64,000 nucleotides of DNA from the NCBI RefSeq assembly GCF_041021895.1, contig NZ_CP157428.1, forward strand, positions 1,116,001 to 1,180,000, in the 5' to 3' direction. Of the stretch, positions 1-64,000 are shown piece after piece. The stretch's first letter is position 1. Each line of letters begins with the position of its first letter. The position numbers and the translations under genes are program-made. Source of the DNA: Acinetobacter sp. XH1741. GTDB lineage: Bacteria > Pseudomonadota > Gammaproteobacteria > Pseudomonadales > Moraxellaceae. The notes under the pieces are model-generated. The model was given only the letters and a program-made list of their open reading frames with translations. It did not search any database and had not been told where the DNA came from.

Positions 1-569
1 TGATCTGGGAAGGTATCACGTACACGCATCAAGCTATTTTTTGCAGCAAGTAAATTATGCTCATGATGTTGCATTAACCATTGCCAAGCATCATTGTCGA
101 GCTGAATTTCAAGCTTTTCTGCTTCTGTTGTTAAAATGCGTTGGCGGTCTTGCGGATAGTTTGCAGCGAGGGCAACAACAACGCCGTTTGCTTCGACGAC
201 TTGGAAAAAAGCAGACTTTAAGCTGCTACTGTCTTGTTTGGGTAGAACAATTAACAGCAGGTTAGTTTCATTATGCTGGATATAACTTTTAAGCTGTTTT
301 AACCCATTTGCATCGGGTTTGATATTGCCATGAACTTCAATAGCAAGTTGCTGCGAAAATAAAGACAAGCTGTTGAGAGCATTAAAGACATTTTTCCAGT
401 CACTCACACTACTAATGTCATAGCGCTGTCTTTCAATGTCTTGCTGTTGCCAGCTTTTACGAAAAGTATCTAATAAGTTTTGTTCTAATAAAGGTTCCTG
501 CCCATGCAGAATCCACGCACCCCGAGCTTCCGGAATGCGTTTAAGAGCTTGTAAATAGTCAAGTTTCAT
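1..569 (-). CDS. holA: DNA polymerase III delta subunit, C-terminus cut by window edge
   Basis: The clamp-loader delta subunit opens the beta sliding clamp during replication. The reverse strand reads from an ATG whose complement lies at 567-569 and stays open to base 1, giving about 189 N-terminal residues of a protein normally about 330-340 long. The start MKLDYLQALKR, the HGQEPLL segment near residue 23 and the later LLLIVLPKQD strand match the N-terminal P-loop-like fold of HolA as I know the family. It lies directly after lptE on the same strand with a gap of about 20 bp. The lptE-holA order is a usual gammaproteobacterial arrangement and supports the call. The C-terminal part is outside the window. 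Confidence 0.9.
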   Translation of the reverse strand, partial: MKLDYLQALKRIPEARGAWILHGQEPLLEQNLLDTFRKSWQQQDIERQRYDISSVSDWKNVFNALNSLSLFSQQLAIEVHGNIKPDANGLKQLKSYIQHNETNLLLIVLPKQDSSSLKSAFFQVVEANGVVVALAANYPQDRQRILTTEAEKLEIQLDNDAWQWLMQHHEHNLLAAKNSLMRVRDTFPD

Positions 570-589
570 TAATTAAGAACAAATAAATC

Positions 590-1099
590 TTATGGTTGAG
601 CTTTTGGTAAGCGGTTTGCTGAAATTTGACGAGTAATTTGCTGTGCAATGTCATCAATCACAATACGTTGCAAGTAACCTTCTTGCTGGTTCTCAGTGTT
701 GACGGTTGCCAAGTCGTATTGATAACTACGTGACGCAGTTAAAGTACGTGGCTCAGTAATTTTATTACCTTGACGGTCTTCAATTTGGAAAGTCACAGTC
801 AGACGTAATAGTACTTCTGTGAGCTTACCATTTAAAAGCTGACGACGAGGCGTATATTCTAAAACACGAAGCACATAAGCATCGTTGCTATTGCTGAGCT
901 GAACGCCATTTGCTGCCAAATACACTTTTAACTGTGTTTCTAAGTCATCGGTTTTTGCCGGTAACTCAAGGCTTAACTTTTTATAAACAAGTGGAGTCGC
1001 AGTCGGGTTAGTTCCTTTTAAATGGAAACCACACCCGACTAAGCCTGCACTAAGGCCTAAGGTTAAAACAACAGCGGCTAAACGTTGGGCTAAGTGCAT
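590..1099 (-). CDS. lptE: LPS-assembly lipoprotein LptE
   Basis: LptE is the outer-membrane lipoprotein that plugs the LptD barrel and takes part in the last step of lipopolysaccharide or lipooligosaccharide export. The protein starts with a short basic end and a hydrophobic stretch ending in the lipobox LVGC, followed by GFHLKG, the typical mature start of LptE. The rest is a beta-rich domain of the usual size. An ATG five codons further upstream (1112-1114) is possible, but AGAGGA sits seven bases before the ATG at 1097-1099, so I use the latter (169 residues). It lies between leuS (28 bp upstream) and holA (20 bp downstream), probably in one transcript. Confidence 0.9.
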   Translation of the reverse strand: MHLAQRLAAVVLTLGLSAGLVGCGFHLKGTNPTATPLVYKKLSLELPAKTDDLETQLKVYLAANGVQLSNSNDAYVLRVLEYTPRRQLLNGKLTEVLLRLTVTFQIEDRQGNKITEPRTLTASRSYQYDLATVNTENQQEGYLQRIVIDDIAQQITRQISANRLPKAQP

Positions 1100-1126
1100 G
1101 CTTGATCCTCTCATTAATACCTGTAA

Positions 1127-4067
<2,941 letters not shown>

Positions 4068-4406
4068 TTATCGAGGTGCTGACGCAGATGGAGCAGGTGG
4101 AACTGCTACAGCAGGCGCAGCTTTTTCTTGTGTGACGTTAGCTGTATCTTGTACTACTTTCTCTGTTTTATCTTGAGGCTGTTGTTCTGGGCTTGATGTA
4201 GAAGTTTTTGGAATTGCTTGGCTGCCATAAGTTGAAACTTTGTTCAAATGCTTCGCACCTTTAGGTGGTGGCGTCGTGGTGTAATGTGTCGAGCCGCTTT
4301 TATCCATCCATTTATAATATTGCTGAGCCTGACCTTGGCTTGAGCTCAGTAAAATTGCGGTTGTGACTGCTGTATATAAGGTTGTTTTTAAATAAGATAA
4401 GTTCAT
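4068..4406 (-). CDS. Secreted DUF4124-domain protein
   Basis: This small exported protein has unknown function. The predicted 112 residues begin MNLSYLKTTLYTAV and have a signal peptide ending near GQAQ, then QYYKWMDKSGSTHYTTTPPP. That last segment is the DUF4124 signature: an aromatic-rich strand, WxDxxG, then Y(S/T)xxPP. The C-terminal half is low in complexity and rich in Gln, Thr, Pro and Ala, so it is probably disordered. A longer frame reaches 4463, but GGAAG lies about eight bases before the ATG at 4404-4406, which supports the shorter start. It stands alone on the minus strand, divergent from ilvI. DUF4124 proteins are common in gammaproteobacterial envelopes, and no role can be stated from sequence. 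Confidence 0.75.
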   Translation of the reverse strand: MNLSYLKTTLYTAVTTAILLSSSQGQAQQYYKWMDKSGSTHYTTTPPPKGAKHLNKVSTYGSQAIPKTSTSSPEQQPQDKTEKVVQDTANVTQEKAAPAVAVPPAPSASAPR

Positions 4407-4909
4407 ATCAGTTCTTCCCCAAAGAATGCTGTCTATATTCAAATAAAGTTCATAAATAAGCAATTTGCAAAGTATGTTTTTATATAAAAAGAATGAAATT
4501 TTTAAGAAATAACGGGCTGGAATAACTAAATTTACGGCTCAAAATTAGCTTAAAAAAACAACAGCTAAAATTTTTTATGGAAAAACCATTTCTTTATTCT
4601 TGACTTTGTATATAGAAACAACAAAAATGCTTTCTCTAGTTTTATATGCATTTACTCGATCACCCTTCGAATAAGTGTCATGTTTTGTAATAGACATTCT
4701 CTCTAGCCGAGAGATTGATTTTACTAAAGTATGTATATCCAGACATGCTTTATTAATGTTAAAACAGCTTATACGGCTGAAAAACAGAAATTTTTCTATT
4801 GCGACGAAAACTAGACAATATGTGTGCTATAACAGTGCAGACAATTCAATGAATGAAACACTATTTGTGCCTTCCATAAATAGTGATAAAAATTTTAGGG
4901 TGAATCACG
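4407..4909. other. Divergent intergenic region before ilvI
   Basis: This 503-bp AT-rich region separates the minus-strand DUF4124 gene from ilvI. An 85-codon frame at 4675-4932 crosses into ilvI in another frame and has no Shine-Dalgarno sequence, so I do not call it. The long leader could hold regulation of the ilv operon. I see no run of Leu, Ile or Val codons before a terminator hairpin, so classical attenuation is not supported. Confidence 0.45.
4825..4833 (+). promoter_or_regulatory. Candidate extended -10 promoter for ilvI
   Basis: TG-C-TATAAC at 4825-4833 fits an extended -10 element. No good -35 hexamer lies 17 bases upstream, which extended -10 promoters can tolerate. The start of transcription would fall about 70 bases before ilvI. 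This is inference from pattern only. Confidence 0.35.
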
Positions 4910-6634
4910 TTGGAACTTTTATCTGGTGGTGAAATGCTCGTTCGTGCTCTTGCGGACGAAGGCGTTGAACATGTTTTTGGTTATCCAGGCGGCGCTGTAT
5001 TACATATTTATGATGCGCTATTTCAACAAGACAAAATCAATCATTACCTCGTGCGCCATGAGCAAGCTGCTGGTCATATGGCAGATGCATACTCGCGTGC
5101 TACAGGTAAGACTGGCGTAGTACTGGTCACTTCTGGCCCAGGCGCAACCAATACAGTAACTCCAATTGCAACAGCTTATATGGACTCAATCCCTATGGTG
5201 ATTTTGTCTGGCCAGGTTGCATCACATCTGATTGGTGAAGACGCTTTCCAGGAAACTGATATGGTGGGTATTTCACGTCCTATCGTGAAACACAGCTTTC
5301 AGGTCCGTCACGCAAGTGAAATCCCTGCAATTATCAAAAAAGCATTCTATATCGCATCAAGTGGTCGCCCTGGTCCGGTTGTCGTCGATATTCCTAAAGA
5401 TGCGACGAATCCTGCTGAAAAGTTTGCATACGAATATCCTGAAAAAGTGAAAATGCGTTCTTATCAGCCGCCTTCACGTGGTCACTCTGGTCAAATTCGT
5501 AAAGCGATCGATGAACTTTTAAGTGCAAAACGTCCTGTAATTTATACAGGTGGTGGGGTTGTTCAAGGTAATGCATCAGCATTATTGACTGAACTTGCTC
5601 ATTTGTTGGGCTACCCAGTAACCAATACACTTATGGGTCTTGGTGGCTTCCCTGGCGATGATCCACAGTTCGTGGGCATGTTAGGTATGCATGGTACTTA
5701 TGAAGCAAATATGGCGATGCATAATGCTGACGTCATTCTTGCGATCGGTGCGCGTTTTGATGACCGAGTAACCAATAATCCGGCAAAATTCTGTGTAAAT
5801 GCCAAAGTGATTCATATTGATATTGATCCGGCGAGCATTTCAAAAACTATCATTGCGCATATTCCAATTGTAGGGGCGGTTGAGCCTGTACTTCAGGAAA
5901 TGTTGACGCAGTTGAAGCAATTGGATGTATCTAAGCCAAATCCTGAAGCAATTGCTGCATGGTGGGATCAAATTAATGGATGGCGTAAAGTCCATGGTTT
6001 GAAGTTTGAGACTCCGACTGATGGCACAATGAAGCCACAGCAAGTTGTTGAAGCTTTATATAAAGCGACTAATGGTGAAGCCATCATTACTTCTGATGTA
6101 GGTCAGCACCAAATGTTTGGTGCGTTGTACTACAAGTACAAACGTCCACGTCAATGGATTAACTCAGGCGGATTAGGCACCATGGGCGTAGGTTTACCTT
6201 ATGCCATGGCTGCGAAGCTTGCTTTCCCAGATCAACAAGTTGTTTGTATTACGGGTGAAGCTTCAATTCAAATGTGTATTCAAGAGCTTTCAACTTGTAA
6301 GCAATACGGCATGAATGTGAAGATCTTATGCTTGAATAACCGTGCTTTAGGTATGGTGAAACAGTGGCAAGATATGAACTATGAAGGCCGTCACTCAAGC
6401 TCATATGTTGAATCATTGCCTGATTTTGGCAAGTTGATGGAAGCTTATGGTCATGTGGGTATCCAAATTGATCATGCTGATGAATTAGAGTCGAAGCTTG
6501 CTGAAGCAATGGCGATTAATGATAAATGTGTATTCATTAATGTCATGGTTGATCGCACAGAACATGTTTATCCAATGCTGATCGCAGGTCAGTCAATGAA
6601 GGATATGTGGTTAGGTAAAGGGGAGCGTACATAA
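4910..6634 (+). CDS. ilvI: Acetolactate synthase large (catalytic) subunit
   Basis: This TPP- and FAD-dependent enzyme makes acetolactate or acetohydroxybutyrate, the first common step of Val, Leu and Ile synthesis. The 574 residues are the usual length. The TPP-activating glutamate is E51 in [14 protein letters not shown]. The C-terminal TPP/Mg motif reads GEASIQM with LNN about 25 residues later; E. coli has GDGS here, and GEGS is known in pseudomonads. [16 protein letters not shown] follows, as in the AHAS III/I family. The start is a TTG; GGTG lies a few bases before it and no in-frame ATG fits the conserved N-terminus [11 protein letters not shown]. It overlaps ilvH by one base at TAATG, so translation is likely coupled. 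Confidence 0.95.
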
Positions 6635-7125
6635 TGAGACATATTATTTCTGTACTCGTTGAAAACGAAGCAGGTGCGCTTTCTCGTTTGGTGGGGTTGT
6701 TCAGTCAACGTAACTACAACATTGAAACACTTAATGTTGCACCAACCGAAGACCCGACACTATCGCGTTTGACGTTAACGACTTATGGCGATGACCATAA
6801 AATTGAACAAATTACCAAACAGCTCAACAAGCTTGTTGAGGTGGTTAAAGTAGTTGATTTATCAGAAGGTTCGCACATTGAGCGTGAACTTATGCTAATC
6901 AAAGTAAAAGCATTAGGTGCTTCACGTGCTGAAATTAAGCGTACTGCGGATATTTTTCGCGCGCAAATTGTAGACGTAACACCAACAACCTATACCATTC
7001 AAATAGCAGGGACAACTGAAAAATTAGATGGTTTTATCGATGCACTTTCAGAAAACACCATTCTTGAAGTCGTTCGTTCAGGGGTATCTGGTATCGCCCG
7101 TGGCGAAAAAGTTTTAGCCATTTAA
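6634..7125 (+). CDS. ilvH: Acetolactate synthase small (regulatory) subunit
   Basis: This regulatory subunit binds valine and stimulates the catalytic subunit IlvI. The 163 residues have an N-terminal ACT domain ([26 protein letters not shown], with the NIETLNVA strand) and a C-terminal regulatory domain ending in GVSGIARGEKVL, both standard for the family. The ATG overlaps the ilvI stop codon. ilvC follows after 32 bp, so the three genes probably form one transcript. The gene is also called ilvN in some annotations. Confidence 0.95.
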   Translation: MRHIISVLVENEAGALSRLVGLFSQRNYNIETLNVAPTEDPTLSRLTLTTYGDDHKIEQITKQLNKLVEVVKVVDLSEGSHIERELMLIKVKALGASRAEIKRTADIFRAQIVDVTPTTYTIQIAGTTEKLDGFIDALSENTILEVVRSGVSGIARGEKVLAI

Positions 7126-7145
7126 TTTTTTAAAAAGTATTTTAG

Positions 7146-8176
<1,031 letters not shown>

Positions 8177-8194
8177 TTTTTCTTTAGCTTGAAA

Positions 8195-8264
8195 CGTGCG
8201 TTAGCGAAGTAAAACTTCGCTCTTGCACTCGGGCAGAGCAGTGCTCTGCTAGTCCTCGCTCATA
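8195..8264. repeat. Hairpin-rich insert between the ilvC tails
   Basis: About 70 bp more GC-rich than the surroundings, holding two inverted repeats: AGCGAAGT/ACTTCGCT at 8203-8221 with a 3-base loop, and GCAGAGC/GCTCTGC at 8233-8249 with a 3-base loop. It looks like an intergenic palindromic (REP-like) element. I believe similar motifs recur in Acinetobacter genomes, but no second copy occurs in this window. Its exact ends are uncertain. Confidence 0.5.
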
Positions 8265-8310
8265 CCATGGATCCAAGCGAACAAGATCGTAGACAAAGAA
8301 AAGAACTAAT
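8265..8310 (+). repeat. ilvC 3'-end direct repeat, copy 2 (orphan)
   Basis: This is a detached copy of the ilvC tail that still reads [14 protein letters not shown] and stop in one frame but has no gene body. The ilvC terminator follows it directly, so this copy may be the original gene end. Confidence 0.8.
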
Positions 8311-8328
8311 ATTCTTTTCTATTGCAAT

Positions 8329-8358
8329 AAAAAAACCTGCTAAATGCAGGTTTTTTTA
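8329..8358 (+). terminator. Rho-independent terminator of the ilv operon
   Basis: AAAAACCTGC and GCAGGTTTTT form a GC-cored stem with the loop TAAAT, followed by a run of T. It lies after the orphan ilvC tail and is the natural end of the ilvI-ilvH-ilvC transcript. Confidence 0.85.
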
Positions 8359-8636
8359 TTTTAAAGGCTTTGAAAAGAGCTTAAAAAAGCATCATTAAGG
8401 TCAACTGACCTAGAGAAAAGAAATTCTATATTTTTCATATAATTGGATGCTTAATTTTTAGTTAGTTTATTGATTTCTAAAGTAAAAAATACTTGACCAA
8501 ATATTAGATAATGTTATTGTTTATAGCTGACCGAAAAGGTCAAATTTACTAATATTTCTTTAACGTGTTTAATTGTATTTTGTGCAGTGAATTGAACAAA
8601 ATAAAAAAAAGTATTGAATAATCATGGAAGTCCAAT
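8359..8636. promoter_or_regulatory. Upstream region of the c-di-GMP gene with repeated GGTCA/TGACC half-sites
   Basis: Five half-sites of TGACC or GGTCA occur within 145 bp: a perfect palindrome AGGTCAACTGACCT at 8398-8411, a single TTGACC at 8493-8498, and an inverted pair TGACC-5-GGTCA at 8528-8542. This spacing suggests an operator, but the protein that might bind is unknown. No strong promoter pair was found. Confidence 0.35.
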
Positions 8637-10691
8637 ATGGGTCATGTTGATTACGACAGCACATTGATCGTCGGCTCTTTTATTGCGGCTGGCGCTATTT
8701 GTTATATCGTGATTTCCATGGAGCAATTAATCTTCAAAAAAATTTATAAAACGATTGAACCGCTCATTTTATTACTCAACGGTTTATTACTCGCAGCAGC
8801 CATTAGTATTGTACATATTGTAGGCATGCATGCTTACCATTTATTTGAAACCGGCAACGCGAATCTTCCTTTAATTACTCTTTCTTTTGGCATTAGTGCT
8901 GTGCTTTCTTGTGTTGCACTTTGGCTCACTTCTCGTTTCACACTACCATTATTTAGGTTGGTCTTAAGTTCAGTCATTATGGGCATTGGTATTTCCGCTT
9001 CATATTATGTGAGTATGCTAGGCTGGAATATTGATATTTATAAGAAAGATTACACCTCATTTTTAATTTTATTCTCTGTTTTAATTGCCATGAGTGGTTC
9101 AGGCTTAGCGTTTTTGTTGGCTTATAAATTAAAAGAAAGCGAGCGTAATCGTATAAGTTTAAAGCTATCTTTTGCGGTCATGATGACTTTAAGCATTATG
9201 GGCATGCACTATACGGCACTCATTGCGACCAATATTACCGATAAATTTGTGAGCCAATATCAGGCCGAACATGACTTGTTGCTCTTTACCATTATTTTAG
9301 TGACCTGTTTGGTACTGGTCGCGAGTTTTATTGTGGCCGTGCTAGAGCAACGACTAAACCAGCGAAATTTAGAACTACGTAAAGCCAATAAAGAACTAGC
9401 CACACTCTCTATCCAAGATAACTTAACTAAACTACCCAACCGACTTTACTTGGTTGATTATGCAGAAGTTCTCCTTTCAGATTATCGTTATAAAGAACAA
9501 AAAATAGCTTTTCTCTATATAGATTTAGATCGATTTAAATCGGTAAATGATGCTTTCGGACACCACATTGGTGATCAACTTCTTATTCAAATGGCCAATC
9601 GGTTACATTGGCAACTCAATGAAAAATGTAAGTTACTCCGAATTGGGGGCGATGAGTTTTTATTAATTGCTGAAAATACAGATACTGATGGCGCGATGTA
9701 TTTAGCTGAAAAAGTATTACAGCTCATTCAAGAAAGTTACCAAATTTCGGGTAAAGAAATTAATATTTCAGCAAGTCTGGGCATCGCAATATTTCCAGAG
9801 CATGGACAAAATGTTCAAGACCTACTGATGAATGCCGATGCCGCCATGCTCATGTCTAAAGAGCAAGGTCGAAATACTTACACCGTCTTTAGTTATTCTA
9901 CCCACCAGCAAGAAACAAGAAGTCAGTCAAAACTGATCAATGATTTATATAAAGCAGTCGATGAAAAACAATTCGTTCTCTATTACCAGCCGAAGTTTAA
10001 TACCAATCTTGAGATTTGTGGGGTAGAGGCACTCATTCGCTGGAACCATCCATCTTTGGGTATGCTCACACCACACATGTTTATTGGTGGAGCAGAAAAG
10101 ACAGGTTTAATTATTCCAATGGGATATTGGGCACTTGAGCAAGCGTGTCAGCAAATTCAGGAATGGGAGCGCAGCAATACTCAGTTTTATCCAGTTGCTG
10201 TCAATTTATCAGCTTTACAGTTTGAAAATAAAAAGCTCTTTAGTACGCTTGAAGACCTATTAAAAAAATACCAGATCCAGCCTCATCATCTTATTGTTGA
10301 AATTACTGAATCGACGGCAATGCGGCATATTGACTTAAGTATTCGTGCTTGTGAGCGGCTGCGAGATATGGGTATTCGAGTGGCGATTGATGACTTTGGG
10401 ACAGGGCACTCAAGCTTCTTGTATTTAAAAGATTTACCTGTAGATGAGCTTAAAATTGACCGTGGTTTTATTGTAGATTTAAAGCCGGGTTCAAAAGAAG
10501 AAGTCATTTTAGAAAGTATTATTCATTTGGCGAAAAAGCTAGGTTTGACTGTAACCGCAGAAGGGGTCGAAACTCAGCAGCAAGTTGAGATTTTAACGCG
10601 TTTAGGCTGTCAGCAGTTCCAAGGTTATTTGTTGGGAATGCCTGTAAATGTAGGGCAACTGATCCAGTCACAAGGCGCTCATTTTGTTTAA
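8637..10691 (+). CDS. MHYT-GGDEF-EAL cyclic-di-GMP signalling protein
   Basis: This predicted inner-membrane protein could make and break cyclic di-GMP. The N-terminal 240 residues form about seven membrane segments with MHYT-domain motifs (VGMHAYHLF near residue 60, MGMHYTAL near 185), proposed to bind metal and sense a diatomic gas. A GGDEF domain follows with an intact RIGGDEFLL. The five-before position has no RxxD, so the usual product-inhibition site is absent. An EAL domain then begins with GVEALIRWNHPS, with DDFGTGHSS and the late AEGVET motif present. Both catalytic signatures look complete, so the net activity cannot be predicted. GGAAG seven bases upstream supports the ATG at 8637. 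It is a single gene between two terminator or accessory regions. Confidence 0.9.
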   Translation: MGHVDYDSTLIVGSFIAAGAICYIVISMEQLIFKKIYKTIEPLILLLNGLLLAAAISIVHIVGMHAYHLFETGNANLPLITLSFGISAVLSCVALWLTSRFTLPLFRLVLSSVIMGIGISASYYVSMLGWNIDIYKKDYTSFLILFSVLIAMSGSGLAFLLAYKLKESERNRISLKLSFAVMMTLSIMGMHYTALIATNITDKFVSQYQAEHDLLLFTIILVTCLVLVASFIVAVLEQRLNQRNLELRKANKELATLSIQDNLTKLPNRLYLVDYAEVLLSDYRYKEQKIAFLYIDLDRFKSVNDAFGHHIGDQLLIQMANRLHWQLNEKCKLLRIGGDEFLLIAENTDTDGAMYLAEKVLQLIQESYQISGKEINISASLGIAIFPEHGQNVQDLLMNADAAMLMSKEQGRNTYTVFSYSTHQQETRSQSKLINDLYKAVDEKQFVLYYQPKFNTNLEICGVEALIRWNHPSLGMLTPHMFIGGAEKTGLIIPMGYWALEQACQQIQEWERSNTQFYPVAVNLSALQFENKKLFSTLEDLLKKYQIQPHHLIVEITESTAMRHIDLSIRACERLRDMGIRVAIDDFGTGHSSFLYLKDLPVDELKIDRGFIVDLKPGSKEEVILESIIHLAKKLGLTVTAEGVETQQQVEILTRLGCQQFQGYLLGMPVNVGQLIQSQGAHFV

Positions 10692-10814
10692 TCTAGCATT
10701 CAGTTAAATTTAAAAGAATGCTTGTTTATATAATATCTAAAACAATAATTTAATTAATCTAATGAAAAACAATAAGAATTTTAAAATCTTGGCATAAATT
10801 CCACATTGACACTT

Positions 10815-11040
10815 CTAAACTCTCAGATTATCCTTTGCCTGCTGGCCTACATTGCCAGGTGGTTTTGACAGACCACATACGACCGCATCAGAGTTTTCCC
10901 TTCTGAGGGATAGTTCTGTGTGTAAGCTCCTCGTCTCCTCCCGTAGCGGTAGGACGGGAGAGGGACACCTTCGGGTGTGCTGGCGTCGTACCAGTCTGTC
11001 AACCCTCTTTCGTTCTGCCACCATAATTCTAAATTAATGC
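10815..11040 (+). ncRNA. Structured RNA candidate resembling phage C4-type antisense RNA
   Basis: The segment is clearly richer in GC than its neighbours and can fold compactly. TTGACAGAC (10865-10873) pairs with GTCTGTCAA (10994-11002) and closes the domain. Inside are CTCCCGT/ACGGGAG (10938-10960), ACACC-TTCG-GGTGT (10965-10978) with a UUCG loop, and CTGG/CCAG (10980-10994). Pyrimidine-rich CTCCTCGTCTCCTCC lies at 10927-10941, complementary in type to a Shine-Dalgarno sequence. C4 RNAs of P1-like phages silence a downstream antirepressor operon and share this style of fold. The identification is from memory of the family, and strand and ends are uncertain. It may be a relic of a satellite phage. 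Confidence 0.35.
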
Positions 11041-11048
11041 TTTGGCAG

Positions 11049-11102
11049 AACTCCAAATATAAGGAGTTGGCTATGCATACTATTTTTACACCACCAGATT
11101 AG
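11049..11102 (+). other. Nine-codon frame with a hairpin-masked ribosome site
   Basis: AAGGAG at 11061-11066 lies six bases before an ATG at 11073. The frame MHTIFTPPD stops at 11100-11102. AACTCC (11049-11054) pairs perfectly with GGAGTT (11063-11068), so the ribosome site is sequestered in a hairpin. It is either a leader peptide or the stub of a truncated phage gene. Confidence 0.35.
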
Positions 11103-11298
11103 TCTTTAACAGGGTTTGATTACTTTTGAGTTTTCAGACTTTAGTTCGTCACGACTAAAAAATCATATCAACAATAAAACTTGAGATGCGTTAGGGCAGT
11201 CTTTGGGGCCTTTGCATGCTTTTTTTGCCTAAAGCAAAAGTTGCAGCTGTTTTATCTCATTTAGACACAATAAGAAATTATTTTATAACGGTACATAT

Positions 11299-11860
11299 AT
11301 GCCATATTCAGATCTCTCATTTCGCGCGCTAAGTGCGCTACATAAGTCTCGCTATCTTTTTAGTAAACATGGTTTTCACACCGTTGGTGTAGACCGCCTT
11401 ATAAAAGTCGAAAGCCTCATTTTATAACTATTTCCACTCTAAAGAGCGGCTGATTGAAATGTGCTTAAACTTTCAAAAAGATGCTCTAAAAGAACAAGTG
11501 ATCTCGATCATTTACATACAAAAAGATTTAAGTTTGCGTGAAAAGCTAAAGGCGCTTTTCTTTTTACATACCCATTTAGAGGGTAACTATTACTTGCTCT
11601 TTAGGGCTATTTTTGAAATTGAAAAAATCTATCCTGCTGCGTATGAAGTGGTTGTGCAGTACCGAAACTGGTTCATAAATGAAACTTATCATTTGCTTTT
11701 GGCAAGCACTGAAAAGGCCACCCAAAAAGATGCCTATATGTTTTTGTTTGCGATGGATGGGGTAATTATTCAGCTACTAGATGAAAACAGGGGAGATCAG
11801 CGAGAGTTGCTATTGGAGTATATTTTAAAGGGTATTTTGCTTAATGATGAATTGAAATAA
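11299..11860 (+). pseudogene. TetR-family regulator, frameshifted
   Basis: The 5' part reads MPYSDLSFRALSALHKSR and then FSKHGFHTVGVDRLIK, an N-terminal TetR DNA-binding helix-turn-helix. It then runs into TAA near 11426. Shifting by one base restores KASFYNYFHSKERLIEM and an open frame to 11860 with a TetR-type C-terminal domain. Aligned with the family pattern VDRLIKESxVSKASFYNYF, about four residues are missing at the junction, which fits an 11-nt deletion around 11413. The recognition helix is destroyed, so the gene should not make a working repressor. The 3' part alone (11459-11860) could be mistaken for a 133-residue protein. Confidence 0.8.
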
Positions 11861-12047
11861 ATGAGCTTAGGCAACACTATAATTTTATGCATAAGACTCT
11901 TCAAAAGAGTTAGATTTATATACTTAAGGCTGGTATGTAGTGCATATCAGTCTAGTTTTATAAAGCTAAAAAGATGAGATGGGTTTTTGTAATGTGGTGG
12001 AGCGATCATTCAAACTCCACTCACATTTAACCATGGTTTGTTAAAGC

Positions 12048-12072
12048 GGCCTTATAAATTTTAAGCCGCAGC
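12048..12072 (-). terminator. Hairpin overlapping the TetR stop codon
   Basis: GCGGCTT and AAGGCCGC on the minus strand form a stem around the stop codon of the TetR gene, followed by TTTAAC. It may terminate that transcript. The U tract is weak. Confidence 0.35.
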
Positions 12073-12633
12073 ACATGCTTGATTTGTTTCAAGTAAAATC
12101 AGTTTGTTTATATAAGACCATGTTTGTTCAGCATTAATTTGTGTCTTGTTTACACTGCCGTCAATAATAAGCCCATCAATAATATTAAGAAAAAGGCTAC
12201 TTAACACTTCTGGACTTTCAATGTCTAGTTCCACAAATGCTGATAAAACTAAGTTAAAAACCCATTCTCGATATTTATTAATCTGGTTTTTAAGAGACGG
12301 ATAGAGCTGTATAACTTCAATGGTTGCTTTTTTAAATAAACAGCCATTAAAGTCTTCAGTATTAATCCAGTCGATATACCAATTAAAAATATTTTTAAGT
12401 TTATTTAATGGGTTATCGATTTTATTAACTTTTTCTAATAAGGATGCTTGGACTTCTAAATTCCTTTGATAAAGGCATTCCTCAATTAAATTTTCTTTAG
12501 AAGAGAAATACTTATAAAAAGTCATTTTCGCCACATTGGATTCAGCAATAATTTTGTCAACCCCAATAGAGGTATAACTTTTCTGATTAAAAAGGTTCAT
12601 TGCTGTTGTTATAATAGTTTCTCTTTTTGACAT
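12061..12633 (-). CDS. TetR-family transcriptional regulator
   Basis: This is a probable repressor of about 190 residues. The N-terminal helix-turn-helix is intact: SKRETIITTAMNLFNQKSYTSIGVDKIIAESNVAKMTFYKYFSSKENL, residues 2-50 in the usual TetR pattern. The C-terminal ligand domain is specific to this protein (FNWYIDWINTEDFNGCLFKKA). An ATG five codons upstream has no ribosome site, while GGGG precedes the ATG at 12631-12633, so I start there. It is transcribed away from the haem-oxygenase-fold gene at 12964 with 330 bp between, and TetR proteins often control such a divergent neighbour. The broken TetR gene at 11299 is a related subfamily member, not its copy. Confidence 0.85.
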   Translation of the reverse strand: MSKRETIITTAMNLFNQKSYTSIGVDKIIAESNVAKMTFYKYFSSKENLIEECLYQRNLEVQASLLEKVNKIDNPLNKLKNIFNWYIDWINTEDFNGCLFKKATIEVIQLYPSLKNQINKYREWVFNLVLSAFVELDIESPEVLSSLFLNIIDGLIIDGSVNKTQINAEQTWSYINKLILLETNQACAAA

Positions 12634-12963
12634 TGGTTGCCCCGTCATAGATATTTTTTGATTAACTTTGCTATTGTAAAGTATGAAAGCTTAAATAAAA
12701 CTTATTTTATGATATTTAAAAAACTATATTTATTCAATAGGTTGGTTTATTTTAAAAAGTGTAAAAATGTATATATTATTGGCAATAGTTTACTTTTTTA
12801 AATAATATTAATTAATCCATTGATTTGTTGAGATAATAAACATAATATCAATTCGTTAAGTATGGGTATACGGAATTTATCCTTTTAGCGACTGTGTGCG
12901 AAATGGAAATAGAGGGATGACCTTGAACTTAACTATAAGAAAAACTTTTTATTGAGAATGATT
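12634..12963. promoter_or_regulatory. Divergent promoter region between tetR and the haem-oxygenase-fold gene
   Basis: This is 330 bp of very AT-rich sequence between two diverging genes. It should hold both promoters and, if the TetR controls its neighbour, an operator. I found no long perfect palindrome. Confidence 0.4.
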
Positions 12964-13827
12964 ATGTCAAAAAAATTTGAAGATTTTGATAATCCAAGAC
13001 AAAAAGCTTTGCAGGGGATGAAAGATAGTATTCCCGCCCAACAATGGGAAGAAAACTTAAAGTTTCTTAAACAGTTAAGAAATAAAATCGCACAATTGCC
13101 AGTAAGTACACATCCAGCAATTGAAATATTAAATAACGGTTATCTTGATAAAATAACCTTGACACGTATTCATTTAGAGTACCGTCATGCCATTGTACAA
13201 ATTTTTACTGATGCTTTATTAAAGGCACAGTTCCTCACAAAACAACTTGAACCAGAGCTTCACTCTGGGGCTAAAATGTTTCCACGAGTATTATTAAGTT
13301 TAAATATACTTGATGAATTTGGTTTTAGACCGGGTTTAGGCAAAGATAATTATTATTTGGGGAATCCTGAATATGCACATTATCCTTTATATGAAGATTT
13401 ACTTAATGACTATGGTTTGACTGAAGCTGACCGTCGTAATTATAAACCTTCAATAATTGCAGATCAGGTGAGAACATTTTTAGAAGCTTCTTATGATCGT
13501 TATATCAATGTAGTGGCTTTATTGGCTGTGGCCGAAGAAGAAGTTATTCTTTTTAGTCCACCATTAAGACAAGCAACCAAGTTTGTAAATATTGATGTTG
13601 AGGGTGGTGGTTATTACCATGTGCATGGTGTTTCGACCGATGAAACGGCAGAAGCGGCTGACGATGACCATCAAGATGACCTATGGTATGCATTGGCTCA
13701 AGCCATTACCAAAGCGGACTACGATAACTTGACTCAACTCTGTCTTGATTATTGTGCGTTATGGACTGAGTTTTGGGATGCCCAAATTGCCCATGTTCAA
13801 TTAATTGAAGAAAAGAAACTGGCATAA
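12964..13827 (+). CDS. Haem-oxygenase-fold (HDO-like) putative diiron protein
   Basis: The protein is about 287 residues and all-helical. It carries the metal-ligand pattern of the haem-oxygenase-like diiron superfamily (CADD/PqqC/TenA relatives): a helix with LEYRHA (E and H three apart) near residue 77, AEEEV near 180, and the late cluster YYHVHGVSTDE followed by DDDHQDDLW near 215-238. Members of this group oxidise small molecules, but no substrate can be read from sequence. A TTG four codons upstream opens the frame. The ATG at 12964 has TTGAGA in front and begins MSKKFEDFD. It stands alone downstream of a divergent TetR gene and is followed by a strong terminator. Confidence 0.6.
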   Translation: MSKKFEDFDNPRQKALQGMKDSIPAQQWEENLKFLKQLRNKIAQLPVSTHPAIEILNNGYLDKITLTRIHLEYRHAIVQIFTDALLKAQFLTKQLEPELHSGAKMFPRVLLSLNILDEFGFRPGLGKDNYYLGNPEYAHYPLYEDLLNDYGLTEADRRNYKPSIIADQVRTFLEASYDRYINVVALLAVAEEEVILFSPPLRQATKFVNIDVEGGGYYHVHGVSTDETAEAADDDHQDDLWYALAQAITKADYDNLTQLCLDYCALWTEFWDAQIAHVQLIEEKKLA

Positions 13828-13845
13828 GTTTCTAAGTTTATTCAT

Positions 13846-13877
13846 AAAAAGCCTGTCGATATTGGACAGGCTTTTTT
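13846..13877 (+). terminator. Rho-independent terminator
   Basis: GCCTGTC and GACAGGC form a 7-bp stem with the loop GATATTG, flanked by A and T runs. It ends the haem-oxygenase-fold gene's transcript. Confidence 0.9.
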
Positions 13878-14054
13878 AATGGTGAACGCTATGAGTTCTT
13901 TAGGGCTTCACGAAAAATATTCCAGACATGAAAACACGGGCAGACAATTCAACAATCTCTAAACAGTACCTATAAATCTGCTACAATTACGCCAATTTTT
14001 ATTTTGATCGACTTTAGATCTTTGGCACTGCAATCTCCGCAGTAGGTGTATTTC

Positions 14055-15647
14055 ATGAGTTTTAAAGATGAGTTAGCGGCACAGGTCGCTCAACGACGCA
14101 CATTTGCTATTATTTCCCACCCCGATGCCGGTAAAACCACCATGACAGAAAAGCTGTTGTTATGGGGTAAAGCGATTCAGGTTGCAGGGATGGTAAAAAG
14201 CCGTAAATCTGACCGTGCTGCTACATCTGACTGGATGGAAATGGAAAAAGAACGTGGTATTTCGATCACCACGTCTGTTATGCAGTTCCCATACAAAGGT
14301 CACACGATTAACTTACTCGATACACCGGGGCACGAAGACTTCTCGGAAGATACTTATCGTACGCTTACTGCCGTTGACTCAGCACTTATGGTAATTGACG
14401 GTGCAAAAGGTGTCGAAGAACGTACCATCAAATTGATGGAAGTGTGCCGTATGCGTGACACACCAATTATTTCGTTCGTCAACAAAATGGACCGCGAAAT
14501 TCGTGAGCCACTTGAGTTATTAGACGAAATTGAAAGCGTCTTAAAAATTCGTTGTGTACCGATTACATGGCCGCTTGGTATGGGACGTGATTTTGCTGGT
14601 GTATACAATATTCTTGAAAATAAATTGTATGTGTACAAAGCAGGTTTCGGTTCAACGATTACCGATATTGAAGTTCGTGATGGCTACGACCATGCCGACA
14701 TTCGTGAAAAAGTAGGTGAGTTGGCTTGGGCTTCTTTTGAAGAGTCGCTAGAGCTTGTACAAATGGCAAACGAGCCATTAGACCGTGAGCTTTTTTTACA
14801 AGGTAAACAAACGCCTGTTCTATTTGGTACAGCATTAGGTAACTTTGGTGTTGACCACGTTCTAGATGCATTTATGAATTGGGCGCCAGAACCTAAAGCG
14901 CATCCAACGCAAGAACGTGTGGTTGAAGCGAAAGAAGAAGGTTTCTCTGGTTTTGTATTTAAAATTCAAGCCAACATGGACCCTAAACACCGTGACCGTA
15001 TTGCCTTCATGCGTATTTGTTCAGGTAAATACGAGAAAGGTCTGAAAATGAATCACGTGCGTATTGGTAAAGAAGTCCGCATTAGTGATGCGTTAACTTT
15101 CTTGGCGGGTGAGCGTGAGCATTTAGAAGAAGCATGGCCGGGTGATATTATTGGTTTACATAACCACGGTACCATCCAGATTGGTGATACTTTCACAAGC
15201 GGTGAAGATCTTCACTTCACGGGTATTCCTCACTTCGCGCCAGAAATGTTCCGCCGTGTACGTTTAAGAGACCCATTAAAGTCAAAACAATTGCAAAAAG
15301 GTTTGAAAGAGTTGTCTGAAGAAGGTGCAACTCAGGTATTTATGCCTCAAATTAGCAATGATTTGATTGTGGGCGCAGTGGGTGTACTTCAGTTTGACGT
15401 TGTTGCTTATCGTTTGAAAGAAGAATATAAAGTTGACTGTGTGTACGAGCCAGTAAGTGTAAATACTGTGCGCTGGATTCATTGTGATGATGAAAAGATT
15501 CTGAATGACTTTAAGAAAAAAGCACACGACCAACTTTCAATTGATGGTGGCGGACACTTAACGTATCTTGCGCCGAGCCGAGTAAACTTGCAGATTATGC
15601 AAGAGCGTTGGCCTGATATTCAGTTCCGTAATACACGTGAACACTAA
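14055..15647 (+). CDS. prfC: Peptide chain release factor 3
   Basis: RF3 is a GTPase that recycles RF1 and RF2 from the ribosome after termination. The 530 residues match the family. The P-loop reads [15 protein letters not shown] near residue 22, switch II is [14 protein letters not shown] near 90, and NKMDR is the base-recognition motif. A GTG three codons upstream opens the frame, but the ATG at 14055 with AGGTG ahead gives the conserved start [19 protein letters not shown] terminator hairpin follows the stop. Confidence 0.96.
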
Positions 15648-15660
15648 TCATGTAAATGTG

Positions 15661-15694
15661 ACAAACAGCTTCGAATAGAAGCTGTTTTGTTTTG
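15661..15694 (+). terminator. Rho-independent terminator of prfC
   Basis: ACAGCTTC and GAAGCTGT form a perfect 8-bp stem with the loop GAATA, followed by TTTTGTTTTG. Confidence 0.85.
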
Positions 15695-15716
15695 AAAAAT
15701 AAGAAAGGATGATGAG

Positions 15717-16559
15717 ATGAATTTGAGTAAAAAGGCAATAATTGGGCTTGTAGTTGCAGTCATTGCATTAATTTCTGCTATTTCGGCGTTTGTCTGGAAA
15801 AACACACATTCCTCATCATCTTCTCAAAAAACTACAGCTTCTGCCCAAGAACATCCTACTGAAAAGGCAGAGGTTTTACCGTATTTAAACTTGACCGAAA
15901 CCAAGGCAAGTTATGCAGTACCGTTTTGTGAAAAGAAAAACTGTATTGATGTCGATATTCAAACGATAAAAACTCAAGACACTTGGTTAAATAGCTGGAT
16001 TGAAAAAAGTCAGGCTAAAGTGATTCAGTCTCAAATTGATTTGAAAAAAGATTTAAGCCTGCAACAAGCCATAAATGCTTACGTTAAAAAGTCGGATGAA
16101 TGGCAAGAAAAATATTCTAAAAATCGTGCTTATGAATTACACATTCATACGCGCATTGCTTCGCAGCGTAATCAGTATGTGTTGTTGCAATTGGCTTTGG
16201 ACAGTAAACAAGAAGAGATCACGATAAAAGATCGTTACTACTTTTTTGTGGCCGATCGTAAATTGCATAAAAGCTTAAGCTTGCTTGATGTTGTGAACAA
16301 AGATCAACAAACCTCAGTCCATCAACTTGTTCAAACCGCTTATCAAGATTGGTTGAAAAAGCAAAACGATGATGTCAAAAAAGATGCGCCAAAAACCTTA
16401 TATTGGGGCCAAGCCGATTGGTTCTTTGATGGTGAAGGGGTAGGTCTGCATTATCAGGCAAATCAGATTACCAAAGATGCGCCTCAGCTCGATATTTACT
16501 TAACCACAGAGCAAACTAAAAAAATATTACAACCTGAGGTTTATGCACAAATGTTTTAA
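15717..16559 (+). CDS. Membrane-anchored RsiV/DUF3298-like protein
   Basis: This is a 280-residue protein with one N-terminal membrane segment (IIGLVVAVIALISAISAFVW) and a Ser/Thr-rich linker, then a periplasmic domain. The domain order (an early Cys pair in FCEKKNCIDVDIQ, a central beta region, a late WGQADWFFDGEGVGLHYQ) parallels the lipoprotein encoded next to it, which has a clearer DUF3298 pattern. The two are probably diverged paralogues with the same envelope role. That role is unknown; RsiV and PdaC relatives bind or act on peptidoglycan-type polymers. Spacing to the next gene is 84 bp. Confidence 0.6.
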   Translation: MNLSKKAIIGLVVAVIALISAISAFVWKNTHSSSSSQKTTASAQEHPTEKAEVLPYLNLTETKASYAVPFCEKKNCIDVDIQTIKTQDTWLNSWIEKSQAKVIQSQIDLKKDLSLQQAINAYVKKSDEWQEKYSKNRAYELHIHTRIASQRNQYVLLQLALDSKQEEITIKDRYYFFVADRKLHKSLSLLDVVNKDQQTSVHQLVQTAYQDWLKKQNDDVKKDAPKTLYWGQADWFFDGEGVGLHYQANQITKDAPQLDIYLTTEQTKKILQPEVYAQMF

Positions 16560-16643
16560 GTTGGTAGCAGAATTTGCAACCTACATTTAGATGCGCTAAC
16601 TTCATATGAGTTATGCATAATCTTTTCAGAATAAAGGCAAAAT

Positions 16644-17588
16644 ATGATGTTAACTGCTAAGGCCTCGCTACGTTTAACGCTACTTGCTTCTGCTATATTT
16701 TTAGTGGCATGTCAGCCTAAAAGTGATCCTAAAGAGTCGAAAGATCAGCAAAAACCAGCTGTGGTTGAACAAAAGCCTGTAGAGCTGACTCTAAAAGGAG
16801 AAACAGTTTCAAGTAAGGTGATTTTACCAGACTGTAGTGGTAAAACTTGCCCTGAATTTACAGTAGAGCGCCTGCAAAGTAATTATCCTTTTATTGACAA
16901 GATTATTGATCAACAAGTTTTAAAAGCACTCGGTCAGATTCTTGAAATTGCAGAGCCAGATGCAAAAGCAGCAAAAGCCGATAAAAAGGCAGAAGCTTCG
17001 GCAGTCGTTGCAGCAGATCAACAAGATAGTTTCGATGCTCAGGTTCAACGTTATGCAAATTCATTTATTGGTCTAGACAATGAACTCAAAGCGTTAAGTA
17101 ATAATCATCAGATTAATCTTTTAGTGAAGCCTAAAATCATACAGTCGCAAGGTAAAGTGGTGACTGTTGTTGTAAATAGTAGTAGTTATTTGGGCGGGGC
17201 ACATGGTTCGGCAGCACAGCACTATTACAATTTTGATTTAAAAGAACAAAAGCAGGTCAAACTTGAAAACTTGCTACGTCCAGAGAAAAAAGCAGCGCTA
17301 GAAAAGTTGGCTCATGAGGCATTTAAAGCTTGGGTGACAGACTCAAAACTTGCTAATAGTGTGAGTGAATATGAACAAGCTTGGCCGTTTAAGCTCACAG
17401 AAAATTTCTTGTTAGGCGATCAGGGCTTGATTCTGCAATATGGCGAATATGAAATTGGGCCTTATGTAGTCGGGCTGCCTCGTTTAGTCATCCCGTATGA
17501 CCAATTACAGGATGTATTGAAAGAAGAGTATTTGCCAAAGCCTAAGGCTCAAGCTGCTTCGGCACCTGCTGCAAAAAGTGCTAATTAA
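16644..17588 (+). CDS. Lipoprotein with DUF3298 (RsiV-type) domain
   Basis: The N-terminus is a lipoprotein signal with lipobox LVAC near residue 23, then a Lys/Gln-rich linker. The folded part starts with CSGKTCPEFTVERL and contains SSYLGGAHGSAAQHYYNFDL, the hallmark GGAH motif of DUF3298. The final LLGDQGLILQYGEYEIGPYVVGLPRLVIPYDQL is the usual C-terminal part of that domain. The protein is therefore tethered to a membrane and faces the periplasm. Function is not established for this branch. The stop overlaps the start of the TatD-like gene (TAATG), so the two are probably translated together. Confidence 0.7.
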   Translation: MMLTAKASLRLTLLASAIFLVACQPKSDPKESKDQQKPAVVEQKPVELTLKGETVSSKVILPDCSGKTCPEFTVERLQSNYPFIDKIIDQQVLKALGQILEIAEPDAKAAKADKKAEASAVVAADQQDSFDAQVQRYANSFIGLDNELKALSNNHQINLLVKPKIIQSQGKVVTVVVNSSSYLGGAHGSAAQHYYNFDLKEQKQVKLENLLRPEKKAALEKLAHEAFKAWVTDSKLANSVSEYEQAWPFKLTENFLLGDQGLILQYGEYEIGPYVVGLPRLVIPYDQLQDVLKEEYLPKPKAQAASAPAAKSAN

Positions 17589-18400
17589 TGCATTTGTTTG
17601 ATACCCATACCCATTTTGATGTTGCCGATTTTGATGAAGATCGGCAACAGTTAGCACTCGATGCTAAAAAAGTGGGGGTAGATGCGCTGGTGTTAATTGG
17701 TTTTTTGCAATCACGCTTTGATGAGTTGCTACAAACTCATCATCAGCTCAAGCATTGGAACAATGTACCCACATCCTATTTAGCGCCGGGGTTGCATCCG
17801 TTTTATATTGAACAGCACAAGCCAGAACATCTTGCTCATCTTGAGCAAATTTTGCAGCAACAAGACTGTGTGGCTGTCGGTGAAATTGGTTTAGATACTT
17901 TTTTAAAAGAACATAAACAGCCTGAAATATACGCCAAGCAAAAGCAATATTTTGCTGAGCAGTTAGAACTGGCAACCCAATATCAGAAACCTGTGTTACT
18001 TCATATTCGTAAAGCGCATGGCGATGTGCTTGCTATATTAAAAGCGCATAAGTTTAAACTTGGTGGCATTGCTCATGCTTTTAGTGGTGGGGTAGAAGAG
18101 GCGAAAGGGTTAATTAAACTCGGTTTTAAAATTGGTGTGACGGGGCAAATTACCAACCCAAATGCGAAAAAGCTTCATACCGTTGTGCAGGCAATCGGTG
18201 CTGAGCATTTAGTGATTGAAACAGACTGCCCAGATATGACACCGCTTTGCTGTCAAACCTCTACTGAACAGCGCACCCGAAATACGCCTGTGAACTTACC
18301 TTTTGTATTAAAAAGTTTGGCCGAAAATTTAAATATGTCAGAGTCAGATTTAGCAGAAAAACTGTGGAAAAACTCATTATCTGCTTTGAAATTATCGTAA
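17588..18400 (+). CDS. TatD-family metal-dependent hydrolase
   Basis: This TIM-barrel metallohydrolase is related to TatD, YcfH and YjjV, which act as DNases or on D-amino-acyl products. The metal ligands are in place: HTHFD near residue 5, GEIGLD near 100, HIRKAH near 138, HAFSGG near 163 and the closing ETDCPDMTP near 212. The protein is 270 residues, as usual. The CxCC-like DCPDMTPLCCQT resembles the YjjV branch, so I do not assign tatD itself. It overlaps the preceding lipoprotein gene by one base. Confidence 0.85.
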   Translation: MHLFDTHTHFDVADFDEDRQQLALDAKKVGVDALVLIGFLQSRFDELLQTHHQLKHWNNVPTSYLAPGLHPFYIEQHKPEHLAHLEQILQQQDCVAVGEIGLDTFLKEHKQPEIYAKQKQYFAEQLELATQYQKPVLLHIRKAHGDVLAILKAHKFKLGGIAHAFSGGVEEAKGLIKLGFKIGVTGQITNPNAKKLHTVVQAIGAEHLVIETDCPDMTPLCCQTSTEQRTRNTPVNLPFVLKSLAENLNMSESDLAEKLWKNSLSALKLS

Positions 18401-18524
18401 TAAAAATCAAAGATTAGAAATAGTAACTAAAACAAAACACAGTGATGAAAAAAGAAGCTTAAAGTAAGAAAACAACTTGTAAAAACGTGAAAAATAACAT
18501 TGCCAGACATGGGAGGATAACCCA

Positions 18525-21281
18525 ATGGCTAAGTATAGCAATATCAATAGTTTTAATGCTTTACAGACGCTAACAGTAGGTTCCAGCAAATATCAGATTT
18601 TTAGCTTAACCCAAGCCGAGAAAAAGCTAGGTGACATTGCAAAACTGCCGAAATCATTAAAAGTATTGTTGGAAAACTTATTACGGTTTGAAGATCAGCA
18701 CAGTGTTAAAACGGAACACATTCATGCGTTGGCAGAGTGGCTAAAAACCCGTAGCTCCGATCAGGAAATTCAATATCGACCTGCACGTGTTTTAATGCAA
18801 GACTTTACAGGTGTTCCTGCGGTAGTTGACTTGGCTGCAATGCGTGCTGCAATGGCACAAGCAGGCGGTAACCCTGAAAAAATTAATCCTTTATCACCTG
18901 TAGATTTAGTCATTGACCACTCTGTGATGGTCGATTATTTTGCCGATGATCAGGCTTTTGAAGAAAACGTTCAAATTGAAATGCAGCGTAATGGCGAGCG
19001 ATATCAGTTTTTACGTTGGGGACAATCTGCATTTAATAACTTTAGTGTGGTGCCACCGGGTACGGGTATTTGCCATCAGGTCAATTTGGAATATTTGGCT
19101 CAAGCGGTATGGCTAGGTGAAGACAACGGTCAAACCTTTGCTTTTCCAGATACTTTGGTCGGTACAGACTCACATACCACCATGATTAATGGTTTAGGGG
19201 TACTGGGTTGGGGCGTGGGTGGTATTGAAGCGGAAGCTGCAATGTTGGGCCAACCTATCTCTATGCTTATTCCTGAGGTGATTGGTTTTAAACTGACAGG
19301 CAAATTACCAGAGGGGATTACGGCAACCGATTTGGTGCTAACCATTACTCAAATGCTACGTCAAAAAGGTGTGGTAGGTAAATTTGTAGAGTTCTATGGC
19401 GATGGCTTAGCTGATTTACCACTTGCTGACCGTGCGACCATTGCCAATATGGCACCTGAATATGGTGCGACTTGTGGTTTCTTCCCAATTGATGAAGTGA
19501 CTTTGGGTTATTTGAAATTAACAGGCCGTCAAAGTGACCGCATAGAACTGGTTGAGGCCTACAGCAAGGCTCAAGGCTTATGGCGTAATCCGGGTGATGA
19601 ACCTGTTTTCACGGATACTTTAAGTTTAGATATGAGTACGGTTCAGGCAAGTTTGGCAGGTCCAAAACGCCCACAAGACCGTGTGCTTTTGTCAGAAGTA
19701 CCTAAAACATTTAATGCCTTAATGGAGTTAACGCTCAAGCCTGCTAAAGAAGCCAAAGAGCGTTTGGAAAATGAAGGTGGTGGCGGTACGGCTGTAGAAG
19801 CGACCAAATCTAGTATTCAGCATGACAGTCCATCTTGTGTGATTGATGGACAAGAACACCCTTTAAATCATGGTGATGTGGTAATTTCGGCAATTACTTC
19901 TTGTACCAACACTTCTAACCCAAGTGTCATGCTGGCAGCAGGTTTACTTGCTAAAAAAGCCATTGAAAAAGGCTTGCAGCGTAAACCGTGGGTAAAAAGT
20001 TCTCTTGCACCCGGCTCTAAAGTTGTGACGGATTATTTGTTGGCAGCGGGGCTTACGCCGTATTTAGATGAGTTGGGCTATAACTTGGTAGGTTATGGTT
20101 GCACCACATGTATTGGTAACTCGGGGCCTCTACCTGAACCTATTGAAGAAGCAATTCAGTGCCATGATTTAAACGTGGCATCCGTACTCTCAGGTAACCG
20201 TAACTTCGAAGGGCGTGTGCACCCATTGGTTAAAACTAACTGGCTTGCGTCACCACCTCTTGTTGTGGCTTATGGTTTGGTTGGTAATATCCGTACCGAC
20301 TTAACGACTCAACCAATCGGGCAAGGTAAAGACGGGCAACCTGTTTACTTAAAAGATATCTGGCCAAGTCAGGCAGAAATCGATGCTGTCTTGCAAAAAG
20401 TAAATACCGACATGTTCCATAAAGAATATGCTGCTGTGTTTGATGGTGATGAAAGTTGGCAATCAATCCAGATTCCAAAAAGTAAAACTTATGAATGGGC
20501 TGATAACTCAACTTATATTCGTCACCCGCCATTCTTTGAAGGAATTGGTGAGCCACCAAAACCAATCAAGAATATTGAACAGGCGCGTATTTTGGCAGTG
20601 CTTGGTGACTCGGTAACAACCGACCATATTTCACCAGCGGGTAATATCAAAAAAGACAGTCCGGCCGGCCGCTATTTACAAGAGCAAGGTGTTGAGCCAA
20701 AAGACTTCAACTCTTATGGTTCACGACGTGGTAATCATGAAGTCATGATGCGAGGTACCTTTGCCAACATTCGTATTAAAAACGAAATGCTGGGTGGTGA
20801 AGAGGGTGGTAATACCATTCATATTCCAAGTGGTGAGAAGCTTGCCATTTATGACGCTGCAATGCGTTACCAACAAGAGCATACCCCGCTTATCATTATT
20901 GCTGGTAAAGAATACGGAACAGGCTCTTCTCGTGACTGGGCTGCCAAAGGAACAAACTTGTTAGGTGTAAAAGCTGTCATTGCCGAGAGTTTTGAGCGTA
21001 TTCACCGTTCAAACTTGGTGGGTATGGGCGTGTTGCCACTACAGTTTGTTGATGGTCAAACCAGACAGTCGCTTAACTTAACCGGTCATGAGGTTATCTC
21101 GATTCGTGGTTTATCGGATGGCATTCAGCCTCATCAAATTTTGGAAGTTGATGTGAAAGGGCCAAATGGAGTCGCGAGTCATTTTAATGTGTTATGTCGA
21201 ATTGATACGTTAAATGAGGTCGAGTACTTTAAAGCTGGTGGTATTTTGCATTATGTGTTGCGGAATTTGATTGCTGGTTAA
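18525..21281 (+). CDS. acnA: Aconitate hydratase A
   Basis: This [4Fe-4S] enzyme of the TCA and glyoxylate cycles interconverts citrate and isocitrate. The 918 residues are of AcnA/IRP1 type, not AcnB. The cluster cysteines lie in SCTNTSNPSV and GYGCTTCIGNSGPLPE. The swivel domain holds GSSRDWAAKGT and the closing ESFERIHRSNLVGMGVLP. GGGAGGATAACCCA precedes the ATG. It stands alone, with a hairpin right after the stop. Confidence 0.96.
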   Translation: MAKYSNINSFNALQTLTVGSSKYQIFSLTQAEKKLGDIAKLPKSLKVLLENLLRFEDQHSVKTEHIHALAEWLKTRSSDQEIQYRPARVLMQDFTGVPAVVDLAAMRAAMAQAGGNPEKINPLSPVDLVIDHSVMVDYFADDQAFEENVQIEMQRNGERYQFLRWGQSAFNNFSVVPPGTGICHQVNLEYLAQAVWLGEDNGQTFAFPDTLVGTDSHTTMINGLGVLGWGVGGIEAEAAMLGQPISMLIPEVIGFKLTGKLPEGITATDLVLTITQMLRQKGVVGKFVEFYGDGLADLPLADRATIANMAPEYGATCGFFPIDEVTLGYLKLTGRQSDRIELVEAYSKAQGLWRNPGDEPVFTDTLSLDMSTVQASLAGPKRPQDRVLLSEVPKTFNALMELTLKPAKEAKERLENEGGGGTAVEATKSSIQHDSPSCVIDGQEHPLNHGDVVISAITSCTNTSNPSVMLAAGLLAKKAIEKGLQRKPWVKSSLAPGSKVVTDYLLAAGLTPYLDELGYNLVGYGCTTCIGNSGPLPEPIEEAIQCHDLNVASVLSGNRNFEGRVHPLVKTNWLASPPLVVAYGLVGNIRTDLTTQPIGQGKDGQPVYLKDIWPSQAEIDAVLQKVNTDMFHKEYAAVFDGDESWQSIQIPKSKTYEWADNSTYIRHPPFFEGIGEPPKPIKNIEQARILAVLGDSVTTDHISPAGNIKKDSPAGRYLQEQGVEPKDFNSYGSRRGNHEVMMRGTFANIRIKNEMLGGEEGGNTIHIPSGEKLAIYDAAMRYQQEHTPLIIIAGKEYGTGSSRDWAAKGTNLLGVKAVIAESFERIHRSNLVGMGVLPLQFVDGQTRQSLNLTGHEVISIRGLSDGIQPHQILEVDVKGPNGVASHFNVLCRIDTLNEVEYFKAGGILHYVLRNLIAG

Positions 21282-21647
21282 TGTTATTTTGAGATTAATA
21301 CCAATCAATATTTGTATTGGTTGGTATTAATTGAGTTTTTACATTAGAACTTTTCCTTTTATTTGCTTGAGCTAATCATCATTCACAACCTGCCCGTTAT
21401 AAAAAGATAATAGTTTCTGCGATTCTTTTGATACTCGTGAACAGATGACAGGTTTTGTGAATGAGAAAGTTTTTGCTTACTTTTTTAAAAAAGTAAGAAG
21501 ATTTAGCTGTTAGTACTTGAATTATAATGATAAGACTTGTCGTGAGTTTAAACATCATAGTCTTAAGTTTTCTTTGATCTAAAATACACTTTCGTCTGAA
21601 AAGCAGTAAAATACTCTCCGTGTTTTATATCCCCTCAAAGAGTAGCA
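21282..21647. other. Structured intergenic region after acnA
   Basis: These 366 bp have no gene but hold three inverted repeats: the acnA hairpin (21295-21330), a long-range pair CATTCACAACCTG (21380-21392) with CAGGTTTTGTGAATG (21449-21463), and a perfect 22-bp palindrome at 21476-21497. A TATAAT at 21523-21528 may belong to the tcdA promoter. A small RNA gene is possible, not shown. Confidence 0.4.
21295..21340 (+). terminator. acnA terminator hairpin
   Basis: A 15-bp stem with one wobble pair (TTAATACCAATCAAT against ATTGGTTGGTATTAA, 6-base loop) starts 14 bases after the acnA stop and is followed by TTGAGTTTTT. Confidence 0.7.
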
Positions 21648-22409
21648 ATGACCGATCTCCAACAAGATGAATATGACCGCCGTTTTGCAGGTGTAGCCAA
21701 AATTTATGGTGATTCATCGTTCCAGCACTACGAACAAAGTCATGTGATGGTGATTGGTATTGGTGGGGTTGGTAGTTGGGCTGTAGAAGCTTTAGCACGT
21801 ACAGGTATTGGTGAGATTACATTAGTCGATATGGACGTGGTTGCTGCATCAAATGTAAACCGTCAACTACCTGCAATGACATCAACTCTGGGCTGTGAAA
21901 AAGTTGAGATTATGGCGGAGCGTTGCCGTCAAATTAACCCACGTATTAAAGTTAATATTATTGATGACTTCTTAACACCTGAAAATGTCACGGAGCTTTT
22001 AAACCCTGTACCAGACATTGTTTTGGACTGTATTGATGACGTTAAAGCAAAACTGGCTTTAATGCTTCATTGTCGTTTTAATAAAATTCCTTTGATTGTA
22101 TCGGGCGGAGCAGGTGGTAAACTCGATCCACTTAAAATTCGCGTGGCAGATTTATCAAAAACAGAGCAAGACCCAATGTTAGCGAAGCTACGTAGTCAAC
22201 TTCGCGCTCGCGGCATTTGTAAAAAGCCAAAAGAGAAATTTGGGATTACCTGTATTTATTCGATTGATAATCCATTTTCAAGTGCAGATGTTTGCCCATC
22301 AGCGGGCTTACGCTGTGGTGGCTATGGGTCTGCCGTGGTCGTGACTTCAAGCTTTGCCATGATTGCTGTAGCAGAAGTTTTGAAAAAGCTCGATTTAAAG
22401 AAAGCCTAG
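21648..22409 (+). CDS. tcdA: tRNA threonylcarbamoyladenosine dehydratase
   Basis: This E1-like ATP-dependent enzyme cyclises t6A at position 37 of ANN-decoding tRNAs to ct6A. The 253 residues have the nucleotide motif VIGIGGVGSWAVEALARTG near residue 33, DMDVVAASNVNRQ with the ThiF/MoeB-type Arg, and VCPSAGLRCGGYGSAV near the C-terminus, typical of TcdA (CsdL). The start MTDLQQDEYDRRFAGVAKIYG is conserved in form. A bidirectional terminator follows. Confidence 0.92.
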   Translation: MTDLQQDEYDRRFAGVAKIYGDSSFQHYEQSHVMVIGIGGVGSWAVEALARTGIGEITLVDMDVVAASNVNRQLPAMTSTLGCEKVEIMAERCRQINPRIKVNIIDDFLTPENVTELLNPVPDIVLDCIDDVKAKLALMLHCRFNKIPLIVSGGAGGKLDPLKIRVADLSKTEQDPMLAKLRSQLRARGICKKPKEKFGITCIYSIDNPFSSADVCPSAGLRCGGYGSAVVVTSSFAMIAVAEVLKKLDLKKA

Positions 22410-22420
22410 ATTCAATATTC

Positions 22421-22460
22421 AAAGGCATGCGCTTAGATTAGGGCATGCCTTTTATTTTTT
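22421..22460 (+). terminator. Terminator of tcdA, possibly bidirectional
   Basis: AAAGGCATGC and GCATGCCTTT form a 10-bp stem with a 12-base loop followed by T-rich sequence. The small minus-strand gene ends just to the right, so it may serve both. Confidence 0.8.
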
Positions 22461-22473
22461 GAGAAAAAACAAT

Positions 22474-22596
22474 TTAATCATATAACTCGATAGTGTCATG
22501 TTCGGGCTGCTTTGGAAGCTGCTGATCATAAAATTTAAAACACCATAAAGTTAGAATAACAATGCTGAATAGCGCGAAACCCTTTAGATATTTCAT
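22474..22596 (-). CDS. Small membrane protein of 40 residues
   Basis: The minus strand reads an intact 40-codon frame starting MKYLKGFALFSIVILTLWCF. A basic end is followed by a hydrophobic helix of about 15 residues, then a short polar tail (DQQLPKQPEHDTIELYD). It looks like a single-pass inner-membrane miniprotein with its tail in the periplasm. It fills the gap between tcdA and the LysR gene, converges on tcdA and shares its terminator. No clear Shine-Dalgarno sequence precedes the ATG, which lowers confidence. I do not recognise a family and claim no function. Confidence 0.5.
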   Translation of the reverse strand: MKYLKGFALFSIVILTLWCFKFYDQQLPKQPEHDTIELYD

Positions 22597-22698
22597 GAGT
22601 AATTCAATCAAATAAATAGTCTTGATAAAATTCTAGCCAAGGTTAATTATCTAATCTAATATAGAAAATAGCCTAAATGATCTAATTTTGAGATGGTC

Positions 22699-23592
22699 AT
22701 GCCTACATTAAAGCAATTCCAATATTTCATAAAAATTGTTGAGGAGGGGAGCTTTACTGCTGCTTCGGAAAATTTATTTATTGCCCAGTCTGCTTTAAGT
22801 CGGCAAATGAAACTATTAGAAGAAGAAATAGAGTTTCAGTTATTTGATCGTACTGATAAAAAAGTAAAACTCACCACAGCGGGAGAAGTCTTTTATAAGA
22901 AAATAAAAAATAATCTGCTCTACTTAAATGAAATAATTGATCTTTCTAAAAGTGTTTCTGAAGGAAAAAATCGCCAGATTAAAATTGCTCATTCAAGCAG
23001 TATTGTCATGGACAATAAAAAAGTTCAGATATTAAAAGAAGTCAGTTTAACGCAGCAGATGAGTTTTGAAATTAATACCTTGTCATCAGAGCAGCAAATC
23101 TTAGCGTTAATGAAAGGCGAAATCGATATTGGTCTAATTCGGCCGCCTGTTCTGCATACATTAGATGGTCTTAACATTCTTAAGTTATATGAAGAGCCGT
23201 TAATGTTGGCTGTGCATATTGATCATGTTAAGTTTGCCAAAAATGAAGGTATTTATTTAAAGGATTTAAAAGACCAGTACTTTGTATCAACGCCTTCTCC
23301 TCAGCGAGGCGGCTTAAGTTTTTTGGTCACGAACCTATGTTTGGCTGCAGGATTTATCCTACGAAAAGCCCCGATTCAATCTCGCAAGGTTTCTCAGCTA
23401 CAATTGGTCTCTGCAAATTTAGGAATTAGTATTGTTCCTCAAGAGTACCAAGAAATATTACCAGAACAGGTAAAGCTATTACCTTTGATAGATCATTTAT
23501 CGCTTTCAGAAGTATTACTGGTCTATAGAAAAGATCAGGATGAAGTGATTCAGCACTGCGCTGAGCGAATTCATCAAATGTTTCAATCTTAG
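22699..23592 (+). CDS. LysR-family transcriptional regulator
   Basis: This is a DNA-binding activator or repressor of about 297 residues. The N-terminal winged helix-turn-helix is complete: LKQFQYFIKIVEEGSFTAASENLFIAQSALSRQMKLLEEEIEFQLFDRT. The periplasmic-binding-protein-like ligand domain contains GEIDIGLIRPPV, close in style to the CatM/BenM branch, which answers to aromatic-acid metabolites. Target and ligand are not evident because the neighbours are unrelated. An ATG two codons upstream (22693) also fits. The gene converges on the amidase-like gene with only seven bases between. Confidence 0.88.
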   Translation: MPTLKQFQYFIKIVEEGSFTAASENLFIAQSALSRQMKLLEEEIEFQLFDRTDKKVKLTTAGEVFYKKIKNNLLYLNEIIDLSKSVSEGKNRQIKIAHSSSIVMDNKKVQILKEVSLTQQMSFEINTLSSEQQILALMKGEIDIGLIRPPVLHTLDGLNILKLYEEPLMLAVHIDHVKFAKNEGIYLKDLKDQYFVSTPSPQRGGLSFLVTNLCLAAGFILRKAPIQSRKVSQLQLVSANLGISIVPQEYQEILPEQVKLLPLIDHLSLSEVLLVYRKDQDEVIQHCAERIHQMFQS

Positions 23593-23599
23593 TGTTGAA

Positions 23600-24109
23600 T
23601 TAACCTAATCTATAGTAGGTGTACGTCACATTGTCATCTTTATAGACGTCGTAACTGCTTTGTTTGAAGTCAGAAACCCATTCACTTCCAGTGTAACCTG
23701 CGATATGTCCATAAACATGATTACGAGTTCTGTGAATGATATAAATGTCGCCTTCTTGGGGTTCATCAAAGGCAGGGTTAATTTCTTTGTAGCCAATCTT
23801 TTTGAGTGTATCACCCCAATCAGATGCTGCGATTGGATGGTTTTCAACATCGGCACCAGCAGATTCAAGTGCGAGACGAATGCTACGTGCACAGCGAGCT
23901 TTGCTGCGTCGAGAGGTAATACTTTCTAGTTTGGCTACGAATTTTTCTACATCAATGGCTGGAGGAGTGTTGGGTTCAGTACGGTGACTATTGGGTTTCA
24001 TGGTGAAGGGATAAGGAAGGCCTGGTGTACTGTGTGATACAACAATCGCTGCCTGATTTGAATTCTGATACATATAGTTATCAGCTACTTGTCCGTCATA
24101 AATAATCAT
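23600..24109 (-). CDS. Probable peptidoglycan amidase (CHAP/NlpC-P60-like), possibly 5'-truncated
   Basis: The 169-residue protein has the layout of papain-like cell-wall amidases. The candidate nucleophile Cys is in SKARCARSIRLALESAG near residue 73, EGDIYIIHRTRNHVYGHIAGYTGSEWVSDF near 120-148 holds the catalytic His, and YYRLG ends the chain. This resembles amidase effectors and endolysins that cut peptide stems. There is no signal peptide, no adjacent immunity gene and no secretion gene. Upstream of the ATG the same frame stays open for 21 codons, and a 4-bp ACCT duplication at 24158-24165 separates it from a further coding-like stretch. The gene may therefore be the 3' remnant of a longer effector. 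The start I list has no strong ribosome site. Confidence 0.55.
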   Translation of the reverse strand: MIIYDGQVADNYMYQNSNQAAIVVSHSTPGLPYPFTMKPNSHRTEPNTPPAIDVEKFVAKLESITSRRSKARCARSIRLALESAGADVENHPIAASDWGDTLKKIGYKEINPAFDEPQEGDIYIIHRTRNHVYGHIAGYTGSEWVSDFKQSSYDVYKDDNVTYTYYRLG

Positions 24110-24445
24110 CGTGAAATCTCTACCCGTACTACCTATATCCGTATTTAGAAGATCACCACCTACCTGTGGCGTTCAGAGATACTAATGGCCCAATCTTAAA
24201 AGTTTTGTTTATGTTATGTAATAACGTATCTTTTTTCCAGTTTTTATTCCTGACTGTTAAAAAATAAGCTAACTAAAATAACGTTAAAAAACGATGAAAT
24301 TTAAGTATTTGATAAAACTGAATAAAAATAATTAAACAGAGCTTAAATTTGAATATTTTGAACCAACATTTGCGAATATACTCAAAATCTAAGTCTCTGA
24401 TTTAAAATGCCACATTTTCTTACAATTTAAGAAGGCTAAGCGAGT
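24110..24445. other. Upstream region of the amidase gene with a coding-like remnant
   Basis: These 336 bp carry, on the minus strand, a frame reading TPQVGGDLLNTDIGSTGRDFT directly into the amidase ATG. In the next frame lies KIGPLVSLNATG. The two join into one frame if one unit of the tandem ACCT at 24158-24165 is removed. Beyond about 24290 the sequence is AT-rich with no signal I can name. Confidence 0.45.
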
Positions 24446-25450
24446 TTAGATTTGATGCTCTTTTACATATTCTTCAGTACGAATAAGTGCCGCTTGCATG
24501 TTTCGAATCGCATTCTCGACATCAGCTAAAGTTTTGGCATTTCCACCGCTCAATGCCTGACGCCATTTACGGGCACCCGGTAAATTTTGGAATAAGCCTA
24601 AAATATGACGGGTAATGATAGAAAGCGGCGCGCCCTCAGCCATACGCTGTTCAATATACGGAAGCATTTGCTCCATAATATCGAAACGATCTGGTGCTTC
24701 TAAGTTCCAAAGTTGGCCGAGCTCAGCAAGCAGGTAAGGGTTATGATACGCTTCACGGCCAATCATCACGCCGTCCACGTGCTGTAAATGAGCTTGAGTT
24801 TCGGCAAAAGTTTTAATTCCGCCGTTAATTTCGATGGTGAGATGTGGACGTTCTTGTTTTAAACGGTAGACATCTTCATAACGTAGTGGCGGTACTTCTC
24901 GGTTCTCTTTTGGAGACAGGCCTTTCAATATCGCAATACGCGCATGTACAACGAAATAAGTACAACCAGTTGCAGCAACAGTATCTACGAAATGTAGCAT
25001 TTCTTCGTAGGATTGCATGTCATCAATACCAATACGGTGCTTCACAGTTACGGGAATATTCACTGCCTTTTGCATGCTATGAATACATTCAGCGACCAAG
25101 TCTGGCTCTGCCATTAAACATGCACCGATTTTATTGTTCTGTACGCGGTCACTTGGGCAGCCTACATTAAGGTTAACTTCATCATATCCCCAGTCTTCAG
25201 CCATTTTTGTACAGGTGGCAAGCTCTTGAGGATTTGAACCACCAAGCTGCAAAACGATTGGGTGTTCTTGAGCGTTATAGTCCAAGTGGCGTTTTGCATC
25301 GCCAAATAAAATCGCGCCCGTAGTCACCATTTCTGTATAAAGCACGACGTTTGGGTTAAACAACCGCGCAAAGAATCGGTAATCCTTCGTTGTCCAGTCC
25401 ATCATTGGGGCAACTGAAATACGAGGTTGTAACGATTGAAGTGATTGCAT
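24446..25450 (-). CDS. dusA: tRNA-dihydrouridine(20/20a) synthase
   Basis: This FMN-dependent enzyme reduces U20 and U20a in the D-loop of tRNAs. It is about 334 residues with the Dus signatures SVAPMMDWTTKDYR near residue 13, NLNVGCPSDRVQ with the catalytic Cys near 95, KHRIGIDD near 140, and EINGGIK with MIGREAYHNPYL in the C-terminal half. An in-frame TTG two codons upstream exists; I prefer the ATG at 25448-25450. The 5' end of dusA is a documented integration site for genomic islands in Acinetobacter and other proteobacteria, and here an inserted-looking ter block begins shortly upstream. Confidence 0.95.
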   Translation of the reverse strand: MQSLQSLQPRISVAPMMDWTTKDYRFFARLFNPNVVLYTEMVTTGAILFGDAKRHLDYNAQEHPIVLQLGGSNPQELATCTKMAEDWGYDEVNLNVGCPSDRVQNNKIGACLMAEPDLVAECIHSMQKAVNIPVTVKHRIGIDDMQSYEEMLHFVDTVAATGCTYFVVHARIAILKGLSPKENREVPPLRYEDVYRLKQERPHLTIEINGGIKTFAETQAHLQHVDGVMIGREAYHNPYLLAELGQLWNLEAPDRFDIMEQMLPYIEQRMAEGAPLSIITRHILGLFQNLPGARKWRQALSGGNAKTLADVENAIRNMQAALIRTEEYVKEHQI

Positions 25451-25574
25451 AACCAATAGACCCCAAAGTCGCTAAATTAAAGAAAGGGCAGCATTATACG
25501 GGGTTTAGCCTTGAATCGACAGAGGCATTTAACCGAGTACTTTATGACCGCCCTTGTGTTGAACATATAGAGAT

Positions 25575-25624
25575 GATTTTTAACAAATTACCTTATGAGT
25601 GAACCATTTGCTTTTTTTGTAAGA
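25575..25624. repeat. 50-bp direct repeat, left copy (orphan MFS tail)
   Basis: It matches 32684-32733 at 48 of 50 positions. On the minus strand it still encodes LQKKQMVHS and stop, the end of the MFS transporter (LQKKQMLHS there), but has no gene body. Together the two copies bracket the whole ter block. Confidence 0.9.
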
Positions 25625-26092
25625 GCTTAATGAACGAAGTAATAGTCAGTTAAATTTAAGCCAATAAAATTTTACTGAGGAAAATTTACCTGTAATAAAT
25701 AAAGATAAACCATACTAAAAATATTATCTAAAAAACTAAGTTTTTGAGTGAGCTATATATTATTAAATAAACTAAAGACTTTTAAAGAATACTTATATAT
25801 CAGAGAGTGGCATGAGTTTTGTTCTTTTTTTTATTATTCCTACTCGAAAAAATTAATTATTCATCTAAAAAATGCAAAGTTTGATCAATGTAAGCAGCAT
25901 AAATTTAAGTATTTGTGTAATATAAAGACTGTTATGTCTATTTTCTAATTTAAATTTAAGAATTATATGTTTGGGATCGAGTTACAGCATGGTCTATCAG
26001 GTAAAAAATGATTTATTCGACACAAATTTCGATGATTTATCCTGCTTTTCAGGTTTATGAAGTTGAGTTAAAGCGCATATAAATTATTTTAT

Positions 26093-26121
26093 TTGACACA
26101 GATAAGGCTGTTGTTTTTGCT
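26093..26121 (+). promoter_or_regulatory. Candidate promoter of the ter operon
   Basis: TTGACA at 26093-26098 is a perfect -35 hexamer. Seventeen bases downstream is TTTGCT, a weak -10. The hexamer lies inside the second of two 16-base boxes that match at 14 positions (TTTATTCGACACAAAT and TTTATTTGACACAGAT), spaced 76 bp start to start, which may be regulator sites. Confidence 0.35.
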
Positions 26122-26233
26122 GCTCATAGAAATATGTTCGGAACAGTGACACATGTTTGCTAGGTAGAACGATTTCTGGAGTGATTAAAAGATATTCGGC
26201 GTAAAAATATAAAATTAAGAAGAGGTAAGATCA

Positions 26234-27433
26234 ATGCAACAACTCATTACGGGTGCAAATCTGGTTTTGAGCTGCACGCAATTCCATTTAAAAGTTAAAA
26301 CAATTGTGCCATCGGATATAGAGTTAGATATGACCGCATATCTACTAAACTCTCAAGGGAAGGTTCGTGGTGATGCAGACATGGTTTTTTACGGTCAAAA
26401 GCAAACGCCAAGTAGTAGTGTTGAGTTGATTGAAAGCACAAATAAAGCACCGTATCTAGCTCAATTTAACATTAATACACGGGCACTAGATGTTGATATT
26501 AACAAGATCGCCATGTGTGCTACGGTTGATGGTCACGGTACCCTTAATGCAATTCAAGATATCCAAATTGAATTATGGGAGAGTGGGCAGCATACTGCTA
26601 CAGCAATTGTCCCAAGCGCTGGAAAAACAGAAAAAGCGTTAATTTTAGGTGAAATTTACCGTCATAAAGATCAATGGAAATTCCGTTTTGTGAATCAGGG
26701 TTTTAATGGTGGACTAAAACCTTTATCTGAATATTTTGGGGTTGAAATTAGTGATCAACCTATTGTCCCTGTTTTAGATACCCAACCTAAACCATTACCC
26801 GTCCCTCAACCTAAAATTAATTTAAGTAAAATTACGCTGGATAAACGTAATAGTCAGATTAATTTAAAGAAACAAGACCATGGGTTTGGCGAAATTAAAA
26901 TTAATTTGAATTGGAATCAGCGTTCTCAGCAGGTTCAATCTGGCAGTTTCTTTAAAAAGTTACTTAATCAAAATCAGGGAATTGATTTAGATTTAGGTTG
27001 TTTATTTGAGATGCAGAATGGTCATAAATCAGTTATTCAAGCCTTAGGTAACCAGTTTGGTGATTTTGATAGTTTTCCATTTATTAAACTATCTGCTGAT
27101 GATCGTACGGGAGCATTAAAAGAGGGTGAATGGCTCAGGATTAATGGCAAGCAGTGGCAACAGATTCATCGCGTAGTGCTATTTGCTTTTATTTATGAAG
27201 GCGTACCGAATTGGGCTGAAACAGATGCAGTAGTGACAATTTATGTACCTGATCAACCCCCTATTGAGGTTCGTTTGTCAGAAGGGCAGCCTTTAGGTAT
27301 GTGCGGTATTGTTGAGTTAATAAACAAAGGTGGCAGTATTCAAGTTCAGCGCCATGTGCGTTACGTGCGTGGACATCGGGAGCTAGATCAAGCATTTGGT
27401 TTCGGACTGCGTTGGGTTGCGGGTAGTAAATAA
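26234..27433 (+). CDS. terA: TerA-type tellurite-resistance/stress protein
   Basis: This is a 399-residue protein with an N-terminal TerD-like domain (residues about 1-170: IELDMTAYLLNSQGKVRGDADMVFYGQ, later EIYRHKDQWKFRFVNQGFNGGL). A Pro/Lys linker follows, then a second domain (about 220-399) with IDLDLGCLFEM, SADDRTG and the closing FGLRWVAGSK. This arrangement is that of TerA. TerD folds bind calcium and are thought to act in a cytoplasmic membrane-linked complex that answers to chemical, phage or oxidative stress. AGAGG precedes the ATG. It is the first gene of the block, 100 bp before the next. Confidence 0.85.
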   Translation: MQQLITGANLVLSCTQFHLKVKTIVPSDIELDMTAYLLNSQGKVRGDADMVFYGQKQTPSSSVELIESTNKAPYLAQFNINTRALDVDINKIAMCATVDGHGTLNAIQDIQIELWESGQHTATAIVPSAGKTEKALILGEIYRHKDQWKFRFVNQGFNGGLKPLSEYFGVEISDQPIVPVLDTQPKPLPVPQPKINLSKITLDKRNSQINLKKQDHGFGEIKINLNWNQRSQQVQSGSFFKKLLNQNQGIDLDLGCLFEMQNGHKSVIQALGNQFGDFDSFPFIKLSADDRTGALKEGEWLRINGKQWQQIHRVVLFAFIYEGVPNWAETDAVVTIYVPDQPPIEVRLSEGQPLGMCGIVELINKGGSIQVQRHVRYVRGHRELDQAFGFGLRWVAGSK

Positions 27434-27532
27434 ATTTTATATTTGAGTTAAATATTAGATAAGAACAATTTATCTATTTTTAAATTTTTAGACTATTGAA
27501 TTTAAAACTTTCAAACGAGGAGAAAAAACAAA

Positions 27533-28111
27533 ATGGCAATTAGTTTAAGTAAAGGTGGAAATTTATCCCTAAGTAAAACAGATCCTAATTTAGTTCGAGT
27601 TTTAATTGGATTGGGTTGGGATGAACGTGCAACTGATGGTGCTGGATTTGATTTAGATGCGAGTGCATTCTTACTAACAGCTAGTGGTAAGGTTCGTGGT
27701 GATCATGATTTTATTTTTTATAATCAACTTAAATCACAAGATGGTGCAGTAGAGCATACTGGGGATAATCGTTCTGGACAGGGCGATGGTGATGATGAAA
27801 CTTTAGTGGTAAATCTTTCAAAAGTTGCACCTGAAGTTGAAAAAATAGCAATTACTGTAACGATTCACGATGCGCAAGCAAGAGGTCAAAACTTTGGTCA
27901 GATCGCAAATGCGTTTATCCGAGTGGTAAATCAAGATACAAATGTAGAAGTCGTACGTTTTGACTTGGCTGAAGATTATTCAACAGAAACTGCAATGGTA
28001 TTTGGAGAAGTCTATCGTCATAACGGTGAGTGGAAATTTAAAGCTGTAGGTCAAGGTTACTCTGGTGGACTAGCTGCAATGTGTCAACAATATGGTATTC
28101 AGGTTGGTTAA
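27533..28111 (+). CDS. terD: TerD-family calcium-binding stress protein (first copy)
   Basis: This 192-residue TerD-fold protein has the full set of motifs: [36 protein letters not shown] near residue 25-45, FIFYNQL, the acidic calcium loop [14 protein letters not shown] near 80-93, and [22 protein letters not shown] at the end. It is close to TerD/TerE, and the exact letter cannot be decided from sequence alone. AGGAG lies ahead of the ATG. A second close paralogue sits at 29321, on the other side of the membrane-protein gene. Confidence 0.9.
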
Positions 28112-28170
28112 AATTATCATTTCAATAAATAAATGATGGATACCGTTAAATTTTTTATAAAAGGTAAAAA

Positions 28171-29238
28171 ATGAAACATTTTCGTTTCTCAATTTTTTTT
28201 AGCTTGATCTGTTTGGGATTAGCAGCATGGTGGGGCTTTACCCATGGGCCGAATGCCGGTTTTTCTATGATGCTTAAAGCATTATTGATTACAGGTGTAT
28301 TAGCCGTTATGGAAGTCTCTTTATCTTTCGATAATGCGGTTGTAAATGCTTCAGTATTACGAAACTGGGATGAATTCTGGAAAAAGATTTTTCTTACAGT
28401 AGGTATATTAGTTGCTGTATTTGGTATGCGTTTAATTTTCCCTTTATTAATTGTTGGCGTAACAGCAGACATGGGAATGATTGAAGTTGCTAAGTTAGCA
28501 TTAAATGATCCTAAAGAATATTCTGAGAAGTTATTAGCTCATCAGGCGGAAATTTCAGCTTTCGGCGGCATGTTCTTACTTTTAGTATTTTTGAACTTTT
28601 TATTTGATGATGGCAAAGATACACATTGGTTCCACTGGTTGGAAGCACATCTATCTAATTTAGCCAACATCCCGGCAATGTCGGTATTTGTATCGCTCAT
28701 CGCTCTACTTACCATGTCGGCATTTGTTCCTGTAGAACAGAAGTTAATTGTGATTGTGGCTGGTATTTGGGGCATCGTAGTATATATCGGTGTTCAGGTC
28801 ATAGGGCACTTGCTGGAAAGTAGTGATGACGAATCAAGTGAAGAGCAAGTATCTGGTAAGACAACTAATATTGTAAAAGCAGGTATTGGTGGTTTTCTTT
28901 ATCTTGAGGTTTTAGACGCTTCATTCAGCTTTGATGGTGTTATTGGCGCATTCGCAATTACAAATGATGTTGTCATCATTATGTTGGGCTTAGCAATAGG
29001 TGCAATGTTCGTCCGTTCAATGACTATTTATTTAGTTGAACAAGGCACATTGGAAGCTTTTATATATTTAGAGCATGGTGCACATTACGCCATTGGCGCT
29101 TTAGCGGCAATTATGTTGTACACAGGAACAGGTGGTCACGTTCCTGAGGTTGTTACAGGCTTAATTGGTATCGCATTTATTGCATGGGCTGTACTATCTT
29201 CAATTGCTTACAGTAAAAGTCAAACACAAACTTCATAA
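28171..29238 (+). CDS. DUF475/TerC-like integral membrane protein
   Basis: This 355-residue protein has about nine hydrophobic segments. The motif VMEVSLSFDNAVVNASVL near residue 47 and LEVLDASFSFDGVIGAF near 248 are the paired acidic membrane motifs of the TerC/DUF475 superfamily. The spacing and the region DDGKDTHWFHWLEAHL point to DUF475, not classical TerC. TerC relatives are linked to metal ion export, including Mn, and serve as the membrane anchor of Ter complexes. Here it takes the place TerC has in other ter operons, between two terD genes, so a TerC-like role is the best inference. Confidence 0.8.
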   Translation: MKHFRFSIFFSLICLGLAAWWGFTHGPNAGFSMMLKALLITGVLAVMEVSLSFDNAVVNASVLRNWDEFWKKIFLTVGILVAVFGMRLIFPLLIVGVTADMGMIEVAKLALNDPKEYSEKLLAHQAEISAFGGMFLLLVFLNFLFDDGKDTHWFHWLEAHLSNLANIPAMSVFVSLIALLTMSAFVPVEQKLIVIVAGIWGIVVYIGVQVIGHLLESSDDESSEEQVSGKTTNIVKAGIGGFLYLEVLDASFSFDGVIGAFAITNDVVIIMLGLAIGAMFVRSMTIYLVEQGTLEAFIYLEHGAHYAIGALAAIMLYTGTGGHVPEVVTGLIGIAFIAWAVLSSIAYSKSQTQTS

Positions 29239-29320
29239 AAAATTTGATAGATCATTGATTTAGTGACTATCAGCTTAATGAAATAAACGATAAGTTAAAA
29301 TTTAATAAGGAGTAACTCAC

Positions 29321-29896
29321 ATGGCAATTAGTTTAACTAAAGGCGGTAATGTTAGTTTAACAAAAGAAGCACCTGGTATTACTAAAACAACAGTAGGTTT
29401 AGGTTGGAATCCTCGCGTGACGGATGGAGCTGCTTTTGACCTAGATGCAATTGCATTTTTAATCAATGAAAATGGTAAGGTTCGTGCAGATAATGACTTT
29501 ATTTTCTTTAATAATTTAAAGTCAGCTGATGGCTCCGTAATTCATAATGGCGATAACCGTACAGGTGAAGGCGACGGCGATGACGAAACTTTAAGTGTGG
29601 ACTTAAGTAAGGTCCCTACTGATGTATCAAAAGTAATTTTTGCTGTCACAATTTATGATGGTCAAGCTCGTAATCAAAACTTTGGACAAGTTGCTAATGC
29701 TTACATTCGCGTGAGTAATGATGCGGGTGGCAATGAAATTGCACGTTATGATCTATCTGAAGACAGTAGCACTGAAACGGCAATGATTTTTGGTGAACTT
29801 TATAAACACGGTAGTGAATGGAAATTCCGTGCAATCGGTCAAGGTTTTGCCGGTGGTTTGGGGCCTTTAGCTGCTTCTTATGGTGTTTCTGTCTAA
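29321..29896 (+). CDS. TerD-family calcium-binding stress protein (second copy)
   Basis: This 191-residue protein parallels the first Ter[37 protein letters not shown], the calcium loop [14 protein letters not shown] near residue 80-93, and [23 protein letters not shown]. TerD and TerE proteins usually come in such pairs. AAGGAG precedes the ATG. It is 82 bp after the DUF475 gene and 76 bp before the TerD-VWA gene. Confidence 0.9.
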
Positions 29897-29972
29897 GCTA
29901 TAGAAAGATAGTGCTTAGGCACTATCTTTCAACTCTGTATTTATAAATGATAAAAATAGGTTATTGCTTTAT

Positions 29973-31268
29973 ATGTTAAGTCTAATTCGCGGACAAAAAA
30001 TAAAATTAAATGATATTTTTCAAGGGCAACACTCTTTTTTTATCCAGATTCAATATCAAGCAAATTTTGAGCTAGATATTGCTACTTTTGGGCTTGATCT
30101 AAATTATCGTTTAAGTGATGAACGATATATGACATTTTATAATCAACCTGAAACACCATGTCGGGCTGTACGGTTGCTTGAAAATAATTACCAGTCTATA
30201 CAGTTTAAAATTGATCTTCAGGATCTTCCCGTAAATATTCATCATTTAGTTTTAACTGCTTCAATTGATGGTCAAGCTGTAATGTCGAATTTACAGCAAA
30301 TGACTGTCAAAATAGTGAATTTACAAAATCAACCTATTGCTGCATTTGAATTAAATGGCAATTTATTCGATCAAGAACGTGCCGTAATGTTGCTTGAGAT
30401 TTATCGGAAAGATAATACTTGGCGAATAGCTGCCATTGGCCAAGGTTTTAATGAGGGTTTAGCTACATTGATCCGCCATTTTGGTGGAGAGGTTGCAGAT
30501 GAAGGAGTTGTACAGAAAGATTCTACGGTGCAACAAACAAGGGTTGAACTAAAGAAAAAACTGTCTCTGGAAAAAGCAGAAAAAACGGGTAATGCTTCAA
30601 TTATTGATCTAACTAAAAAATCTTTGGTTCAATTAGAGAAAAAGAATTTGCTTGGTGTGACGGCAAGAGTCGCACTAGTGCTTGATGCTTCTGGATCAAT
30701 GGATTGGCAATATCGCCGTGGTGATGTGCAAAAGGTAGTTAATCGTCTAATGCCATTAGCTATTCATTTTGATGATAATGGAAGCTTCGAATGTTGGGCA
30801 TTCGCTGCTAAAACTATACAGCTAGACGATGTTACTTTAACTAATGTTAATGATTTCATTAATACGACTCAACAAGGCTGGAAAAACTGGTCGGTTGGTG
30901 CACGCTATAACGAAGAAATTCCAGCGATTGAAGCTGTAATTAATTACTTTCGTAAATTTGATGATCAAATTCCAACTTATGTTCTGTTTATTTCCGATGG
31001 TGGAGTGGGAAGCCGTCGACAAATGAAAAAAATATTATCTCAAGCCGCTTCACTTCCAATTTTTTGGCAATTTGTAGGAATTGGTGGTCGTGATTATGGT
31101 GCACTTGAAAAGCTGGATGAAATGTCTGGTCGTATTGTTGATAACTGTAATTTCTTTAATTTAGACCGAATTGATAGTGTTTCGGATGAGCACTTATATG
31201 AATTGTTATTACAAGAATTTCCCGATTGGTTGAATGCTGCTAGGCATCATCAAATTGTTAGAGATTAA
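29973..31268 (+). CDS. terF: TerD-VWA fusion protein (TerF-like)
   Basis: The first 170 residues form a diverged TerD domain (FELDIATFGLDLNYRLSDERYMTFYNQ; EIYRKDNTWRIAAIGQGFNEGL) that has lost most of the acidic calcium loop. After a charged linker the C-terminal 215 residues are a von Willebrand factor A domain with a complete metal site: DASGSMDW near residue 230, a Thr region near 290, and ISDGGVGSRRQ near 340. This order is that of TerF. VWA domains assemble protein complexes through a bound metal. A TTG three codons upstream opens the frame; I use the ATG at 29973. The next gene starts 13 bases after the stop. Confidence 0.82.
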   Translation: MLSLIRGQKIKLNDIFQGQHSFFIQIQYQANFELDIATFGLDLNYRLSDERYMTFYNQPETPCRAVRLLENNYQSIQFKIDLQDLPVNIHHLVLTASIDGQAVMSNLQQMTVKIVNLQNQPIAAFELNGNLFDQERAVMLLEIYRKDNTWRIAAIGQGFNEGLATLIRHFGGEVADEGVVQKDSTVQQTRVELKKKLSLEKAEKTGNASIIDLTKKSLVQLEKKNLLGVTARVALVLDASGSMDWQYRRGDVQKVVNRLMPLAIHFDDNGSFECWAFAAKTIQLDDVTLTNVNDFINTTQQGWKNWSVGARYNEEIPAIEAVINYFRKFDDQIPTYVLFISDGGVGSRRQMKKILSQAASLPIFWQFVGIGGRDYGALEKLDEMSGRIVDNCNFFNLDRIDSVSDEHLYELLLQEFPDWLNAARHHQIVRD

Positions 31269-31281
31269 AAGGGTTAATAAA

Positions 31282-31995
31282 ATGGCACACTTTAGTTTGG
31301 TGGGTTCACCAGAACCATTTTTGCATGTTGCAATGCGCCGTGGAGACCGTATTTATTGTGAAAGTAATGCAATGGTCATGATGGAAGATGCTCTGGAGTT
31401 AAAGGGGCGACTACAGGGCGGTTTAATGCAATCCTTATTACGTCGTTTTGCCAATGATGAATCTTTATTTCAGCAGCATATCGAAGCTGTACGTGGAGAT
31501 GGAGACTGTTTATTGTCTGCTTCACTAGATGGAGATATGCAGATTCTCGATGTTGGTACAACCCAGTACATGTTAAGTGATGGTGCATTTGTTGCCGCAC
31601 ATGATTCAGTAGAAGTCAAAGCACAATTAAATAGCAGTCTTGGTGGTGCTTTCTTTGGAAATACAGGTGGTTTTCTTGTCATGGAAACGAGTGGACATGG
31701 ACAAGTTGTAGTTTCAGGTTGTGGAACCTTGTTTGAGTTAGAGGTAGAGCCCAATAAAGAGGTTGTGATTGATAATGGACATGTAGTCTGCTGGGATTCA
31801 CGGTTAAATTATCATTTATCGGTTTCAACTTCACAAAATAGTGGTTTTCTCGGAAATTTAGTAAATAGCGTAACCAGTGGTGAAGGCATGGTTTTACGTT
31901 TTTCAGGAGCTGGTAAAGTTATCATTTGTTCAAGAAACCGAAATAATTTTTTACAGTGGTTGATGTCTAAGTTAAACCGTCAACAGTCTCATTAA
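31282..31995 (+). CDS. AIM24/TIGR00266-family protein
   Basis: This 237-residue beta-rich protein matches the AIM24 family: an opening with PEPFLHVAMRRGDRIYCESNAMVMM, Gly-rich turns through SLGGAFFGNTGGFLVMETSGHGQVVVSGCG, and the DNGHVVCWDSRLNYHL motif. The yeast namesake acts in mitochondrial inner-membrane organisation. Bacterial members often sit in ter operons, but their role is not known to me. A longer frame starts at 31234 inside terF; GGG nine bases before the ATG at 31282 favours the shorter start. Confidence 0.82.
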   Translation: MAHFSLVGSPEPFLHVAMRRGDRIYCESNAMVMMEDALELKGRLQGGLMQSLLRRFANDESLFQQHIEAVRGDGDCLLSASLDGDMQILDVGTTQYMLSDGAFVAAHDSVEVKAQLNSSLGGAFFGNTGGFLVMETSGHGQVVVSGCGTLFELEVEPNKEVVIDNGHVVCWDSRLNYHLSVSTSQNSGFLGNLVNSVTSGEGMVLRFSGAGKVIICSRNRNNFLQWLMSKLNRQQSH

Positions 31996-32042
31996 AAAAT
32001 AAAAGTAATCATTTTTATAGTCCTCATAGGAAGATCCATAAT

Positions 32043-32621
32043 ATGGCAATTAATTTAGAAAAAGGTCAGAAAATCAATTTGCAAAAAGCAGATGGTAGTA
32101 GCCTTCAACAAGTTTTCTTAGGGGTGGGTTGGGATGTAGTAAAAAGCAAAGGTTTTTTTGGTTTTGGCGGTGGCGGTAATATTGATCTTGATGCTTCTGT
32201 AATTTTATTTGATGAAAATAAAAAAATGCTTGATGTTGTCTACTTTGGCCAACTGCAAAGTAGAGATGGGAGTATTCGCCATTCGGGAGATAATTTAACA
32301 GGAGCGGGAAGTGGGGATGATGAAGTAATTCGTGTCAACCTTAACCAGATTCCAGCACAAGTAAAATCTTTGGTTTTTACTGTTAATAGTTTCCGAGGTC
32401 AGACCTTTGAGAAAGTGGAAAATGCATTTTGCCGATTAGTTGATCAATCAAATAATAATGAAATTGCAAGTTATAAACTTTCTTCGCAAGGCGCTCATAC
32501 TGGTCTAATCATTGCAAAAATTTATCGACATAACGATGCTTGGAAAATGCATGCAATTGGTGAAAATGTACATGGCCGTACTTTTCAAGATATCGTACCT
32601 TTTGTATTACCTCATATTTAA
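32043..32621 (+). CDS. terZ: TerZ-like TerD-family protein
   Basis: This is a 192-residue TerD-fold protein of the TerZ branch: MAINLEKGQKINLQK, then GWDVVKSKGFFGFGGGGNIDLDASVILF. The Gly-rich insert GFFGFGGGG just before the IDLDAS strand is characteristic of TerZ. The calcium loop reads GDNLTGAGSGDDEV. It is the last gene of the block, and a strong hairpin follows. Confidence 0.87.
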   Translation: MAINLEKGQKINLQKADGSSLQQVFLGVGWDVVKSKGFFGFGGGGNIDLDASVILFDENKKMLDVVYFGQLQSRDGSIRHSGDNLTGAGSGDDEVIRVNLNQIPAQVKSLVFTVNSFRGQTFEKVENAFCRLVDQSNNNEIASYKLSSQGAHTGLIIAKIYRHNDAWKMHAIGENVHGRTFQDIVPFVLPHI

Positions 32622-32645
32622 CTAATATAGTGACTAAGTAATAGC

Positions 32646-32670
32646 CCACCATTGTTGAAAGCAATGGTGG
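32646..32670. terminator. Hairpin between terZ and the MFS gene
   Basis: CCACCATTG and CAATGGTGG form a perfect 9-bp stem with a 7-base loop, 24 bases after terZ. The converging MFS gene ends just to the right, so it may stop transcripts from both sides. No adjacent T run. Confidence 0.6.
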
Positions 32671-32683
32671 AGTATAGAAATTT

Positions 32684-32733
32684 GATTTTTAACAAATTAC
32701 CTTATGAGTGAAGCATCTGCTTTTTTTGTAAGA
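32684..32733. repeat. 50-bp direct repeat, right copy (true MFS gene end)
   Basis: This copy contains the last codons and stop of the minus-strand MFS gene plus 18 bases beyond. It matches 25575-25624 at 48 of 50 positions; of the two differences, one is silent and one changes L to V. Confidence 0.9.
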
Positions 32734-33892
32734 AAGCATCAATAACACTAAATAAAATGCAAAATGCAACGAGTCCCACACCTGCTATACATGTCATGGT
32801 CCATCCACCACGATTCCATGCAAAAATTCCTAATGCTGAACCAGCTGCACCACCAATAAAGTAAGTAGTCATATAAATGGCATTAATACGAGATTTGGCA
32901 TCTGGACGTAAACGGAAAATAATACTCTGGTTGCTGGTGTGAACGAGCGCGAGTGCTAATTGAATTAAAGCAAAGCCAATAACATAAGTAGAAATTAGAG
33001 TCTGTCCGAAGTAGAAACAGATCCAGCTTACCAAGAACAGCCCGCAACCCATCCAAGTGAGTAAGCTTGTGTAGCCTTGGTCTGCATATTTGCCAATATA
33101 ACGTGTAGATAAAGCACCAAAAATACCGACTAGAGGGACGAGTCCAATAAATAGATCGGGTAAATGGTGTGCCGAAGTGAGTAGCAGTGCGATAGTGGAA
33201 TACAAAGTACTCACTGCTGCAAAGGCAAAAGCACCCGTAAGCGCTCTTAATAATAGTCGCTTCTCTTGCTTTAAAAGCTGAGCCATGGAGACAAAGATTT
33301 GCCCATAGTTCATTTTCATACGCATGACATAAGGCAAGCGACTTTTTAAAGTAAATGCCAACAGAAGCATTAATACGCCACTGACTATATATACGACTTT
33401 CCAGTGAAATAAGTTTGAGAACAAACCAGCCAGACTGGTAGAGAGTAAAATCCCGACCAATAAGCCACTCATTAAAAAGCCAATAATCTCGCCAGTTTTT
33501 TCAGGTTTGACTGTCATCGTTGCAAGTGGAATAAGCACTTGAGCTGCAACAGAAAACAAGCCCGCTAAAATTGTGCCGATCCAGAGCATAGGTAAGTTAA
33601 CTGAAAATGCAGATGTAAATAGACCAACTGCGCAAAGCACCATCAAAAACGGAATAGCCTTGGCTTTATTGACGATATCGCCCATCGGTACAATAAAAAG
33701 TAAACCGAGGGCATAAGACACTTGAGCAAATGTTACTGTTAAAGCAGCTTGTGCTTGAGTTACAGCAAACTCTTGCTGAATAGAGTGAATTAGAGGCTGA
33801 CAATAATAATTCACACCTGCACACAAGCCACATGCTGCTGCCATCAACCAAAGCAAAGGTTTATTTTGACTGATATCTTCAGGGGTAGACAT
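32702..33892 (-). CDS. MFS transporter
   Basis: This is a 396-residue inner-membrane protein with twelve hydrophobic segments and the MFS loop motif GDIVNKAKAIPF between segments 2 and 3. The N-terminus and the GVNYYCQPLIHSI start resemble the YajR/AraJ-like drug and metabolite exporters. The substrate cannot be named. It is probably transcribed with the RidA-family gene just upstream (18 bp) and the EamA gene. Its last 32 bp are duplicated on the far side of the ter block. Confidence 0.88.
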   Translation of the reverse strand: MSTPEDISQNKPLLWLMAAACGLCAGVNYYCQPLIHSIQQEFAVTQAQAALTVTFAQVSYALGLLFIVPMGDIVNKAKAIPFLMVLCAVGLFTSAFSVNLPMLWIGTILAGLFSVAAQVLIPLATMTVKPEKTGEIIGFLMSGLLVGILLSTSLAGLFSNLFHWKVVYIVSGVLMLLLAFTLKSRLPYVMRMKMNYGQIFVSMAQLLKQEKRLLLRALTGAFAFAAVSTLYSTIALLLTSAHHLPDLFIGLVPLVGIFGALSTRYIGKYADQGYTSLLTWMGCGLFLVSWICFYFGQTLISTYVIGFALIQLALALVHTSNQSIIFRLRPDAKSRINAIYMTTYFIGGAAGSALGIFAWNRGGWTMTCIAGVGLVAFCILFSVIDAFLQKKQMLHS

Positions 33893-33910
33893 GATGTTCT
33901 CTCAGTTTTA

Positions 33911-34318
33911 TTAAGTGTATGCCGTTGCTTCAACTTCAATGAGCATGCGTTCTAATGCAAGGCGTGGCACGGGAATGAGTGTGCAGGCTGGAAAAGGATG
34001 ATTTTTCCATAGATTTTGCATGATTTTAATCAAAATTTGATGTTTTTCATCCGAATGATCAACAATTAAAACCCTTAAAACAGCGATATCTGTGATTTCT
34101 GCATCTGCTGCTGTTAAGGCATGTTGGATGTTATCAAAAACATGGATGGCTTGTTCTTGAAAATCTGAACTTAATTCACCTTTTGCATCTTCACCTCCTT
34201 GACCCGCAACATGAATAATATTTTTAAAATTTTGGACTATAGCAACATGGCTATAAGCATTTGGAGTGGGGTTGTATAAAGTCGATGGGTTTATAATTTT
34301 AAAAGCTTCTTTTTTCAT
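33911..34318 (-). CDS. RidA-family (YjgF/UK114) protein
   Basis: RidA-type proteins hydrolyse reactive enamine or imine intermediates in the cytosol. The protein is about 135 residues with the family layout: NPSTLYNPTPNAYSHVAIV, VAGQGGEDAKGEL, and the closing PACTLIPVPRLALERMLIEVEATAY. The Arg before LALERMLIEVEA corresponds to the carboxylate-binding Arg of active members (R in PVPRLA), so activity is plausible. The ATG at 34316-34318 starts MKKEAFKIINPS; a frame 15 codons longer lacks support. It lies between the MFS and EamA genes on the same strand. Confidence 0.85.
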   Translation of the reverse strand: MKKEAFKIINPSTLYNPTPNAYSHVAIVQNFKNIIHVAGQGGEDAKGELSSDFQEQAIHVFDNIQHALTAADAEITDIAVLRVLIVDHSDEKHQILIKIMQNLWKNHPFPACTLIPVPRLALERMLIEVEATAYT

Positions 34319-34385
34319 GGATCTCAGCCGTTTATTGAAAGTTAGGTGAGTATCCAACCTCAACTTAAGTTGAGGTCAAGCAGAT

Positions 34386-35312
34386 TTAATGTTTTAGTCG
34401 TTTTTTTCTGAGGGTAATCATCATTACGCCTACTATATTAAGAAGGCAGCCAATCCATTGCCACATATTTAAATGCTCATTTAAAAAAGCAACAGCAAGC
34501 AAAATCGTTAAAACTGGTCCAATTGAAGCAATCATTGCAGATTGAGATGCACCGAGACGTTCAATACTTTGCATGAGCATAACTGTGGGTAAGACGGTAA
34601 CTAAAAAGCCTAAGCCAATGCCATACCAAATAACGCTAGAGGGAAGTTGTAATAACAGTTGAACTGGGTGAGGGGTACTCAATGTGTAGTGCGTTAATGT
34701 TCCGATACAAGCTATAGTTAATGCTAAACCTGTGAAATTCCAAGAACCAAATTTTTTAATGAGTGAAGGAGTTAGGAGTAAATATCCTGCAAAAGCCACT
34801 GCACTTGCAAATACGAAACTTGTACCTAACCAGAAGTTGCCCTGAATTGGTGCGTTGTTGTGCTCTTGGAGCATCACTAGTACGGTTCCACCATAACTAA
34901 GAAAAATGGCAAACCAACTTTTTACATCTAATTTTTGTTTGTAGAGTAGACTCGAAGCGATCACGGTGAGTGTGGGATATAAAAAAAGAATAATTCGCTC
35001 TAAAGAAGCACTAATAAACATAAGACCCGTGAAATCGAGCCAGCTGGCGAAGTAGTAGCCTAATAGACCGGCAAAAATTAAAATTAGCCAATCCTTCTTT
35101 TTTATGCCCTGATTATGATGCCTATTGAACCAGCAAATTAATAGAAAGAACGGTAAAGCGCTTAACATACGTAAAGCCATCAGGACTGTACCGTCTACTA
35201 ATGGAGAAAGGGCATAAGTCTGTTTAATAAAGATTGCTTTTGTGCTGAATAGAAAAGCAGAGCAAAGAGCAAAAAAAGACCCAATTTGAAACGATGATAA
35301 AGAAATTTTCAT
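34386..35312 (-). CDS. EamA-family (DMT) transporter
   Basis: This 308-residue protein has ten hydrophobic segments arranged as two EamA repeats, each near 140 residues. Features are the opening ALCSAFLFSTKAIFIKQTYALSP, SLERIILFLYPTLTVIASSLLY in repeat 1, and SIGPVLTILLAVAFLNEHLN in repeat 2. Such proteins export amino acids or other metabolites, and the substrate is unknown here. It seems to be the first gene of the EamA-RidA-MFS transcript (67 bp to the RidA gene). Confidence 0.87.
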   Translation of the reverse strand: MKISLSSFQIGSFFALCSAFLFSTKAIFIKQTYALSPLVDGTVLMALRMLSALPFFLLICWFNRHHNQGIKKKDWLILIFAGLLGYYFASWLDFTGLMFISASLERIILFLYPTLTVIASSLLYKQKLDVKSWFAIFLSYGGTVLVMLQEHNNAPIQGNFWLGTSFVFASAVAFAGYLLLTPSLIKKFGSWNFTGLALTIACIGTLTHYTLSTPHPVQLLLQLPSSVIWYGIGLGFLVTVLPTVMLMQSIERLGASQSAMIASIGPVLTILLAVAFLNEHLNMWQWIGCLLNIVGVMMITLRKKRLKH

Positions 35313-35550
35313 ATACAGGACTGTATAAGAGAGACTGTTGTCTGTAGAAAAAGAAAAATCCTCCTATGTTACACCCCTATTTTAATAACGTGAATCATCA
35401 GTTCAAAATATGGGTATTTATTAAATAAATATTGGGTGGTATTTTCAAAAAGTTCAATTAGAATCCAAATTCTGTACAAAGAATACACATGGGGGAAACA
35501 TTGCAGGTTGCAATGTTTTTGACAATGAGAAATTAGCTTGAGGAACGCTC

Positions 35551-36678
35551 ATGCAGATCGGAATCCCAACCGAAACTGTCGTCGGTGAAAATCGTGTAGC
35601 TGCTACGCCAGAGACAGTAAAGAAGTTGATTAGCGCTGGTCATAGCGTTGTGATTGAACGTGGTGCTGGTGTAAAGGCTGCGTACATTGATAGTGCTTAT
35701 GAACAGGTCGGTGCAACCATTACGGATGATGCCTATACGGGTAGTCAAATTATTTTGAAAGTTCGTGCGCCACAAGGCGAGGAAATTCAAAAACTTGCAG
35801 CAAATACAGCTGTTGTAGCAATGTTTGATCCTTATCGTAACACCGAGCTAGATCAATTTGCGACTCAGCAAGTATCTGCTTTTGCTCTAGAACTGCTTCC
35901 TCGTACGCTTTCTCGTGCACAAAACATGGATGTGTTGTCTTCTCAAGCAAACTTAGCTGGTTATAAATCAGTTTTGCTTGCTGCTGCTGAATATCAACGC
36001 ATGTTCCCAATGCTGATGACTGCTGCGGGTACTGTAAAGCCTGCACGTGTTGTGATCATGGGTGTTGGGGTTGCGGGTCTTCAGGCGATTGCTACCGCAA
36101 AACGTTTGGGTGCAGTGGTTGAAGCGACTGATTTACGTCCTACAGCAAAAGATCAAGTTGAGTCTTTAGGTGGCAAGTGGTTAGACGTGCCAATGTCTGA
36201 AGAAGAGCAACAACGTGCAGCAGATGCAGCAAAAAATGGTTATGGCTGGATGCCGGGTGAGCAATACATTAAAGACCAAGCTGCGATTGTTGATAAGGCT
36301 GTTTCTAATGCAGACATCGTGATTACAACAGCATTGTTACCGGGTCGTGATGCACCACGTCTGATTAAAGCTGAAACTGTTGCCAAAATGAAGCCGGGCT
36401 CTGTCATTTTAGATATGGCGGTTGAAACGGGTGGTAACGTTGAAGGCTCTAAAGTGGGCGAGACTGTGTTTACAGAAAATGGCGTGAAAATTTTGGGTGT
36501 TCCAAATATTCCGGCCACTGTAGCAACAGAAGCTTCTGCATTATATGCGCGTAACGTTTTTAATTTCGTAGAGACTTTATTCGACAAAGAGAAAAACTTT
36601 GTGATTAATCAGGAAGACGAAATCCAAAAAGCCCTATTGGTCACTCATGGCGGTCAAGTACTGCTTAAGCGTGGTTAA
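35551..36678 (+). CDS. pntAA: NAD(P) transhydrogenase alpha subunit, NAD-binding part
   Basis: This is the cytoplasmic domain I of the proton-translocating transhydrogenase, which uses the proton gradient to make NADPH from NADH. The 375 residues hold [20 protein letters not shown], the RQD-loop equivalent, and the NAD motif [27 protein letters not shown] near residue 166. Unlike E. coli PntA, the membrane part is a separate gene (next), the split form seen in Acinetobacter, Rhodospirillum and others. AGGAA precedes the ATG. Order and spacing (11 and 12 bp) indicate one operon with pntAB and pntB. Confidence 0.95.
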
Positions 36679-36689
36679 GGAGATTTCTC

Positions 36690-37004
36690 ATGGTTGAAAC
36701 TATTACAATTTTCGTCCTTGCCATCTTCGTAGGTTATTACGTTGTTTGGGGTGTTACACCTGCTTTGCATACGCCACTTATGGCGGTCACCAATGCATTG
36801 TCATCTATTATTGTAGTGGGTGCGATGTTGCAAACTGTAGGTCTGCCAGTTTTAGGTGTAGATGCTAACGTTGCATTTCAAAGTGTGAATGTGGTGAGCG
36901 TACTCGGTGCGATTGCAGTATTTTTAGCAAGCATTAATATTTTCGGTGGTTTCGCAGTAACTGCGCGCATGCTGGAAATGTTCAAGCCTAAGCAAAAGAA
37001 ATAA
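36690..37004 (+). CDS. pntAB: NAD(P) transhydrogenase alpha subunit, membrane part
   Basis: This 104-residue protein has about three to four membrane helices and matches the C-terminal membrane domain of E. coli Pnt[41 protein letters not shown]. It forms part of the proton channel. AAGGAG precedes the ATG. It lies between pntAA and pntB. Confidence 0.94.
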
Positions 37005-37016
37005 GAGGGCTTTGAC

Positions 37017-38471
37017 ATGGAATTTATTCAAGCAAATGCAAACTGGTTGTACCTTGTTGGCGCAATTCTCTTTATCTTGACGCTTCGTGGCTTGTCTGGC
37101 CCTAAAACAGCAATTCAAGGTAACCGTTACGGTATGATCGCAATGGCGATTGCCGTTATAACAACCTTCTTTGTTGCCAATAACCCAGTGATCTGGATGA
37201 TCGGTGGTGCAATGGTATTAGGTGCAATTGTGGGTATTGCTCGTGCACGTACCGTACCAATGACACAAATGCCAGAAACTGTTGCGCTTATGCACTCATT
37301 GGTGGGTTTAGCTGCTGTTTTAATTGCGATTGCCGCAATTTTACATAACAACCAACTTACTGAATTATTTGCTCAAAATGAAGCAGCGTTAACGGCAGCT
37401 GGCGTACAACATGCGCACATGAGCAAGATTCACTTGTTTGAATTATTTGTTGGTTGTTTCGTTGGTGCAATTACCTTTACCGCATCTGTATTTGCCTATG
37501 GTAAATTGGCTGCGAAAAAATGGGCTAAAACGATTTCTGGAGCATGGGTTAAACCTGTTCAAGCGCTTATCTTTATCGCGATGTTGGCTTGTGGTTTTTA
37601 CTTCTTCACAACTGGCAACATGACTGCTTTCTGGGCAATGACAGCACTTGCGCTTGCATTTGGTTGGGTTTGGATTGCGCCGGTCGGTGGCGGTGATATG
37701 CCTGTTGTGGTATCGCTTCTTAACTCATTCTCTGGTTGGGCTGCGGCAGGTATTGGTTTTACCCTTGAAAATAACATGTTGATTGTTGCGGGTTCTCTCG
37801 TAGGTTCATCTGGTGCGATTCTCTCGTACATCATGTGTAAAGCAATGAACCGTTCAATCATCAATGTATTGTTTGGTGGGGCAATGGGTGGTGCAGCAGT
37901 TTCTACAGCTGCTAAGGGTGAGCAAGTTCAACGTAACCATCGTTCGGGTTCTGCTGATGATGCTGGCTTCTTGATGTCAAATGCAGACAGCGTTGTGATT
38001 GTACCGGGTTATGGTATGGCGCAAGGTCGTGCACAAAATGCTGTAAAAGAGTTGTGTGAGATTCTAAAAGAGCAAGGTGTTCGTGTTCGTTTTGCTATCC
38101 ATCCAGTTGCAGGTCGTATGCCTGGTCACATGAACGTATTGCTTGCTGAAGCGGACGTGGCTTATGAAGATATCTTGGAAATGGATGAGATTAATTCGGA
38201 CTTTCCAGCAACTGACGTAGTACTTGTAATTGGTGCAAACGATGTTGTAAACCCAGCTGCAAAAGATGATCCTAGCTCGCCAATTTATGGTATGCCGATT
38301 CTTGAAGCTCATAAAGCGCGTACAATCATGGTAATTAAACGCTCTATGGCAACGGGTTATGCAGGTCTAGACAACGATTTGTTCTATAACGAAAAAACAA
38401 TGATGATCTTTGGTGATGCCAAGAAAGTTGTTGAAGATATGACGAAAGCAATTAATGGCACAGGTCACTAA
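37017..38471 (+). CDS. pntB: NAD(P) transhydrogenase beta subunit
   Basis: The 484 residues comprise eight or nine membrane helices (to about residue 280) and the cytoplasmic NADP-binding domain III. The latter contains VVIVPGYGMAQGRAQNAVKELCEIL, FAIHPVAGRMPGHMNVLLAEADV and VLVIGANDVVNPAAKDDPSSPIYGMPIL, all family signatures. It completes the transhydrogenase. A strong terminator follows at 38485. Confidence 0.96.
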   Translation: MEFIQANANWLYLVGAILFILTLRGLSGPKTAIQGNRYGMIAMAIAVITTFFVANNPVIWMIGGAMVLGAIVGIARARTVPMTQMPETVALMHSLVGLAAVLIAIAAILHNNQLTELFAQNEAALTAAGVQHAHMSKIHLFELFVGCFVGAITFTASVFAYGKLAAKKWAKTISGAWVKPVQALIFIAMLACGFYFFTTGNMTAFWAMTALALAFGWVWIAPVGGGDMPVVVSLLNSFSGWAAAGIGFTLENNMLIVAGSLVGSSGAILSYIMCKAMNRSIINVLFGGAMGGAAVSTAAKGEQVQRNHRSGSADDAGFLMSNADSVVIVPGYGMAQGRAQNAVKELCEILKEQGVRVRFAIHPVAGRMPGHMNVLLAEADVAYEDILEMDEINSDFPATDVVLVIGANDVVNPAAKDDPSSPIYGMPILEAHKARTIMVIKRSMATGYAGLDNDLFYNEKTMMIFGDAKKVVEDMTKAINGTGH

Positions 38472-38484
38472 GTTGCTTTGAAAT

Positions 38485-38511
38485 AAAAAAACCACCTTCG
38501 GGTGGTTTTTT
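38485..38511 (+). terminator. Rho-independent terminator of the pnt operon
   Basis: AAAAAACCACC-TTCG-GGTGGTTTTTT: a perfect stem with a UUCG tetraloop and T run, 14 bases after pntB. Confidence 0.95.
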
Positions 38512-38526
38512 ATTTGGACTAATTTT

Positions 38527-39348
38527 TTAAATAAATTTCTCTACCAAGTCCATTGATTGTTGGTAGAGGTCGCGTGCCAGTTGTTGATTTTTAGCATGTG
38601 AAGATCTCCAGTCTGGCATATGCGCGCTAACGTATTCGCCATTGCGGTTTTGCCATGCGTCTCCAATTGCCATTTCTGTAATGAGCTTTGCTGGTACAGA
38701 AGTGGGTACTAAGCCTAATTTCATCACTGCATAAACTGGCTTTGGTAGTTCACGATAAATGTCGGAAGCAACTCCACCTGGATGTAAAGCATTGTTGGTA
38801 ATTGAACTGTCTGCGAGTTGCTCTGCTAATGCATTGCTAAACAGTAAGTTTGCAAGCTTCGATTGTCCATAATAGAACAGGGGATTATAAAATCCTTCTC
38901 CACGAAATTTATTGGGTTTAATTGAGCCAACCCAGTGAGCAATAGATGCAAGATGAATAATGCGTGCTTTGGGAGATTGTTTTAAAACTGGAATGAGTTT
39001 CTGGGTTAGTAAAAAATGGCCTAAATAATTAACGCCAAATTGTTGCTCAAAGCCATCAGTTGTAAGTTGTTTGGTTTTAGAAAATAAACCTGCATTATTA
39101 ATGAGTACGTCAAGGCTGCCATATTTGTCTGTGATTTCATCGGCAGCTTTTTGGGTTAGCTCAAGACTATTCAAATCAAGAGAAACGATATCGACTTGCC
39201 CTTGGTTAAGTGAGCGCAGTTTGTTTTGCGCTTCTTGAGCTTTTTGAGAATTTCGGCATGCCAAAATTACATGTTGTCCTTGTTTTACAAGTTGTTCTGC
39301 TGTGGCAAAGCCAATCCCTGTGTTGGCACCTGTAATGAGTATCTTCAC
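38527..39348 (-). CDS. Short-chain dehydrogenase/reductase
   Basis: This is a 273-residue NAD(P)-dependent oxidoreductase with a Rossmann fold. TGANTGIGFATAEQL near residue 6 is the cofactor motif, NNAGLF is the NNAG motif, and the catalytic pair lies in YGQSKLANLLFSNAL (YxxxK) with the Ser in LASIAHW. This resembles the retinol-dehydrogenase-like SDR group, and the substrate is unknown. The frame opens 14 codons upstream at a TTG. GGAG eight bases before the GTG at 39346-39348 gives VKILITGANTG, a normal SDR start, so I use the GTG. Confidence 0.87.
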   Translation of the reverse strand: MKILITGANTGIGFATAEQLVKQGQHVILACRNSQKAQEAQNKLRSLNQGQVDIVSLDLNSLELTQKAADEITDKYGSLDVLINNAGLFSKTKQLTTDGFEQQFGVNYLGHFLLTQKLIPVLKQSPKARIIHLASIAHWVGSIKPNKFRGEGFYNPLFYYGQSKLANLLFSNALAEQLADSSITNNALHPGGVASDIYRELPKPVYAVMKLGLVPTSVPAKLITEMAIGDAWQNRNGEYVSAHMPDWRSSHAKNQQLARDLYQQSMDLVEKFI

Positions 39349-39552
39349 TTTCTGTACTCCGGTTATGTTATTTATTGGTGGGAACTTCAAGAATTTGTAT
39401 AGTGCTGCAATTCTGACAATTTGTCATGTCAAATTTATTTGTGGCCGATGACTGACTTTAATATGCATGAAAGTTTAATAGGAAAGGCAATAGTGTTGTG
39501 GGGGATATGAGGTAAAGGTTTATCGTGTTACAGCATAAGAAGAGATATAAAC

Positions 39553-39583
39553 AAAAAAGCGGCTCAAAAGAGCCGCTTTTTTT
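39553..39583 (-). terminator. Rho-independent terminator of rsfS
   Basis: AAAAAAGCGGCTC and GAGCCGCTTTTTTT form a stem with a short loop. Its symmetry allows use from both strands; rsfS ends 12 bases to the right. Confidence 0.9.
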
Positions 39584-39595
39584 AAAAGCAAAATT

Positions 39596-39997
39596 TTATG
39601 CGACTGACTCTGGGGCAGTACGCCATAAGCTTTCTAAATCATAGAATTTGCGGGCAGTTGGTAGCATCACGTGTACTACAACATAGCCAAGATCAATTAA
39701 GATCCATTCGGCATCTCGTTCGCCTTCAACGCCAATCGGGCGGAAACCAGCTTTTCGAGCTTCTTCTGCAACATTGTCAGCAAGTGCTTTGACGTGACGA
39801 GTAGAAGTACCACTCGCGATGACAATAGCATCAGCAACATTGCTAATAGAACTAACATCTAACTGTAGAATATCTTTTGCTTTTACATCAACTAAAGCGT
39901 CATGGACGACTTTGAGACAAGCTTGTACGTCTTTATTTGAGGTATTCATTGCGAAATCGTGAGAATTAGACACGCTGGGCGATGGTTCTAAATTCAT
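39596..39997 (-). CDS. rsfS: Ribosome silencing factor
   Basis: RsfS binds uL14 of the large ribosomal subunit and blocks subunit joining when nutrients are short. The chain has the family core: LVDVKAKDILQLDVSSISNVADAIVIASGTSTRHVKALADNV, then GEGERDAEWILIDLGYVVVHVMLP in near-consensus form, and FYDLESLW at the end. The N-terminus is uncertain: GTG at 40025-40027, ATG at 39995-39997 and a later ATG (MNTSNKDVQ) are all possible, and I chose the middle one. In many bacteria rsfS follows nadD; here it follows a sugar-acid isomerase gene. Confidence 0.9.
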   Translation of the reverse strand: MNLEPSPSVSNSHDFAMNTSNKDVQACLKVVHDALVDVKAKDILQLDVSSISNVADAIVIASGTSTRHVKALADNVAEEARKAGFRPIGVEGERDAEWILIDLGYVVVHVMLPTARKFYDLESLWRTAPESVA

Positions 39998-40078
39998 ATA
40001 GGGTATATTTTCCTGACAATTACTCACTATCTAATATAGTGGTTTTCGCTCAGAATTTCAAACTAAACTAGTAACAGT

Positions 40079-40873
40079 TTATATATTTACATCATCAGAG
40101 AAATATTTATTTTTCCATGTAAATGATTGATTTGACCCGTTTTTAGGTTTGTACTCGGCCGCAATATAGCCCTCATAAGAGCTTTGTTTAATCCAAGAAA
40201 AAATTTGTTCATATGGGATTTGAGCCGTGTCGGGTTCATGGCGTCCCGGACAATCTGCAAATTGAATATGGCCAATTTGATGAATATTCTCTTGTAGACC
40301 TTCTAGTACATCTTCACCCATCATCGCCATATGGTAACAGTCATATTGCATTTTTAGGGCGGGATGATTGACTGCTTCTAGCATTTCTTGGGCTTGAGCA
40401 ATGTTCTGTACCAAAAAGCGTGGCATATCGGTGCCATTAATCATTTCAAATACAGGTTCAATATCATGTTCTGTAAGAAGATCACAAGCCAGCTTTAAAT
40501 TACTTGCAAGTGTTTTAAGGCAAGGGAGTAAGTCTGAATCTTGAGGTTGCTTGCCTGCCAAAATATTAACTCGTGGTACGTTTAATGCAGTGGCGTAGTG
40601 AATTGCTAGCTCTAATGCTTCAAGAAATGCTTTTTCTTGACCGGGTACACCTGTCAGACCATTTCCACCTTGCATAAGATCGCCAGCTGGAACATTAATT
40701 AAGCATAAACCTAAGTTGTAACGTTCTAATTGTTCTTTGATCTCAGAAATAGAAAGCTCGTATGGGAATTGGATTTCTACATGCTCAAAGCCCTCTGCAT
40801 GGGCTAATGCAAAGCGTTCAATTAAAGAAACTTCGGTAAAAATCATGGATAAGTTGACGGCAAGACGACCCAT
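40079..40873 (-). CDS. Hydroxypyruvate isomerase/2-oxo-tetronate isomerase family
   Basis: This is a 264-residue TIM-barrel enzyme of the Hyi/OtnI group, which interconverts hydroxypyruvate with tartronate semialdehyde or handles 2-oxo-tetronate. Signatures are LAVNLSMIFTEVSLIERFALA, VEIQFPYE, the NVPAGD motif, FEMINGTDMP, and QYDCYHMAMMGEDV with the metal ligands, then QFADCPGRHEPDT. AAGGAG seven bases before the ATG at 40871-40873 sets the start. It is the last gene of a three-gene unit with a 3-hydroxyacid dehydrogenase and a crotonase. The dehydrogenase neighbour fits reduction of the semialdehyde to glycerate. Confidence 0.85.
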   Translation of the reverse strand: MGRLAVNLSMIFTEVSLIERFALAHAEGFEHVEIQFPYELSISEIKEQLERYNLGLCLINVPAGDLMQGGNGLTGVPGQEKAFLEALELAIHYATALNVPRVNILAGKQPQDSDLLPCLKTLASNLKLACDLLTEHDIEPVFEMINGTDMPRFLVQNIAQAQEMLEAVNHPALKMQYDCYHMAMMGEDVLEGLQENIHQIGHIQFADCPGRHEPDTAQIPYEQIFSWIKQSSYEGYIAAEYKPKNGSNQSFTWKNKYFSDDVNI

Positions 40874-40889
40874 ACACAAACTCCTTTTA

Positions 40890-41756
40890 TTATTGCTCTA
40901 CTACTTGAATCATAGTAGCTAAATCTTTCTCAGCAAAGCCATTTTTTTGGTGAGTTTGTAGCTGTAATAGAGCTTTTTGTGCAACAGGAATATCTAAATT
41001 AACATTGTTAGCCAATGTTACAGCGTTGTTAAGATCTTTTGATAATGTTTGAACTTTCCACTGAACAGGCTCGAATGTATGCGTTGCCATACGTGGGGCC
41101 AAAATTTGAAATGGCTTTGAGTCGGCAAATCCACCCGCTAGAGCAGGAGCGAGTAATGTTGTATCTACGCCTGCACGGTCTGCCAGTGCTACAGCTTCAG
41201 CAATAAGAGTACTATTTGCTGCCACAATCAGTTGATTACAAATTTTAGTAGCTTGGCCCGTACCTGTATCACCCATACGTGTTACGCGTTGGGAAAGTAC
41301 ATTGTAAACAGGATTTAAAGCTTCAATGGTTTGTGCATCTCCACCTGCAAAAATGACAAGAGTACCTTGTTCTGCACCAGCAGTTCCTCCAGAAACTGGA
41401 GAGTCAATCCAGTTTACGTGTTGTGAAGTGGCAGTTTGAGCAAGTGCTTTGGTTGCAGCAACAGACAAACTTGAGAAATCTACAATAACTTGATTTGCTT
41501 TTAAGTGAGACTGAATTTGCTTAAATACGCTTTGCACAGCGTTATCATCGGCTAGGCAAATTAAAATTAATGGATATTGACCAATTTCTGAGAGTTCAAG
41601 AGCATGTGCACCAATATCAATGAGTTCTTCACAAGCAGATGTTGTTCGGTTCCAGACAGCGACTTGAAAGCCCGCTTGAATAAGGCGACTTGCCATACGG
41701 CTTCCCATAAGCCCTATGCCCAAAAAAGCAATAGGTGTATTACGATCAAAATTCAT
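40890..41756 (-). CDS. Beta-hydroxyacid dehydrogenase (tartronate semialdehyde reductase-like)
   Basis: This 288-residue NAD(P)-dependent enzyme has the family signatures: the cofactor motif AFLGIGLMGSRMASRLIQAGFQVAVWNRT near residue 9, the substrate motif DSPVSGGTAGAEQGTL near 118, and the catalytic Lys in GQATKICNQLIVAAN near 169. Members include GarR/GlxR (tartronate semialdehyde) and MmsB (3-hydroxyisobutyrate). The Hyi-family gene 17 bp downstream favours the former. The crotonase gene 12 bp upstream leaves valine breakdown as a second option. Confidence 0.85.
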   Translation of the reverse strand: MNFDRNTPIAFLGIGLMGSRMASRLIQAGFQVAVWNRTTSACEELIDIGAHALELSEIGQYPLILICLADDNAVQSVFKQIQSHLKANQVIVDFSSLSVAATKALAQTATSQHVNWIDSPVSGGTAGAEQGTLVIFAGGDAQTIEALNPVYNVLSQRVTRMGDTGTGQATKICNQLIVAANSTLIAEAVALADRAGVDTTLLAPALAGGFADSKPFQILAPRMATHTFEPVQWKVQTLSKDLNNAVTLANNVNLDIPVAQKALLQLQTHQKNGFAEKDLATMIQVVEQ

Positions 41757-41767
41757 TATTAAAGCTC

Positions 41768-42556
41768 TTATCTGTATTGGCGTGGTAAAAATTTAACTTC
41801 CGGATGTTTGTCTTTTTTACGAGCAAGTTTGCTATTTTTACCAAGTAATAATTTAAGTTGCCAGATTTTTTCCAAACGTAATGACTTTTCTGGTTGATGT
41901 TCCATTGCATCCAATACGCGTTTTGCTGCAGTCAAGGCATCTGGTGAGCGTTGCAACATTTCTGATGCTATTGCATTTGCTTTTTCTAATGGGTTTTCAC
42001 TTAAATGAGTCACAAGACCAATATCTTTTGCATAGTTTCCGTCAAACACACGGGCTGTTAAGGTCAACTCTTTTGCAAGATCAACTCCAATCAAACCTTT
42101 AAGTGAGCGGGTAAGTCCCATATCTGGAACCAGTCCCCAGCGACTTTCCATAATCGACATTTTTGTTTCTGGGTGAGCAATACGGATATCGGCAGCCAGT
42201 GCAAGCTGCATTCCCGCACCAAAGCAATAACCTTCAAGTGCGGCAATAACAGGTACAGGTAAGTTCTGCCAAATTAAAAAAGCTTTTTGGAAAAGACTTT
42301 GTCCTGGTTTTACAAGTTCCCAAATAGCAAATGCAGAGTTTTTAGGGTTGTTAAGATCTGACAAATCAATACCAGCACTAAACACTTGTGCTTCGCCAGT
42401 CAAAATTACACAGCGGATATCTCGGTCTTTTTGTATGGCTTTAGCCGTTGAAACGAGTTCTTTGAGGAGGGCAAAACTCATGGCGTTACGTTTATCCGGA
42501 CGGTTTAGATAAACTGTTGCAATGCCATTATTCTTTTCTATACGTAAAAGTGCCAT
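41768..42556 (-). CDS. Crotonase/enoyl-CoA hydratase family protein
   Basis: This 262-residue crotonase-fold enzyme acts on acyl-CoA thioesters. NRPDKRNAMSF near residue 18 and AGIDLSDL near 62 form the oxyanion region, with ALEGYCFGAGMQLALAADIRIAHPETKMSIMESRWGLVPDMG in the middle. Of the usual acid pair, the E in MESRWGL is present and the first Glu region reads EGYCFGAGMQ, so it may or may not be a hydratase. It heads the three-gene unit with the dehydrogenase and isomerase. The exact reaction is unknown. Confidence 0.8.
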   Translation of the reverse strand: MALLRIEKNNGIATVYLNRPDKRNAMSFALLKELVSTAKAIQKDRDIRCVILTGEAQVFSAGIDLSDLNNPKNSAFAIWELVKPGQSLFQKAFLIWQNLPVPVIAALEGYCFGAGMQLALAADIRIAHPETKMSIMESRWGLVPDMGLTRSLKGLIGVDLAKELTLTARVFDGNYAKDIGLVTHLSENPLEKANAIASEMLQRSPDALTAAKRVLDAMEHQPEKSLRLEKIWQLKLLLGKNSKLARKKDKHPEVKFLPRQYR

Positions 42557-42653
42557 GAAATTCCCGCTTATTTTTTTATCGATAAGCGGAGCATAACATG
42601 GCTGTACATTGGAAACATGACAGGTCAGTCATGCCTTTTTTATAGGTTTTTGT

Positions 42654-45461
42654 TTAGTCGGGTATAACTAAAATTTGGTGAGCAGCACTCTCAACCTCTT
42701 TAATTACGAGTCCTAGTTCATCGAAACGTTTTGCGACTTCTGCAATAAATCCGTCATCTGCTCGGCGACGTTCTTTACGTAAAGTAGAAACAAACTGTTC
42801 GAAGTCACCAGTAACTTGCTGAAGTTTTGGTGTACCTACATAGCGGGTTGCACCATAGAGGCGGTGTAACACATGCTCGAGCTGAGGGAAGTCTTCAAGC
42901 TCAATGAGTTGTTGCATTTCATCTAGCTCAGTTGGGAAACTGTCTACCAACATTTTAAGTAAGTCTTGAGCAAGATCTTCTTTATTTGCTGCTAATTGTA
43001 AGCTTTGTTGCCAGTTTAAAATTTCAGGGTCTAATGCTTCAGCAACAACATGATGATCTTTATCTAAAGCTTGTGCTGTGAAGTTGTTTTTGGTCCATTG
43101 CGTTAATATCTGAATGATTTGTTCCATTTGAATTGGCTTGGTGACATAGTCATTCATACCAACTTTAAGAAGCTTTTGTTTTTCATCAGCAAGGGCATGG
43201 GCTGTTAGTGCAATAATTGGAAGCTGCATTTCTCCGTCTAAAGTTGACTCTAGCGAGCGAATCGCACGCGTAGTATCAATACCTGACATAACTGGCATTT
43301 GAATATCCATAAATACCAAATCAAACGGTTTGAGCTTTTGGTCAATGCGTTCTTGAATGATATTAAGCGCTTCTTGTCCACTTAAAGCTTTAGAGGTTTT
43401 AACATTTAATTCACCTAATAATGCTTCTAAAACAATTAAGTTTGGCAAGTGATCATCGACCGCTAAAATATGTAAACCCTGACCATTAAAGTCTTGTTGT
43501 TCTTCTTCAAAAATAGGTTGATCACTTAATAATTGAATAAGTCCGCTACGGCTTAATGGTTGATAAAGAGGGCGGGCACGATATTCGGTGAGCATGTTTG
43601 GCTCAAGTGTCATTTGATAGCCATAAACTGCTAAATTGCCTTGATAGCGGCTACGGATTTCTTTGAGTAAAGCCTCTGTATCACCGCTATGATCTACGAT
43701 AAGCCATGTGTTGTCTTTCTGATCAAGATGTTTTAAGCGACTAAATAAGTCCAAGATTGATTGGGTTTCAATGTGAGGAACTTGATAGTTTTCAAGATAG
43801 TAGCGTAAAACACTTGCCGTTGCCGGATGAGCTAAATAAGACACCACTTGTAAATGTTCGAAGTGAGGGTGCTCAATCTCGTGCTCTTCATCTACAGTAA
43901 ACTGTGCTGTAAACCAGAATGTCGACCCTTTTTCTGTTGGCGCACGTTCTTGGTTATCTTCAAAGCCAATTTGGCCATGCATCAGGTGAACCAGTTGTTT
44001 TGAGATTGCGAGTCCTAAACCTGTACCCCCGAATTGACGTGTAACAGATGCATCGCCTTGCGAAAATGACTCAAATAACTTTTTGCGGTCAGTACCACTT
44101 AAACCAATACCACTATCTTGAACACTAAAGTGCAGTAAGCATTGCCCAATATCATCATGTTCCATACGCACACGAACAATAATTTCGCCATCTGGAGTGA
44201 ACTTGATGGCATTGGAAATTAAATTGGTCAAAATTTGTTTGAAACGTAAAGCATCGCCAATAACTTCTTGTGGGATGCTATCTGCATAATAAAATGCCAT
44301 GGCAATATGCTTTTGTGCAGCCAAAGGCGATAGCATGTCCATAACATCGAAAATGGCTTCTTCTAAATCAAATGGCGCTGTTTCAAGTTCCAGTTTACCT
44401 GCATCAATCTTCGAGAAATCTAGTACATCGTTAATTAATGCTAATAAATGCGCAGAAGATTTTCGAATAGTTTGTAGATAAAGGTTCTGCTCGTTATTTA
44501 AGTTTTGTTGGCGAAGTAATAAATGAATAAAACCATCAATACTGTTGAGTGGTGTACGCAGCTCATGGCTAATATTGGCAAGGAAAACAGATTTTGCCTG
44601 ATTTGATGAAATCGCTTGGTCACGTGCTTGACGGTAAGTAATGTTTTGAACTTCTAGTGTATCTAATGTTCTACGTAAGTCTTCTTCGGTTTGTTCGGTA
44701 TGTTCTTTAAGCTCTAAAAAACTAAAATGTAATCTTTTTACTAGACTTGCGATATCACGCTGAAGTAAGCGTAATTCGCCAGTACTGTTAATCACCATAT
44801 GCTGGTCTAAGGTATCTGCATTTAAACGTTGTAGCTGCATTCGAATTTCGTACATCGGTGCAACCCAGCGGCGAGAGAAGAAATTTAGACAGAGTAAAAG
44901 TAATAATAAAGTCATCAAGCTGGTAATGACTAAAGCAATCAGAATACGATAACGCGCTAATTCTAGTGGTTGATTATCCATTTCAATCACTAGCCAAACA
45001 GGGGCTTTTCCTTTGATGTTGCTAATGCTAACGCCGTAAATATTATTGTGGTTATAAGAGATCGGACCGAAAAAGCTACTATTTTGTGTGAAGTTTGGCC
45101 AGTAACGGTTATCTCGATAACCTACGCTTAAATAAGTTTGACCATTGCTGTCAATTAAAGCAGCACGTTTTAGATTTTTTTCACTGAACATGCTTTGCAT
45201 AATATTTTGTGCATGGTCATATTCATCAGGTTTTAGCTCTACTAGTGTATAGAGATCTTTAGCAATTTGATTATAACGCGCCAAAATAGCCGAAGCGTGA
45301 TGCAGTTGCTGTTGTTTTGCAGAGTATGATGTTTCAGTTAAAACCAAAAAAGCACCAACACCAGTTAAAATCATCATGGGCACAAAAATAAGAGCAATAA
45401 GTTGCCCATATGCATGATTCAGACGTAAGCGTTTCGATAAGGTTTTATTGAAATTAGACAT
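42654..45461 (-). CDS. gacS: Hybrid sensor histidine kinase GacS (BarA family)
   Basis: This is a 935-residue inner-membrane kinase that controls the response regulator GacA and, through small RNAs, secondary metabolism, motility and virulence. Two membrane helices (about residues 19-42 and 172-195) flank a periplasmic sensor. A HAMP region follows, then HisKA with FLANISHELRTPLN near 300, an ATPase domain (DSGIGLS, GGTGLGLAISKQL), a receiver domain with the phospho-Asp in LVFMDIQMPVMSG, and a C-terminal Hpt domain with HRLYGATRYVG. All phosphorelay residues are intact. It is divergent from cysM with about 170 bp between. Confidence 0.93.
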   Translation of the reverse strand: MSNFNKTLSKRLRLNHAYGQLIALIFVPMMILTGVGAFLVLTETSYSAKQQQLHHASAILARYNQIAKDLYTLVELKPDEYDHAQNIMQSMFSEKNLKRAALIDSNGQTYLSVGYRDNRYWPNFTQNSSFFGPISYNHNNIYGVSISNIKGKAPVWLVIEMDNQPLELARYRILIALVITSLMTLLLLLLCLNFFSRRWVAPMYEIRMQLQRLNADTLDQHMVINSTGELRLLQRDIASLVKRLHFSFLELKEHTEQTEEDLRRTLDTLEVQNITYRQARDQAISSNQAKSVFLANISHELRTPLNSIDGFIHLLLRQQNLNNEQNLYLQTIRKSSAHLLALINDVLDFSKIDAGKLELETAPFDLEEAIFDVMDMLSPLAAQKHIAMAFYYADSIPQEVIGDALRFKQILTNLISNAIKFTPDGEIIVRVRMEHDDIGQCLLHFSVQDSGIGLSGTDRKKLFESFSQGDASVTRQFGGTGLGLAISKQLVHLMHGQIGFEDNQERAPTEKGSTFWFTAQFTVDEEHEIEHPHFEHLQVVSYLAHPATASVLRYYLENYQVPHIETQSILDLFSRLKHLDQKDNTWLIVDHSGDTEALLKEIRSRYQGNLAVYGYQMTLEPNMLTEYRARPLYQPLSRSGLIQLLSDQPIFEEEQQDFNGQGLHILAVDDHLPNLIVLEALLGELNVKTSKALSGQEALNIIQERIDQKLKPFDLVFMDIQMPVMSGIDTTRAIRSLESTLDGEMQLPIIALTAHALADEKQKLLKVGMNDYVTKPIQMEQIIQILTQWTKNNFTAQALDKDHHVVAEALDPEILNWQQSLQLAANKEDLAQDLLKMLVDSFPTELDEMQQLIELEDFPQLEHVLHRLYGATRYVGTPKLQQVTGDFEQFVSTLRKERRRADDGFIAEVAKRFDELGLVIKEVESAAHQILVIPD

Positions 45462-45633
45462 GGCTACATCAGATTGATCTCTCTGTAGGGCATATTATCA
45501 CGCTTTATTTTAAAACAGACGCCATTTTATAAATGACCGAGCTTTAATCACTTTTATTAAAAAGCATAGTGAAATGGGTGCAGTGCCGACCATTTTTTCA
45601 TACAATAGTGCCACCCCGATTTAGGTGTTGATC

Positions 45634-46566
45634 ATGAGTAATACACAACCTGATTTTTTAGCCGACGAATTTTTGTTAGATCACTATGTAGGTAAAACAC
45701 CTCTAGTCCGTTTGCAGCGCTTGTCTTGTCATACGCAAGCAACGGTTTTAGCAAAATTGGAAGGTAATAATCCGGCAGGTTCTGTAAAAGATCGTCCCGC
45801 ATATAACATGATTATGCAGGCAGAAAAGCGTGGTCAAATTAAACCGGGCGATACATTAATTGAAGCAACTAGCGGTAATACAGGTATTGCATTGGCTATG
45901 GTTGCAGCAATGCGCGGCTATAAAATGAAACTTATTATGCCAAACAACATGAGCCAAGAGCGTAAAGATGCAATGTTGGCTTATGGCGCAGAGTTGATTG
46001 AAGTGACTCCACAACAAGGTATGGAAGGCGCTCGTGACTTAGCTTTGCAAATGGAAAAAGACGGCAAAGGTTTTGTTTTAAATCAGTTTGGTAATCCGGA
46101 TAATGTTGAAGCGCATTACCTTACGACTGGTCCTGAAATTTGGAAACAAACTGGCGGTAAAATTACCCATTTTGTAAGCTCAATGGGTACAACCGGTACC
46201 ATCATGGGTGTTTCTAAATATTTAAAAGAACAAAATCCAGACATTCAGATCGTGGGTTTACAACCAGCAGATGGATCAAGCATTGCGGGTATTCGTCGCT
46301 GGCCAAAAGAATATTTACCGACAATTTTTGATAGTAGTCGTGTAGACCGAATTATTGATATTCCTCAAATTGAGGCTGAAAAAACCATGCGTAAATTAGC
46401 GCGTATGGAAGGTATTAGTGCGGGTACATCTTCAGGTGGTGCGGTTTGGGCATCTATCAAGATTGCAGAAGAAAATCCGGATGCTGTTATTGTTTGCATT
46501 ATCTGTGACCGTGGTGATCGCTACTTGTCTACAGGTCTGTTCTCAGTACAGGACGATAACTCATAA
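45634..46566 (+). CDS. cysM: Cysteine synthase B
   Basis: This PLP enzyme makes cysteine from O-acetylserine and sulfide or thiosulfate. The chain is 310 residues. VGKTPLVRLQRL near residue 18 and the PLP Lys in NPAGSVKDRPAYNMI near 47 are followed by EATSGNTGIALAM and SMGTTGTIMGVSKYL, and by the CysM-type GIRRWPKEYLP. A GTG three codons upstream opens the frame; AGGTG eight bases before the ATG at 45634 sets the start. The exonuclease gene begins immediately after the stop. Confidence 0.94.
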   Translation: MSNTQPDFLADEFLLDHYVGKTPLVRLQRLSCHTQATVLAKLEGNNPAGSVKDRPAYNMIMQAEKRGQIKPGDTLIEATSGNTGIALAMVAAMRGYKMKLIMPNNMSQERKDAMLAYGAELIEVTPQQGMEGARDLALQMEKDGKGFVLNQFGNPDNVEAHYLTTGPEIWKQTGGKITHFVSSMGTTGTIMGVSKYLKEQNPDIQIVGLQPADGSSIAGIRRWPKEYLPTIFDSSRVDRIIDIPQIEAEKTMRKLARMEGISAGTSSGGAVWASIKIAEENPDAVIVCIICDRGDRYLSTGLFSVQDDNS

Positions 46567-46578
46567 TTGAGAGAAAGA

Positions 46579-47397
46579 ATGCGTTTCCCAACTTTGGTTT
46601 TTGACATTGAAACTTTAACTGATTTAAAAGCGGGAGCGCATTTATATCATCTTGATTTGCCAGAGGCAGATGTTGAGCAGGCACTCACCAAAATCCGCCG
46701 TCAAGAATCTGGTATGGATTTTCAGCGTTTGCCATTACATGAAATCGTATGTATTTCTGGTCTATGGATTGATGAGTCAGGTTTTAGACTATTTTCTTTT
46801 AGTCGAGAGCATTATTCAGAAGCTGAGATTTTACAGAAGTTTTTATCAATTTTTGACAAACGCCATCCGACTTTAGTGAGTTGGAATGGTTCGCAATTTG
46901 ATTTACCCGTCATTTTATTCCGTGCGATGTACCATGGCCTTTCTGCACCGGGGCTGTTTGATCAAGGCGAGCTTGATAGTCAGAAACGTTTTAATAATTA
47001 CCAAAACCGTTACCACCACCGTCATATTGATTTAATGGATGTGATGGCGATGTTTAATGGTCGTAATTTTCAAAAGCTTGATGATGTTGCCTGTATTTTA
47101 GGTTTACCTGGTAAACGTGGGGAATCGGGGTATCATGTACCTGAATATGTACGTGCACAGCAATGGTTAAAGTTAACTAGTTATTGTGAAGGTGATGTAC
47201 TCAATACATGGTTTATTTATTTGCGCTGGTTGCTGCTAAAAGGCCAACTCAATACAGATGAGCATAATCACTGGATTAGTTCGAGTATTGAGTATTTACA
47301 AACAATACCGCAGCAAACCGATTTTCTTGAAGTATGGAAACATACCTCAAAGCATAATGAATTTACGTCACACTATTTTAATCCTTTAGATTTTTAG
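46579..47397 (+). CDS. Predicted 3'-5' exonuclease, DNA polymerase B type
   Basis: This is a 272-residue DEDD-family nuclease (Pfam DNA_pol_B_exo2 type). Exo I reads VFDIETLTD near residue 7, Exo II LVSWNGSQFDLPV near 100, and Exo III covers YCEGDVLNTWFIYLRW near 210, with an upstream HRHIDLMDVMAMF. The four acidic ligands appear present. It is a free-standing nuclease with no polymerase domain and its biological role is not known. A TTG at 46567 is possible, but GAGAGAAAG precedes the ATG at 46579. It lies between cysM and rlmD, with a 9-bp gap to rlmD. Confidence 0.85.
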   Translation: MRFPTLVFDIETLTDLKAGAHLYHLDLPEADVEQALTKIRRQESGMDFQRLPLHEIVCISGLWIDESGFRLFSFSREHYSEAEILQKFLSIFDKRHPTLVSWNGSQFDLPVILFRAMYHGLSAPGLFDQGELDSQKRFNNYQNRYHHRHIDLMDVMAMFNGRNFQKLDDVACILGLPGKRGESGYHVPEYVRAQQWLKLTSYCEGDVLNTWFIYLRWLLLKGQLNTDEHNHWISSSIEYLQTIPQQTDFLEVWKHTSKHNEFTSHYFNPLDF

Positions 47398-47406
47398 GTT
47401 CATTCT

Positions 47407-48798
47407 TTGAAACAGCACACCAAATCTCGCAAACCTCAGCAACCCGAATATATTTTTCAGGTTGAAACTCTTTCTCATGAGGGGCGGGGAATTGCGCACT
47501 ATGGTTCTCATTCGGATCATCCGGCAGATAAGCATGGTAAAAAGGTGTTTATTCGTTATGCATTGCCTGGTGAAACTGTAAAGGCTCAAATTACGCATCA
47601 GGCTAAACGACTTGAAGAAGCGGAAATGATTGAGCTTTTAGCAGAGCCTTCACCAAATCGTGTACAAGCCATTTGCCCTCATTATGGCATTTGTGGTGGC
47701 TGTAGCATGCAGCACATTCATCCAGATGAGCAAATTCGCTTAAAGCAAAATGTTCTTCAATCACATTTACAACATTTTGCAGGTATTCAACCTGAACAAT
47801 GGTTAGAACCGATTCGCTCTTTACAAAGTGATTATCGCCGTCGGGCACGCATAGGTGTGCGTTATTTACCAAAACCGGACCGTTTGATTTTGGGATTCCG
47901 TGAACATCATAGTAATCGCTTAACTTCTATTCATACTTGTAGCGTTTTGGATAAAAAGTTATCAGATAGTTTGCCTGAATTGCGCGCTTTACTCCAAAGT
48001 CTAAAAGGCAAAGCCCATATTGGTCATGTAGAATTAGCAAAAGGTGACCATGAAACTTCTTTATTGGTTCGTCACGTTGAAAAATTAAACAGTGCTGATG
48101 TCAACCAATTAAGGGAATTTGCGTTACACAAAGGCTGGCAATTGTATTTGCAACCTAAAGGTCCTGAAAGCCTTCGTCGTATTGATGAAGAGCAAGGTGC
48201 TATGCGGTTACATTATGCTTTGAATGCATTTGAGGTAAAATTTGCTTTTTCGCCATTGGATTTTACGCAGGTCAATGCCACAGTAAATGAACAAATGGTG
48301 CAATTGGCATGTGAATTGCTTCAATTGCAACAGGGTGAAAGAGTGTTGGATCTCTTTTGTGGATTAGGCAATTTTTCGTTACCACTTGCAGAGTGTGTTG
48401 GAGCAAATGGTCAGGTTGTTGGTGTAGAAGCAAGTGAAGAAATGGTGCAGCGAGCAACAGATAATGCAAAATGCAATAATTTGGTGCAAGCATCCTTTTT
48501 TTCACAAGATTTAACAAAAGATTTTTCGCATCATTCTTGGGCAAATCAAGGATTTGATGCATTATTGATTGATCCTCCTCGTGCTGGTGCATATGAAATT
48601 ATGCAGTATGTACCAAACTTTGGAGCAGAAAGAATCGTTTATGTATCATGTAATCCAGCAACCTTAGCAAGGGATGCAGGTGTTTTGGTCCAACATGGGT
48701 ACCAGTTAAAAAAAGCAGCGGTTATGGACATGTTTACGCACACAGAACATGTTGAATCGATTGCTTTATTTGAAAAAATTCAAGAGATAAACGATTAA
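47407..48798 (+). CDS. rlmD: 23S rRNA (uracil-1939-C5)-methyltransferase
   Basis: This SAM-dependent enzyme makes m5U1939 in 23S rRNA and carries a [4Fe-4S] cluster. The 463 residues start with a TRAM domain ([17 protein letters not shown], residues 17-75). The cluster cysteines follow in [13 protein letters not shown] near 82. The SAM motif is [19 protein letters not shown] near 315, DPPRAGA holds a catalytic motif, and [12 protein letters not shown] contains the nucleophile Cys. The start is TTG at 47407, with AGG about ten bases ahead; no ATG fits. relA follows after 30 bp. Confidence 0.95.
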
Positions 48799-48828
48799 AA
48801 ACATGAGTTACATATCCAGGAGAATGGT

Positions 48829-51135
48829 ATGGTCACAGTACGTGAACAGTTACCTGAACAACTAACTGAGTTGTCAGAGGAAACGACTGTAGAGCATGCC
48901 GCCGAAACACAAGTCGGTTTAGCCTCATGGTTGGATCGGGTTCGTGAAATATTAGATGGGGCAGAGCTTAAACAACTCGAAGAGGTTGCGCATTTAACCC
49001 TGCAAAAAGAGTTAGATTCAACGGTTAATCATCGTTCCAATACTTTTGCTACAGGTGTTGGAATGGCTGATATTCTGGCACATTTACATGTAGATGAAGA
49101 CACTTTATCTGCTGCGATGCTTTATCGTAGTGTTCGTGAAGATATTACGGATATAGAAGAAGTAAAGCGCAAGTTTGGTGAACAAGTCTATAACCTTGTC
49201 AAAGGCGCTTTGGCAATGGGTAAGCTTTCAGAACTCATTGAGAAAAATAAACGACTAGAAGACCATTTTAATAACAATCAAAGGGAACATTTAAGCGGCA
49301 TTTATAAAATGCTGATTTCAGTAACAGAAGATGTTCGTGTTGTTTTAATTAAGTTAGCTGAACGTACTTATTCTTTACGAGAGCTCGCAAACTCATCTCG
49401 TGAACGTCAAGAGCGTGTGGCGCGAGAAATTCTAACGATTTATTCGCCATTAGCGCACCGACTTGGTATTGCACAGCTTAAGTGGGAACTAGAAGATTTA
49501 GCTTTTCGTTATTTGGCGCCAGATCGTTATAAAGAGATTGCTTCATTACTCAATGAAAAGCGTCTTGAGCGCGAACACTATATTCAGTTCGTGATTGACC
49601 GTTTAAAAAATGAGTTAGCGTCTTACGGCATTGAGGCGGAAATTACAGGTCGAGCAAAACACATTTATTCGATTTATCGAAAAATGAAAAGCAAAAACCT
49701 GAGTTTCGATCAGCTTTATGACATTCGCGCCTTACGTGTGTTGGTCAATAGCGTACCAGAGTGTTATCACTCATTAGGTATCGTTCATCAGATTTGGCGT
49801 CATATCCCGCACCAGTTTGATGACTATATTACCAACCCGAAAGCTAATGGTTATCGCTCATTACATACAGCTGTCATTGCTGAAAATAAATCTTTAGAGG
49901 TACAAATTCGTACCCACGAGATGCATGATGAGGCAGAGTTAGGCGTATGTTCGCACTTTAACTATAAAGAAGGCTCAAAAAATACTGACCATTCTTTTAA
50001 TCATCGTTTACATTCGCTTCGTGCTGTTTTGGAACATTACCAAGAACGTAATGAAACCACAGTACATCAAAACGAAGATGAGACAGAAGGCTTTGATCAA
50101 CTTCAAGACTTTGAAGGTTTTGAAAAGATTTATGTCTTTAGTCGTGATGGTGACATTAAAGAACTACCACGTGGTTCAACTGTTTTAGACTTTGCTTATC
50201 ATGTGCATACAGAGGTTGGTAATAAATGTTACGCAGCGCGTGTGAATCAGCGCTATGTGCCATTAACCTATACACTTAAAACAGGCGAGCAGGTTGAGAT
50301 TTTAACCAAGAAAGATCGTGAACCGAATCGTGACTGGTTGGTGAACTCTCTAGGTTATATCAAGACATCTCGTGCACGTGACAAACTACGTCATTGGTTT
50401 AGACAGCAAGACCGTAGTAAGAACCTTGAAGTTGGACGTGAGCTACTCAACAAAGAATTGTCTCGATTGGCGATTCACCCTAAGAGTATCGATCTTAACG
50501 ACTACTCATCACATTTTAATGTGAAAACAGGTGATGATATTTTGGTTAATCTGGTTAGCGGCGATATAAGCCTGCATGCCCTGATTAATCAGGTAAATCG
50601 TCAAATGCATCTAGATCAGGATGAACCTGAACTAGTACTTAAACCGACATTGAACCCACGTGCCAGCCATACTTTGTCTGCTCATGGTATTTTAATTGAT
50701 GGTTTAGACAATGTAGAGCTACATATTGCACAGTGTTGCCAACCAGTCCATGGTGAATCAATCGCAGGCTATATCACCTTAAACCGTGGTGTCAGTATTC
50801 ATAAAGTCTTGTGTTCTGATTATCAGCGTATGATCAAGCAAGAACCAGAACGTGCTGTTGAAGCCGATTGGGAAATGCAGCCAACTCGTGGTCAAAGTGT
50901 TCAAATTGTTGTGGAAGCTTATGATCGTCGTGGTTTACTCAAAGACTTAACTCAAGTGATTTTCTCTGATCAGATTAATATCCGTCAGGTGAATACAATT
51001 TCTGAGGCAGATGGTATTGCCAATATGAAGTTACTCATTGAGGTGAAAGGTTTGGCTCAGCTTTCACGTTTGTTGGCTCGTTTAGAGCAGCAACCTGGAA
51101 TTATTAGCGCACGTCGTATGATTCAAGGTGTTTAA
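48829..51135 (+). CDS. relA: GTP pyrophosphokinase RelA
   Basis: This ribosome-linked (p)ppGpp synthetase starts the stringent response. The 768 residues have the order degenerate hydrolase domain, synthetase domain (about 250-400: GRAKHIYSIYRKMKSKNLSFDQLYDIRALRVLV, YITNPKANGYRSLHTAV), TGS (about 430-490), zinc-finger-like region and ACT domain (AYDRRGLLKDLTQVI). The hydrolase site, HD in SpoT, reads MLYRSVREDI here, so this is the synthesis-only RelA type. TCCAGGAG precedes the start. A terminator follows. Confidence 0.95.
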   Translation: MVTVREQLPEQLTELSEETTVEHAAETQVGLASWLDRVREILDGAELKQLEEVAHLTLQKELDSTVNHRSNTFATGVGMADILAHLHVDEDTLSAAMLYRSVREDITDIEEVKRKFGEQVYNLVKGALAMGKLSELIEKNKRLEDHFNNNQREHLSGIYKMLISVTEDVRVVLIKLAERTYSLRELANSSRERQERVAREILTIYSPLAHRLGIAQLKWELEDLAFRYLAPDRYKEIASLLNEKRLEREHYIQFVIDRLKNELASYGIEAEITGRAKHIYSIYRKMKSKNLSFDQLYDIRALRVLVNSVPECYHSLGIVHQIWRHIPHQFDDYITNPKANGYRSLHTAVIAENKSLEVQIRTHEMHDEAELGVCSHFNYKEGSKNTDHSFNHRLHSLRAVLEHYQERNETTVHQNEDETEGFDQLQDFEGFEKIYVFSRDGDIKELPRGSTVLDFAYHVHTEVGNKCYAARVNQRYVPLTYTLKTGEQVEILTKKDREPNRDWLVNSLGYIKTSRARDKLRHWFRQQDRSKNLEVGRELLNKELSRLAIHPKSIDLNDYSSHFNVKTGDDILVNLVSGDISLHALINQVNRQMHLDQDEPELVLKPTLNPRASHTLSAHGILIDGLDNVELHIAQCCQPVHGESIAGYITLNRGVSIHKVLCSDYQRMIKQEPERAVEADWEMQPTRGQSVQIVVEAYDRRGLLKDLTQVIFSDQINIRQVNTISEADGIANMKLLIEVKGLAQLSRLLARLEQQPGIISARRMIQGV

Positions 51136-51145
51136 CTAGATTGAG

Positions 51146-51175
51146 AAAAGGGCCGTCAATTGACGGCCTTTTTTA
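51146..51175 (+). terminator. Rho-independent terminator of relA
   Basis: AAAAGGGCCGTCA and TGACGGCCTTTTTT form a near-perfect stem with a T run, 10 bases after relA. It also lies just past the stop of the converging SDR gene. Confidence 0.9.
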
Positions 51176-51179
51176 TAAG

Positions 51180-51953
51180 CTATTTTCTCGATAAGTAAAT
51201 ATTAGTTAAACGATTTAAAAACTGGGGACTTATTGTTGAGAGTTGATAAAGCAATTTGGTTTTTATACCAACTGGCGTATGAGTAGGTGTCCAGAAATGA
51301 GCTTTTTTCTCAACAAGTGAAAGGACCTGTTGAGCAATATCATTAGGCGTTAAATCAACGCCCATGTTTTGAATGCTGCCGGCATTCATGTTGTTAACCA
51401 TTGCAGTCTGTACAAATAGCGGCATCACATCTAAAACACGAATACCATATTTTTTCCATTCCACATCTAAACCTTCGGTAATTCCTCGAACCGCAAACTT
51501 ACTGGCTGAATACGAAATAAGGTCAGCTTGTCCATAAATTGCAGAAGCTGATGAGACATTGATCACTCGTGCAAAAGCAGCTTTTTTCAAGTAGGGTAGA
51601 GCCGCATGGCAGCCATTGATTACACCATTTACATTAATATTTATTGTTCTTTGATGTGACTTGATGTCGATATTTTCAAAGGCCCCAGAATATAAAATGC
51701 CTGCGTTATTTACCAAAATATTAAGTTTACCAGCCCAATCCGTAAATTCTTTTAATATCTGTTGCCACTGGGTGTAATCACTGACATCTAAATAACCAGC
51801 GCATGCATTGGGTCCTAACTCTGTTGCTAAGCTTTGAGCAAGTGATTCGTTAATATCATAAATGCCTACTTTATATCCTTGATTGTAAAATACTCGTGCA
51901 ATTTCTGCTCCAATACCTTGTGCTGCGCCACTAATCAGAATGCTATGTTTCAT
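51180..51953 (-). CDS. Short-chain dehydrogenase/reductase
   Basis: This is a 257-residue NAD(P)-dependent oxidoreductase. ISGAAQGIGAEIARVFYNQGYKVGIYDIN near residue 6 is the cofactor motif, LNILVNNAGI the NNAG motif, and the catalytic set is Ser in NVSSASAIYG and YSASKFAV. The C-terminal stretch with FWTPTHTPVGIKTKLLYQLSTISPQFLNRL is typical of a lipid-linked SDR group, but the substrate is unknown. A frame 20 codons longer exists; the ATG at 51951-51953 with GAGA ahead begins MKHSILISGAAQG, a normal SDR start. It converges on relA. Confidence 0.87.
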   Translation of the reverse strand: MKHSILISGAAQGIGAEIARVFYNQGYKVGIYDINESLAQSLATELGPNACAGYLDVSDYTQWQQILKEFTDWAGKLNILVNNAGILYSGAFENIDIKSHQRTININVNGVINGCHAALPYLKKAAFARVINVSSASAIYGQADLISYSASKFAVRGITEGLDVEWKKYGIRVLDVMPLFVQTAMVNNMNAGSIQNMGVDLTPNDIAQQVLSLVEKKAHFWTPTHTPVGIKTKLLYQLSTISPQFLNRLTNIYLSRK

Positions 51954-52066
51954 CTTTTTTTTCTCTTTATCGTTACAATATGACGAATGATTTGCTGCTT
52001 TAATTTTGATCATAGCAAATTAAGATTTTAAATTTACTGACCAACTTTTTAAATTTGAGGGTTACC

Positions 52067-52873
52067 ATGGATAAATTGCTTAAAATTATGCAAGAGCTAC
52101 GTGAGAAATGTCCGTGGGATCAAGAGCAAACCCCCATGTCACTGACTAAATATGCAATTGAAGAAGCATATGAAGTCGAAGCTGCTATTCGTCAGGGTGA
52201 TATTAATGAAATTCGAAACGAGTTAGGTGATTTACTGCTACAAGTTGTATTTCAATCACAAATGTTTAGTGAGCAAGGTGCTTTTAATTTTCAAGATGTG
52301 GTTGAAGCAATTAGTGAAAAATTAGTACGACGTCATCCTCATGTATTTCAGTCAGATCAATTTAATAACTTAACGCCAGAACAAGTAAGTGAGTTATGGA
52401 AGCAAATTAAACAGCAAGAAAAGCAAGGAAAGTCGCAATCAAGGTTAGATGAAATTAAACATGGGCCAGCACTGTTACAGGCACAAGAAATTCAAAAAAA
52501 TGTCGCAAAAGTAGGGTTTGATTTTGAAACGGTAGAAGATGCTTATACAAAGCTAGAAGAAGAACTAGATGAGTTCAAAGAGGCACTTAAAAATCAAAAT
52601 ATTGATGAAATTCAAGATGAATTTGGAGATTGCCTGTTTTCATTGGTCAATGTAGGACGTAAACTTGGCATCTCAAGTGAAACCTCACTTTTATCTACAA
52701 TACATAAATTTAGAAGTCGTTTTGCTTTTATTGAAGAGCAAGCCATAAAACAGCAAAGAACATTAGATGACATGACATTGTCTGAAATGGATGAATTGTG
52801 GAATCAAGCAAAACGACAATTACAATCAGGGGAAAAACCACATGCGATTCAGCATGAGACTTTGCAAGAATAA
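52067..52873 (+). CDS. mazG: Nucleoside triphosphate pyrophosphohydrolase MazG
   Basis: MazG hydrolyses NTPs and dNTPs to monophosphates. It sits beside relA in many proteobacteria and affects the (p)ppGpp response. The 268 residues hold two MazG repeats: the first with CPWDQEQTPMSLTKYAIEEAYEVEAAI and EIRNELGDLLLQVVF (EExxE and ExxD metal sites), the second with KLEEELDEFKEAL and EIQDEFGDCLFSLVNVGR. GAGGG nine bases before the ATG at 52067 supports that start over an upstream TTG. The stop lies inside the next gene's 5' end. Confidence 0.93.
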   Translation: MDKLLKIMQELREKCPWDQEQTPMSLTKYAIEEAYEVEAAIRQGDINEIRNELGDLLLQVVFQSQMFSEQGAFNFQDVVEAISEKLVRRHPHVFQSDQFNNLTPEQVSELWKQIKQQEKQGKSQSRLDEIKHGPALLQAQEIQKNVAKVGFDFETVEDAYTKLEEELDEFKEALKNQNIDEIQDEFGDCLFSLVNVGRKLGISSETSLLSTIHKFRSRFAFIEEQAIKQQRTLDDMTLSEMDELWNQAKRQLQSGEKPHAIQHETLQE

Positions 52874-53252
52874 GTGTTTTATTTTAATAATGATGTTTTT
52901 GAGTGGTATTTCATCATCAGTTTTTGCTCAATCTTTTGATCAGAACTTTCAAGAGTGGAAGACTAAACAGCATATGTATGACCAAAAATTAAACATACAT
53001 AAGTCTTCACGTTCTGATCATTCAAAAAATTCTCAAAGAAACAATTTTAGTGATTCTACAGGGCAAATTAATTTAAATCAGGCCTCTGTAAATGAGTTCC
53101 GGCAGTTAAAAGGAGTCGGTGAGAAAAAGGCTCAAGCGATTGTAGAATACCGACAAAAGAATGGTAGTTTTAAAAATATTGATGAAATTAAAAATGTAAA
53201 AGGAATCGGGCCAGCTATTTTTGAAAAAAATAAATCCCGGCTAGTTTTATGA
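52842..53252 (+). CDS. ComEA-type helix-hairpin-helix protein
   Basis: This is a secreted or periplasmic DNA-binding protein of about 136 residues. A signal peptide (RLCKNKCFILIMMFLSGISSSVFAQ) precedes a charged linker. The C-terminal 65 residues form the double helix-hairpin-helix of ComEA: INLNQASVNEFRQLKGVGEKKAQAIVEYRQKNGSFKNIDEIKNVKGIGPAIFEKNK. ComEA binds incoming DNA in the periplasm during natural transformation, for which Acinetobacter is known. GGGG precedes the ATG at 52842; 52854 is the alternative. It overlaps the end of mazG by 32 bp in another frame. Confidence 0.85.
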   Translation: MRFSMRLCKNKCFILIMMFLSGISSSVFAQSFDQNFQEWKTKQHMYDQKLNIHKSSRSDHSKNSQRNNFSDSTGQINLNQASVNEFRQLKGVGEKKAQAIVEYRQKNGSFKNIDEIKNVKGIGPAIFEKNKSRLVL

Positions 53253-53377
53253 AAATTCTATTCTTCAATTACCATTTCCTGCTCAAACTAAAGAGAATCA
53301 AATTGCCCTTTGTGTGTGTTAGAGCTATGATTAGCGACAACTTGTTATTTACGTCCTGACGTAGGAGACAGCGTCTT

Positions 53378-54844
53378 TTGCAAACCTTGCGAGCGTCAAA
53401 ATGTGGTTTGTCCACAGCCCAACTTCCTTCTTCGATTTTAGATGTGATCGATAGTCTGACAAAAGCAGGCTATGAGGCTTATATTGTTGGGGGTGGTGTC
53501 CGTGATTTAATGCTAGGACTCAATCCTAAAGATTTCGATGCAGTCACCAATGCTACACCTTCTCAAATTAAAGAAGTTTTTGGTCGACGCTGTCGAATTA
53601 TTGGTCGTCGATTTGAATTGGCACATGTCTATTCAGGACGTGAGCTGATTGAAGTCGCAACTTTTCGTGCTCCCCCTAAAAAAGCAGTCACCAGTGCTTC
53701 AGGCATGATTTTACGTGACAATAACTGGGGAACGATCGAACAAGACTTTGCTCGACGCGATTTTTCTATTAATACCCTGTATTACCAACCTCGTAAGGGT
53801 ATTGTGCTTGATTTCTGTAAAGCAATTGACGATGTCAAAAGTAAGACTTTACGTTTATTGGGTGACCCTACACAGCGTTTTGAAGAAGATCCGGTGCGTA
53901 TGCTGCGGACCTTACGTTTTGCAGCTAAGCTAAATTTCAAAATTGATCCTTCGATTCTCGATATTTTTAATGTAGAGATGACCCAATTACTCCGTGATGT
54001 TTCTCCACACCGTTTATATGACGAGTCTCAGAAGCTTTTCACAATGGGCCATTTAGCACGTGTATTACCAATGTTGATTGAGTTCGGTGTATGGAAGCAG
54101 CTTTTTGCCGATATTCGCGAAGATCTCACACCATTTATTCAACGTGCAGCAAAAAATACAGATCAACGTATCCAGATTGGTAAAACGATTAATCCTGCAT
54201 TCTTCTATGCGGTTTTACTATGGCAACCGTTTTTAGAGCGTTGTGAATTTTATTTATCAAAAGGTGTTATTCCAGCTGAAGCACGTGCCCAAGCAGGTTT
54301 AGATGTTTTAAAACGTCAAGCAACCCGTACAGTCATACCGCGTTTTGCCGAAACTTTTATTCGTGAAGTTTGGGAAATGCAAACTCGATTGCTTAATCCA
54401 AAGCCACAACAAATTGAAGCATTGGCAAGCCATGCCCGTTTCCGTGCTGGATTTGACTTCTTATTACTTCGTGAAAAGTCAGGTGATGACACAACACAGG
54501 GAATGGGAAGCTGGTGGGATGCCTACCAAGAAATGTCGAATGACGAAAAAGAAGCTGCGATTAGCCAATATAATCGTCAAAAAGCTAAAAGCCGTCGTAA
54601 AGTCACTGCCGAACCTGTTGATAGAAATAAAGTCGATACAGAAATTGAGCCTTTGGTTGATGTTCCTGAACCACGTACACGTCGCGGTAAAAAAGAACGT
54701 ACACGACAAGAGCAGTCTATTAATCGCTTTATTGAAAAATCTTCCGCAACAGAAGCGAATGGTGTGATGAGTGATCACCCAATTTTGAAGCGTAAGCGGG
54801 TACAACGTGATTTAAGCCAAGTTGTTTTTGGGCCGACACAATGA
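53378..54844 (+). CDS. pcnB: Poly(A) polymerase I
   Basis: This enzyme adds 3' poly(A) tails that mark RNAs for decay. The 488 residues belong to the class II nucleotidyltransferases: YIVGGGVRDLMLGLNPKDFDAVTNATP near residue 35 with the DxD metal pair, RRFELAHVYSGRELIEVATFR, and RRDFSINTLYY. The C-terminus is very basic (RTRRGKKERTRQ), as in PcnB and unlike the CCA-adding enzyme. The start is TTG at 53378 with AGGAG ten bases ahead. The stop overlaps the ATG of folK (ATGA). Confidence 0.93.
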   Translation: MQTLRASKCGLSTAQLPSSILDVIDSLTKAGYEAYIVGGGVRDLMLGLNPKDFDAVTNATPSQIKEVFGRRCRIIGRRFELAHVYSGRELIEVATFRAPPKKAVTSASGMILRDNNWGTIEQDFARRDFSINTLYYQPRKGIVLDFCKAIDDVKSKTLRLLGDPTQRFEEDPVRMLRTLRFAAKLNFKIDPSILDIFNVEMTQLLRDVSPHRLYDESQKLFTMGHLARVLPMLIEFGVWKQLFADIREDLTPFIQRAAKNTDQRIQIGKTINPAFFYAVLLWQPFLERCEFYLSKGVIPAEARAQAGLDVLKRQATRTVIPRFAETFIREVWEMQTRLLNPKPQQIEALASHARFRAGFDFLLLREKSGDDTTQGMGSWWDAYQEMSNDEKEAAISQYNRQKAKSRRKVTAEPVDRNKVDTEIEPLVDVPEPRTRRGKKERTRQEQSINRFIEKSSATEANGVMSDHPILKRKRVQRDLSQVVFGPTQ

Positions 54845-55323
54845 CAGTAACAACGTATATTGGCTTAGGAAGTAACTTAGGCGATTCTCGCCAGATTTTA
54901 TCTGAAGCGATTGCTAAGCTTAAATCGATTGGTGAAGTGAAGGTATCTAAACTTTACCAAAGTCCACCTATGGGTCCTCAAGATCAACCCAATTATCTAA
55001 ATGCAGTCGCTCAGCTAAAAACCGATTTACTTCCGCTTGATTTGCTTGACCAACTACAAGGTTTTGAGCAGGAAGCGGGGCGGGTGAGACTGCGTCATTG
55101 GGGCGAGCGAACTTTAGATCTTGATCTGCTGATTTATGGCAATGAAAAAATACACAATGAGCGCTTAACTGTGCCACATACAGGAATCTTGCAACGAGAT
55201 TTTGTTGTGATTCCCTTATTAGATTTAGATGCTGATTTACACATTAATGATCAGCCACTTAAGAATTTAGAACTTATACAGCAGCCTACGCTGACTGTAC
55301 TTGCTGATGAGTCTTGGGCTTAA
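54841..55323 (+). CDS. folK: 2-amino-4-hydroxy-6-hydroxymethyldihydropteridine pyrophosphokinase
   Basis: HPPK transfers pyrophosphate from ATP to the pterin in folate synthesis. It is 160 residues with the start TYIGLGSNLGDSRQIL, SPPMGPQDQPNYLNAV near residue 41, and the signature RWGERTLDLDLLIYG in the form RHWGERTLDLDLLIYG near 86, followed by VPHTGILQRDFVVIPLLDL. It overlaps pcnB by four bases, so the two are translationally coupled. Confidence 0.95.
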   Translation: MTVTTYIGLGSNLGDSRQILSEAIAKLKSIGEVKVSKLYQSPPMGPQDQPNYLNAVAQLKTDLLPLDLLDQLQGFEQEAGRVRLRHWGERTLDLDLLIYGNEKIHNERLTVPHTGILQRDFVVIPLLDLDADLHINDQPLKNLELIQQPTLTVLADESWA

Positions 55324-55368
55324 GGCCTGACTTATTACGTTCTGCAAACTCCTGTAGAGGATACCATC

Positions 55369-56178
55369 ATGATTAGTCTAAGTGACTTAAGAAAATTTAA
55401 AGCCGAAGGACGTAAGTTCTCTTGCCTAACTTGTTACGATGCAAGCATGGCAAAAGCAATGGAACTTGCTGAAATTGATACAATCTTAATTGGTGATTCT
55501 CTTGGAATGGCAATTCAAGGTCGCGATTCAACTTTACCTGTAACTGTTGAAGATATGGCCTATCATACAGCGGCAGTACGTCGTGGTAACCAGCATGCTT
55601 TGATTATGACTGATTTACCATTTATGAGTTATGCCACTTTAAATGATGCTTTGCAGAATGCAAAAACAGTGATGCAAGCTGGTGCGCAGATGATCAAGAT
55701 CGAAGGTGGCGCATGGTTAAGTGAAACTGTACAAGTGTTAACGCGTAATGGTGTACCTGTATGCGTACATCTAGGTTTAACTCCTCAATCTGTACATGTA
55801 TTTGGTGGCTACAAATTACAAGCTAGAACACGTGAAGCTGCGGATCAGCTTATTGCTGACTGTACAGCAGTGGTTGAAGCGGGCGCGGCAGTATTATTAC
55901 TTGAATGCGTTCCTGCACAGTTAGGTCAGGAAATTGCGGAATTGTTCCCGAATACCCCTGTAATTGGTATTGGGGCGGGTAATGCGACTGATGGTCAGGT
56001 ATTGGTTGTTCAGGACATGTTAGGTTTGACGTTTGGCAAGGTTGCACGTTTTGTGCGTAACTTCATGAAAGAACAATCTGGTGAAACAGCAATTTTAGAT
56101 GCTTTTAAAGCTTTCCATGCTGCTGTACAGGATCAGTCATTCCCAGCTAAAGAACATACTTTCCAAGTAGAGCTGTAA
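55369..56178 (+). CDS. panB: 3-methyl-2-oxobutanoate hydroxymethyltransferase
   Basis: This is the first committed step of pantothenate synthesis; it adds a hydroxymethyl group to ketoisovalerate using methylene-THF. It has 269 residues with SCLTCYDASMAKAMELAEIDTILIGDSLGM near residue 20 (Mg ligand Asp), KIEGGAW, and the later GIGAGNATDGQVLVVQDMLG. GTAGAGG precedes the ATG. panC starts three bases after the stop, the common panBC pair. Confidence 0.95.
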   Translation: MISLSDLRKFKAEGRKFSCLTCYDASMAKAMELAEIDTILIGDSLGMAIQGRDSTLPVTVEDMAYHTAAVRRGNQHALIMTDLPFMSYATLNDALQNAKTVMQAGAQMIKIEGGAWLSETVQVLTRNGVPVCVHLGLTPQSVHVFGGYKLQARTREAADQLIADCTAVVEAGAAVLLLECVPAQLGQEIAELFPNTPVIGIGAGNATDGQVLVVQDMLGLTFGKVARFVRNFMKEQSGETAILDAFKAFHAAVQDQSFPAKEHTFQVEL

Positions 56179-56181
56179 TTC

Positions 56182-57030
56182 ATGAAAACAGAAACCACCA
56201 TACAAGGCTTAGCTGCTTCTTTAAACCCAGCAAGAGCTGCACGTAAAATTATTGGTTTTGTCCCAACCATGGGAAATCTACATGAAGGCCATCTCACTCT
56301 TGTTCGTGAAGCGAAAAAGTTATGTGATGTTGTCGTTGTGAGTATCTTCGTGAATCCGACCCAATTTGGTCCGGGTGAAGATTTTGATAACTATCCTCGT
56401 ACTTTAGAGCAAGATAGTCGTTTGCTTGCAGATGTCGGCTGCGACATTATTTTTGCGCCTTCAGTTGAGCAAGTGTATGGTACACAACCTCGCTTAACTA
56501 ACATTAGCGTGAGTCAAATTACAGATGATTTATGCGGTAGTTCACGACCAGGCCATTTCGATGGTGTAGCGCTTGTAGTCACCAAATTATTTAATATGGT
56601 GCAACCAAATTACGCTTTCTTTGGTCAAAAGGATTACCAACAGTTAGCCGTTATTCGTCAGTTTGTGCAAGACTTAAACATTCCGTTAGAAGTGATTGGT
56701 GTGCCAATTGTTCGTGCGGCAGATGGTCTGGCATTGAGTTCACGTAATGGTTATTTGACTCCTGAACAGCGTCAGGTCGCTCCGGTAATTTATCAAGGTT
56801 TAAAACAAGCTGAAGAGCAATTACACCAAGGTAAAGATTTACAACAAGTCTTGGCAGATTTAAAAACCTTGTTGACAGACAATGGTTTTGTTGTGGATTA
56901 TGTGGAAGCTCGTCAAACGAACCTGTTAGCTGTTTCTCAATTTGATCGCGATATTGTATTATTTGTCGCGGCTAAGTTGGGCGGAACACGTTTAATTGAT
57001 AATCTACAAGTTGCCTTTACACCTCAATAA
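56182..57030 (+). CDS. panC: Pantothenate synthetase
   Basis: This enzyme joins pantoate and beta-alanine with ATP. The 282 residues contain [16 protein letters not shown] near residue 27 with the HxGH nucleotide motif, [31 protein letters not shown] and [10 protein letters not shown]. It lies directly after panB. rapZ follows after 22 bp. Confidence 0.95.
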
Positions 57031-57052
57031 TAGATAAAAGGACAGCCATGCC

Positions 57053-57904
57053 ATGAAGCGTATACTTATCGTGACAGGACAGTCTGGTTCAGGAAAATCT
57101 TCAGCTCTTCAAGTATTAGAAGATTTGGGCTATTACTGTATTGATAATTTACCTTTGGCATTGCTGCCTGAAATTGTGGCAAAGCTAGATCATGAAAATA
57201 ATCTTGAACAACTTGCTTTAGGTGTAGATGTCCGAAGTACACGGGCTGATATGCAAGAGTTCGACCATGTTTTTGAGCAATTACAAAAACATGGAACGGT
57301 GGATGTAATTTACCTTACAACGCAAGATCAAGATTTAATTGCACGATTTAGTGCCTCGCGTCGACCACATCCGTTGGCAAACCGTTTCAAAAGCCTTTTA
57401 CAATGTATTCATGAGGAAAAGCAGTTACTGATCCCAATTCAGTTTCGCGCTACTGTCCACATTGATACCACCGATAAAAGTGTTCATGATTTAAAACATA
57501 TCTTGCTGTCAAAATTAGGACAGTCGGATAACCTGATTGTTATATTGCAATCGTTTGGTTATAAACATGGCATTCCTTTAGATGCTGACTATGTTTTTGA
57601 CGTACGGCATTTACCAAATCCGCATTGGGATTTAGAATTACGCCGCTTTTCTGGTTTAGACGAGCCAGTTAGGCAGTTTTTAGAAGCAAGTCCACAAGCA
57701 AATGAAATGTTTGAGGACATACACCACTTCTTAAAAAAATGGTTGCCTGCATTTGCTGAAGGGCATCGTCACTATATGACGGTTTCTATAGGTTGCACAG
57801 GCGGCCAGCATCGTTCAGTTTATATGGTAGATAGACTAAAACAAGCACTTGAGGCAGAATGGTCTGTTCAGGTCTTACACAGAGAAATGAAGCACTGGTC
57901 ATGA
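57053..57904 (+). CDS. rapZ: RNase adapter protein RapZ
   Basis: In enterobacteria RapZ (YvcJ family) binds GlmZ RNA, delivers it to RNase E and so controls glucosamine-6-phosphate supply. The 283 residues have a Walker A motif [26 protein letters not shown] near residue 8, VDVRST near 60, and the C-terminal [18 protein letters not shown], the phosphate-binding motif. The stop overlaps the start of the HPr-like gene. rapZ beside an HPr-like gene is a common arrangement tied to the nitrogen-type PTS. Confidence 0.93.
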
Positions 57905-58170
57905 TAGACACAACTGTTGATGTAATTAATAAACTCGGTTTACATGCACGTGCATCAGGAAAACTGATAGAGGTCACTACGAAGTTTCGTTCGTCAATTC
58001 AAATTGGTAAGGGCGATCATTTAGTAGATGCAAAGAATATTATGTCGTTACTGATGTTAGGTGCAGGTAAAGGGACCACTTTACGATTGGTCATTGATGG
58101 CACTGACGAAGAACAGGCATTAAATGAAGTACAGGCGTTATTCGCCGCAAAATTTTATGAGGCAGATTAA
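57901..58170 (+). CDS. ptsO: HPr-family phosphocarrier, NPr type
   Basis: This 89-residue phosphocarrier has the active His in [13 protein letters not shown] near residue 15 and the regulatory Ser region in [16 protein letters not shown] near 46. Its place after rapZ suggests NPr of the nitrogen phosphotransferase chain, not sugar uptake. A longer frame starts at 57859 within rapZ; the ATG at 57901, overlapping the rapZ stop by four bases (ATGA), gives the correct HPr length. Confidence 0.88.
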
Positions 58171-58172
58171 TC

Positions 58173-58709
58173 GTGGCACGTCGTCCCCAGCGTTATACTG
58201 AAGAAGATTTTGGATCTTTAGAAGGACGTGCAAGTAAAACCGAACAGAAAAAAGCAGTTCAACGTATGGCTGCTTTAGGTGAGCAGTTAGCACAACTTTC
58301 TATCAAGCAAATTCAAAAGCTTCCAGTTGATGAGCGCTTAATTGATGCTCTTTTAGAAGTCCAGAATATTAGCTCGTTTGAAGCGCGCCGTCGCCAGTTT
58401 CAGCGCGTTGGTAAACTTTTGCGTAATGAAGATGAGACCGTCATTTTATCTTATTTGACACCTCAACAAGGCGCAAAAAAACAAGCTCAACTTATGCGTT
58501 GGGTCGATCGTATGATCGAGCAGGGCGACCCTGCAATCAATGAGTTTAGTAAAATTTATAATGCATCAGAACGCCATACTTTGCGTCAGCATGTGTTAAG
58601 AATTAACCGTGATAAAAACCAACAAGTTGCAGAAGCTGATCTTGAAGCATCTAAAATGAAGTTCATTAACTACGTGCAACAAATTGCGTTATTGTCAGAT
58701 CAAGGTTAA
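58173..58709 (+). CDS. darP: Ribosome biogenesis factor DarP (YjgA/DUF615)
   Basis: DarP assists late assembly of the 50S subunit. The 178 residues contain the family features: an early SKTEQKKAVQRMAALGEQLAQLS, IKKLP-type KIQKLPVDERLIDALLEVQNISSFEARRRQFQRVGKLLR, then LMRWVDRMIEQGDPAINEF. The start is GTG at 58173, two bases after the ptsO stop, so it is probably in the rapZ-ptsO transcript. A strong terminator follows. Confidence 0.9.
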   Translation: MARRPQRYTEEDFGSLEGRASKTEQKKAVQRMAALGEQLAQLSIKQIQKLPVDERLIDALLEVQNISSFEARRRQFQRVGKLLRNEDETVILSYLTPQQGAKKQAQLMRWVDRMIEQGDPAINEFSKIYNASERHTLRQHVLRINRDKNQQVAEADLEASKMKFINYVQQIALLSDQG

Positions 58710-58721
58710 TACCTTTTAAAT

Positions 58722-58754
58722 AAAAAAAGCGACGCTCAATACGTCGCTTTTTTT
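58722..58754 (+). terminator. Rho-independent terminator of the rapZ-ptsO-darP unit
   Basis: AAAAAAGCGACG and CGTCGCTTTTTTTT form a stem with the loop CTCAATA. The converging ligase gene ends 15 bases to the right and may share it. Confidence 0.93.
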
Positions 58755-58769
58755 TATGTCTTAGAATGT

Positions 58770-60398
58770 TTAAGCGAGTTCTTTTGCCCATTCACGCAAA
58801 ATAAATTTCTGTAATTTTCCTGTCGAAGTTTTTGGAATTTCAGTAATGACCACATTTTTAGGAACTTTAAAACGAGCGAGTTCCTTTTGACAATGTGCAA
58901 TAATTTCCTCAGGAGTTGCTGTAGCACCCGTTTTTAATTCAATAAATGCACAAGGTACTTCTTGCCAACGCTCATCCGGTTTTGCGACAACAGCTGCTGT
59001 TAAAACTGCTGGGTGTTTATATAAAACATCTTCAACTTCTAAAGATGAGATATTTTCACCACCTGAAATAATAATATCTTTAGAGCGATCCGTAATTTTT
59101 GCATAACCATCAGGGTGACAAACCGCTAAATCACCCGTGTGGAACCAGCCACCTGCAAAAGCTTCTTCTGTTGCTTTTGGATTTTTCAGATATCCTTTCA
59201 TGACAATATTGCCACGGAACATGATTTCTCCCATGGTGTCGCAATCATTTGGTACGGGTTGCATAGTTTCAGGGTCTAATACACGCATGCTATCTTGAAG
59301 TGGATAAGGCACACCTTGGCGAGAATGCAATTGGGCTTGCTCGGTAATTGAAAGCTCATTCCACCCAGCTTGAGAGGCGCAAAGGGCAGATGGACCATAA
59401 GTTTCTGTTAAACCGTAAACATGATTTACATTAATTCCAATATTTCGCATTCCTTCTATTACAGCCACAGGTGGAGCTGCTCCCGCAACCATAACCTCAA
59501 CATGGTGTTCAATGCTTGGCTGCTTTTCTTTTGGTAAGTTAATAATCATGGATAGAACAATCGGTGCGCCGCAGAAGTAATCAACTTTGTATTTGGCAAT
59601 AAGCTGCATGACCAGTTCGGGATCAACTTTGCGCAGACAAATATTGGTTCCTCCACTTGCTGCAATACTCCATGCAAAGCACCAGCCATTACAATGAAAT
59701 AGCGGTAGGGTCCATAAATATATAGCTCTAGGCTTCATACCACAGGCTAAAATATTGCTCGCCGCATTTAAATAAGCCCCACGGTGATGGTAAACCACGC
59801 CTTTGGGATTGCCAGTTGTTCCTGATGTATAATTTAAACTAATCGCATCCCATTCATCTTGTGGTAAATGCCATTCGAAATTAGCATCACCTTGAGCTAA
59901 CCATTCTTCATATTCAAAAGAACCAAGAAATTGATTTTCACCTTCATACTCTTCATCAGCAACATCAATCACAATAATGTGTTGATGAGGGATAAGCGCA
60001 AGGGCCTCTCTAGCCAAATTAACAAACTCTGGATCAACTAACAGGACTTTCGTTTCAGCATGCTCTAGCATGAAGGCGATGGTTTTAGCATCTAAGCGAG
60101 TATTTAGTGTATTAAGAACAGCACCAGCCATAGGTACAGCAAAATGAGCTTCAATCATTGCAGGTATATTGGGTAATAACACTGAAACAGTATCGTTCTT
60201 AACAATTCCCAGTTGTTGAAGTTGAGATGCAAATTGCCGACAACGCTGATAAGTTTCTTTCCATGAAATCTGGCGCTGACCATGAATAATCGCAGCTTGA
60301 TTTGGATATATATAGGCTGCTCGTTCTAAGTAGCGTAAAGGTGATAAAGCAACAAAGTTCGCTGGTGTACGCGGTAACTCGTCATAAGCACTAACCAT
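58770..60398 (-). CDS. AMP-forming acyl-CoA ligase
   Basis: This enzyme of the ANL superfamily activates a carboxylic acid with ATP and CoA. The chain is 542 residues. The P-loop reads LNYTSGTTGNPKGVVYHHRG near residue 175, YGLTETYGPSALC near 310, GWFHTGDLAVCHPDGYAKITDRSKDIIISGGENISS near 400, and the catalytic Lys in PKTSTGKLQKFILR near the end. It resembles medium- or long-chain fatty acyl-CoA and 3-methylmercaptopropionate ligases, and the substrate is not decided. GGAG nine bases before the ATG at 60396-60398 favours it over one five codons upstream. It is a single gene. Confidence 0.88.
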   Translation of the reverse strand: MVSAYDELPRTPANFVALSPLRYLERAAYIYPNQAAIIHGQRQISWKETYQRCRQFASQLQQLGIVKNDTVSVLLPNIPAMIEAHFAVPMAGAVLNTLNTRLDAKTIAFMLEHAETKVLLVDPEFVNLAREALALIPHQHIIVIDVADEEYEGENQFLGSFEYEEWLAQGDANFEWHLPQDEWDAISLNYTSGTTGNPKGVVYHHRGAYLNAASNILACGMKPRAIYLWTLPLFHCNGWCFAWSIAASGGTNICLRKVDPELVMQLIAKYKVDYFCGAPIVLSMIINLPKEKQPSIEHHVEVMVAGAAPPVAVIEGMRNIGINVNHVYGLTETYGPSALCASQAGWNELSITEQAQLHSRQGVPYPLQDSMRVLDPETMQPVPNDCDTMGEIMFRGNIVMKGYLKNPKATEEAFAGGWFHTGDLAVCHPDGYAKITDRSKDIIISGGENISSLEVEDVLYKHPAVLTAAVVAKPDERWQEVPCAFIELKTGATATPEEIIAHCQKELARFKVPKNVVITEIPKTSTGKLQKFILREWAKELA

Positions 60399-60810
60399 GT
60401 GAAAAAACTCCATGTTTTATTTTTAGTTCATTGTTTAAAAAGATATGGCTTAATATTGAACAAGACATTAATGCTTTAGTCTTAAAAAGAAATACCCCTC
60501 AGTCAGAAAATGAGCAGAAATGCTATTTCCATCATCTTAAAGCAGTTCTGATGAATAATTATCCTATTTATGTATTTCTTAAAATTTGGGTAGGGCGTTT
60601 ATTAAAGTCACTTATTGCTGTTTACCGTATAAGCAAAATGTATTTATCATTTTATGAGTACAAAGGTTTTCACTTGGCTTGAACAAGTGTAAAATCTTTC
60701 AGGTTTTTAATTTTGATTTACACCGTTTTTATATTTTGAGGCTTGCCTCGATCATAATCTCGCGGTGAAATGCTCCTTCGTATAGGGCATCACTCCTTAA
60801 GGATTTTTTT
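60399..60810. other. Intergenic region and leader of thrS
   Basis: These 412 bp lie between the divergent ligase gene and thrS. A TTG-started 83-codon frame (60431-60682) lacks a ribosome site and is not called. The last 130 bases hold paired hairpins that look like a translational operator (separate entry). Confidence 0.5.
60687..60804 (+). promoter_or_regulatory. Candidate ThrRS translational operator in the thrS leader
   Basis: Two stems precede thrS. The upstream one pairs GTGTAAAATC (60687-60696) with GATTTACAC (60715-60723) with one bulge. The downstream one runs about 60764-60792: GTG-AA-ATGCTC pairs with GGGCATCAC, and its loop CTTCGTATA holds UU-CGU-AU, the layout of a tRNA-Thr anticodon loop (CGU). 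The Shine-Dalgarno AAGGA lies just after it. E. coli thrS is repressed by its product through anticodon-arm-like and acceptor-like hairpins with a CGU loop. That regulation is established for E. coli and inferred here. Confidence 0.5.
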
Positions 60811-62733
60811 ATGCCAATTCTCACATTGCCAAATGGCGATCAAAAGAGTTTTGATCACCCTGTATCTGTTATGGAAGTCGCTCAAAGTATTGGGCCTGGT
60901 TTAGCAAAAAATACTGTTGCTGGACGAGTAAATGATCGCTTAGTTGATGCATGTGACTTAATTACCGAAGACTCGACCTTACAAATTATCACTCCAAAAG
61001 ATGAAGAAGGTCTTGAGATCATTCGCCACTCTTGTGCACACCTTGTAGGGCATGCAGTAAAACAGCTTTTCCCTGAAGCAAAGATGGTGATTGGTCCAGT
61101 CATCGAAGAAGGTTTCTATTACGACATCTGGATGCCACGTCCTTTCACATTAGATGATATGGCAGCGATCGAAGAGCGTATGAAAAAACTCATCGATCAA
61201 GATTACGATGTTGTTAAAAAGATGACTCCACGTGATGAAGTCATTGCTGAATTTACTGCACGTGGTGAAGAATATAAATTACGCTTGATTGCAGACATGC
61301 CTGAAGAAACACAAATGGGCTTGTACTACCATCAAGATTATTTAGATATGTGTCGTGGTCCTCACGTACCGAATACCAAATTCTTAAAATCATTCAAACT
61401 CACTAAAATCTCTGGTGCATACTGGCGTGGTGATGCGAAGAATGAACAACTTCAACGTATTTATGGTACAGCTTGGGCTGATAAAAAACAGTTAGCAGCT
61501 TATATCAAGCGTATTGAAGAAGCTGAAAAGCGTGACCACCGTAAAATTGGTAAAGCATTAGATTTGTTCCATATGCAAGAAGAAGCACCGGGTATGGTGT
61601 TCTGGCATGCCAATGGTTGGACTATTTATCAAGTACTAGAGCAGTACATGCGTAAAGTTCAGCAAGACAATGGTTACCAAGAAATCAAAACTCCGCAAAT
61701 CGTAGACTTTACGCTTTGGGAGAAATCTGGTCACGCGGCAAACTATGCAGAAAACATGTTTACGACTCATTCTGAAAGTCGTAACTATGCTGTAAAACCA
61801 ATGAACTGTCCTTGTCACGTTCAAGTGTTCAACCAAGGATTAAAATCTTACCGTGATTTACCGATTCGTTTAGCTGAGTTTGGTTCTTGTCACCGTAATG
61901 AGCCATCTGGTTCTTTACACGGTATTATGCGTGTTCGTGGTTTTACACAAGATGATGCACATATCTTCTGTACCAAAGAACAGATCGGTAAAGAAGTTGC
62001 AGACTTTATTAAACTCACTTTAGATGTTTATAAAGACTTTGGCTTTGAAGAAGTTCAAATGAAATTATCTACTCGTCCAGAAAAACGTGTAGGTGATGAT
62101 GCACTTTGGGATTTAGCTGAAAAATCTTTGGCAGATGCTTTAGATGCAGCAAATCTTAAGTGGGAATTGCAGCCGGGTGAGGGCGCATTCTATGGTCCGA
62201 AGATTGAGTTCTCTTTAAAAGACTGTCTTGGTCGTGTATGGCAATGTGGTACCATTCAATGTGACTTCAACTTGCCAGTTCGTTTAGACGCTTCTTATGT
62301 GACTGAAGAAAACGAGCGTGATCAGCCTGTAATGTTGCATCGTGCAATTCTTGGCAGTTTTGAGCGTTTTATTGGTATACTAATTGAACACTACGCTGGT
62401 TTTATGCCACCTTGGTTGTCACCAGTACAAGCATGTGTCATGAATATCACTGATGCTCAAGCTGAAGCAAGTGAGCAAGTTGTAGCAAAACTCAAGGAAA
62501 ATGGCCTGCGTGCTATTTCTGACTTGAGAAATGAAAAAATCGGATTTAAGATTCGTGAGCGTACTCTAGAGCGCATTCCTTACCTGTTAGTTCTTGGTGA
62601 TCGAGAAGTTGAAGAAGGTACAGTGAATGTACGTACTCGCTCAGGAAAAAATTTAGGTACTATGTCAGTGGATGCTTTCATTGACTTAGTGAAATCTGCC
62701 GTCGCCGAACGTGGCCGGTATATTGTGGAGTAA
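60811..62733 (+). CDS. thrS: Threonyl-tRNA synthetase
   Basis: This class II synthetase charges tRNA-Thr. The 640 residues are full length: TGS domain ([26 protein letters not shown], residues 3-28), editing domain with [16 protein letters not shown] near 73 and [11 protein letters not shown] near 181, and the catalytic domain with zinc ligands in [10 protein letters not shown] near 335 and [21 protein letters not shown] near 370. The anticodon-binding domain is at the C-terminus. The stop lies five bases before the infC start codon. Confidence 0.97.
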
Positions 62734-62738
62734 GAAAG

Positions 62739-63290
62739 ATTAAACAGCCTGACCGTAACCAACAACAAGGTGCAAAGAGTAACCGTCCAGCAATTAACGA
62801 TGAGATCCGTGCAAAAGAAGTACGCCTCGTCGCTGCTGATGGTGAGCAAAAAGGAATTGTTTCATTAAATGAAGCACTGCGTGCTGCTGAGGATGCAGAT
62901 CTTGACCTTGTTGAGATTGTCGCAAACGCTGAGCCGCCTGTTTGTAAAATCATGGATTACAACAAGCACTTGTTTGACCTGAAACAGAAGCAAAAAGATG
63001 CCAAGAAAAAACAGCATCAAGTGCAAGTGAAGGAAATCAAACTACGCCCAGCGACTGATGTAGGTGACTATCAAGTTAAGCTTCGTGCTATTTTGAAATT
63101 CCTTGAAGAAGGTAACAAAGTCAAAATCACCTTACGTTTCCGTGGTCGTGAAATGGCTCACCAACAACTTGGTTTAGCTCAATTACAAAAAATTGAAGCA
63201 GACGTAGCTGAGTTCGGTGTTGTAGAGCAAGCACCGAAAATGGAAGGCCGACAAATGGGTATGTTACTTGGACCTAAAAAGAAAAAGTAA
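62739..63290 (+). CDS. infC: Translation initiation factor IF-3, ATT start
   Basis: IF3 keeps ribosomal subunits apart and checks start-codon pairing. The frame has no ATG, GTG or TTG that gives the full N-terminus; the first ATG (62952) would lose 71 residues. Reading from ATT at 62739 gives 183 residues: [36 protein letters not shown] and so on, the standard N-domain, then [19 protein letters not shown] and [21 protein letters not shown] lies eight bases before the ATT. An AUU start for infC is well known in bacteria and lets IF3 repress its own translation. It is five bases after thrS. Confidence 0.93.
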
Positions 63291-63295
63291 TACTC

Positions 63296-63326
63296 AAAAA
63301 AAGCACTGCAAAAGCAGTGCTTTTTT
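63296..63326 (+). terminator. Rho-independent terminator of thrS-infC
   Basis: AAAAAAAGCACTGC and GCAGTGCTTTTTT form a stem with a short A-rich loop and a T run, directly after infC. Confidence 0.93.
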
Positions 63327-63495
63327 ATGCCTCTCATTTCTAGATTTAATTTCTTAGAAACGTCATTTAATAACTGTTTAACCTAAAGGTATTCTCAAAT
63401 TTTATTTGTTTTTTAGTGTTGGAAATCTCATCGTATTCCCTAAAACATGCTATAACGCAAGACGCAGTCATGATAATGATGAATAGGAAAATAGA

Positions 63496-64000
63496 ATGAT
63501 TGATCTATATTATTGGGGAACACCCAATGGACATAAAATCACAATAGCCTTAGAAGAAATGGGACTGGATTACACCCTTTATCCAATTAATATTTTAGAA
63601 AATGATCAATTTCAACCAGATTTCCTGAAAATTTCTCCAAATAACAAAATCCCTGCAATTGTCGATCAGAATGGTCCACGTGGTGAACCAATTTCAGTAT
63701 TTGAATCAGGCGCGATCTTGCAATATTTAGGTCGAAAAACTGGTTTGTTCTATCCAACCGACGAGCAAGAGCGAGTTGAAGTAGAACAATGGCTCATGTG
63801 GCAAATGGGTGGTTTAGGGCCAATGTTAGGACAAAATCATCACTTCAATCGCTTTGCACCAGAGAAAATTCTTTATGCTATAGAGCGTTATGTAAATGAA
63901 ACTAAGCGTTTATATGGTGTATTAAACAAACAACTTATAGGGCAAAAATTTGTTGCGGGGGAATACTCAATTGCTGAGTTGCGGGGGAATACTCAATTGC
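63496..64000 (+). pseudogene. Glutathione S-transferase, frameshifted by a tandem duplication and cut by window end
   Basis: From ATG at 63496 (AGGA ahead) the frame reads MIDLYYWGTPNGHKITIALEEMGLDY, then SPNNKIPAIVD and ESGAILQYLGRKTG, the thioredoxin-like domain of a GST of the YfcG/Ure2p-like type, followed by the start of the helical domain. GSTs of this kind act on disulfides or electrophiles with glutathione. After FVAGEYSIA the frame turns to ELRGNTQL because 26 bases (63952-63977) are repeated in tandem. The family expects AGEYSIADI. The last third is outside the window. Assembly error is a real alternative to mutation, because the repeat lies exactly at the end of the supplied sequence. 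Confidence 0.7.
63952..64000 (+). repeat. 26-bp tandem duplication inside the gst gene
   Basis: The unit 63952-63977 is followed by an identical second unit of which 23 bases (63978-64000) are visible. Twenty-six is not a multiple of three, so the duplication shifts the reading frame. Confidence 0.9.

Follow-up and report, generated by a model that had tools for sequence, protein, structure and literature searches.

A seven-gene Ter block between dusA and the 3' end of an MFS transporter gene in Acinetobacter, bordered by a duplicated gene tail

Gene blocks that lack a recombinase are common in bacterial hotspots, and the route by which they entered is seldom readable. For the Ter genes that form the block studied here, the idea of a metabolite pathway was reportedly proposed by Anantharaman, Iyer and Aravind in 2012. 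A co-directional Ter locus found in 11 other Acinetobacter genomes or species carries the same seven genes as this block in the same order, at 75–79% nucleotide identity, but adjoins thioesterase-ADH(-murB), whereas the block in the window (the whole 64-kb stretch of DNA analysed) lies at a different locus. Elsewhere the operon begins with genes for ATP-grasp, PRTase, HAD, StiP and lyase proteins and is closed by the seven Ter genes; the window block lacks these front genes. It also lacks the VWA/TerY, TerD, PP2C and kinase genes that additionally precede the G074 locus next to dnaX. A plasmid-type ter operon of A. venetianus (CP060163) shares TerD-domain proteins, TerC, a VWA protein and biosynthetic partners with these loci; unlike the window, it has TerB, TerW and divergent biosynthetic genes, and its TerA is 46% identical. 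The 5' end of dusA is a known hotspot (PMC4482086, PMC6070778, PMC7392541), and PMC3240628 describes duplications of a homologous locus (109–950 bp) that arose when recircularised molecules crossed over once during conjugation in E. coli. The block itself is not described in the available parts of these four sources or of PMC6971185, PMC5822837 and PMC7192602.

The block consists of seven intact plus-strand genes, delimited from the ORF list and Pfam matches. They encode a TerA-like protein with a TerD domain (26234..27433, 399 aa), a TerD-domain protein (27533..28111, 192 aa), a TerC/DUF475 membrane protein (28171..29238, 355 aa), a TerD-domain protein that is TerE-like by position (29321..29896, 191 aa), a TerF-like protein with TerD and vWA domains (29976..31268, 430 aa), an AIM24-domain protein (31282..31995, 237 aa) and, last, a further TerD-domain protein (32043..32621, 192 aa). 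The names TerA, TerE and TerF are labels taken from gene order and domains. ATG codons were picked as the starts of the TerF-like gene (29976) and the AIM24 gene (31282), the ORF list also holding an upstream TTG at 29964 and an upstream ATG at 31234, respectively. Each of the seven proteins matched TerD, TerC/DUF475 or AIM24 in Pfam, with PF02342 in five proteins and PF03741/PF04332 in one, the combination of several TerD-domain proteins with TerC that marks a Ter core. TerB, a part of terZABCDE in PMC5822837, gave no Pfam match in any of the seven, and no extra sense ORF of 80 aa lies between the genes. The G074 operon likewise has no extra gene between them.

All seven genes are open, and dN/dS values of 0.015–0.087 against two relatives indicate that they are under purifying selection. 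A hairpin follows the last gene (32646..32670, plus strand; folding of 32622–32700, z = −4.0), and by our own reading of the alignment the co-directional locus of the relatives has inverted repeats at the matching place. Promoter-like sites numbered 5 against 4.5 expected, a count that speaks neither for nor against a native promoter. An Rfam scan of loci L132 and L098 returned no match in either.

To the left of the TerA-like gene lie two plus-strand remnants of the operon front. The first (25855..25992) comprises the last codons of the Ter ATP-grasp gene and the start of the PRTase gene, at 80.7% identity to positions 1019–1158 of locus L078; the second (25979..26209), recovered by gapped alignment only, is the 3' end of a C-C bond lyase gene (HpcH/HpaI-like). 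Approximately 3.7 kb of biosynthetic genes are missing in the window, with break points within similar short stretches, so that the tails of the ATP-grasp and lyase genes are now fused; at this deletion junction the end of the first remnant overlaps the second. Apart from the two remnants, the biosynthetic module (ATP-grasp, PRTase, HAD, StiP/PELOTA and lyase) is absent beside the block. A StiP query had no match in the block's own genome, the same query finding 29 of 175 genus genomes. Of the 35 Acinetobacter genomes with the AIM24 gene of the core, 6 gave no StiP match. Judged by these alignments, the block is not a complete module but what survives of a larger operon of co-directional Ter genes, namely its core half. 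The original prediction had described everything between the repeats as the Ter module with an AT-rich flank, which held for the Ter genes but not for 25855–26209, a biosynthetic-gene remnant; the origin of the block in an operon deletion had been missed. The outermost 230 bp (25625..25854, 22.6% GC) have no assigned origin in similarity searches: nothing convincing turned up in 175 genus genomes (scraps of 29–57 bp) or in plasmids.

The block is bordered by two 50-bp copies in the same orientation (25575–25624 and 32684–32733), identical at 48 of 50 bases in the window comparison (repeat family D2), as had been predicted; a 29-base core of the repeat occurs in two copies only across the genome. 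The right copy (32684..32733, minus strand) is the genuine 3' end plus 18 bp of an intact MFS transporter gene (32702..33892, minus strand; ORF list and sequence comparison) whose product ends in LQKKQMLHS and a stop. The left copy (25575..25624, minus strand) is an orphan tail made of the last residues, the stop and 18 bp. Our own reading of the alignment in that frame gave LQKKQMVHS and a stop, in agreement with the L-to-V and silent differences noted before. The further suggestion that the two tails come from different strains was not established: they are 48/50 alike, and each matches A. nosocomialis (locus L003) at 47/50. The best match of the MFS tail within 10 kb downstream, scanned as a 40-mer, was 38/40 in the window and 22–26/40 in 44 of 45 related loci, so the repeat is not a chance one; the remaining locus, L042, reached 34/40 and is a second real case. 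On the side away from the gene, a 61-bp repeat suggested by blastn against A. baumannii was dropped, as 191 of 1000 shuffles reached its score.

On the far side of the orphan, the native spacer upstream of dusA (25457..25574, defined by comparison with relatives) follows without a gap, and dusA itself is intact (24446..25456, minus strand, 5' end toward the block; ORF list and relatives' loci). Comparison of the dusA-MFS interval across Acinetobacter, the check proposed with the original prediction, yielded empty single-copy sites in relatives. A single MFS tail is present at each of the 10 named loci from close relatives (dusA is adjacent in 6, and broken just past its start in the other 4), in 4 of 4 A. 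baumannii records and in 15 other genus genomes with a match. These comparisons support an insertion of the Ter segment: it lies between the MFS tail and dusA, where the relatives have an empty site. That the orphan is instead the leftover of an ancient tandem MFS pair, an outcome that had been named as counter-evidence, is scarcely credible: its in-frame MFS end is the sole point in favour. Similarity halts gene-ward at 50 bp (score 5.0 against a shuffle mean of 5.3), the MFS query has one match per locus in 45/45 loci, and close relatives have single tails; the pair was rejected on the 50-bp limit and the single match per locus.

The same interval has received Ter genes more than once, with 3 of 35 Ter loci located there, from two Ter lineages. 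In G016 they sit inside the dusA start and in G100 between dusA and the MFS gene, which, together with the known hotspot, would favour the block being cargo of a dusA-associated genomic island. According to PMC4482086, such islands share the chromosomal neighbourhood of the window, and in G016 Ter is such cargo; but they enter inside the dusA 5' end, whereas the window insertion lies beside the MFS stop with dusA untouched. The native spacer is intact, too, and a search for a further copy of the dusA 5' end found none, its motif occurring once in 20001–36000, within dusA itself. Moreover, the G016 and G100 Ter genes are of a divergent type (AIM24 61–62% identical), unlike the co-directional window type. 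A dusA-island origin is accordingly very improbable and was rejected on the junction positions and the Ter lineage.

Another rival explanation, a possible but rather unlikely one, is a degraded integrative island. The MFS 3' end would then have served a tyrosine recombinase as attB, with attL and attR surviving as the 50-bp copies, and the integrase and vector genes would later have been deleted. The island-type signs of att-like direct repeats and an empty site in relatives are both present; the repeats sit at the 3' end of a gene and leave its reading frame restored, a deletion is documented within the block, and 230 bp of unassigned DNA stand at one end. In addition, two ORFs beside the Ter genes at dusA in G016 appear, by our own reading, to be integrase debris, and since Ter lies on a dusA island there, integrase-borne Ter exists in the genus. 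Against it, no recombinase appears in the ORF list between the repeats, where the only ORFs besides the seven genes are antisense ones of 105 and 94 aa that overlap the Ter genes and lay outside the domain scan; no integrase, intact or broken, and no transposase-like ORF of a composite transposon was seen among ORFs of 80 aa or more. The 64-kb window holds no tRNA, as had been noted. Searched in phages and plasmids, the 50 bp hit nothing but copies of the MFS gene and one chance-level 31-base match (E 0.3), and two exact patterns gave 0 matches each in viral contigs. Duplication of the MFS tail recurs in L042 alone among 45 MFS loci, with different limits. Of the original prediction, the insertion is supported, but not the idea of an island restoring the end of the gene that it entered: no integrase was found, and no other element was seen at the exact site.

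Candidate carriers were also sought with the block itself. A plasmid carrier was rejected: plasmids searched by megablast with the whole block yielded nothing, and tblastn of TerA matched 2696 plasmid records, all below 60% identity. A phage carrier was rejected as well; nine phage records matched 5–15% of the block, eight of them within the TerC region and the ninth within the first TerD gene.

The explanation we favour, to which we give an even chance, is that integrase-free recombination at the MFS 3' end brought in the operon-core Ter segment. The source DNA would have come from an Acinetobacter lineage outside the ACB complex, one of the murB-locus type, and a single homologous exchange within the MFS 3' end would have let it in. 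The fragment would either have recircularised and crossed over once or have been joined illegitimately at its other end, and the recipient's own MFS tail would have been left stranded as the orphan. The seven proteins may form a membrane-associated Ter stress-response core retained by selection in the absence of the pathway enzymes. Ter and core genes disagree between species, which we count in favour: between G074 and G007, with Ter at the same site in both, pN was 0.013–0.032 for Ter and 0.110–0.221 for core genes. Among 12 compared, the MFS stretch just ahead of the repeat diverges most (0.800 vs 0.820–0.859), only a weak hint that the gene end may be imported. No donor with window-type Ter genes beside this MFS tail was found; the unexplained 230 bp at the left end and the integrase-borne Ter of G016 in the same interval also count against the favoured route. 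A further route would use no homology: the segment would have been joined at a double-strand break with staggered ends, and filling these in would have produced the 50-bp duplication. The result would be a clean duplication without any recombinase, but a 50-base overhang is long and we consider this origin improbable.

The earlier alternative, in which a sister MFS tail recombined with the resident one, gains favour from the parallel in L042, where another Acinetobacter carries a second, independent orphan MFS tail of 120 bp, with a different length and ends and a recognisable donor type. The last 27 nt of the L042 gene are identical to A. guillouiae (L040; 27/27), those of the orphan only at 17/27; over the preceding 93 nt the orphan matches the locus's own gene at 87/93, and that gene matches L040 at 72/93. 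Since repeat lengths and ends differ between the window and L042, this argues against a single fixed att site. L042 is an imperfect parallel: what we read as an IS3-like transposase remnant separates the cargo from the orphan, and over its first 93 nt the orphan resembles the recipient, which a simple single crossover with a donor tail would not produce. We tentatively suggest that the MFS 3' end may be an integrase-free landing site, where DNA with a sister tail enters by one-sided exchange and strands the recipient tail; this generalisation is doubtful.

Collectively, the locus is an ordinary gene transfer with an unusually readable scar, and the order of events is testable here because the empty-site comparison, the target duplication and the internal deletion scar have all been kept. 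A Ter core kept under selection without biosynthetic enzymes also bears on how separable the core and the metabolite pathway are. In PMC3240628, A. baylyi is named among species with homology-facilitated illegitimate recombination, which speaks for the favoured route, as do the duplications described there; that this process mostly yields deletions counts against it. The products described there resemble the window in that part of a single recipient locus is duplicated around foreign DNA; they arose in laboratory E. coli conjugation with duplications of 109–950 bp, whereas the window is a natural case of 50 bp whose route we infer. Were the MFS 3' end indeed such a landing site, a route so far known from laboratory crosses would have two independent natural products, one of 50 bp in the window and one of 120 bp in L042.

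The 50-bp repeat described in the original prediction was confirmed: 25575-25624 and 32684-32733 form a direct repeat identical at 48 of 50 positions, in which the right copy (minus strand) comprises the authentic 3′ end of the minus-strand MFS gene (32702-33892) and a further 18 bp, and the left copy (minus strand) is an in-frame orphan tail adjoining dusA (24446..25456, minus strand). Allowing up to three mismatches, the 29-base core of this repeat had two copies in the genome, both inside the window. As a control, the MFS tail was compared, by its best-matching 40-mer, with up to 10 kb of downstream sequence in 45 related loci; the match reached 22-26/40 in 44 of these, compared to 38/40 in the window. 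One locus with 2.7 kb of downstream sequence, L042, displayed a match of 34/40.

Forty-five loci were retrieved with the MFS protein as query, ten of them from close relatives (L003-L012). In six of the ten, a single tail was present and some 140 bp separated dusA from the MFS end; in the other four, the MFS end, the spacer and the dusA 5′ start were collinear and dusA was interrupted shortly past its start, as dusA islands do. dusA was also found directly behind the MFS gene in the more distant L027, L032 and L033. A single MFS tail within 25 kb was present in all four A. baumannii records used as strain controls (1.0-4.1 Mb), and the tail region was matched once each in at least 15 genomes besides the window's in a search of 175 Acinetobacter genomes, a lower bound because at least one tail-bearing genome (G016) escaped detection. 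The AIM24 gene of the Ter block was carried by 35 of the 175 genomes, counting the window's own, and none of these 15 was among them. Collectively, the single-tail sites in close relatives, A. baumannii records and genus genomes make insertion of the seven Ter genes (26234-32621, plus strand) between the MFS tail and dusA a well-supported reading.

The window flanks shared 87.6-90.9% DNA identity with the four A. baumannii records and ~ 90-91% with A. nosocomialis and A. seifertii loci, which places the window's species within the A. calcoaceticus-baumannii complex and probably outside A. baumannii. The four records (PLSDB NZ_CP077849.1, NZ_CP064203.1, CP035931.1 and NZ_CP104448.1) were deposited as plasmids and carry the dusA-MFS chromosomal region.

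Stretches of 15-20 kb around the AIM24 gene were taken from all 34 other carriers and tabulated. The nearest Ter relatives of the window were 11 genomes (75-79% nucleotide identity), in which the seven genes form the 3′ part of one co-directional operon, preceded by ATP-grasp (Pfam ATPgrasp_Ter in locus L078), PRTase_2/TRSP, HAD-type hydrolase, StiP-PELOTA and C-C bond lyase genes; the ATP-grasp gene was cut by the end of the fetched stretch in several relatives, and in G133 and G152 a DNA match revealed its end alone. Behind the operon, thioesterase and ADH genes in convergent orientation were present in 11/11 and murB in 10/11, the eleventh stretch stopping before its possible position.

In the window, 25855-25992 corresponds to the ATP-grasp gene end and PRTase gene start of L078 (1019-1158, 80.7%), and from 25979 onwards the match resumes at L078 position 4877, within the lyase gene, so that about 3.7 kb is missing. 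Since the break points sit in similar short stretches, the simple reading is deletion between imperfect direct repeats. No StiP match was obtained in the window's genome, and the identical query matched 29 of the 175 genomes; the AIM24 carriers with no StiP match numbered six of 35 (G000, G012, G092, G119, G124 and G145). Core Ter loci with biosynthetic genes absent within 20 kb were observed in G119 (no TerC seen in the screen) and G145 (no TerF-type gene seen). The 230 bp at 25625-25854 (22.6% GC) had no convincing relative in the 175 genomes or in plasmids.

Of the 35 Ter loci, three were located between dusA and MFS, namely those of the window, G016 and G100; the other 32 had neither gene within 15-20 kb, the one exception being a distant dus-like match (25%) in a single locus. 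G016 carries a Ter locus with biosynthetic genes (L126, 1551-17002) behind a dusA 5′ remnant near MFS; its dusA start differs, and we read two of its ORFs as integrase debris. In G100 (L148/L154) the dusA start is unlike the window's, no second dusA 5′ copy was found at the threshold used, and six core genes were found, with no TerC match. Both loci are of the divergently arranged type (AIM24 61-62% identical to the window's), so that the window's insertion is a separate event. Varied cargo occupies the same interval in other species (L024, L025, L029 and L034): L029 encodes a hybrid sensor kinase of 1205 aa carrying solute-binding domains, along with a LuxR-type regulator, and the others contain ORF pairs of the same sizes.

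Island-style rebuilding of the MFS gene end, as originally proposed, is possible but has no recombinase in support. We favour recombination as the route of entry, at about an even chance. In L042 (10001-13633; G059, deposited as A. baumannii ACIN00150; MFS just 66% identical to the window's), the MFS gene is followed by two small genes, in a stretch common to A. guillouiae L040, then by an independent orphan tail, and then by a relative of the gene immediately behind MFS in L036/L043. The orphan (12812-12931, 120 bp, ending at its own stop) lies behind this 1.6-kb A. guillouiae-type stretch. The last 27 nt of the true gene matched L040 at 27/27 positions versus 17/27 for the orphan; over the preceding 93 nt, the orphan matched the MFS gene of L042 at 87/93, and that gene matched L040 at 72/93. 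This looks like an exchange begun in the MFS end that left the recipient's tail behind. However, an IS3-like transposase remnant (our reading) precedes the orphan, between it and the cargo, and the orphan's first 93 nt are recipient-like, which argues against a clean parallel. Of 12 MFS stretches compared in the window, the one immediately preceding the repeat had the lowest similarity to relatives (0.800, others 0.820-0.859), a weak hint that the MFS end was imported. In published work on E. coli conjugation (PMC3240628), partial target duplications were detected by PCR in 56/60 clones (14 sequenced, 109-950 bp) and attributed to a single crossover by molecules that had recircularised, whereas homology-facilitated illegitimate recombination is described there as generally yielding deletions.

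Compared with two relatives, the seven genes had dN/dS values of 0.015-0.087, of which direction alone is meaningful with dS near saturation. Between G074 and G007, pN was 0.013-0.032 in four Ter proteins and 0.110-0.221 in four core genes; G074 versus G008 showed the opposite tendency (0.037-0.096 in five core genes, 0.054-0.153 in Ter), the ranges overlapping because of AIM24. Given this disagreement, Ter loci appear to be mobile between species. In 4/4 genes compared, the window's Ter was closer to G074/G007 than to G008, and its GC3 (0.17-0.31) was below that of dusA, MFS and acnA (0.36-0.39).

A. baumannii NCIMB8209 has an arsenic and heavy-metal island of 19.1 kb, located between dusA and an MFS gene, with no mention of tellurite in the accessible portion of that source (PMC7392541). 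Unlike dusA islands, whose attachment site is described elsewhere (PMC4482086, PMC6070778), the window's insertion sits at the MFS stop. The G074 locus is extended by genes for VWA/TerY-type proteins, a TerD protein, PP2C and a kinase, next to dnaX; in A. baylyi ADP1, too, terX and terY (ACIAD1968, ACIAD1969) adjoin dnaX (ACIAD1970) (PMC6971185).
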